A DNA stretch of 32,799 nucleotides from contig JABCTZ010000019.1 of assembly GCA_018238155.1 (NCBI GenBank), forward strand, positions 162,975 to 195,773. Reading direction: 5' to 3'. The DNA is from Candidatus Heimdallarchaeota archaeon. GTDB taxonomy: Archaea > Asgardarchaeota > Heimdallarchaeia > JABLTI01. Positions 1 through 32,799 of this stretch are shown here, piece after piece (the stretch's first letter is position 1; the number at the start of each line of letters is the position of its first letter). Under the pieces are notes generated by a model. That model made no database searches and was not told where the DNA came from. It worked only from the letters and a program-made list of their open reading frames with translations. The translations under genes and the position numbers were made by a program.

Positions 1-768
1 GGTTCTGCAGCCGTAGCAGTTGGTAATTCAACTCACTATGGTATAGCAGGTTATTACCCATTAATGGCTATTAAAGAAGGGATGCTTGGCATGGCTGTAA
101 CAAATGCAAGGCCATCTATTGCACCAACTTTTGGGATAGAACCAATGATGGGCACAAATCCATTAACATTCGGTTTACCAACAGACGAAGAATTTCCATT
201 TGTAATTGATTGTGCTACTTCAATAACCCAAAGAGGAAAAATAGAAGTTCTCTCAAGAACAGAAACACCCGCACCTGAAGGTTGGGTGATAAATGAAGAC
301 GGAAGTTTAGCAACTGATACAGTAAAAATATTGAAAGATTTGAAAGAAGGAAAAGCTGCACTATTGCCTTTAGGAGGTGCTGGAGAAACTCTAGGGGGAC
401 ACAAAGGATACGGCTATGCTGCTCTTGTAGAAATACTTTCAGCAGCTTTTTCTGATGGACCATTTCTGAAAGATTTAACTCTTGAAAAAGGGTATAAAAT
501 AGGTCATTTCTTTTTCGTGATTGATATCTCAAAAATCATTTCATTAGATGTTTTCAAGAAAATTGCAGGTGATATTTGTCGTTCATTAAGAAATTCCAAA
601 AAAGCACCAGACCAAGAGCGCATTTATACTGCCGGTGAAAAAGAATTTGAGATCGAGAAGAAAATAAAGAAAACTGGTGTTCCACTCAATAAGAGCTTGC
701 AAAATGATCTGCTTTTCATGCAAAAAGAATTAGGGTTGAAACTGTTGCCACTTTTTATGGACAAATAG
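1..768 (+). CDS. Malate/L-lactate dehydrogenase, Ldh2 family (5' truncated by window edge)
   Basis: The frame is open from base 1 and ends at a TAG at 766-768, so only the C-terminal 255 residues are present. The Ldh2/MDG2 family (NAD(P)-dependent 2-hydroxyacid dehydrogenases without a classical Rossmann fold) is recognised from the N-S-x-H-Y-G-I-A-G-Y-Y stretch just before the first in-frame Met, the following MGTNPLTFG and FVIDCATS motifs, and the GGHKGYGYA segment. Family members reduce oxaloacetate, pyruvate or related 2-oxoacids in the cytoplasm; the exact substrate cannot be told. The last five codons and the stop lie inside one arm of the 22-bp inverted repeat that bounds the downstream island, so the C-terminus may have been supplied by the inserted DNA. 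It converges on the helicase gene with 24 bp between them. Confidence 0.9.
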   Translation, partial: GSAAVAVGNSTHYGIAGYYPLMAIKEGMLGMAVTNARPSIAPTFGIEPMMGTNPLTFGLPTDEEFPFVIDCATSITQRGKIEVLSRTETPAPEGWVINEDGSLATDTVKILKDLKEGKAALLPLGGAGETLGGHKGYGYAALVEILSAAFSDGPFLKDLTLEKGYKIGHFFFVIDISKIISLDVFKKIAGDICRSLRNSKKAPDQERIYTAGEKEFEIEKKIKKTGVPLNKSLQNDLLFMQKELGLKLLPLFMDK

Positions 769-773
769 GACAT
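752..773 (+). repeat. Left arm of 22-bp perfect inverted repeat
   Basis: Bases 752-773 are the exact reverse complement of 11864-11885. The core contains GGACA-AATA-GGACA, a short internal direct repeat. The arm overlaps the last codons and stop of the Ldh2-family gene. A 22-bp perfect match is far beyond chance over 11 kb, and the two arms enclose precisely the accessory genes. It is most simply read as a terminal inverted repeat of an inserted element; recombination sites of an invertible segment are an alternative. Confidence 0.8.
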
Positions 774-782
774 ATAAATAAT

Positions 783-796
783 GTGAAAATTTTCAC
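783..796. terminator. 14-bp perfect palindrome between convergent genes
   Basis: GTGAAAATTTTCAC is perfectly self-complementary and lies between the stop of the Ldh2-family gene and the stop of the minus-strand helicase gene. Its position suggests a bidirectional terminator or mRNA 3'-end structure. It could also be a protein-binding site just inside the left inverted-repeat arm. Confidence 0.35.
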
Positions 797-2568
797 TTGA
801 AGCTATCAAATGAGACGATTTTTGGAAAGTCTAAAGAATTAGGGTCAAGAACTATGAAGCATCGTTGGTGGTAAGGATCGCCCTTTTTTGTCCAGTGACC
901 AGAACCATAAACTCGAAAGCGTTCATTATAAAATCGGAGATGAACATGTCCAACAACAAGATGTGTTTCTTCAGTGATATCAGGCAACCAAATCTTGTCA
1001 AATTTTATTAAATTCTTTTTTGCTTCAAAGACCGCTTTTCCAATATTTGTTTTATTTACTAGTGCAGGATTTATACCGATTCTATTTCCATGAACGAATA
1101 ATACTTGCTCCGAACCGATCTCAACTTCAACATAGTCTTGGTGGAGGAAACCTGTGAATTGCTCAAGATTACCGTCATGAATAGAAGAACTGCGTATTAG
1201 AACTAGTTTCGACCAAAAACCTTCTTTTAGAGCTAATGCTTTAAATTCAGCAAAAACAAGATGACTTTCTTCAGAAATAGTATCTAACAAATCACCGTTA
1301 ATAATGATAATATCTGCTTGCTTACTCTGTTGTTTAATAACTTCAAAAAATTCTTCTTGATAACATAGCTTGTTTGTAAGGTGAATATCTGAAAAAGCAA
1401 TAATTCGGTTTTCACGGAAATTCATTTGCTCAGAAGGAAATTCATCAAGAAGATCATCATCAGATTCTACAAACGAGATCTTTGTCAAATCCTTAAATAG
1501 AATTTTGAGAGAATCTTTCACTCCTTTAGGAAGCAAACCGAGAATCTCCCCGTAGCAATTCTTACAACCATCTTCACAAGAACAATCAGTTAATCTTTTG
1601 AGCGTTTGAGTAGCGACTTTTTGTAAATGACTGAACAAATACTCAGAATTGCCATTTGGATCTCCTTTATCATAAACTGTTAATTGATTAGTATTAATTG
1701 CAAGTGCGAATTCATTACCAGGGATAGAAAGAACGGTTTCAATCTCAACTTGTAGGACCCGCCCAAAATATTCCAATAATTTCTTAGTTGTAAGTTCTTT
1801 TGGTTTTGGAAAGTCCGATTTTAATGTAATAACTAATCCATCTGATTTTTCAGTAATAGCCAATTCATCCGATCGTTTTTGGGTTAATTCTTGCCAGAAA
1901 AAGTTCTTGTTAACCTTTTCTTCTGTATTCTTAAAAATAATTTTTTCAGGATTAGTGTTAACAATGGCTGAAGGTTGTTGTTTAATTGAAACCTGTCCAA
2001 AACTTATATCAACTATTTTTGTTCCTTTCACTTTCTTAGCGAAAACACCTAAAGTAATCTGAGGATCAAGTAAACGATTAGTTATTCCATAAGAATTTCT
2101 AGCACTTTTTTCTTTTGAGAGTAATTTTTTAACATAGATAATTCTTAATTGCTCATCAAAATCCAATACAAGATATTGTTCTTTGTTACGAGTGATGGTG
2201 TTTCCAGGCAAGCCTTTCTTTAAAACATCTCGAGAAGAAATCTTGCCAAGACTAAATGTTTTATTTTCAAACCAATCAGAACTTGGTCCCAGCTCTTTCT
2301 TAATAGACCAATTATTACTAATAGCTCGAATGGAAAAGGGAATAAGATGATTCTTCTTTTTTGCTTGCACTTTTAGCTTATTTTCTCCTTGACTTGTGAA
2401 GAGAAGTTTCCCATCATTACCTTTTTTTAGTACCATTAAACTGACAAGCTTGGTATATTGTAATCTAGCTAATCGATAAACTTGTGTTCCTTGTTCAAGG
2501 AAGAACTGCATTATCTCTCCAAAATCATTAATACCGTATCTAAGATGCAGTATGATTTGCCCTGCCAA
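793..2568 (-). CDS. C-terminal part of helicase: DUF1998/MrfA-like domain fused to calcineurin-like phosphoesterase
   Basis: This 591-residue open frame continues, in the same frame, the helicase motor encoded at 2641-3972; only a TAG at 2641-2643 separates them, so this is the distal part of a broken or recoded gene. The open frame starts at a TTG that reads as an ordinary Leu of the continuous protein. An ATG at 2511 preceded by GGAGAG could serve for re-initiation. Around residues 299-340 a YDxGDPNGN segment and a Cys cluster (C329, C331, C335, C338) match the DUF1998/MrfA-like C-terminus of MrfA/Hrq1-type helicases. From about residue 388 a metallophosphoesterase follows: SDIHL, NGDLLD, an IHD at the GNHD position, VHGN and GHVH. 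The Asn of GNHD is not conserved (RSSSIHD). Mre11/SbcD-like nuclease action is inference. Confidence 0.82.
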   Translation of the reverse strand: MAGQIILHLRYGINDFGEIMQFFLEQGTQVYRLARLQYTKLVSLMVLKKGNDGKLLFTSQGENKLKVQAKKKNHLIPFSIRAISNNWSIKKELGPSSDWFENKTFSLGKISSRDVLKKGLPGNTITRNKEQYLVLDFDEQLRIIYVKKLLSKEKSARNSYGITNRLLDPQITLGVFAKKVKGTKIVDISFGQVSIKQQPSAIVNTNPEKIIFKNTEEKVNKNFFWQELTQKRSDELAITEKSDGLVITLKSDFPKPKELTTKKLLEYFGRVLQVEIETVLSIPGNEFALAINTNQLTVYDKGDPNGNSEYLFSHLQKVATQTLKRLTDCSCEDGCKNCYGEILGLLPKGVKDSLKILFKDLTKISFVESDDDLLDEFPSEQMNFRENRIIAFSDIHLTNKLCYQEEFFEVIKQQSKQADIIIINGDLLDTISEESHLVFAEFKALALKEGFWSKLVLIRSSSIHDGNLEQFTGFLHQDYVEVEIGSEQVLFVHGNRIGINPALVNKTNIGKAVFEAKKNLIKFDKIWLPDITEETHLVVGHVHLRFYNERFRVYGSGHWTKKGDPYHQRCFIVLDPNSLDFPKIVSFDSFK

Positions 2569-2640
2569 TATCTTCGGGTTAAGCTTGGGGTAAAGGATAG
2601 GATTACAAGTATTCGATTCAAGAATATCTTTGAGTATTTC

Positions 2641-2643
2641 CTA
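2641..2643 (-). other. In-frame amber codon splitting the helicase gene
   Basis: The helicase frame reads DSFYWNN, then TAG, then EILKDILESN, and stays open for 615 more codons. The total of 3180 nt is an exact multiple of three. Residues on both sides fit one continuous helicase C-terminal lobe. TAG is also the normal stop of the Ldh2, Cas1-fusion and aIF2-beta genes here, which argues against wholesale reassignment. A recent nonsense mutation, a base-call error or readthrough remain possible. Confidence 0.8.
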
Positions 2644-3972
2644 ATTGTTCCAGTAAAAACTATCGCGTTTCTTGGAAAGATCGAACAGAAAAACATTCGT
2701 TCTTCTTTCCCCAGGAACAGAGCGATTACGACCAAAGCGTTGAATTATTCCATCTTTTTGTGTTATTGGAATACCAATATTAAACACAGTTTGGATGTTA
2801 GGGATGTTTACACCAAGCTCTAAGACAGAAGAAGAGAGTAGAATTCTAATAATATTCCTACTTCCTTTTTTAATCTCATCTAGAACTTTTTTACGGTGAT
2901 CATACGGTAAATCTGCATGGATCATCTCAATAGTATCAGGATCAAAGAAAGGGTCATCTTGTTTGAGCTTTTGACACAAACAGTTTGTTAATAATTCTAT
3001 ATCTTCTTTCGAATCAAGGAAAACAAGGCAAACTTTTCCAGGCATTTTCTCTAACTCCTTCCAATATTCTGCAAGTAAAGAAACTGTATGCTCAACAGTC
3101 GTTCCAATATACACTTGCTCTCCTCTTACAGGTGGACAAGTAATTATTTTTGCTGCAGGTAAAAAGTCATTTCTGAATTTCTCTACATCTGCTATAGTAG
3201 CAGATGAAAGAACAAATAGGCTCTGAGGGCTCAATTTCTTATGTATATAAATAAAACCCTTAATATTTCCTGCAGCGTAACCGTCAAAAGCATGTATCTC
3301 ATCAAAAACAAGATAATTAGCAGTCTTTATTTTTTTTATCAAAGGACTATTGTTACCATTCTTAAAATGATACCAAAATTTGTCAAAAGTTGCAAGCAAA
3401 ATATTTGGTGGTTCTTGTTCTGTGTCATCCAATTCTTGATCCTTTACTTTAGTTACCCCTTTAGAGGAATTGGTGCTTCCAGTATCTCCACTGTACATTT
3501 TGCAAGTTAATTTTATACCTGTTTTTTCCTCAAATTTTATGAGGTACTCTTTCACTCTTTCAACTTGATCTAGAAGCAATTGTTTTGAAGGGTAAAAAAT
3601 GACCATAAAATCCGTTTCCTCATTTAGTTGTTTGATAATTCCAGGAACGATGAATGAAAGCGATTTCCCGGAATATGTTCCACCATTAATAATAAGGTCT
3701 GGACATTTCTTATTAGCTGAATTATTCAATAAATGCTTTATTGCTTGTTCTTGATGCTTGTAAGGATTAGTGCTACCGGTTATTTCTTCGATCACTTCTG
3801 CTAATGCTTGAACATTACCAGGTAAGAGTTCTTGCCAAGTGAGATCAGTTACTTTCCTTGGTTGTGTTGCTGGAAGATTATGAATAGACTTCCATTTTCG
3901 AGGTTTACTAGGTTTAATCGGGAAGATCTCTTTCCTATTAAAATTGTATTTGCTTTTTACCATGAATGTCAC
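2641..3972 (-). CDS. DEAD/DEAH-box SF2 helicase motor domains (N-terminal part of amber-interrupted gene)
   Basis: This is an ATP-dependent nucleic-acid helicase. All SF2 motifs are visible: Q-motif region YKHQEQAI (71-78), Walker A GGTYSGKS (97-104), Walker B DEIH (224-227), SAT (257-259), the motif V region ELGVNIP (385-391) and motif VI QRFGRNR (411-417). The layout matches the Hrq1/MrfA group. The listed start is GTG at 3972; an ATG three codons later (3963) with AGGTGA eight bases upstream is at least as likely. The gene overlaps the end of the Cas1-fusion gene by 26-35 nt, which implies translational coupling and joint function. The frame ends at TAG 2641-2643 but continues in register into the DUF1998/phosphoesterase part, giving 1059 codons if the amber is read through. 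Confidence 0.88.
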   Translation of the reverse strand: MTFMVKSKYNFNRKEIFPIKPSKPRKWKSIHNLPATQPRKVTDLTWQELLPGNVQALAEVIEEITGSTNPYKHQEQAIKHLLNNSANKKCPDLIINGGTYSGKSLSFIVPGIIKQLNEETDFMVIFYPSKQLLLDQVERVKEYLIKFEEKTGIKLTCKMYSGDTGSTNSSKGVTKVKDQELDDTEQEPPNILLATFDKFWYHFKNGNNSPLIKKIKTANYLVFDEIHAFDGYAAGNIKGFIYIHKKLSPQSLFVLSSATIADVEKFRNDFLPAAKIITCPPVRGEQVYIGTTVEHTVSLLAEYWKELEKMPGKVCLVFLDSKEDIELLTNCLCQKLKQDDPFFDPDTIEMIHADLPYDHRKKVLDEIKKGSRNIIRILLSSSVLELGVNIPNIQTVFNIGIPITQKDGIIQRFGRNRSVPGERRTNVFLFDLSKKRDSFYWNN

Positions 3973-6900
3973 CTATCATTTTGAAATATTTTCTACTAGT
4001 TGCAGCTTTTTCTTCAACCCAATCAATTACTCTTCGAATAATAGTTGTTGGTTCCCAATTTAACCAATAATTGTTGTGAAAATTTTTTTGAAAACTATCA
4101 AAAAACATTCTGAATTGAGAAATAATACTTGATACTTTATCTAAGTGAGGAGGTATATCAATTATCAATTCTCTTGTAAAAATTTCATCTCTTGTTAGAG
4201 TAACTCCTAGAGCAAACCGAAGCTCCTTTACGTTTTGGTTTTCAAGATTTAATTGATAAAGATTTTTCTTGTCTTTTTTATCTCGGAGAAGTAGACTTCT
4301 AGAAACCATTTGGTCAAGTATTCTCTGTATTTGGTTTTGTGTTAGACCGAGCAATTCCCCTAGATTACAAGTTGAGTATTCAACAATTGTGAAGTCTATT
4401 TCATGAGCATTGTACAATAACAATAAAATAACAATCAAACTCCTATCTTGCTCTTTAATTTGATGTTTGGTCAATCGAAAAACATTAGACTGTTCGATTA
4501 CTTCTTTCTTGTACCAATGATTCATTGTTTCTGCTCTATAGTTTTCTCTTGCTCTTTTTCGCTCCAAAACTTCTTGTTCTATTCCCTCAAAAATTACTCC
4601 TCCTTCACTTGCAAAATGATTTAGCGCTAATAACTTCTCTTCGAGTTCAGCTGGGCAGAAAGTAAACGGAATGAAATGGGATTCATCAAAACACTTTTTG
4701 ATCTTTTTCAAAGTTATCTGCTTATGCATATCTATCTCTGATAGACATTTTTCAAAAGCAACCCTCAAGCACAGAAGATTGAATTCAAATGCTCGCTGAA
4801 ATGTCATTATTTGTCCATTATGCGAAACAGATTGTTCAAGAGCTTCTGAAACCAAATTGGTGAATTTGTCCAAGGAAGAACCTTTCACTTGATAGATCTC
4901 TTGTCCATCCTCACCTAGTACGTATTTACAATCGTTGAATCCGAGGGTACCATCTCTAATAGCTTTTACCATTGTTACTAGCACAAGTACACGAACAGCT
5001 TCTATTAGGTCAAAGTAGAAACCTAGCTTATCAATATCTGACTTTGTTTTTCTTCTGTGAAACAAACCAGGACCTAAAAGAGCGGGGTCCATGCCCATCT
5101 TATGAAACAGCTGATCTACTTCTGCTCTAAATGAACGTAGCATTTGATTAAGAAGAGCATCTAAAGGTGAAAAGGCACTGCTAACCTTATTGCTGAAGGA
5201 TAGAAACATATCTATCACTAATCGACTATTTACTCGCCCTTTTGTCCAGAGACCTACTCTCGCAGCTTCTGCCTTCAACAAATCAAAAAAGTGTTTGTTG
5301 CTTAGTGCTTCTAATTGAGTGCCATAATAACTTGACTTAACTTCTCCACCAATTACTTTCATGTGCAAATCAACCATTCCTAATAATTGATGATTGTAGG
5401 ACCAGTCAGAGAAACTTTTCAATTCTATTTCATACTTTATCGATAACAAACCAGCAATATTTGAGAGATGCCTTGCTACCAAAAATTGATGGTTGAATAT
5501 TTCATAATCTGAGCTTTTTTTGATTATTTTTTCAATATAGAAATAGTCTTCAGCTGAAAAGGTTTTTTTATATCGACTTTTTGCTTTTTTCTTCTTTGAT
5601 TTTTGTTCTGTTCGTACAATTTCGTATTTGTACTTTTCTGGTTCAAAGTCAGCTAGTAATCTCAGTGTTCCCTCTAATTCTTGGTGTCGTATGCCTGAAA
5701 AATAAACAAACTGCACTTTATCCAGAGCAATTTCATATTTACCAATCACTAGATAATAAGGTGGTTCATCACTCGCTTCGTTAATTTTTATTCTTGAACT
5801 CTCTACGTCATGTATGACATAAACGTAAGACGGATCTTTTTTCTTCAAAACATCAGGAACAGTTGCAGTTTCTTTATAGTAAAGGCTTCTTTGATGGTGC
5901 CTTTGCTCCATTTTCACTCTAACTTTTTTCTTATCTTTTAATAGGAGATAGATTGTCGAACAATTAGTACAGATAACTCTTCGTCTTGGAAAGAAAATTC
6001 TATCGAGTGTGCCAAATTCCTTTATTTGTTCTTGGCAAGAGAGACAATGATATTCATACTCTGAAACATTTCCTGATAAGAAACTTATTGGTATATCCTT
6101 CATGTCTTGAGTTAGCTCGTCAGCAGTAGTAGTGTATCTAACATTATCTCCATCTGATTCATAATCTTCTTTTTCTTTGTATTTCCCACAAGCAGTCAAT
6201 TCAAATCTAATTGTTCCATTTGCATATTCTATATCGTCACTATCTAATGTACTAGGGTTTTTTGCTTGTTGTAAGCGCAAGAAAGTGCATGTTTTGAAGC
6301 GTTTATTGTACCATTGACAGTTCCCGCAATTCTTTTGGAGGTGAGGGTTCGCATCCAGTAATTCTTGAGTAAGATACTTTAATTTTGATTCTCCTCTATT
6401 AGTGTAAGTAATGATGCGAACAAGACGTCCTTCTTCTACTAATCCTTCCAATACTTTCTTGGCTTCTTGCCAGAACATGTGATAATAATCACCTGTGAAT
6501 TTCACAGTTAAGGTTTCTCGATTGGCTCTTCGAAGAATCCATTCTATTCTTCTTTCTTCAATGGTGCATTTCTCTTCTTTATTATAATTCTTGAATTGTT
6601 GATAGAAAATGTATGCTTCAGTATTCATTAATTTTTCAAAAGCACCAAGGACTTTTTTAGCTGAAATTCTTTTGTAATTTTTAATTATTGGATTGAATTT
6701 CCTTTCAATGATCTCGATCATTTGATCATTCTTTTTTTCAGTATCTAACTTTTCAGGTATTGCCTCCTCAAATCTTTTAACTGTTTGATAACTACTGCCT
6801 ATCAGTTGAAGATAAAAAATGATTATCTCATTCACGGAAAATTTGTGACTTTCTTTTTTGTTTTTGTAAAGAATCCTTGAAAAATGAGCTAAAAGTTCAC

Positions 6901-8116
6901 TAAAATTACCCTCGACACCACCAAACCATGATGACACACTAAAAATTGCTTCCCCTAGAGTACTAAGTTTGAATCTTCCTTTTTCCTTGGTGACTACCGG
7001 AAGAAATCTTGCTGATTCTTTTGGTTTGTCCCAGGAATACGTTCGAGATAGATCTTGTTTACTGAGGTCAACATTAAAATCAAAACCTCTATAAGTTATT
7101 TCTCCTGTTATCGTTTTAGTGTTTTGTCCTTTTGTGAATGAATGAATGTGTTTTACTATTCCACCGAAAACTTTCTGATCAAGCCTATTCTTTTCTTTAA
7201 GAAGTTCATCTGAAGGTAATTCTTCTTCTGAGGAAGGAAAAACTCCATTACTGTAGAGGTACAGTTTATAAGTAAAAGTTGTTTTGAACTCTTTAACCAG
7301 TTCTTTTATCAGTTTTCTTCCCCTAAAAAGCTCTGTGAAAATAAATAATTGGAATTGATCTTTATATAGGTGAGGAATAGCTTCTCTGAAAGGATTATTG
7401 TATTCTAATCTTATTCTTTCATCGCATCGAAAGAAAAAACTACTATCAGCTTTAAAGAAGAATTGGTAATCTTTCCTTGATAGTATTGGGAACTGTGCTT
7501 CATCAAGAATGAAGGAATAATTCGGTCTAATGCGCTTATGCCTATGAACACAGCCAAAAATAACATCTAATTTGCCTACATCCTCGTTGATATGTTTTCG
7601 TCTTAATGGATTGATCAAGATAATTTGTACTGAAGAAGGATCATTCTTGTTTGTTGTTAAACCCCAGAAAGTGTTATATGTTGTCAAAATAAAATCTGCT
7701 TCATTAGGATAGTCTGCTTTGATTTCTTTGTCAACTTTTTTTCTTTGGGTTTCATTCGAAACATATAGTCTAAAGCAAGAATTGAGTTTATTAAACTGTT
7801 CAATAAACATTGAAGTTTCAAATCGGTTGTTGGTAACAATAATTACAGGTAATCGCGTGTAATTCTTCATTGCTAGTGCTCTTCGAACACCAAAGGAAAT
7901 GACAAAATGATTAGGTTCGAAGTCATTTGGTTTACTTTTATTACCACAAACAAGGACAAAATTTTTCGTTTCAGTGAGAAAAGCTGTTCTATCCTGGAAA
8001 GAAAAATTGTCTAGAAGGTCTTTATCGATTATTCTTTCCCTTCCTTCTAATACTTCTGTCACACCCATAGAAAGGCAAAGAGGAATTTTTTTTGTGGAAG
8101 AAATAGCTTTACTCAT
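3938..8116 (-). CDS. Cas1-domain fusion protein: degenerate helicase-like, Cys-rich, Cas1 integrase, winged helix
   Basis: The protein has 1392 residues. Residues 65-265 resemble an SF2 ATPase lobe (IIVTNN, ILTTYNTF, FILDEAQ at 202-208) but have no GKS/T Walker A. Cys-rich segments follow: C597/C600/C610/C643, and a ribbon C691/C694/C716/C719. Residues about 755-1115 match a full Cas1: a beta-rich N-terminal part, then LLKAEAARVGLW with the candidate catalytic E950, SPLDALLNQMLRSFRAEV, MGMDPALLGPGLFH with H1020, and YFDLIEAVR with D1036 and E1039. The E-to-H spacing (70) and the H-then-D/x3/acid pattern fit Cas1. Residues 1210-1295 look like a winged helix. Start: ATG at 8116 with GAGG seven bases upstream. 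It is first in an operon with the helicase. No Cas2, Cas4 or CRISPR array is present, so a role as integrase or repair/defence nuclease is inferred. Confidence 0.85.
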   Translation of the reverse strand: MSKAISSTKKIPLCLSMGVTEVLEGRERIIDKDLLDNFSFQDRTAFLTETKNFVLVCGNKSKPNDFEPNHFVISFGVRRALAMKNYTRLPVIIVTNNRFETSMFIEQFNKLNSCFRLYVSNETQRKKVDKEIKADYPNEADFILTTYNTFWGLTTNKNDPSSVQIILINPLRRKHINEDVGKLDVIFGCVHRHKRIRPNYSFILDEAQFPILSRKDYQFFFKADSSFFFRCDERIRLEYNNPFREAIPHLYKDQFQLFIFTELFRGRKLIKELVKEFKTTFTYKLYLYSNGVFPSSEEELPSDELLKEKNRLDQKVFGGIVKHIHSFTKGQNTKTITGEITYRGFDFNVDLSKQDLSRTYSWDKPKESARFLPVVTKEKGRFKLSTLGEAIFSVSSWFGGVEGNFSELLAHFSRILYKNKKESHKFSVNEIIIFYLQLIGSSYQTVKRFEEAIPEKLDTEKKNDQMIEIIERKFNPIIKNYKRISAKKVLGAFEKLMNTEAYIFYQQFKNYNKEEKCTIEERRIEWILRRANRETLTVKFTGDYYHMFWQEAKKVLEGLVEEGRLVRIITYTNRGESKLKYLTQELLDANPHLQKNCGNCQWYNKRFKTCTFLRLQQAKNPSTLDSDDIEYANGTIRFELTACGKYKEKEDYESDGDNVRYTTTADELTQDMKDIPISFLSGNVSEYEYHCLSCQEQIKEFGTLDRIFFPRRRVICTNCSTIYLLLKDKKKVRVKMEQRHHQRSLYYKETATVPDVLKKKDPSYVYVIHDVESSRIKINEASDEPPYYLVIGKYEIALDKVQFVYFSGIRHQELEGTLRLLADFEPEKYKYEIVRTEQKSKKKKAKSRYKKTFSAEDYFYIEKIIKKSSDYEIFNHQFLVARHLSNIAGLLSIKYEIELKSFSDWSYNHQLLGMVDLHMKVIGGEVKSSYYGTQLEALSNKHFFDLLKAEAARVGLWTKGRVNSRLVIDMFLSFSNKVSSAFSPLDALLNQMLRSFRAEVDQLFHKMGMDPALLGPGLFHRRKTKSDIDKLGFYFDLIEAVRVLVLVTMVKAIRDGTLGFNDCKYVLGEDGQEIYQVKGSSLDKFTNLVSEALEQSVSHNGQIMTFQRAFEFNLLCLRVAFEKCLSEIDMHKQITLKKIKKCFDESHFIPFTFCPAELEEKLLALNHFASEGGVIFEGIEQEVLERKRARENYRAETMNHWYKKEVIEQSNVFRLTKHQIKEQDRSLIVILLLLYNAHEIDFTIVEYSTCNLGELLGLTQNQIQRILDQMVSRSLLLRDKKDKKNLYQLNLENQNVKELRFALGVTLTRDEIFTRELIIDIPPHLDKVSSIISQFRMFFDSFQKNFHNNYWLNWEPTTIIRRVIDWVEEKAATSRKYFKMIGDIHGKKQIQF

Positions 8117-8436
8117 AAAAGAACCTCATTTTAACACTTTTTTTCTGTCTTATTACCCCAATTTCGATCAAATTGTCCCTTATTTAATGTTATACTGGCA
8201 AATTTACTTTAAAAAGGACTAAAAAACCGACAAAAATAGTTCCTTTATAAACGTCAAAAAAAATGACCTTCCTTTCTGATTTATAAGACCTTAAAATAGA
8301 CGTTTTTTGTATTAAAAAATACTAGTTTCTCAATAGAATTTCGCACGAGTGCGCCCGAAGGGCTGACCATTGTAAATGGGCAGATAGCACTATGCGGGTC
8401 GGCTCCGAGCCAGAACATTGAGTGTTTTGTCAATCT
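8117..8436. promoter_or_regulatory. 320-bp intergenic region: promoter side of Cas1 operon and an inverted repeat
   Basis: This is the only gene-free stretch over 300 bp. Near the Cas1-fusion start it is very AT-rich; on the minus strand TTTATAAA (about 8242-8249) and TTAAATAA (about 8178-8187) are candidate TATA elements. AAACGTC at 8249-8255 and GACGTTT at 8299-8305 form a perfect 7-bp inverted repeat around this promoter, a possible operator. The half next to the endonuclease gene holds a GC-rich hairpin cluster listed separately. Confidence 0.4.
8330..8421 (-). ncRNA. GC-rich multi-hairpin element (candidate structured RNA or element end)
   Basis: On the minus strand, downstream of the LAGLIDADG gene, CTCAAT and ATTGAG enclose a chain of short hairpins: GGCTCGGAGCC, CCATTTACAATGG, GCCCTTCGGGC and CGCACTCGTGCG. 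Its high GC content stands out sharply from the surrounding AT-rich DNA. There is no open frame. It could be a small RNA, the 3' structure of the endonuclease mRNA, or the subterminal hairpins of an IS200/IS605-like end. I do not recognise a known RNA family. Confidence 0.4.
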
Positions 8437-9975
8437 TCAACAGATATCCTTACAAATACAAAATTCTTTGACAAAGGTCAAAAGTACAGCATTATAGAGC
8501 ATTCTTTTATTTGGTTTATCAATTGAAAAGTAATTACAGAATTTTTGTTTATATTCTTCCAAAGGTTCTTGTGGTTTCCCAATAAAAAGAATATAATTTA
8601 GTTCTTTTAGCTGAATTCCTTTTAGTAAATTTAAAAGATTGGAATTTGCTTTTGTTTTTAAAACACACTTTGACCTACTTGCTTGTATGGATATCTTTGG
8701 ATTTTCTTTGTAAAATTTTAAAAGCGAGTAATTTGATAAAGTAAAAATCTGTGAAAGAATTGAAATTGGTATAGCTGTTGTATTACGTTCATATTCTGAT
8801 ACCATGCCTTGGTGAATTGGTAGTTGTTCTGCAAATTCTTTCTGAGTTAAGCTACCGCGTAATTTTTTTAGTAGATTCCCTGTATTCCCTATACAGAAAT
8901 TTGGACATCTAGTATAATCAAAATAACCTTCAATCAGCTTTTCCTTTTGATAGTCGATTACTTGCCCACTCCAAGTACCACTTTTTAGTAAAGTCTGAGG
9001 TTTCGGTGAAAAACGATTAACTCTTCTTGTTAGTAACTGTTCTAGTTCGAGTTGTTTTTGCGGATGCTTTGAACCAACTAATACAGCAAACTGTTTTCGA
9101 TAATTACCAGCAATATTTGCTGCATACGTCTCTACTCCAAATAGAAAATTGGTATACAATCTATACTCAATTCCATTTAATTTCAGAAAATTGATAAAAT
9201 CATTAAACAATCCTTGAGAAACAGTGCAGAAATTTATTGTATCTTTATAACTTCCATCGGCATCCATAATACCGGACCAAAATAGCCTGCGGAAAGTGTC
9301 ATTGGTCTGGAAGATAAGTGGTTCTCGTAAAGCAGGATACTTTCGAGCAGCAATAGGTTGTGAAGAAAGGAAATTAAAGAACCTGACAAGCCATTTCCCT
9401 AGGATGTTCACATTCCAAGCATTAGCATTTGATTGTTTGAAAAACTCAGTTTTGGACTTGAAAAGTTCTGATAACTGCTGAGTTAAATTTTCAATATGCT
9501 CTTTTGAAGCATCAATGATATTGATAAAGAACTCAGCGAGATGCCCATCTCCCATAATCACCCCTGTAAGGTATGCTAGTTCTTCGGATAAATAAAGTGG
9601 TAATTGAAAGCCCTCTCCACGAGCAGATTGGAACGAAATACTTTGTCTTCTAAGAAAAAACTCTTGCCAAGTTTCCGCTAACCGGAATAAAGGGAAAGGC
9701 AATCGTTTTTGCTCTTCTAAATACTTAATTATTCTTTTCTGCCAGGAGCGAATGGAAAAATCAGCTTTGGTCCCCCGGAAATAATGATGAGTTTTTTCTG
9801 CTAAGAAGAGTGTCTTCTTTCGAATCTTCTCTATCCAAGTTTCTTCTAACACAACATATGGGAATGATTGCAGTAACCGCTCTCCTGTAACGAAATCAAT
9901 TTTGCGAACCATAATAGAATAAAGTTGGAATTGATTCTCCGGAGTGAAGATCTTCTCTGACTGGTCGCTCTCCAA
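8437..9975 (-). CDS. LAGLIDADG homing endonuclease with XRE-type HTH domain
   Basis: Two LAGLIDADG motifs are present: LTGVIMGDGHL (D143) and FWSGIMDADGSYK (D238/D240), separated by about 90 residues as in single-chain enzymes that cut long asymmetric DNA sites. Around residues 370-410 an XRE/Cro-like helix-turn-helix is seen (LTQKEFAEQL...GMVSEYERN). No splicing motifs flank it, so it looks free-standing rather than an intein. The listed start is TTG; the frame stays open upstream to 10087. A perfect AGGAGG at 10075-10080 lies nine bases before an in-frame ATT (10063-10065), suggesting about 30 extra N-terminal residues with an unusual start, or a damaged start. It sits between the Cas1 operon and the divergent TnpB gene. 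Confidence 0.85.
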   Translation of the reverse strand: MESDQSEKIFTPENQFQLYSIMVRKIDFVTGERLLQSFPYVVLEETWIEKIRKKTLFLAEKTHHYFRGTKADFSIRSWQKRIIKYLEEQKRLPFPLFRLAETWQEFFLRRQSISFQSARGEGFQLPLYLSEELAYLTGVIMGDGHLAEFFINIIDASKEHIENLTQQLSELFKSKTEFFKQSNANAWNVNILGKWLVRFFNFLSSQPIAARKYPALREPLIFQTNDTFRRLFWSGIMDADGSYKDTINFCTVSQGLFNDFINFLKLNGIEYRLYTNFLFGVETYAANIAGNYRKQFAVLVGSKHPQKQLELEQLLTRRVNRFSPKPQTLLKSGTWSGQVIDYQKEKLIEGYFDYTRCPNFCIGNTGNLLKKLRGSLTQKEFAEQLPIHQGMVSEYERNTTAIPISILSQIFTLSNYSLLKFYKENPKISIQASRSKCVLKTKANSNLLNLLKGIQLKELNYILFIGKPQEPLEEYKQKFCNYFSIDKPNKRMLYNAVLLTFVKEFCICKDIC

Positions 9976-10238
9976 AAGGTCATTTGCTGTGAGCCATTTA
10001 TTCCGCTCCGTTGGTTCAGCATCCCCTAGCAGTGGATCATCTGACCAGTGGAGATGGGTCGTAATTGTTCTATTCCTCCTAACTGATTATTGTTTTTTTG
10101 CTTCTTAAATACCCCTTTGATTAGCTGTTCGAAAGTCGAATTGATTAAACAATTGTTAAAACAAACGATTAATACTTTCAGTAATCTCTTTGGAAAACAG
10201 CTATATATCTAGCTAAATATACTTTTTGTTGAAGAAAA
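9976..10238. promoter_or_regulatory. Divergent region between endonuclease and TnpB-like genes
   Basis: The first 110 bases are probably an N-terminal extension of the endonuclease frame (see the AGGAGG at 10075-10080). The remainder is AT-rich and should hold both promoters; CAGCTATATATCTAGCTA at about 10199-10216 contains an interrupted palindrome (AGCTA...TAGCT) and a TATA-like core upstream of TnpB. I see no gene. Confidence 0.3.
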
Positions 10239-11882
10239 ATGCCTGCTCGAAAGAAAAATCTCACAACCAAAAGCTACCGGTTCAAACTACAAAGAGATAG
10301 ACGATTGAACTGGTTCAAAGAGTTGGTAATGAAAGTAGCGATACTGCTACTCAATGAGCTTTGGTCGGAAGAGTGGATAGAACGAGTAGGTAAAAGTGGA
10401 CTAAAAGCATACAAAGTTATCAACGAAGCGAGAGCACAAATCGAAGGGATTTATCTGCCTTCAAGAATTAGAAGAGGAATTACAGAACAAGTTGGCAGGA
10501 TCATTCGGGGACAATACAAAAGGATGAATTGTTACTATGATTGCTTGGAAATAGTGAACTGGTTGGGAGTGGAAACAAACGAGAACAAACTCCTAGCAGT
10601 TGTTATGCAGCATTGTCGAACAACATCAAAGAAAAGCAAAAAGACCTACCCGCTCTATAAGAAAGTCATGGTCAAGCAAACAGTAGAGATGATAAAGAAC
10701 TGGCACGAACGATTTGGAAAAGGTTTTACGACATTCTCATACACAGACTTTGTGCAACCAAAAATTCACAGGTTCTCATTTCCCTACGGACCAGATGATG
10801 GACAAGCAATACAATATTCCGCTCTCGATGGAAGAATCCACTACAAACTAAAATTGCCTGTTTGCTCAGAACCTAAGACAAGAAACGACTGGATGTGGGT
10901 CACAAGCGAGATAGCTATCCCTGAAAAAGTAAAAGCAAAAACAAAAACAGCAATAAGCAAGCAACCACGAAAACCGACCTTGATAACAAAAAGACTCAAA
11001 GGAGGACTAACCTATTTCTTCCTGCAATTCCCTTGGGAATACAAAAAAATGCAAAAGAGAAAAGGAAAAGAACGTGTCCTTGCCATCGACCTTGGCTTGA
11101 AAAAACTGGCAACATGTATTGTCGGGGAAAACGGTAAACAGATATCAAAACCAATCACGATAAAACTCCGAGGTTCACAATACCGTCACATCGAAAGACT
11201 CTACACTCACATAGCAGGGATACAAAAGAAGCTATCCAAACTACAAAAACAAAACAGAATCTATCTGGGAGTAACAATAGAGGAGGAGAGAAGAAGGCTC
11301 TATGAGAAGAGAAATCGATTAGGAGACGAGCTTGTATTTGCAACAACAAATACACTCATCCAAATTGCTCTCAAGTGGCAGTGCACGAAAATAACGATAG
11401 AAGATCTTCGCTCTTACAAACCTCCACGAGGTAAAAGAAGTTGGTCAAGAAGGCTCTCAGAATGGCTCAGAGGAAGAATAGCTCTCAACTTAGAGCACAA
11501 GTGCAAAGAAAACGGTCTAACGCTCCAAAAGGTTTGCCCATGGAATACTAGCTCCCACTGTCCTCGCTGTGCAGCAAAAGGAACGAAAGTCAAAGGACCA
11601 AACAACCTCCTTGAAGATAAAAAAGGTCGCTTCTTTCACTGCCCTGAATGTGGCTTCACAGCAGATCGAGATTATATCGCTGCGGTGAACATCTATCGAG
11701 CAAGCTTCATAGATTATCATTCAATTAAAAGTCTGAAAGACACCAGCCCCGTGCCCTACATGGACTCGGGAATCCTTCACCCAACTGTTTCTGGTGAGGG
11801 CTCAGAGATGATCAGTAACAACAACGGTCTTGTTACTGTGACTGGGAATGAACAAATAGTGCAATGTCCTATTTGTCCATAA
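10239..11882 (+). CDS. tnpB: TnpB-like RuvC nuclease (IS200/IS605 OrfB family)
   Basis: This is an RNA-guided DNA nuclease of the TnpB/Cas12 ancestor family. The C-terminal half has the RuvC-I motif VLAIDLGLKKL (D284), RuvC-II ITIEDLRS (E388), a zinc finger C441/C444/C468/C471, and RuvC-III ADRDYIAAVNI (D478; the usual DxNAA has Ile for Asn). The N-terminus (1-270) is longer than in many TnpBs of about 400 residues. No TnpA transposase is in the window. The 3' end contains strong hairpins typical of the overlapping guide RNA, and the stop codon lies within the right arm of the 22-bp inverted repeat, so the last residues may be non-native. Confidence 0.9.
   Translation: MPARKKNLTTKSYRFKLQRDRRLNWFKELVMKVAILLLNELWSEEWIERVGKSGLKAYKVINEARAQIEGIYLPSRIRRGITEQVGRIIRGQYKRMNCYYDCLEIVNWLGVETNENKLLAVVMQHCRTTSKKSKKTYPLYKKVMVKQTVEMIKNWHERFGKGFTTFSYTDFVQPKIHRFSFPYGPDDGQAIQYSALDGRIHYKLKLPVCSEPKTRNDWMWVTSEIAIPEKVKAKTKTAISKQPRKPTLITKRLKGGLTYFFLQFPWEYKKMQKRKGKERVLAIDLGLKKLATCIVGENGKQISKPITIKLRGSQYRHIERLYTHIAGIQKKLSKLQKQNRIYLGVTIEEERRRLYEKRNRLGDELVFATTNTLIQIALKWQCTKITIEDLRSYKPPRGKRSWSRRLSEWLRGRIALNLEHKCKENGLTLQKVCPWNTSSHCPRCAAKGTKVKGPNNLLEDKKGRFFHCPECGFTADRDYIAAVNIYRASFIDYHSIKSLKDTSPVPYMDSGILHPTVSGEGSEMISNNNGLVTVTGNEQIVQCPICP
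11774..11876 (+). ncRNA. Candidate reRNA/omegaRNA scaffold at the 3' end of tnpB
   Basis: Three hairpins occur in a row within the tnpB 3' end. CCTTCACC (11774-11781) pairs with GGTGAGGG (11793-11800), including one G-U. CAGTAACAA (11813-11821) pairs perfectly with TTGTTACTG (11830-11838). ACAAATAG (11852-11859) pairs with CTATTTGT (11869-11876). TnpB guide RNAs are known to overlap the tnpB 3' end and use such hairpins as scaffold. The third hairpin includes part of the inverted-repeat arm. Exact ends cannot be fixed from sequence. Confidence 0.5.
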
Positions 11883-11885
11883 AAA
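11864..11885 (-). repeat. Right arm of 22-bp perfect inverted repeat
   Basis: This is the exact reverse complement of 752-773. It covers the last codons and TAA stop of the TnpB-like gene. Immediately outside, 11888-11901 shows only 9 of 14 matches to 738-751 outside the left arm, which is too weak to call a target-site duplication. Confidence 0.8.
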
Positions 11886-11975
11886 AAGGAACGGTTAACT
11901 CAATATGAGTTTCCATTCTAATTCTTTTTTTCTATTCTTTCTCATACGAAATTCTAGATAATGGAGAATACGTCA

Positions 11976-12467
11976 TTATAAGCTAATAACTGCTTTTTTT
12001 GCTTCCTTACCACTGAGATAATTGATATCTATACGACCAATGAGCACTCGAGATATTGATTTCTCCGTAAGCTGTTTTGCAGCAGCTTCTTCAGGATTCT
12101 CTTCTAATTTGTGTATCATATTTAGTAATGCGTCCTTCTTCTCTTCAAAATCATCCACTAAAGTAACTATACCTCGAAATTGTACTGTAGCAAATAAATG
12201 ATCACAGCTCCCTTGAATATAGCCCTTATCAATTAGTGCTTGTCCCCAGACAATGTTGTTTTCTTTAAGAATATCGATCTTTTTTCCTTTGGTAGCACAA
12301 TGAAAATAGATACAATTCTTAATTGGATCATAACCATGATTAACAGTAACAAGATAGGGTTCATTGCCTTTACATAAAGCAAAAGTAATATGTTGAACTT
12401 TGGTAATGATTTTTTTCATTTCATCAATATCTGTTATTGCTTTTTCTTTTCTACGTATGCCTTTCAT
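11976..12467 (-). CDS. Pyridoxamine 5'-phosphate oxidase-like flavin-binding split-barrel protein
   Basis: The 163-residue protein belongs to the split-barrel PNPOx/NimA-like group that binds FMN or a related cofactor and often reduces small substrates. The family signature is seen in the N-terminal KGIRRKEKAITDIDEMKKII, then GNEPYLVTVNHGYD, IYFHCATKGKKIDILKENN and a central beta-rich ATVQFRGIVTLVDD. The family usually has about 150-165 residues, so it looks complete. It lies just outside the island, convergent with the TnpB-like gene and downstream of iorB on the same strand, with its own 77-bp leader. Substrate is unknown. Confidence 0.85.
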   Translation of the reverse strand: MKGIRRKEKAITDIDEMKKIITKVQHITFALCKGNEPYLVTVNHGYDPIKNCIYFHCATKGKKIDILKENNIVWGQALIDKGYIQGSCDHLFATVQFRGIVTLVDDFEEKKDALLNMIHKLEENPEEAAAKQLTEKSISRVLIGRIDINYLSGKEAKKAVISL

Positions 12468-12544
12468 AGTTTATCAATTAAAATTAATGATACTTGCATA
12501 TTAAAATTTGCAAATGAAATAAAAAGGAGGTTCCAAGCTATTCT

Positions 12545-13153
12545 TTAGATTTTGTAGCTTAGTCCTCTTTCAAATGCTTTTATATTTACATCAAGATATT
12601 TTGGTGGAAGAATAGATGTCATACCTTCTATTATCTGTTCATTAGTAAAGGGCAAAATATCTGTATTAGCTGCTAATGCTCCAATGAGGATCATGTTCAT
12701 TGTTTGACTGACACCAAGCTCTCGAGCGTCAATTTGTGCTGGCACTAAAAGGACATTTGGTGTAACTCTTTTCAATTCTGCTTTAATCGCTTCAAGTGTG
12801 GGATATTTTATTTCCCCTTTTGAATGTCTTACTGCTAAAGGTTGATAGGTTGTGGTATTTACAACAACTATTCCATTCTTTCTCAATTTAGGCATTGAAC
12901 GTAATGATTCAAGAGCTTCAAGAGCAATAAGAACATCAGCCTCTCCTTCTGCACATTGAGGAGATTCTGTTGGATCGTATCCAATTGCTAAATCAGAGAT
13001 TACAACTCCACCCCTTTGAGCTAACCCATGAGTTTCCATTGTCATCACAGTTAAATTAGCAACTTGAGCTGCCGTAGCTAAAACTCCAGTGGTAGAACCT
13101 ATACCTTGACCGCCCATTCCTGTTACGTGAACCTTCAATTTCTTGTTAGCCAT
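12545..13153 (-). CDS. iorB: Indolepyruvate:ferredoxin oxidoreductase, beta subunit
   Basis: IorB is the smaller subunit of the cytoplasmic enzyme that oxidatively decarboxylates aryl pyruvates (from Trp, Phe, Tyr) to aryl-acetyl-CoA, reducing ferredoxin. The 202-residue length is normal. The N-terminus VHVTGMGGQGIGSTTGVLA is the typical gamma-domain start of 2-oxoacid oxidoreductases, followed by ETHGLAQRGGVVISDLAIG, the conserved segment of IorB/KorC-type subunits. It begins 12 bases after the iorA stop, consistent with an iorAB operon. A T-rich tract follows its stop on the minus strand. Confidence 0.93.
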   Translation of the reverse strand: MANKKLKVHVTGMGGQGIGSTTGVLATAAQVANLTVMTMETHGLAQRGGVVISDLAIGYDPTESPQCAEGEADVLIALEALESLRSMPKLRKNGIVVVNTTTYQPLAVRHSKGEIKYPTLEAIKAELKRVTPNVLLVPAQIDARELGVSQTMNMILIGALAANTDILPFTNEQIIEGMTSILPPKYLDVNIKAFERGLSYKI

Positions 13154-13165
13154 AGTACATCTCTC

Positions 13166-15088
13166 CTAAATTCGTGTGAATTCCTCCAATTGTTTGATGG
13201 GCTTGCTCTTTATTGGGCAAGTTTGGACACAGCATCCGCATCCGATACATAAATCGGTATTGATTTCTGGTTTTTCGCCTTTCTTTTCAATTGCAGGGCA
13301 TGCAAAATCTGCAAGACAGTTTTGGATATTACGACAAATATCATGGTCAATGAAATACGGGTTCGCTAAATTACCTGTTTTGCGCTCAGCTTTAGAACGC
13401 ATCAATGCACATGGTTCTTCTTGGATAACAACTGCAAACTCATCTTGTTTAAAAGCATCTTCTAGCGCTTCAACAAGAGCAGGAACATTATAAGCAGGAA
13501 CCCTGCGAATGAATTTTACCCCCCAAGCTTTCAGTGTATCATCAATGCTTATTGTCTTAGTATCCTTGTACTTTGAAGGTAAACGTGCACCACGAGATTT
13601 TGTCCCTGTGTTAGGATTTGGTTGATGTCCAGTCATTGCTGTTATGCCGTTATCCATAACCATTAACACAGTCCTGTGCTTGTTGAATACTGCATTTACA
13701 ATGCCTGGCATAGCTGCGTGGAAGAATGTTGAATCTCCAACAAAGGACATAATTGGAGTATCAGGTAGTGCTAGCTTTATTCCTGCTGCTGTTGGGACTC
13801 CACTGCCCATGCTATACAGTAACGTTCCTTGATTGTGAGGATCGAGATAACCAAGTGAATAACAACCGATGTCTGCCATAGAATAACCCTTTAGTTTATC
13901 CATAACAATCTTAGCTGCATGGAATGAGGTTCTATGCCCACATCCTGGACAAAGAACTGGAGAGCGTTTTGGAACATCAATTTTAGATGACACAGTTACA
14001 ATTGGGTTTGGTTTATCCAATAATTTGGAAAACATTTCTACTAATCGAGCAGTTGTATATTCTGAAATCATCAAATCGATATATTCTTCTTCTTTGTGCT
14101 TACCGATTATTTTAACATCAGTAATACCTTCTTCAAATAATGCCATTTTCACTTGTTCTTCAATGAAGGGATCGAGTTCTTCTAGAATTTTTACTGTCTT
14201 ATTCTCTTTTATGAATTTGATGATTCTCTCCATTGGTAATGGGTAAATAATTCCTAGTTTGAGTATATTAGCAGATCCTCCAAGAATTCTCAAAGCAGCT
14301 TTAGTAGCTGCAAAAGCATGCCCTGCTGTAATAATACCTATCTTTGGTTTACCATCACCGAATTTTTCTTCTGTTAATAAGGCACCGCCATTTGCAAGGT
14401 CTTCCCATTTTTGTAGGTTAAGTAATGCTTTTGTTTTGAGTGGTTTCAAAGTAGCTGGAAGAGGAACATATCCTCCCTCTAAATTTGGATCATAACCAGT
14501 TCTAATTTCAATTTTCTTTATTGGTCCATATTTAACTGAACCAGTTTGGTGGCAAATTCTGGTCGTTGATCTAATCACAACAGGCATTTTCCATTTTCTC
14601 GCATAGTTCATTGCGAAAACAAAGTAATTTTTAGCCTCTTGAGCATTTGCAGGTTCAAGCATTGGTATATGACCAATTTTAGAATAATGACGATTATCTT
14701 GTTCATTTTGAGAAGAATGGGGTCCAGGATCATCACCTAGTATTACCACTAAACCTCCTGGCATAGTGTACATACTCAGTTGAACGAATGAATCTGCAGC
14801 AACATTTAATCCAACGCTTTTCATAAAAACCGTTGATGGCAATCCACCAATTGCTGCTGAGGCTGCAACTTCTGTGGCAACTTTTTCATTTGTAGAAAAT
14901 TCAAAGTAAATACCGCTTTCTTCCGTGATTTCTGCGAGTCTCACACCAATTTCACTTGTGGGTGACCCCGGATAAGCAGTAGCAACTTTTACTCCTGATT
15001 CAACCATTCCTCGAACAAATGCATCATTCCCGAGAATTAATTCCTTATGAGGTGCGTCTTTTAGAATCGGATGTCTCTTCGAGTACAT
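13166..15088 (-). CDS. iorA: Indolepyruvate:ferredoxin oxidoreductase, alpha subunit
   Basis: IorA is the thiamine-diphosphate-containing large subunit of the peptide-fermentation enzyme. The order is a pyrimidine-binding domain (GNDAFVRGMVESGVKVATAYPGSPTSEIG in register near residues 20-48), a linker domain, and the pyrophosphate domain with CPGCGHRTSFHAAK, GDSTFFHAAMPG and MDNGITAMTGHQPNP. The C-terminus carries ferredoxin-type clusters: DICRNIQNC...CPA and CIGCGCCVQTCP (C614, C617, C620, C624). The 640-residue length fits the family. With iorB it supplies reduced ferredoxin that the downstream bifurcating redox enzymes could use. Confidence 0.95.
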   Translation of the reverse strand: MYSKRHPILKDAPHKELILGNDAFVRGMVESGVKVATAYPGSPTSEIGVRLAEITEESGIYFEFSTNEKVATEVAASAAIGGLPSTVFMKSVGLNVAADSFVQLSMYTMPGGLVVILGDDPGPHSSQNEQDNRHYSKIGHIPMLEPANAQEAKNYFVFAMNYARKWKMPVVIRSTTRICHQTGSVKYGPIKKIEIRTGYDPNLEGGYVPLPATLKPLKTKALLNLQKWEDLANGGALLTEEKFGDGKPKIGIITAGHAFAATKAALRILGGSANILKLGIIYPLPMERIIKFIKENKTVKILEELDPFIEEQVKMALFEEGITDVKIIGKHKEEEYIDLMISEYTTARLVEMFSKLLDKPNPIVTVSSKIDVPKRSPVLCPGCGHRTSFHAAKIVMDKLKGYSMADIGCYSLGYLDPHNQGTLLYSMGSGVPTAAGIKLALPDTPIMSFVGDSTFFHAAMPGIVNAVFNKHRTVLMVMDNGITAMTGHQPNPNTGTKSRGARLPSKYKDTKTISIDDTLKAWGVKFIRRVPAYNVPALVEALEDAFKQDEFAVVIQEEPCALMRSKAERKTGNLANPYFIDHDICRNIQNCLADFACPAIEKKGEKPEINTDLCIGCGCCVQTCPIKSKPIKQLEEFTRI

Positions 15089-15212
15089 TATATCAATTTC
15101 CTTTTGATTTTTGCATCTAACAATTTATGAAAGACGTTTCTTTAGTAAATGGAATGGAAAAATAGCTATTAATCTTTTCTATTAGCAAATGCAAGAGGTT
15201 TAAGGAGTGTTT

Positions 15213-16304
15213 TTAGATATCAAAACACTCGAATAATCCGTTAGGAAGATCACCCATTATTATTTCATCTCCATCCGAATGATCATCAAAAATAAATTGA
15301 CTATCAATATCAATTGTTTCAAATGAAACCGAATTCATTATAGAAACACTGGGAGGTTGAAGAGCCACAATGATAAATTTTGGCAGATTTACTTTCTTCT
15401 TTATAATAGTGAGATAATCGGGATGACTTTCTTTATGAGAAAGTGTTTTGTGATCTCGAGTTTTAAGATTGAATAATTCCACTCTCCCTGAATTGAATCG
15501 TATTACTTGGTGTGGTTCATTTTGATACTCTACGAGATCTCCAACTTCAAAATAAGGTACTCGAACACAATAGGTTGATAGATAAACTGGTTTGCCATCC
15601 TTAACTGACTTCAATTTGGTACTATAGTCAATAGATGCTGCAAGATTTTCTGCAAGGTAATGAGCAATGCTTTTGGCAAAGTGTTCACTTCCAATGTAAA
15701 GATCGATTCCACCTCTCGTTTGGTCCACAAACTTGGCAATATATGCCATTCGATTACCACTTATGCTCTCTTCTCTTTTTGTTTTAATAAGCTCAGAGAT
15801 TAATCGTTGTTCATCTTCATTTATTTCTCTTCGATCACTGCGTACTTGAACAATCGATTCAAAATACCCTCGATTGAATTTTGCACAACGTTCACATACA
15901 CCAATATTTATCACTAAATCGAGTTCCATTTCTTGTTGATATAAAGGAACTTCCGGATTGGGACTTCCTTCAAAAATAACTTTGAGAGGGTGTTTTGAAG
16001 CAACATCACATGGAGGATTATCAAAATCTGAAACAAGTACTAATTCTGTTCCTTTAGCTTTTTTAGCTTTCTTAACAAAGCCATCAAGAATATCACGGAT
16101 AACATCTGAAGGTTGATTAAGTACTTTATACCATTTACTATGATACATTAAATCACCGCAGAGTTTACAAGCTGTGATATTCAGTTTCTTCTCTGGGAAA
16201 GAAATAATTAAGGGAAACTCCTGTGTATAACAGCTAATACAAAAACCTTCTACAATTTTTTCTTCGGAATCACTTTTTCCGCATTTACAACAAATCTGTC
16301 CCAT
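15213..16304 (-). CDS. nmd3: NMD3-family protein (large ribosomal subunit factor)
   Basis: Archaeal NMD3 homologues relate to the eukaryotic 60S export adaptor and bind the large ribosomal subunit; their archaeal role is less defined. The N-terminus has paired CxxC motifs (CCKCGK, FCISCY, ACKLCGDLMYHSKW, GVCERCAKFNRGYFESIVQVR), which is the NMD3 zinc-binding signature. The middle keeps FVDQTRGGIDLYIGSEHFA and the beta-barrel segment FEVGDLVEYQNEPHQVIRF. The 363 residues fit the archaeal form, which lacks the eukaryotic NES/NLS tail. It is the last gene of a minus-strand operon with aIF2-beta and DUF424. Confidence 0.92.
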   Translation of the reverse strand: MGQICCKCGKSDSEEKIVEGFCISCYTQEFPLIISFPEKKLNITACKLCGDLMYHSKWYKVLNQPSDVIRDILDGFVKKAKKAKGTELVLVSDFDNPPCDVASKHPLKVIFEGSPNPEVPLYQQEMELDLVINIGVCERCAKFNRGYFESIVQVRSDRREINEDEQRLISELIKTKREESISGNRMAYIAKFVDQTRGGIDLYIGSEHFAKSIAHYLAENLAASIDYSTKLKSVKDGKPVYLSTYCVRVPYFEVGDLVEYQNEPHQVIRFNSGRVELFNLKTRDHKTLSHKESHPDYLTIIKKKVNLPKFIIVALQPPSVSIMNSVSFETIDIDSQFIFDDHSDGDEIIMGDLPNGLFECFDI

Positions 16305-16355
16305 AGATGTTCACCTTAACAAATCAAATTTTTTCATTGTGTGAGTTGCGCTGTT

Positions 16356-16688
16356 TTAGCGTAATAACATCACATGTCCTATACGACCATTTTTCTTACA
16401 CTCTAACCACATGACTGCTAGGTCGCTAACAATTCTATTTTCTACAGCTGCGTTGACTATTTCAGAACCAATAAGGTTACAATTAGTCGCTTTTTTCATT
16501 TCTTCCAAGCAGTGATTAATGGTAACTAAATCACCACCAAAGAACCTTTCATTGACATAGAGCTCGACCTCACCATCGATTAGAGTTTCTCCTAGCAAAT
16601 TTTCATCGCAAGCTGTTACTAGGTAGTCTTTTTCAGTTCGTCGCACTCGTAGATAGACCCGCTGTTCTTTCTTTGTCATGGCTATCAC
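16356..16688 (-). CDS. DUF424 family protein
   Basis: This 110-residue protein matches the archaea-specific DUF424 family, seen in YLRVRRTEKDYLVTACDENLLGETL, the FFGGDLV turn and a C-terminal NLIGSEIVNAAVENRIV segment. The function is unknown. It lies 31 bp downstream of aIF2-beta and 51 bp upstream of nmd3, so co-transcription with translation genes is likely and suggests a link to translation or ribosome biogenesis. Confidence 0.85.
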   Translation of the reverse strand: MIAMTKKEQRVYLRVRRTEKDYLVTACDENLLGETLIDGEVELYVNERFFGGDLVTINHCLEEMKKATNCNLIGSEIVNAAVENRIVSDLAVMWLECKKNGRIGHVMLLR

Positions 16689-16719
16689 TCAATGAAGTTA
16701 GTAATGTTGTTTTCAATAT

Positions 16720-17133
16720 CTATACTGATTTGACACTCGTTCGAGCACCACATGCTTCGCAAATAAGAAAGGTTATTCGATCTTCTCTTATTAAGACTGT
16801 ATCTGGCTTTCCACATTCCGGGCAGATAACATTGTCTTTGATATATCGATTGAAGAGGTCAATCATTGTTCCACGAAAGTGTTTTCCAGAAAAAACTGCT
16901 CTCTGTCCTTCAATATTCGCTGAAGTAGCTAATTCCTTCGTAAGGAATTTTAGTACATGATTTTCATCACGTTGTAATGCAGTAACAACTTGGTGCCAGT
17001 TTTTTATGAAAGTACGATTGCCTTCAATAACTGCATCTGGTTTTGGAGGTTCAAAACGTGATTTTTCAAATATGTTATCAGGAATTTGTTCACGAGCGCG
17101 TTTCAATGAATCCAAATAATTTTGTTCTGTCAT
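16720..17133 (-). CDS. Translation initiation factor aIF2, beta subunit
   Basis: aIF2-beta is part of the heterotrimer that delivers initiator Met-tRNA to the small ribosomal subunit. The 137 residues hold the N-terminal helix, the central alpha/beta domain with ITGSANIEGQ-type sequence (here FLTKELATSANIEGQRAVF and GKHFRGTMIDLFNRYIKDNV) and the C-terminal zinc ribbon CPECGKPDT...CEACGAR. Length is normal for archaea. It is first in the operon with DUF424 and nmd3, divergent from the phosphorylase gene across a 128-bp promoter region. Its stop is TAG. Confidence 0.95.
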   Translation of the reverse strand: MTEQNYLDSLKRAREQIPDNIFEKSRFEPPKPDAVIEGNRTFIKNWHQVVTALQRDENHVLKFLTKELATSANIEGQRAVFSGKHFRGTMIDLFNRYIKDNVICPECGKPDTVLIREDRITFLICEACGARTSVKSV

Positions 17134-17261
17134 AGAGCAACATCTCTAACAAGCAAATATTAAACTTTTTCATTTTTCCTTATTAAGTTTTATAGAAATT
17201 CTTCCCACTATATCGAAAAACCTAAAAAAGGCACAATTAAATTCCAATCCGTGTTTCGATT

Positions 17262-18056
17262 ATGACTGTAGAATTTGGTATTATTGGTGGTTCTGGCTTT
17301 TACTCTCTATCTTCAAAAGGGATTAAAAAGAATATCAAAACTCCTTTTGGAACTGTTGTTGTAAATATTCTTGATATAAATGATAAGAAAGTTGCTTTTA
17401 TTACTCGTCATGGTCCAAAACATAGTATTCCCCCTCATTTAGTTAATTATCGAGCAAATATATTCGCTTTACATTCAATAGGTGTGGAACGAATAATTAC
17501 TTCAAGTGCTGTTGGTTCTATGAAAGAGGAAATGACTCCTGGTAGTTTTGTAATACCCGATCAATTCATAGATTTCACTATTGGGAGACCGAAAACATTC
17601 TTCGTTGATAATTTTGAAGTGAAATTGCACAATGGGTCAATACGAAAAGGAGTTGTTCACATCGATTTAAGTGAACCTTACTGTCAACATTTACGAAATG
17701 AAACACTTAAACAAACGAAAAAAACATCTGAAAAAACTTTCAGTAAGGGAGTTTATGTTTGTACAGAAGGTCCAAGATTTGAAACTCCTGCAGAAATAAA
17801 TGCTTTCAAAATATTAGGCGGTTCATTAGTGGGGATGACCTCTGTTTCTGAATGTGTTCTTGCACGAGAACTTGGTATTTGCTATTCAACTATTTGCTTG
17901 GTAACCAATTTTGCTGCTGGAATGCAAGAGAAGGTTACTGCTGATGAAGTATATGCATTATTCAAATCAAAAGTACATGACCTTGAAAAAATTATTGTAA
18001 ATACGATAGCTAATTTTAGAATTTCAGCAAAAAGTTGTTCATGTGATAAGCTATAA
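17262..18056 (+). CDS. mtnP: Methylthioadenosine/methylthioinosine phosphorylase family enzyme
   Basis: This is a trimeric-type purine nucleoside phosphorylase of the MTAP family, which splits 5'-methylthio-nucleosides with phosphate in methionine salvage. Conserved pieces are IGGSGFY (8-14), TRHGPKHSIPPHLVNYRANI (48-67), SAVGSM (82-87), TEGPRFETPAEI (168-179) and GMTSVSECVLARE. The base-binding segment is TNFAAG (215-220), whereas human MTAP has Asp at the positions of N216 and A218. Loss of both aspartates is associated with 6-oxopurine use, as in methylthioinosine phosphorylase, so the substrate may be methylthioinosine or inosine/guanosine. 264 residues is standard. Confidence 0.9.
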   Translation: MTVEFGIIGGSGFYSLSSKGIKKNIKTPFGTVVVNILDINDKKVAFITRHGPKHSIPPHLVNYRANIFALHSIGVERIITSSAVGSMKEEMTPGSFVIPDQFIDFTIGRPKTFFVDNFEVKLHNGSIRKGVVHIDLSEPYCQHLRNETLKQTKKTSEKTFSKGVYVCTEGPRFETPAEINAFKILGGSLVGMTSVSECVLARELGICYSTICLVTNFAAGMQEKVTADEVYALFKSKVHDLEKIIVNTIANFRISAKSCSCDKL

Positions 18057-18090
18057 AATCACTATTGATATTTTGAGAAAAGTAAGCCGT

Positions 18091-18142
18091 TTAGAGTGTT
18101 TTTCATTGCTTTTTTGATATAAGCAATAATTATAAACTCTAA
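18091..18142 (+). promoter_or_regulatory. Nested hairpin between phosphorylase and zinc-module gene
   Basis: TTAGAGT (18091-18097) pairs with ACTCTAA (18136-18142), and inside it ATTGCTT (18105-18111) pairs with AAGCAAT (18121-18127). The two-part stem lies just after the phosphorylase stop and about 90 bp ahead of the redox operon. It could end the first transcript or control the second; it overlaps AT-rich promoter-like sequence. Confidence 0.35.
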
Positions 18143-18235
18143 TACAAATAATATTAGAATATACTTATAGTAAAAACACTCTCTCTTGTAAGTAAACAAG
18201 ATTTAGTGTATGTAAAGTGTCCAAGGGTGACGGAG

Positions 18236-19084
18236 ATGTACAGTTACGTTTCACTAAAAGTAGATTGCCCTCTTTGCGGGAAATCTTTGATGGATTCTAA
18301 AGTACAGGTAGATGACATTCCAAGTATTAAACTAAATATTTCTGAGAATGGTGAACGAGGTACGATAAACTTAAGCTCGTTCTATGGAAGTTATAATTAT
18401 GAATGTGACATTGACATTCATGAAGATTTGATATATCAATTCTATTGCCCCCACTGTTTTGAAAACCTTAATACTGAAGAAGAGAAATGTGATATATGTT
18501 CTTCACAAGCGGTTAATTTAGATATTAGAGAAGGGGGCGAAGTACGATTTTGTCCAAGAGCTGGTTGTAAAAATCATAATGTGGAATTTGTTGATCTTTC
18601 AAATGTTCTAAATTACTTGAAACAGAATATTGAGAAACCAGAGATTATTGAAGTACTTGATGATGATGAAAAAGCTATCCAAAAAGAGTTAATTACAAGT
18701 GGTACTTTTTTGCGAATATATTGTCCTCATTGTAAGAAGAGTTTAGTTGAGAAAAATTCTGTAATGTTTAAAATTAAGAATCAAAATAATGAGAAAGGCT
18801 ATTTGACGTTGAGTCCATATCTGAACGTTTTTGCAGAGAAATCTACGATTTTTGTTCCTGATGGTGCTGTTGCAAATGATATTATGTGTCCATTCTGTGA
18901 AAAATCATTGGTAGATGAGGAAGATTTATGCGGAGACTGTAAATCACCTGCAGTAAATGTCAATGTAGCAGCAGTAAGGAAAATGATTGATTTTCATTTC
19001 TGTTCAATGAAAGGCTGTCATTGGCATAGTCTTAGTCAAGAAGATTTACATCATGTTTTGTTGGAGGATAGCATTAATTGGTAA
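18236..19084 (+). CDS. Tandem zinc-ribbon-like module protein (unknown function), paralogue 1
   Basis: Not a family I can name. The protein is two copies of one module of about 110-130 residues: CPxCxxSL, a beta-rich stretch (LNISENGERGTINLSSFYG in copy 1; LTLSPYLNVF in copy 2), CPxC, CxxC, then FCxxxGCxxH. The second copy ends FHFCSMKGCHWHSL. The open frame extends to a GTG at 18206, but the ATG at 18236 has GGTGA five bases upstream and aligns with the start of the paralogue at 25760, so it is chosen. It lies 76 bp upstream of the NuoE-like gene in the same direction, suggesting an accessory, cluster-assembly or metal-binding role for the redox complex. Confidence 0.75.
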   Translation: MYSYVSLKVDCPLCGKSLMDSKVQVDDIPSIKLNISENGERGTINLSSFYGSYNYECDIDIHEDLIYQFYCPHCFENLNTEEEKCDICSSQAVNLDIREGGEVRFCPRAGCKNHNVEFVDLSNVLNYLKQNIEKPEIIEVLDDDEKAIQKELITSGTFLRIYCPHCKKSLVEKNSVMFKIKNQNNEKGYLTLSPYLNVFAEKSTIFVPDGAVANDIMCPFCEKSLVDEEDLCGDCKSPAVNVNVAAVRKMIDFHFCSMKGCHWHSLSQEDLHHVLLEDSINW

Positions 19085-19160
19085 GATGAAACCAGTAAAG
19101 AAAAATATTCATCAAAAAATCGATAACTTTAGATAAAATGATGTTTAAAGAGGAATTTAA

Positions 19161-19700
19161 ATGACTGTTGAAAGTAATGAAACTTCTACTCAAATCTTCA
19201 AGCTCAATAGTTCTGCAATAAAAAAAATAGCAAAAATTTTAGTACATAACGATCTTGACCCAAGAAATCTAATACAAATTTTACAAGAACTACAAGACGA
19301 ATTCCATTATCTCCCTGAAGTAATTATTTCCTATATTGCAAAAGAATTGAAAATATCAGAACATCGCATTTTTGGCGTGGCGACTTTTTATTCTCAATTC
19401 AAGTTTATTGAGCCGGGTGAACATATAATACGCGTTTGTATGGGAACTGCATGCCATGTAATGGGTTCTCAATCTTTACTGGATAAATTGTCTCGAGAGC
19501 TTAAGATTATATCAGGAGAAACAACAAAAGATGGTTTATTCAGTTTAGAAAGTGTGTACTGTTTAGGATGTTGTGCTTTGGCACCTGTCATGATCATTGA
19601 TGATGCTGTTTTTGGAAATATGACTGCTGCGAAAGTAAATAGAACTCTGAAGAAATATCGAAAACAGAACGCGGAAAATTCCGGGAGGAATAAGAAGTGA
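19161..19700 (+). CDS. NuoE/HydC-like [2Fe-2S] thioredoxin-fold subunit
   Basis: This is the 24-kDa-type subunit of NADH-oxidising modules (complex I NuoE, HoxE, HydC). An N-terminal helical part with NLIQILQELQDEFHYLP and ATFYSQF precedes the thioredoxin-like domain. The [2Fe-2S] ligands are C93 and C98 (CMGTAC) and C134 and C138 (CLGCC). The 179-residue length is typical. It overlaps the NuoF-like gene by 4 bp, so they are translationally coupled. In bifurcating complexes this subunit passes electrons near the FMN of the NuoF-like partner. Confidence 0.93.
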   Translation: MTVESNETSTQIFKLNSSAIKKIAKILVHNDLDPRNLIQILQELQDEFHYLPEVIISYIAKELKISEHRIFGVATFYSQFKFIEPGEHIIRVCMGTACHVMGSQSLLDKLSRELKIISGETTKDGLFSLESVYCLGCCALAPVMIIDDAVFGNMTAAKVNRTLKKYRKQNAENSGRNKK

Positions 19701-21574
19701 TAAATTTTGATTCAATGGTAAAGAAGGCAAAAACTTCTTGGAATTCATTACATAACCAAAAGAAACCGGTGATTTTTGCCGGTGCTGCATCTTGTGGACG
19801 AGCTGCAGGTATTTTACCTGTCATTGACAAACTAAAGGAGCTATCCCAAAAAATTCCTCTCGATATTGTTGAAGTAGGTTGTATTGGTCCATGTTATTTA
19901 GAACCTATTATTGGAATCCAGAAAAAAGGTGAACCAACAATTCTCTATGCGAACGTTCAACCTGTTCAAGTACAAGAATTGGTTGAGAATTATCTAGTTA
20001 AGAATGATACTCAACCGGATAAAGCGATTGGTACAATTGGAGACGGGAAGATCAAAGGTATTGAATCATTTTGGAATCATCCGATGATTAAGGATCAAGT
20101 GCGAATAGTTTTGAAAAATTGTGGAATAATTGATCCAACAAGTATTGATCACTATTTAGCAATGGATGGGTATCAAGGATTAAAGAAAGCTTTTGCAATA
20201 AAACCTGAGGAAGTCATTGAAAAAGTACAGGCTTCCGGATTAAGAGGGCGAGGGGGTGCAGGTTTTCCTACTGGCTTGAAATGGAAATTCACTCGAACAG
20301 AAAAGGAACCAAAAAAATATCTTATTTGTAATGCAGATGAAGGAGACCCTGGTGCATTTATGAATCGCTCTTTAATAGAAGGTGACCCCCACGCGGTTTT
20401 AGAAGGCATGGTGATTGGTGCTTATGCTATTGGAGCAAGTACCGGTTATATTTATTGTCGTGCTGAATATCCTTTAGCCATTGATCGTTTTGAGAGAGCT
20501 ATCGCTGCTATGAAAAAACATGGCTTATTGGGTGAAAATATACTGAATAGCGGATTCTCATTTGACATCCAAATTAAGAAAGGAGCTGGTGCGTTCGTGT
20601 GTGGTGAAGAAACCGCATTGATGGCTTCTATAGAAGGTGAAAGAGGTATGCCAAGACAAAAACCACCCTTTCCATCCCAAGAAGGAGTCTGGGGCAAACC
20701 AACAGTTATCAATAATGTGGAAACGTTAGGAACTATTCCAGCGATTTTACGTGAAGAGGTATCTTGGTATAGTAAATATGGAACCAAATTATCGAAAGGG
20801 ACTAAAACATTCTCATTAGTTGGTAAAGTGAAACGCACTGGATTGATTGAGGTTCCACTTGGTACAACATTGCGTAAAGTGATTTTTGACATAGGAGGTG
20901 GAGTCAAAGAAGACAAAGGGTTCAAAGCAATTCAGGTAGGTGGTCCCTCGGGAGGAACAATCCCCTCTGCATTTATAGATGAAACACTTGATTATGAGGA
21001 ATTAACTAAACTTGGAGCAATTATGGGCTCAGGTGGAATAGTCGTTATTGATGAGGAAACTTGTGTTGTTGATTTAGCAAAATATTTTCTACAATTCATT
21101 CAAGCAGAATCTTGTGGGAAATGCGTTCCATGCCGTGTTGGTAATAAACAGCTGCTTGATTTATTAGTAAAAATCTCAAAAGGGCTGGGAAATATAGATG
21201 ATTTTGAATTGCTTGAAGAACTGGCTTTTACTATCTCACAAGGATCATTATGTGGCTTAGGAAAAACTGCACCAAACCCAGTTATCACTACTTTAACATA
21301 TTTCAGAGATGAGTACAAAGCACATGTAATAGATAAAGTATGCCCTGCGAAAGTTTGCAAAGAATTATTTCTGTACCAGGTAGATGCTGAGACGTGTATT
21401 GGATGTGAGATCTGTAGGAAAAGATGCCCTGTGGGTGCTATTACCGGGGAAAAGAAACAACCTCATGTAATAGATTTTGAAAAATGCATTAAATGTGATG
21501 TGTGTTCAACGAATTGTCCCGCAAAAGCAATTCGGAAAATAGACAAGGTGAGTGTTAAAATTGTTAGTAATTAA
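19697..21574 (+). CDS. NuoF/HydB-like NAD(H)-binding flavoprotein with extra Fe-S domains
   Basis: The subunit binds FMN and NAD(H). Domain order matches HydB/HndC-type bifurcating subunits: an N-terminal thioredoxin-like [2Fe-2S] domain (C33, C62, C66), the 51-kDa core with GLRGRGGAGFPTGLKW and CNADEGDPGAFMNRSLIEGD, the SLBB part, the ESCGKCVPCR [4Fe-4S] site, and a C-terminal 2x[4Fe-4S] ferredoxin (CIGCEICRKRCP and CIKCDVCSTNCP). Complex I NuoF lacks the terminal extensions, so these favour a soluble bifurcating or confurcating enzyme. The start is GTG within the upstream stop (GTGA), and 23 bp overlap the next gene. 625 residues is usual for HydB. Confidence 0.94.
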   Translation: MINFDSMVKKAKTSWNSLHNQKKPVIFAGAASCGRAAGILPVIDKLKELSQKIPLDIVEVGCIGPCYLEPIIGIQKKGEPTILYANVQPVQVQELVENYLVKNDTQPDKAIGTIGDGKIKGIESFWNHPMIKDQVRIVLKNCGIIDPTSIDHYLAMDGYQGLKKAFAIKPEEVIEKVQASGLRGRGGAGFPTGLKWKFTRTEKEPKKYLICNADEGDPGAFMNRSLIEGDPHAVLEGMVIGAYAIGASTGYIYCRAEYPLAIDRFERAIAAMKKHGLLGENILNSGFSFDIQIKKGAGAFVCGEETALMASIEGERGMPRQKPPFPSQEGVWGKPTVINNVETLGTIPAILREEVSWYSKYGTKLSKGTKTFSLVGKVKRTGLIEVPLGTTLRKVIFDIGGGVKEDKGFKAIQVGGPSGGTIPSAFIDETLDYEELTKLGAIMGSGGIVVIDEETCVVDLAKYFLQFIQAESCGKCVPCRVGNKQLLDLLVKISKGLGNIDDFELLEELAFTISQGSLCGLGKTAPNPVITTLTYFRDEYKAHVIDKVCPAKVCKELFLYQVDAETCIGCEICRKRCPVGAITGEKKQPHVIDFEKCIKCDVCSTNCPAKAIRKIDKVSVKIVSN

Positions 21575-23129
21575 TGGCAATCAAATTCCCTATGAAAATG
21601 GTAAGACAATATTAGAAATCGCTCGAGAGAATGATATCTATATTCCAACACTCTGTGCTCATGAAAGGTTGCCTTCTTTTGGTGCATGCCGTATGTGTAT
21701 GGTAAAAGTACACGGAAATAACGGGTTCATGAATGCATGCACAACCAAAGTAAAAGAGGGAATGGTAATAACAACAGACAATCTTGAAATTAAGCGATTG
21801 CGACGTTCAATCTTTGAACTTATTTTATCTGAACATCCAAGTAGCTGTATGATGTGTGCACAAGCAGAACATTGTGATAAGTTCAATTCGGGTATTATGA
21901 AAGCAGGAGTAATAACCGGTTGTAATACCTGCCCAAATAAAGAGATGTGTGAACTAAGGAAAATTGCTGAAGTGTTGAACTTTAAAACAATACGGTTTCC
22001 AATGTTTTACAAGCATTTACCAATAGAACGAAATGATCCATTTTTTGACCGCGATTATAACCTTTGTATTCACTGTGGGCGGTGCGTAAGAGTTTGCCAA
22101 GATGTAGAGGGTGCATCGATATTGGTATTTACCCAAAGAGGACATGATACTAAGGTTGGCACTTCTTTTGAAAAACCACATATAGAAACAGATTGCAAGT
22201 TTTGTGGACAATGTGTTGATGTATGCCCAACTGGTGCATTATCCGCTAGAAATCAGAAATGGTATGAGAATGCTGAGAAACAAGTGAGTACAACTTGCAT
22301 GTTGTGTGATAATGGTTGTCGATTTCAAATTGATGTTAAATGGGGAAGAATGGTTGCAATGAGACCTGATCCTGACTACAAAACTCTTGAGACGGGAATA
22401 TGTGTCAAAGGAAGATTTTGTTTACCGGTTCTGCTAAATAACATGGACCGTTTAAGGTTCCCAAGAGTACGACGGAATTTCAAGTTATATCCAACAAATT
22501 GGGCCGAGGCAGCTTCTAAGGTTGCTGAGATATTGGAAAATTTTTCTCCAAGTAAAATTGCATTATATATTACTCCATTTCTCATAGATGAAGCTGACTA
22601 TCTGTTTGCGAAGTTTGCTAAGGATTTGGAAATTACAAATATCTTTCGAAGTAAAGAGGACTTAAGTAAAATAAACAAGAAAGGAATAAAAGTTCTCTAT
22701 ACAACAGAAGGATTGCCAAATCTTGACAAATTTAAAACATTGGAGAAAATCATCTTACAAGAAGTTTTTTCTGCAGATGGATATGATTTTGCTGACGTAA
22801 TTTTACCTGCAGCAGCATTCACAGAAGAAACGGGAACAATAACTACTTCTCATGGAACAATGGCTGTTGAAAAAGTGGTGAAAGCCCCTGACCTAGCTTT
22901 AGAAGATTGGAAGATCGTAGCAAAAATAGCTCAAGAATTAGACCTTTCAGGATTCAATTTCCTTGAAACAAAGGAGATACAAGGAGAAATGAAACGCCTT
23001 GGAATTAAGGGAAAAAATCGGGGCATTGAAGAACATTATCTGAAATACCGCGGAACAGCAATTGCAGATAAAGTGCCTGATTTCAAAATCTTGATTGATG
23101 CTCGAAAAGATCGAGACAAATTATGGTGA
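21552..23129 (+). CDS. NuoG-like Fe-S subunit with a severely shortened molybdopterin-type domain
   Basis: Iron-sulfur wire protein. It has a plant-type [2Fe-2S] (C35, C46, C49, C63), a His-Cys cluster (H95, C99, C102, C108), an extra Cys group (C124, C127, C133), two ferredoxin clusters (C172/175/178/182 and C215/218/221/225) and the MopB-type cluster C249, C252, C256, C284. After it only about 230 residues remain, keeping the NuoG-like ADVILPAAAFTEETGTITTS segment; most of the molybdopterin domain is gone. There is no H-cluster motif, so it is not a hydrogenase or formate dehydrogenase. GTG start at 21552, with AGGTG just upstream. Likely carries electrons between the NuoEF-like pair, ferredoxin and the adjacent NfnAB subunits. 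Confidence 0.88.
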   Translation: MLKLLVINGNQIPYENGKTILEIARENDIYIPTLCAHERLPSFGACRMCMVKVHGNNGFMNACTTKVKEGMVITTDNLEIKRLRRSIFELILSEHPSSCMMCAQAEHCDKFNSGIMKAGVITGCNTCPNKEMCELRKIAEVLNFKTIRFPMFYKHLPIERNDPFFDRDYNLCIHCGRCVRVCQDVEGASILVFTQRGHDTKVGTSFEKPHIETDCKFCGQCVDVCPTGALSARNQKWYENAEKQVSTTCMLCDNGCRFQIDVKWGRMVAMRPDPDYKTLETGICVKGRFCLPVLLNNMDRLRFPRVRRNFKLYPTNWAEAASKVAEILENFSPSKIALYITPFLIDEADYLFAKFAKDLEITNIFRSKEDLSKINKKGIKVLYTTEGLPNLDKFKTLEKIILQEVFSADGYDFADVILPAAAFTEETGTITTSHGTMAVEKVVKAPDLALEDWKIVAKIAQELDLSGFNFLETKEIQGEMKRLGIKGKNRGIEEHYLKYRGTAIADKVPDFKILIDARKDRDKLW

Positions 23130-23134
23130 TGTAA

Positions 23135-23992
23135 ATGTACGAAATTGTAGAAAAATACGAAGAAGTTCCAAATGTTCATCGTTTAGTGATACGAGAACCA
23201 AATATTGCCACAAAAGCACAACCAGGACAATTTGCTATTCTTATGGCGGACGAACAAAGTGAACGTGTTCCTATTTCAATAGTTGACACCAAAGATGATA
23301 CATTTACAATGTTTATTCTCGAGCTAGGAGTTTCATCCGCAAAAATCGTCAATATGAAGCAAGGAGACAGATTAGAAGCTGTTACCGGACCTCTCGGAAT
23401 GCCCGCAACTTTAGGTAAATATGGTCGGGTTGTTCTTGGAGGGGGTTGCTATGGCATAGGAGCTATTTATCCACTTGCAAAAGCTTTGAAAGAGCAAGGA
23501 AATGAAGTTGTGACGATAATAGAAGCACGAAGTGATTATCTACTGTATTTCCAAGAAGAGTTGAAAGCGGTTTCGGATGAATTTTTTGTAGCAACTTCTG
23601 ATGGAACAGAAGGCACAAATGGACACGTACAGGATGTTTTAGTAAAGCTAATCCGCGATGGAGAAAGATTTGACCATGCAAAATTCATCGGATGTACGTA
23701 TATGATGATGAACTGTTCGCATATCACATCACCATATAGAATTCCGACAAAAGTAGCATTGAATACAATAATGTTGGATGGCACGGGTATGTGTGGTTGT
23801 TGTCGAGTTTCTGTTGAAGGTGTGACGAAATTCGCATGTGTAGATGGTCCTGAATTTGATGGACATCAAGTTAATTGGGATGAATTAATGAAACGAAAAT
23901 CTTCCTATCTTATGGAGGAAATGCTTGCTTATCAAACAGCACCACATACTTGCAAAGCATTAGAAAAAGCTTATTCTGGTGATTTAAAATGA
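23135..23992 (+). CDS. nfnA: NfnA/NfnS-like FAD-NAD [2Fe-2S] subunit, copy 1
   Basis: Small subunit of NADH-dependent ferredoxin:NADP+ oxidoreductase, related to PyrK and sulfhydrogenase gamma. The FAD site is RVPISIVD (44-51), the NAD site GGGCYGIGA (102-110), and the [2Fe-2S] ligands by comparison with NfnS are D215, C220, C223 and C235 in LDGTGMCGCCR...FACVDGPEFDGH. The 285-residue length is standard. It begins five bases after the NuoG-like gene and overlaps nfnB by 4 bp, which ties NuoEFG-like and Nfn parts into one operon. Confidence 0.93.
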   Translation: MYEIVEKYEEVPNVHRLVIREPNIATKAQPGQFAILMADEQSERVPISIVDTKDDTFTMFILELGVSSAKIVNMKQGDRLEAVTGPLGMPATLGKYGRVVLGGGCYGIGAIYPLAKALKEQGNEVVTIIEARSDYLLYFQEELKAVSDEFFVATSDGTEGTNGHVQDVLVKLIRDGERFDHAKFIGCTYMMMNCSHITSPYRIPTKVALNTIMLDGTGMCGCCRVSVEGVTKFACVDGPEFDGHQVNWDELMKRKSSYLMEEMLAYQTAPHTCKALEKAYSGDLK

Positions 23993-25482
23993 GTAAGAAG
24001 AAGTCTCCCTCTCCTAAAAAAAATAATGCAAAGCAATTACATAAAGAGAAACATAGTGATAAATCCAAACGTCCTCCTAGACCACCACGTACAAAAATGC
24101 CAGAACAACCCCCCGAAATTAGAATAAGAAATTTTGTTGAGGTTCCTTATGGTTTATCCCCTGAAGAAGCACAACTTGAGGCTTCTAGATGTATACAATG
24201 CAAACGACCGAAATGTGTTGAAGGTTGTCCTGTAAGTGTTCAAATACCCGAATTTATTGCTCTTATAAAAGACGGGCATTTTGCTGAAGCTGCTTGCAAG
24301 ATAAAAGAAACAAACGTTTTGCCTGCTGTTTGTGGTAGAGTTTGTCCTCAAGAAACACAATGCGAAGAAACATGTATTTTAGGGCGTCGTGGAGAACCCG
24401 TCGCAATCGGTTATTTGGAAAGATTTTGTGCAGATTATGAAAGATTGGATGGGCATGTTAAACTCCCCAAGAAGAAGAAATCAAATGATATGAAAGTGGC
24501 AATTATCGGTTCTGGTCCTGCAGGTTTGACTGTTGCCGGTGATCTCGCATTACTCGGATACAAATTAACGATTTTTGAAGCATTTCATAAAGGTGGTGGA
24601 GTACTGGTTTATGGAATACCTGAGTTTAGGTTGCCAAAGGAAATTGTTGAAACAGAAATAAACTATCTGGAACGTCTTGGTGTAGAAATTAAATACAATC
24701 ACGTTATTGGTATGTGTAAATCATTGAATGAACTCATGAGAAAAGATGGTTTTGATGCAGTTTTCATTGGTGTTGGTGCCGGATTGCCGCGATTTATGAA
24801 TATTCCTGGAGAGAATCTTAATGGTGTGTATTCAGCAAATGAATACCTTACTCGATCGAATTTAATGAAAGCATATCTTTTTCCCACATTCAATACACCT
24901 ATCATGAAAGGAAGAAAAGTAACAGTGGTTGGAGGTGGAAATGTTGCTATGGATTGTGCTCGCACAGCACTTAGGCTTGGTTCGGATAAAGTAATGTTGG
25001 TCTATCGAAGAGCGAAAGAACAAATGCCCGCAAGAGCTGAAGAAGTGCATCATGCAGGAGATGAAGGTGTCGATTTTAGATTATTATCAAATCCAGTAGA
25101 AATTTTCGGTGATGATTCTGGGGCAGTTCAACGAATCAAATGCCAGAAATACATGTTGGGTGAACCTGATGATTCGGGTAGACGAAGACCCTTGCCTATT
25201 GAAGGAGAATACTTTGAACTTGAAACTGATTTGATAATCATTGCAATTGGTAATAACGCAAATCCGCTAATAAAAGCAACAACTCCTGATATTGAAACAA
25301 ATAAATGGGGCAATATTATTGTAGATGAATTTGGTCGTACAAACAAAAAATTCGTCTATGCTGCTGGAGATATTGTCACAGGTGGCGCAACTGTCATCTC
25401 AGCAATGGGTGGTGGGAGAAAAGCAGCAACAGGTATACATAGAGACCTAATGGGAATAAAAGATGAGGTCGTCAAAGATTGA
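23989..25482 (+). CDS. nfnB: NfnB/NfnL-like (GltD-type) NADPH flavoprotein, copy 1, with basic N-terminal tail
   Basis: Large, bifurcating-FAD subunit of Nfn-type transhydrogenase, homologous to the small subunit of glutamate synthase. Two [4Fe-4S] motifs: C68/C71/C76/C80 and C115/C119/C125/C129. FAD binding is at GSGPAG (174-179), NADPH binding at VVGGGNVAMDCA, and the C-terminal AAGDIVTGGATVISAMGGGRKA is the conserved FAD contact. The first 40 residues are a Lys/Pro-rich basic tail absent from typical family members. Glutamate synthase function is unlikely because no GltB is nearby and it is coupled to nfnA. Confidence 0.93.
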   Translation: MSKKKSPSPKKNNAKQLHKEKHSDKSKRPPRPPRTKMPEQPPEIRIRNFVEVPYGLSPEEAQLEASRCIQCKRPKCVEGCPVSVQIPEFIALIKDGHFAEAACKIKETNVLPAVCGRVCPQETQCEETCILGRRGEPVAIGYLERFCADYERLDGHVKLPKKKKSNDMKVAIIGSGPAGLTVAGDLALLGYKLTIFEAFHKGGGVLVYGIPEFRLPKEIVETEINYLERLGVEIKYNHVIGMCKSLNELMRKDGFDAVFIGVGAGLPRFMNIPGENLNGVYSANEYLTRSNLMKAYLFPTFNTPIMKGRKVTVVGGGNVAMDCARTALRLGSDKVMLVYRRAKEQMPARAEEVHHAGDEGVDFRLLSNPVEIFGDDSGAVQRIKCQKYMLGEPDDSGRRRPLPIEGEYFELETDLIIIAIGNNANPLIKATTPDIETNKWGNIIVDEFGRTNKKFVYAAGDIVTGGATVISAMGGGRKAATGIHRDLMGIKDEVVKD

Positions 25483-25759
25483 TCATTGATACAAAACGCT
25501 CTTGCAATTGATTTTTTCTGCTATCTCTAGTTAATCCATTTTTGAGTAGTTAATAATGTTTGAATAAATTAAAGCTTACATGATAATAATTTGTTATTGA
25601 ACGCTTAAACCAATTGAATCGCTATTTATTTAGGCACATACATATTATTTTTATAGTATAATCGTGAAGATTATTTGAATTGAAAATCTCTAAATCTCTC
25701 TCAAAAAAAGGTCCATGTCTGGAGATTTGTTTTATTAAATTTAGAGGGGATTAAAAAAT
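25483..25759. promoter_or_regulatory. 277-bp gap between the two Nfn gene sets
   Basis: A T-rich run follows the first nfnB stop (about 25510-25520). Nearer the next gene, AAATCTC occurs twice (25684-25690 and 25692-25698) and GAGATTT once (25722-25728), giving an inverted repeat that could be an operator or hairpin. AGAGGGGAT about eight bases before the ATG at 25760 is a strong ribosome-binding site. No gene is visible, so the second set probably has its own promoter. Confidence 0.35.
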
Positions 25760-26620
25760 ATGTACAACCTTATAGCATTAAAAATAAATTGCCCGCACTG
25801 TGAAAAATCCCTAATGGATACTCAAACATTAATTGATAATATGCCTGGAGTAAAATTAAATGTTTCCTTTGATGACCAACATGGTGTGATTCATCTAAGC
25901 TCTATTTATGGCAGCTACAATTATACTGCGAACATCAAAATTCCCTTAGGCAAAGAAGTTACTTTCTCTTGCCCTCACTGCAAAGATTCTATTGTTTCAG
26001 AATTAAAATGCGATGAATGTCAAGCTCACATGGTTCCTTTGAAGATCAAAGATAATGGTCTTGTTAGGATATGTTCTCGTGCTGGATGCAAAAAACATAA
26101 TGTGGAATTCGAAGAATTGTCTCGTGCTCTAGAGCACTTTTACAAAAATTTCGATTATGGCGATGCAAGTAGAATAAAGAGGTCAATAACAGAAATTTCT
26201 GAGAAACCAATTGATGATAAGGAAATAGTAAAATCAGGTACCTTCCTTAGAACCTATTGTCCTCATTGTGAAGAAAGTCTCTATAGAAACAGAGCAATTG
26301 AATTTAAGATAACAGGTAAGGATGGAGAAGAAGGTATCCTACAACTAAGCCCCTTTCTCAATGTTTTTACAAACGAATCAACTTTTTACATCCCCGAGGG
26401 AGAGCCCGTAAATAATGTTAGGTGCCCACATTGTAATGGAGACCTTTTGCGAAAAGGTGAGGATTGTCCGGAATGTGGAGAACCAATTATAGGAATATCT
26501 GTAGCAGCCCTGTCAAAAATAATTGATTTCTATTTCTGTTCAAAGAAAGGATGTCATTGGCATGGGATGAGTAAGGAAGATATAGACGATATAATCATTG
26601 AAGATAGTAGTGAGTGGTAA
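25760..26620 (+). CDS. Tandem zinc-ribbon-like module protein (unknown function), paralogue 2
   Basis: Paralogue of the gene at 18236. It opens MYNLIALKINCPHCEKSL, against MYSYVSLKVDCPLCGKSL, and keeps the same two-module plan: CPHC...SLM, INLSS-like HLSSIYGSYNY, CPHC, CDEC, CSRAGCKKHNVEF; then YCPHCEESL, LQLSPFLNVF, CPHC, CPEC, FYFCSKKGCHWHGMS. Module ends GC-x-W/K-H are unusual for plain zinc ribbons and may bind zinc or iron. It is 3 bp upstream of the second nfnA, so it is coupled with the second transhydrogenase pair exactly as its paralogue precedes the NuoE-like gene. Confidence 0.78.
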   Translation: MYNLIALKINCPHCEKSLMDTQTLIDNMPGVKLNVSFDDQHGVIHLSSIYGSYNYTANIKIPLGKEVTFSCPHCKDSIVSELKCDECQAHMVPLKIKDNGLVRICSRAGCKKHNVEFEELSRALEHFYKNFDYGDASRIKRSITEISEKPIDDKEIVKSGTFLRTYCPHCEESLYRNRAIEFKITGKDGEEGILQLSPFLNVFTNESTFYIPEGEPVNNVRCPHCNGDLLRKGEDCPECGEPIIGISVAALSKIIDFYFCSKKGCHWHGMSKEDIDDIIIEDSSEW

Positions 26621-26623
26621 AAC

Positions 26624-27451
26624 ATGCATCAAATAATTCGTAAAAAAGAAATGGCCAAAGGTACAATTGTACAATTTGACGTTCGCGCTCCACAAATTGC
26701 TAAAAAAGCTAAACCAGGTCAATTTGTGATTGTAAGACTAACAGAAACAGGTGAAAGAATTCCCCTAACAATTGCAGATTTGGATAGCTTTGAAGGATAT
26801 ATAACACTCATTTTTCAAGTAGTTGGAAAAACAACTGCAATAATGAGAACCCTAAATGAAGGTGACGCAATAAAGGATCTTGTAGGTCCACTAGGAAAAC
26901 CTGCTGATATACAAAAACTTGGTACAGTAATTATGGTTGGAGGTGGAACTGGAGTTGCAATATTGTATCACATTGCAAAAGCATTCAAAGCAGCGGGTAA
27001 TACTGTGATTAGCATTATTGGTGCTCGAGACAAAGACTTGTTAATTCTTGAGGATGAAATGAGAACAATTTCTGATGAGCTGGTGATAACTACTGATGAT
27101 GGAGGCTATGGACAACTTGGTTTTGTTACTGAGCCATTACAAAGATATCTAGATGAACGATATGATATTAAGGAAGTTTATGCAATTGGACCAATTCCAA
27201 TGATGAAATTCGTTTGCAAATTGACAAAGAAATATAATGTGCCAACAATGGTCAGCCTCAATCCTGTAATGATTGATGGAACTGGTATGTGTGGTGGTTG
27301 TCGTGTCAATGTTGGCAATGAAACTAAATTCTGCTGTGTTGATGGTCCTGATTTCAATGGTCATGAAGTTGACTTTGACGAGCTAACCAAGCGCAATTCT
27401 ATGTATCTTAAGGAAGAAAAAGATGCACTATTATTTTCCATAAGAGGTTAA
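26624..27451 (+). CDS. nfnA: NfnA/NfnS-like FAD-NAD [2Fe-2S] subunit, copy 2
   Basis: Second NfnS-type subunit, 275 residues. The FAD motif is RIPLTIADLD (45-54), the nucleotide site MVGGGTGVAI (104-113), and the [2Fe-2S] ligands D218, C223, C226 and C238 in IDGTGMCGGCR...CCVDGPDFNGH. It is clearly diverged from copy 1 rather than a recent duplicate. It sits between the zinc-module paralogue and the fused zinc-module/NfnB gene, with gaps of 3 and 4 bp, so these three genes form one unit. Confidence 0.93.
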   Translation: MHQIIRKKEMAKGTIVQFDVRAPQIAKKAKPGQFVIVRLTETGERIPLTIADLDSFEGYITLIFQVVGKTTAIMRTLNEGDAIKDLVGPLGKPADIQKLGTVIMVGGGTGVAILYHIAKAFKAAGNTVISIIGARDKDLLILEDEMRTISDELVITTDDGGYGQLGFVTEPLQRYLDERYDIKEVYAIGPIPMMKFVCKLTKKYNVPTMVSLNPVMIDGTGMCGGCRVNVGNETKFCCVDGPDFNGHEVDFDELTKRNSMYLKEEKDALLFSIRG

Positions 27452-27455
27452 ACGA

Positions 27456-29327
27456 ATGCTTGATTATAATATTAAATACCTTAAATTTAAAACCTACTTG
27501 AATATCTACTGCCCTCACTGTCGTAACAGTTTCAACAAGAAAGAAAAAGAAATGGACACTCTCAAATTCATCGGTGTCTATAAGGGTGAAGATTTTGATT
27601 TAACTTTAAGTCCTTATCTCGACGTTTTTGAGGCTAACGCTTCCATTCCTATGAAGGACGGAATGATTCTTGATGACTGCAAATGTCCTCATTGCAAAAA
27701 AAGTCTCCTGATTTCCGAAAAGGTCTGTGGAGAATGTGGTTCTTCTGTGGGTGAAGTTATTATCAGTGCATTTTCAAAGCTAATTCCTTTCTTTGTTTGT
27801 TTTAAATATGGTTGTGAATGGCATGGTTTAACTAAAGCAGATGAACGAAGAATCAAGCTTAAAATTCCTAGACAAGAAATGCCTGAACAAGACCAAGTGC
27901 TCCGAATTCACAATTTCAATGAGGTTCCCTATGGCTTAACTACTGAATTGGCTTTATTAGAGGCAGGTCGATGCTTACAATGCAAACGACCAAAATGTGT
28001 CGAAGGTTGTCCAGTAAATATTAACATCCCTGAATTCATTCGCTTAATTGCTGAAGAGAAAATTGAAGATGCAGTCATGAAAATTAAAGAAAGAAATCTT
28101 TTTCCAGCGATTTGTGGTCGAGTCTGTCCTCAAGAGAGTCAATGTGAAGCACTTTGTATTTTAGGGAAGCGAGGTCAACCTGTTGCTATTGGTCATCTTG
28201 AGAGATTTATTGCTGATTATGAACGCCGTATGGATTTCAGAAAATTACCCGTAATTGAAAAGAAAAACAATAAACGAGTTGCAGTTGTTGGTTCGGGACC
28301 TGCGGGTTTGACTGTAGCTGCAGATCTTATACAGTTGGGTTACAGTATAACTATTTATGAAGCACTTCACGAACCTGGCGGGGTACTTGTTTATGGTATT
28401 CCTGAATTTCGTTTGCCAAAGTCAATTGTTCATTACGAAATTGAGTTCTTAAAGAACCTTGGATGTCGTATTGAAACAAATCATGTGATTGGTTATATCT
28501 ATAGCATTGCTGAATTACTTGAAAATTATGATGCAGTCTTTTTAGGTGTCGGTGCAGGTTTACCTCGTTTTATGAACATTACAGGTGAAAGTCTATGTAA
28601 TGTGTTTTCAGCCAATGAATATCTTACTCGAATGAATCTTATGAAGGCATACAAATTTCCCGAATATGATACTCCAATGCCAGAAGGTAATGATATTGTT
28701 GTCATTGGTGGTGGAAATGTAGCAATGGATTGTGCTAGAAATGCAAAACGAACTGGAGCAAAAAATGTTACCATTGTTTATCGTCGTTCAAGAAAGGAAT
28801 TACCCGCAAGGCATGAAGAAATTCGTCATGCAGAAGAGGAAGGCATTAATTTCAAGTTACTAACTAATCCCGTTAGATTTATCGGTGACGATCGAAATTG
28901 GTTGAAAGGTATAGAATGCGTTTTGATGGAACTAGGTGAACCCGATGATTCAGGACGAAGAAGACCTATCCCAATTGAGAATTCAAACTTAACTATTCCC
29001 TGTGATGTAGCAATTGTTGCTATAGGTAATAGACCAAATCCTATTCTCTTCAACACTACACCCGCTCTACAAGGTAATAGGTGGGGTTGTATCGAAGTAA
29101 ATCCTGAAACAATGGAAACTTCGATTGAATACGTTTATGCTGGAGGAGATATTGTTACTGGAGCCGCAACAGTAATCTCTGCAATGGGTCAAGGGCGTAT
29201 CGCAGCAAATGCAATGCATAAGAAATTATCGAGACCAAAGAAGAAATCAAAACCCGAAAAAGCTGAAGTTGCCACTCCAAAACCCAAGGCAAAAGCTAAA
29301 TCTACGTCAACCCGAAAGAAAGCTTAA
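27456..29327 (+). CDS. nfnB: Fusion: zinc-ribbon-like module + NfnB/NfnL-like flavoprotein, copy 2, basic C-terminal tail
   Basis: Residues 1-125 are one module of the type found twice in the proteins at 18236 and 25760 (YCPHCRNSF, LTLSPYLDVF, CPHCKKSL, CGEC, FVCFKYGCEWHGL). Residues from about 135 form a complete NfnB: Cys clusters beginning CLQCKRPKCVEGCP and CGRVCPQESQCEALC, FAD site VGSGPAGLT, NADPH site VIGGGNVAMDCA, and GGDIVTGAATVISAMGQGR. The last 35 residues are Lys/Ala/Pro-rich and basic. The fusion links the module physically to the bifurcating flavoprotein. At 623 residues it is about 150 longer than ordinary NfnB. Confidence 0.92.
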   Translation: MLDYNIKYLKFKTYLNIYCPHCRNSFNKKEKEMDTLKFIGVYKGEDFDLTLSPYLDVFEANASIPMKDGMILDDCKCPHCKKSLLISEKVCGECGSSVGEVIISAFSKLIPFFVCFKYGCEWHGLTKADERRIKLKIPRQEMPEQDQVLRIHNFNEVPYGLTTELALLEAGRCLQCKRPKCVEGCPVNINIPEFIRLIAEEKIEDAVMKIKERNLFPAICGRVCPQESQCEALCILGKRGQPVAIGHLERFIADYERRMDFRKLPVIEKKNNKRVAVVGSGPAGLTVAADLIQLGYSITIYEALHEPGGVLVYGIPEFRLPKSIVHYEIEFLKNLGCRIETNHVIGYIYSIAELLENYDAVFLGVGAGLPRFMNITGESLCNVFSANEYLTRMNLMKAYKFPEYDTPMPEGNDIVVIGGGNVAMDCARNAKRTGAKNVTIVYRRSRKELPARHEEIRHAEEEGINFKLLTNPVRFIGDDRNWLKGIECVLMELGEPDDSGRRRPIPIENSNLTIPCDVAIVAIGNRPNPILFNTTPALQGNRWGCIEVNPETMETSIEYVYAGGDIVTGAATVISAMGQGRIAANAMHKKLSRPKKKSKPEKAEVATPKPKAKAKSTSTRKKA

Positions 29328-29379
29328 CAATTAAAAATAAAATCCACTGACTGATACATCATTAGTGAATACGAAGTGA

Positions 29380-29412
29380 GCGTTAGAATATCTAACGCCT
29401 GATTCTTTTTTT
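29380..29412 (+). terminator. Hairpin plus T-tract terminator after the redox locus
   Basis: GCGTTAGA (29380-29387) and TCTAACGC (29391-29398) form a perfect 8-bp stem with a 3-nt loop, followed by a run of eight T within 15 bases. It lies about 50 bp beyond the nfnB copy 2 stop and closes the redox operon. Confidence 0.65.
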
Positions 29413-29494
29413 ACATATTGTTGGAAGTTAATTCTTGCATCCTTGCATTTCTTCACTCGAAATACATAAGAACTAATTTTTCACATTACTAATT

Positions 29495-30016
29495 ATGACT
29501 CGATTGTATTTTTTCTTTTGCGAGAATTGTAATAAACTGACACCCATTTTTGAATGTCAAATGGGTTGGATAGATCAAACAGGTAAGGTAGGACATCGTT
29601 TGACATTTGAAGGAGAACCCGATGGTGAATATACTGGTAAATGGGAAACAGTCATTATACATGATACAATGTGTATAAAATGCAATTTAGAATATAGAAT
29701 TATTATAGGAGATTTCTCTTGCAAGCTAAAAGAACAAGCAATAGATAATCAGAATGCCAATTTATATGTACAAATGAAAGATTTTGAGTACGAAGATGGA
29801 GAAATAGAGGGACACAAAGTTTACAATATAAGTAATACTTGCTTGAAATGTCAAGGGGAATTACTAACTGGATCACAATTAGTAGAAAGAGCATTGCTAA
29901 AGAAAGAGAGTAGAATTGCGGGATTAAAACCAGAGGATACAAAAGATAGGATAATGAAATGTCCAAAGTGTCGAAAGGCTGATTTCGAATTCGACCATGC
30001 TATTAGATATCATTGA
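29495..30016 (+). CDS. Cys-rich hypothetical protein with several CxxC motifs
   Basis: 173 residues, no family recognised. CxxC pairs occur at CENC (near residue 9), CIKC (about 57), CLKC (about 116) and CPKC (about 158), consistent with two zinc-ribbon sites that frame a beta-rich middle. It has no signal peptide or membrane helix. It does not contain the GC-x-WH ending of the redox-locus modules, so it is not obviously another copy. It follows the redox-locus terminator and is likely an independent gene. Confidence 0.6.
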   Translation: MTRLYFFFCENCNKLTPIFECQMGWIDQTGKVGHRLTFEGEPDGEYTGKWETVIIHDTMCIKCNLEYRIIIGDFSCKLKEQAIDNQNANLYVQMKDFEYEDGEIEGHKVYNISNTCLKCQGELLTGSQLVERALLKKESRIAGLKPEDTKDRIMKCPKCRKADFEFDHAIRYH

Positions 30017-30149
30017 AAAATTCACACAATTTGTTCTGGTATTTGCTCATATTATTCTCTTTCTATTTACACAAAGTTTTTCATATTCATTCTATTCCTA
30101 TTTGTTAGAATATCAATTAGTAGGGAAAAATAGTATTTAGGAAATTGAA

Positions 30150-30440
30150 ATGATGAAAGATAAAATTTTCACAATTAGTGGCAGAAATATCAATTCCATA
30201 GAAGAATTTCATGACGAAGTTCAAAACGTTCTTTGTCCAAAATTTTCTGGATACGGTCGGAATTGGAACGCGTTTAATGATATTTTGCGCGGTGGGTTTG
30301 GTCCCTTTGAACTTGATGAAAAGATTATCATCGTTTTCAAAAATAAACGTAATGTGAGAAAGCGCTTAGGTGAAAACTTTCTAGTTAAACTCACTAAATT
30401 AGTTGAGAAACATGATAATGTAGAGTTACTATTCGAATGA
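30150..30440 (+). CDS. Barstar-family protein (ribonuclease inhibitor-like)
   Basis: The 96-residue protein matches barstar in length and pattern: an N-terminal strand FTISGRNINSIEEFHDEV, then the helix-loop SGYGRNWNAFNDILRGGFG, equivalent to the barnase-binding YYGxNLDALWDxL segment, then a strand IIIVFKN and a C-terminal strand NVELLFE. Barstars inhibit barnase-like RNases and act as immunity proteins in polymorphic toxin systems. No barnase-like ORF is visible nearby, so it may be an orphan immunity gene or have another target. Two adjacent ATGs (30150 and 30153) could start it. Confidence 0.8.
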   Translation: MMKDKIFTISGRNINSIEEFHDEVQNVLCPKFSGYGRNWNAFNDILRGGFGPFELDEKIIIVFKNKRNVRKRLGENFLVKLTKLVEKHDNVELLFE

Positions 30441-30614
30441 TTATTGACTCTGCTCTTTTTCATTATTTTTGTCAGATGTATTAGCAAATAGTGTTCACTA
30501 ATAATATTCAAATCTCTAGCAAGCAATACAGTTTGAAAACTTTTCACAAAAATGCTTATTAAAGAGATGAAATAACCTTATCTAAAATAATGCGAGTATT
30601 GAATTGAGGGAATA

Positions 30615-31016
30615 ATGATTGGTCCAGAAATAATTAACGCAATGTTTTGGTTATATCTAGTTAATGCCGTTTTGCTTATTCTACATGAGATTGATTCAGC
30701 TTACTGGAAAGAATGGGAATTATTCAAAATACCTGGAGGAGTAACAAGTTTCTTAATAATGCATATTCCATTGCTTTTGGCAATAATTTTTGGATTAACT
30801 ACAATAGAGAAATGGCCAATAGTAGGAATAGTATTTTCATTCCTTGTAAGTGCTGGTGGATTATTTGCATTCACAATTCATACTATATTCATCAAGAAAG
30901 GAAGAGAAGAATTTACAACAAAAACCTCTCTCTCTATTCTAGTTGCAACTTTGATTGTTTCTATAGCACAAATAACAGTAACGATTTTGACTGTAATATA
31001 TCAAATGAGTATTTAG
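30615..31016 (+). CDS. Small four-helix membrane protein (unknown function)
   Basis: 133 residues with four predicted hydrophobic helices at about 6-24, 45-62, 66-92 and 104-129. The motif HEIDSAYWKEWELFKIPGG between helices 1 and 2 is distinctive and recalls uncharacterised DUF6713-like small membrane proteins, though I cannot confirm the family. No enzymatic motif apart from the polar HEID segment in an otherwise hydrophobic protein. Start: ATG at 30615 preceded by GAGGG. Confidence 0.65.
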   Translation: MIGPEIINAMFWLYLVNAVLLILHEIDSAYWKEWELFKIPGGVTSFLIMHIPLLLAIIFGLTTIEKWPIVGIVFSFLVSAGGLFAFTIHTIFIKKGREEFTTKTSLSILVATLIVSIAQITVTILTVIYQMSI

Positions 31017-31122
31017 GAAAAAACTGAAACATCTACAAAAAAATAGCTTATTTGCAAAAATAAAATCTGCTAAAAAAGAACTAAAAAAAGAATAAAGATA
31101 AGGTAAAAATTACCCTATACAT

Positions 31123-32337
31123 TTAGAGCGGTATATCTTTTCCTCCTCCGCCACCTCCTCCTCCTATGATTTTAGTGCCAGAGCTTGAAAGTTTCCAAGA
31201 TACTAGTTGAGTGCTAAATATACCTAATGATAGTCCTGAATCGTAAAGAACTAATTGGTCAAGGATATATAAGTTACAGATCATTCTAACGTTATAGTAT
31301 TTCTGTTTTGTAACACCATTTTGAACGTATTTCTGACCCCAGAAGGTATAGTATGTAGTACTGTGTGTTAAGCCCAAAAAAATAAAACGACCCCAACCAA
31401 ACTCCTCATATGTACAATCGTAACTAATGACTGTTCTGGAATCTACAACATATTCAGCAAAGAGAAGATTTAATTTAAACATGAAGAAGTTAGAAAAGCT
31501 TTGGAAATTAGAATATACACTCAATAATTGTATAATGAATGTAATTGGTGTAATGCTTCTTCCAAATAGTTTGAAGATACCATAAGTAATAGCCGTAGTG
31601 AAAGAGGAACCTATAATAAATGAATTTCTATTAAGAAACTCAGCAAAAACATCATAAATAGATATTTTGCCTTTTCCACGAGCGGTATAAGTGCCTGTTA
31701 TTCTTGTCCATAAAGTTTCTTCAGGGAATAACATATATTCAAAATCGTTGCTAATGCTACTAATAGAGTCGGTAACAAGCTCTTCTTCCTCTAAAAAGGC
31801 ACCTAATGCCAATGCAGAGAAATCAACACTGATTCGGTAATCGACGACAGCTTCAAATGGACTTAAAACATTCACTAAAGCTTCTTCATTATTATCATAA
31901 AGATTGAAGCTATAACAAGTAGGAATGATTACAACCTGTTCACTGTTTTGAGTGACAACATTGGATAAATCCAACCAAGCGACTTCTTGCCCAGCAATAT
32001 TAATACCTGCTTCATTACTATGTCCAAAGAGAACAAAGTAGTCTTCAGAATTTTGATCTAAATAGAAATCCAAATGATCTAAACTGACTACTGTTTCTGT
32101 AGTAACATCAATAAAAGGATCCAATTTAATCCTCAAATCATTTACACTCTTAGTCAAAATTTCATCCTCAGCAAAGGAGACTATTGTTATTGAAGGAGTG
32201 CCATTGTTTTCATACACTTCAGTTTTTTTCGCAGGCTCTATTGAGGCCACAAAAGAACCTCCAATCATACTTAGAGATTGACCTAGAAAAATGCCTACTA
32301 TTAAAACAAATATCATCATACGTTTTTTTTCATTCAA
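31123..32337 (-). CDS. Secreted protein with possible caspase-like His/Cys dyad and poly-Gly tail
   Basis: 404 residues. An N-terminal KKR followed by a hydrophobic run (8-29) is a likely signal peptide or anchor. Residues 98-145 show a strand, FVLFGHSNEAGI with H106, and then VVIIPTCYSF with C141; a His after one strand and a Cys after the next is the layout of caspase-like (clan CD) peptidases, but no family was identified. The C-terminus has eight consecutive Gly (392-399) before KDIPL. The listed start is TTG; Met7 (32319) is an alternative. It has no evident operon partner. Confidence 0.6.
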   Translation of the reverse strand: MNEKKRMMIFVLIVGIFLGQSLSMIGGSFVASIEPAKKTEVYENNGTPSITIVSFAEDEILTKSVNDLRIKLDPFIDVTTETVVSLDHLDFYLDQNSEDYFVLFGHSNEAGINIAGQEVAWLDLSNVVTQNSEQVVIIPTCYSFNLYDNNEEALVNVLSPFEAVVDYRISVDFSALALGAFLEEEELVTDSISSISNDFEYMLFPEETLWTRITGTYTARGKGKISIYDVFAEFLNRNSFIIGSSFTTAITYGIFKLFGRSITPITFIIQLLSVYSNFQSFSNFFMFKLNLLFAEYVVDSRTVISYDCTYEEFGWGRFIFLGLTHSTTYYTFWGQKYVQNGVTKQKYYNVRMICNLYILDQLVLYDSGLSLGIFSTQLVSWKLSSSGTKIIGGGGGGGGKDIPL

Positions 32338-32544
32338 AAATAAAACCTCAGTTTATAATTTCTATATAATTATTCACTTCTTTCCATATAAAACTTTCTG
32401 ATTAAAACTCCTCGAAAAAAACTATTATTATTCCATGTTAATTTTTAAAACGTTTTGATCCTTTTACTTAATCATAAAAACTAAAGCTCCCTCGAAAAAT
32501 GATTTATTTGATAATCACTTTTTAAAAAATAAACCAATGGTAAA

Positions 32545-32554
32545 AGTTTAAAAG
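32545..32554 (+). promoter_or_regulatory. Candidate TATA box of tRNA-Thr
   Basis: AGTTTAAAAG is centred about 33 bp before the tRNA 5' end, the spacing expected for an archaeal TATA element with start near the mature end. Only the position supports it; the area is AT-rich. Confidence 0.35.
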
Positions 32555-32582
32555 AAGAGAAAGGAAAAAAAGGACTAACATT

Positions 32583-32690
32583 GCCACCGTGGCTTAGCCT
32601 GGCAGAGCGTCTGACTTGTACGATGAATTGTTTTGACAATCCACCTAAGAAATCAGATGGTCGAGGGTTCAAATCCCTTCGGTGGCTCCA
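32583..32690 (+). tRNA. tRNA-Thr(UGU) with a 31-nt intron and encoded CCA
   Basis: GCCACCG (32583-32589) pairs with CGGTGGC (32680-32686); the D arm, the T arm (AGGGTTCAAATCCCT) and an anticodon stem TCTGA/TCAGA are complete. The spliced loop is CTTGTAA, with anticodon TGT at 32617-32619. An intron at 32621-32651 interrupts between positions 37 and 38, the canonical archaeal site, and contains an ATTGT/ACAAT hairpin. Discriminator T is followed by CCA at 32688-32690. Intron removal would need the tRNA splicing endonuclease. Confidence 0.93.
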
Positions 32691-32799
32691 AATTTATTTT
32701 TTTGTGCTTTCCTCTTTACTTTTAGATATTTCATTAGCAACTTGCAGCTCTTTCACTTTTCTTTTTTGAACACAATTTGCTTTGTTTGTGTAATTCAAA

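What the first reader, a model, noticed from the sequence alone, without database searches (positions are those of the whole stretch)
3938..8116. Complete Cas1-type integrase domain inside a 1392-aa multidomain protein, without any CRISPR context
Residues 755-1115 reproduce the Cas1 architecture, including candidate catalytic E950, H1020, D1036 and E1039 with family-like spacing and the C-terminal helical tail. The same chain carries a helicase-like N-terminus, two Cys-rich modules and a winged helix. No array, cas2, cas4 or effector is visible. I know of RT-Cas1 and casposase Cas1, but this fusion fits neither.
Basis: partly seen in the sequence, partly recalled or inferred. Interest (0 to 1): 0.93.

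Follow-up and report, generated by a model that had tools for sequence, protein, structure and literature searches.

The report
Transposon pairing TnpB with Cas1
A jumping stretch of DNA in a Heimdall-type archaeon, with matching ends and with a related genome that lacks it at the same spot, carries both a TnpB gene (likely an RNA-guided DNA cutter) and a protein part predicted to fold like Cas1, the DNA-joining enzyme of CRISPR, so the two gene kinds thought to have founded CRISPR immunity would here already travel together.

The parts
736..11894 (.). whole mobile element, 11,159 bp, inserted directly after GGG (733-735)
   Evidence: alignment of the joined window flanks with the empty site in G060:C99 / L078; exact ends ambiguous by 2-4 bp (GG and TT on both sides)
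752..773 (-). inverted repeat arm at the geneC end (C-end)
   Evidence: 22 of 22 bp complementary to 11864-11885
11864..11885 (+). inverted repeat arm at the TnpB end (T-end, right end), overlapping the tnpB stop codon; continued by AAGGAACGG
733..735 (+). GGG target motif next to the C-end, present in the empty site
   Evidence: 13 of 17 distinct C-ends in fetched loci are followed by CCC, i.e. GGG on the other strand
3938..8116 (-). geneB, 1392 aa: pseudo-helicase + two zinc modules + Cas1-fold domain + C-terminal part
4742..5884 (-). Cas1-fold domain of geneB, residues 745-1125
   Evidence: AlphaFold2 pLDDT 75.5, Foldseek and VIA-align, hhalign
5309..5311 (-). codon of E936, catalytic glutamate candidate
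5057..5059 (-). codon of H1020, catalytic histidine candidate
5000..5011 (-). codons of D1036 to E1039, acidic catalytic candidates
6578..8095 (-). Hel308-type helicase fold without P-loop, residues 8-513 of geneB
5960..6328 (-). two zinc modules of geneB (C597-C643, C691-C719)
793..3972 (-). geneC: DEAD/Helicase_C helicase + MrfA-type Zn-binding (MZB) domain + calcineurin-like phosphoesterase; in-frame TAG at 2641-2643 in this copy
   Evidence: Pfam; intact 1058-aa frame in L014
8437..10038 (-). geneA: LAGLIDADG + HTH_3; frame continues upstream to about 10038, ATG of the homologue not kept in this copy
10239..11882 (+). tnpB, 547 aa (OrfB_IS605 + Cas12f1-like TNB)
11743..11894 (+). putative omega-RNA region at the tnpB 3' end and T-end; a similar block is kept in the mini-elements
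   Evidence: RNA function inferred

Best explanation
This is an 11.16-kb mobile element with IS607-type ends that carries a tnpB gene and an operon whose 1392-aa protein has a part predicted to fold like the Cas1/casposase integrase, and that Cas1-like part is predicted to do a DNA strand-joining step that likely helps the element spread in place of the usual TnpA recombinase. Shown: bounded element, empty site, GGG target, conserved E/H/D residues, purifying selection, and repeated union of TnpB, geneA and Cas1-like proteins in relatives. Inferred: the Cas1 fold itself (predicted models); that TnpB, with an RNA read from the right end, cuts GGG-flanked empty sites; that geneC (helicase and phosphoesterase) opens and trims DNA; that the pseudo-helicase and zinc parts of geneB hold DNA; that the Cas1-fold part joins an element end to the target; that geneA (LAGLIDADG-HTH) binds or nicks ends or target. 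No step has been tested.
For: Perfect 22-bp inverted repeat and a clean empty site in G060. The 18-bp end occurs 51 times at <=2 mismatches in 6 of 9 genus genomes against 2 for the reversed control; G060 mini-elements share near-identical end stretches. No serine recombinase (PF00239) in 5 of 6 genomes, this one included, and no Y1 transposase (PF01797) in 6 of 6. TnpB is scarce, 53 matches in 6 genomes; I read 26 of the 53: in 19 loci that could be judged, geneA or its remains lies beside tnpB in 17, and a Cas1-like gene follows in 12, in three architectures (fused 9, compact 2, split 1). The operon occurs beside two TnpB clades about 16-21% identical with different right ends; a tblastn with IS607 TnpA found no copy in these loci. 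dN/dS window versus L014: geneB 0.25 (Cas1 part 0.15), geneC 0.14; geneA 0.22 and TnpB 0.14 with near-saturated dS.
Against: The junctions are what IS607 serine recombinases leave (insertion at GG/GGG, no duplication; PMC6188088 passages), not what casposases leave (14-15 bp; PMC6977970 passages). G058 has two serine recombinase genes, one beside a very similar end, so TnpA in trans is possible, and the drafts are about 84-92% complete. The operon is not tied to one end type; the geneB tree forces at least 2 changes of TnpB type. In L155 it lies between a tRNA-Leu gene and type I restriction genes. A relative without TnpB on its contig (G000:C19) with kin in similar surroundings in G056 looks resident. 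7 of the 19 TnpB loci have no Cas1-like gene in reach. In this window geneC carries a stop. Of four sites tried for an empty allele, one was clean.
Confidence: 0.42

Rival explanations
1. Cargo: the three-gene operon is a self-standing DNA-processing or defence module that rides in TnpB elements, which are moved in trans by IS607 TnpA (type 1 ends) or another transposase (type 2 ends). The Cas1-fold protein then acts on invading or broken DNA, not on the element.
For: Junction chemistry fits IS607; an IS607-type TnpA lies beside a very similar end in G058, and in G059 a short stretch beside an identical core end looks by eye like the start of TnpA (tblastn at 1e-6 did not find it); operon exchanged between end types; type I restriction genes beside it in L155; a relative without TnpB nearby; MZB helicase parts and matches to defence helicases.
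Against: No serine recombinase found in 5 of 6 genomes, including G060 with its many end copies; no TnpA in the operon-bearing loci searched; steady TnpB-geneA linkage (17 of 19).
Confidence: 0.35
2. Guide acquisition: the Cas1-fold machine inserts new DNA next to the right end, where TnpB's guide is read, so that TnpB gets new targets, a CRISPR-like adaptation without arrays.
For: Predicted Cas1 fold with casposase as best match beside a TnpB whose guide would be read from the right-end flank; helicase and phosphoesterase partners could make fragments.
Against: In the one clean comparison the right-end flank is the native site, with no inserted DNA; no repeats or arrays.
Confidence: 0.06
3. 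Relic: the operon is a decaying passenger without function.
For: Stop in the window's geneC and changed geneA start, stops in geneB of L010, L004 and L005, remnants in L028 and L042.
Against: dN/dS 0.14-0.25 between window and L014, all four genes open in L014, invariant catalytic candidates down to 35% identity.
Confidence: 0.08
4. The domain is only Cas1-like by chance of helical folds and has no integrase ancestry.
For: No Pfam Cas1 match for P0001, L021, L023, L024, L168 515 aa or L173; no Cas1 among PDB sequence matches, alone or as a profile; hhalign of the 515-aa half to canonical Cas1 non-significant; model pLDDT 75.5.
Against: Kin pass the Pfam cut-off of 22.3: L145 36.5, L147 25.8, L148 25.5 bits; L024 matches a PADLOC Cas1 model at 9e-7; hhalign to the fusions E 6e-11 and to canonical Cas1 E 8e-5, probability 61%; the 13 best fold matches are all Cas1 entries.
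Confidence: 0.03

Closest known systems
IS607-family insertion sequences
   Same: GG/GGG target without duplication, subterminal inverted repeat with direct TGTCC motifs, tnpB at the right end, GGG flank as published for the ISXfa1 TAM
   Different: tnpA serine recombinase absent; a geneA-geneB-geneC operon of about 9 kb stands there; far larger than usual IS607 elements (usual size recalled)
Casposons / casposase (Cas1-solo)
   Same: inverted repeats, Cas1-fold protein, best structural match is casposase 6opm, helicases among casposon genes
   Different: no DNA polymerase B among the element's genes, no 14-bp target duplication, TnpB present, Cas1 part fused to a pseudo-helicase
CRISPR Cas1 adaptation modules, RT-Cas1
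   Same: predicted Cas1 fold and E/H/D residues
   Different: no Cas2, Cas4 or RT family in the ORFs scanned, no array
MrfA / DISARM-type helicases
   Same: geneC has DEAD, Helicase_C and the MrfA Zn-binding (MZB) domain
   Different: joined to a calcineurin-like phosphoesterase and linked to TnpB and a Cas1-fold protein

Membership tests
Cas1 superfamily | Cas1 fold | tested here: met
Cas1 superfamily | conserved Glu, His and Asp of the active site at the family positions | tested here: met
   E936, H1020, D1036 invariant in 22 of 22 rows and aligned on canonical Cas1 motifs by hhalign; geometry not measured
Cas1 superfamily | sequence profile match | tested here: inconclusive
   P0001: no Pfam match; kin L145, L147, L148 pass the cut-off, L021, L023, L024, L173 and L168 do not; hhalign to Cas1 E 8e-5, probability 61%
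Cas1 superfamily | integrase activity | not testable with these tools
   needs protein
Casposon | family B DNA polymerase in the element | tested here: not met
   the element's four genes were scanned with Pfam; none is PolB
Casposon | target duplication of about 14 bp | tested here: not met
   empty-site comparison leaves at most 2-4 bp; casposase 14 bp per PMC6977970 passages
Casposon | inverted repeats and a Cas1-family protein | tested here: met
   (fold predicted)
IS607 family | insertion at GG/GGG without duplication, subterminal inverted repeat | tested here: met
   against PMC6188088 passages
IS607 family | serine recombinase TnpA in the element | tested here: not met
   not among the element's genes; PF00239 not found in G000
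IS607 family | TnpB at the right end | tested here: met
CRISPR-Cas adaptation module | CRISPR array | tested here: not met
   no array-like direct repeats in the window
CRISPR-Cas adaptation module | cas2 beside cas1 | tested here: inconclusive
   no Cas2 in 26 of 32 ORFs of 100 aa or more; ORFs under 100 aa, where a cas2 could hide, were not scanned
SF2 helicase (Hel308/Ski2) | helicase fold | tested here: met
SF2 helicase (Hel308/Ski2) | P-loop (GK[ST]) | tested here: not met
   pattern found in 0 of 15 rows, residues 1-300

The most novel reading that the evidence does not exclude
A new class of transposon in which an RNA-guided TnpB nuclease and a Cas1-family integrase work together on one element: TnpB picks and cuts the site and the Cas1-like protein, driven by helicase and phosphoesterase partners, joins the element to it, in three Cas1 architectures and on two end types. 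It would be a living counterpart of the step in which a Cas12 ancestor and a Cas1 adaptation module first met.
Probability: 0.35. Interest if true: 0.95.

Novelty: new variant of a known kind. Interest (0 to 1): 0.88.

Why it matters
CRISPR type V is thought to draw on two separate mobile elements: casposons gave the Cas1 adaptation module, TnpB transposons gave Cas12 (PMC6452270, passages, which counts them among unrelated MGE varieties). Here both gene kinds lie in one bounded mobile element, repeatedly and in several forms, in Asgard archaea. If the Cas1-like part acts on the element, RNA-guided cutting and Cas1-type joining were already coupled outside immunity, which makes the origin question testable with proteins in hand. 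It also opens a branch of the Cas1 superfamily fused to helicases, one arm of which pairs with RAMP proteins and a repeated RNA that Rfam does not hold. I saw no paper on a TnpB-Cas1 element in the listings of searches (open-licence PMC only; others listed only part of their hits).

Tried and rejected
Readings rejected: a standard casposon (no PolB, no duplication), a CRISPR locus (no array, no Cas2 or Cas4 seen), an ordinary IS607 element (no TnpA). A tRNA attachment site was tested in L155, where the operon follows tRNA-Leu; no direct repeat of the tRNA end was found downstream. Array-like repeats near the operon: none. Empty sites for L014 (about 290 bp differ), L027 (only outer parts of the flanks align) and L018 (G057 holds the same insertion with an internal deletion; in G058 and G059 only one flank aligns) gave no clean answer. 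hhalign of the geneB N-terminus against helicases was non-significant (probability 3.6%, E 0.012); only the fold comparison showed it. Viral contigs: no relative. Identity correlations between genes rest on 5-9 loci (B-C 0.66, T-A 0.08, A-B -0.15, T-C 0.68, A-C -0.70), and geneC of L018 was read through a frameshift there; I take from them only that the parts are exchanged. Type 2 ends were defined at the TnpB side only (10 of 10 alike, two of them the same insertion). Of 30 canonical Cas1 loci at hand the script kept 16.

In the TnpB count I read 26 of 53 matches and left out of the 19: L162 (same insertion as L018), L178, L182, L183 (contig ends at tnpB), L170, L176, L179 (other TnpB clades). 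The other 27 matches, many short frames or the ~400-aa TnpB group, were not looked at.

Full report
1. What is in the sequence. The frame 3938-8116 is on the minus strand and codes for 1392 aa without a stop. Directly downstream, overlapping by some codons, runs geneC (helicase, MrfA-type zinc domain, calcineurin-like phosphoesterase; 3972-793), which in this copy has one in-frame TAG (2641-2643) where the homologue L014 has lysine. Upstream lies geneA (LAGLIDADG_3 plus HTH_3; 8437 to about 10038), and divergent from it tnpB (10239-11882, plus strand).

4. A bounded element. The window holds a perfect 22-bp inverted repeat 752-773 / 11864-11885 with 11,090 bp between. Joining the window's flanks in a script and aligning them to G060:C99 gave one alignment across the junction with the insert missing: the empty site reads GAATTAGGG|TTAACTC, the filled site GAATTAGGG-[736-11894]-TTAACTC. 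At most 2-4 bp (GG, TT) could be a duplication. The 18-bp end occurs 51 times at <=2 mismatches in 6 of 9 genus genomes, against 2 for the reversed control. Mini-elements of roughly 330-390 bp in G000 and G060 keep both ends and a block like the tnpB 3' end that may be the omega RNA.

5. What the ends are. GG/GGG target, no duplication, and a subterminal inverted repeat with short direct motifs are published traits of IS607 (PMC6188088, passages), and GGG is the flank seen for ISXfa1 TnpB (PMC10711439, passages). In G058 an IS607-type TnpA lies beside an end much like ours. But PF00239 was found in only 1 of 6 genomes (G058) and PF01797 in none of 6. These genomes are drafts, so absence is not proof.

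6. Relatives. Seventeen other homologues were found among 5.8 billion proteins; the four with organism names are Heimdallarchaeota. In GTDB contigs six loci came from two Heimdallarchaeota MAGs. Eight of 227 phylum genomes match. TnpB is scarce in six genus genomes (53 matches). Of 26 that I read, 19 could be judged: 17 have geneA or its remains beside tnpB (divergent in most, in tandem in L148 and L155), and 12 a Cas1-like gene behind it, nine in the fused form, two compact (L148, L173) and one split into 688 and 515 aa (L168). Compact and split forms align with P0001 by hhalign at E 9e-18 (518-1096) and 3e-22 (76-729); the 515-aa half matches the Cas1 region at 8e-13 but canonical Cas1 not at all, and of these forms only L148 passes Pfam's Cas1 cut-off. 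The two TnpB types are 16-21% identical and have different right ends; the geneB tree forces at least 2 changes between types. Between window and L014 the synonymous distance is about 1.8 (near saturation) for tnpB and geneA but 0.50 and 0.66 for geneB and geneC: the parts are exchanged, yet keep coming together.

7. How it likely works. Shown: a mobile, selected element that unites TnpB with a protein of predicted Cas1 fold. Inferred: the operon stands where tnpA would, with two TnpB types, and takes over part of the mobility work, TnpB choosing GGG-flanked sites and the Cas1-like part joining DNA. Against this, the junctions are IS607-like, not casposase-like, which leaves the cargo reading nearly as likely. 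I give 0.42 and 0.35.

8. Membership. It is a Cas1-superfamily domain by predicted fold and residues, with the direct sequence test inconclusive. The element is not a casposon (two defining traits tested and not met) and lacks the IS607 transposase although its ends are IS607-like. Were the Cas1-like part shown to join the ends, the element would be a new class.

9. A remote arm. In G176 and G177 the helicase-Cas1 fusion is followed by a RAMP gene (L145: Pfam RAMPs 1.7e-7; PADLOC Csm3 2.5e-6) and a third gene, with two to three motif-matched copies per locus of a sequence of about 110 nt around them. Ten copies fold into a common structure in which 12 of 25 pairs show a change on both sides in at least one copy; Rfam has no match at its gathering scores in three of these loci.

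Noticed in passing
L145 5990-7870, L146 6300-7610, L147 2350-3050, L024 6410-8215: Repeated structured RNA (10 copies aligned, 12 of 25 pairs with a change on both sides, no Rfam match) around a helicase-Cas1 fusion + RAMP + third gene cassette: a candidate undescribed RNA-guided or CRISPR-like system.
   Followed up: partly
window 2641-2643: Single in-frame TAG in geneC where L014 has Lys; frame continues on both sides. Decay or recoding not settled.
   Followed up: partly
window 64-768: The malate/L-lactate dehydrogenase frame (Pfam Ldh_2) runs into the element, so its last codons (736-768) come from the insertion.
   Followed up: partly
L155 7890-23275: The operon stands between a tRNA-Leu gene and type I restriction-modification genes (HsdM, specificity and HsdR by Pfam); no tRNA repeat found downstream.
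   Followed up: partly
L027 1470-1910, L034 1160-1560, L081 1-340, L088 1-340: Mini-elements of roughly 330-390 bp that keep both ends and the putative omega RNA block; near-identical end stretches in G060 suggest recent spread.
   Followed up: partly
L114 444-2132, L115 1360-3396: IS607-type TnpA genes in G058, each followed by the same two unknown genes: a second cargo-bearing IS607 type.
   Followed up: no
L023 6824-13558, L165 749-2140, L021 6205-17094: Relative of the operon with Cas1-like protein, helicase, MZB protein and phosphoesterase as separate genes and a geneA-like gene near a PPDK-type gene in two genomes; no TnpB on G000:C19: likely resident.
   Followed up: partly
window 23135-25482 and 26624-29327: Two copies of an NfnAB-like gene pair (Pfam DHODB_Fe-S_bind; Fer4_20 + Pyr_redox_2) near zinc-ribbon proteins (18206-19084, 25760-26620).
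   Followed up: no
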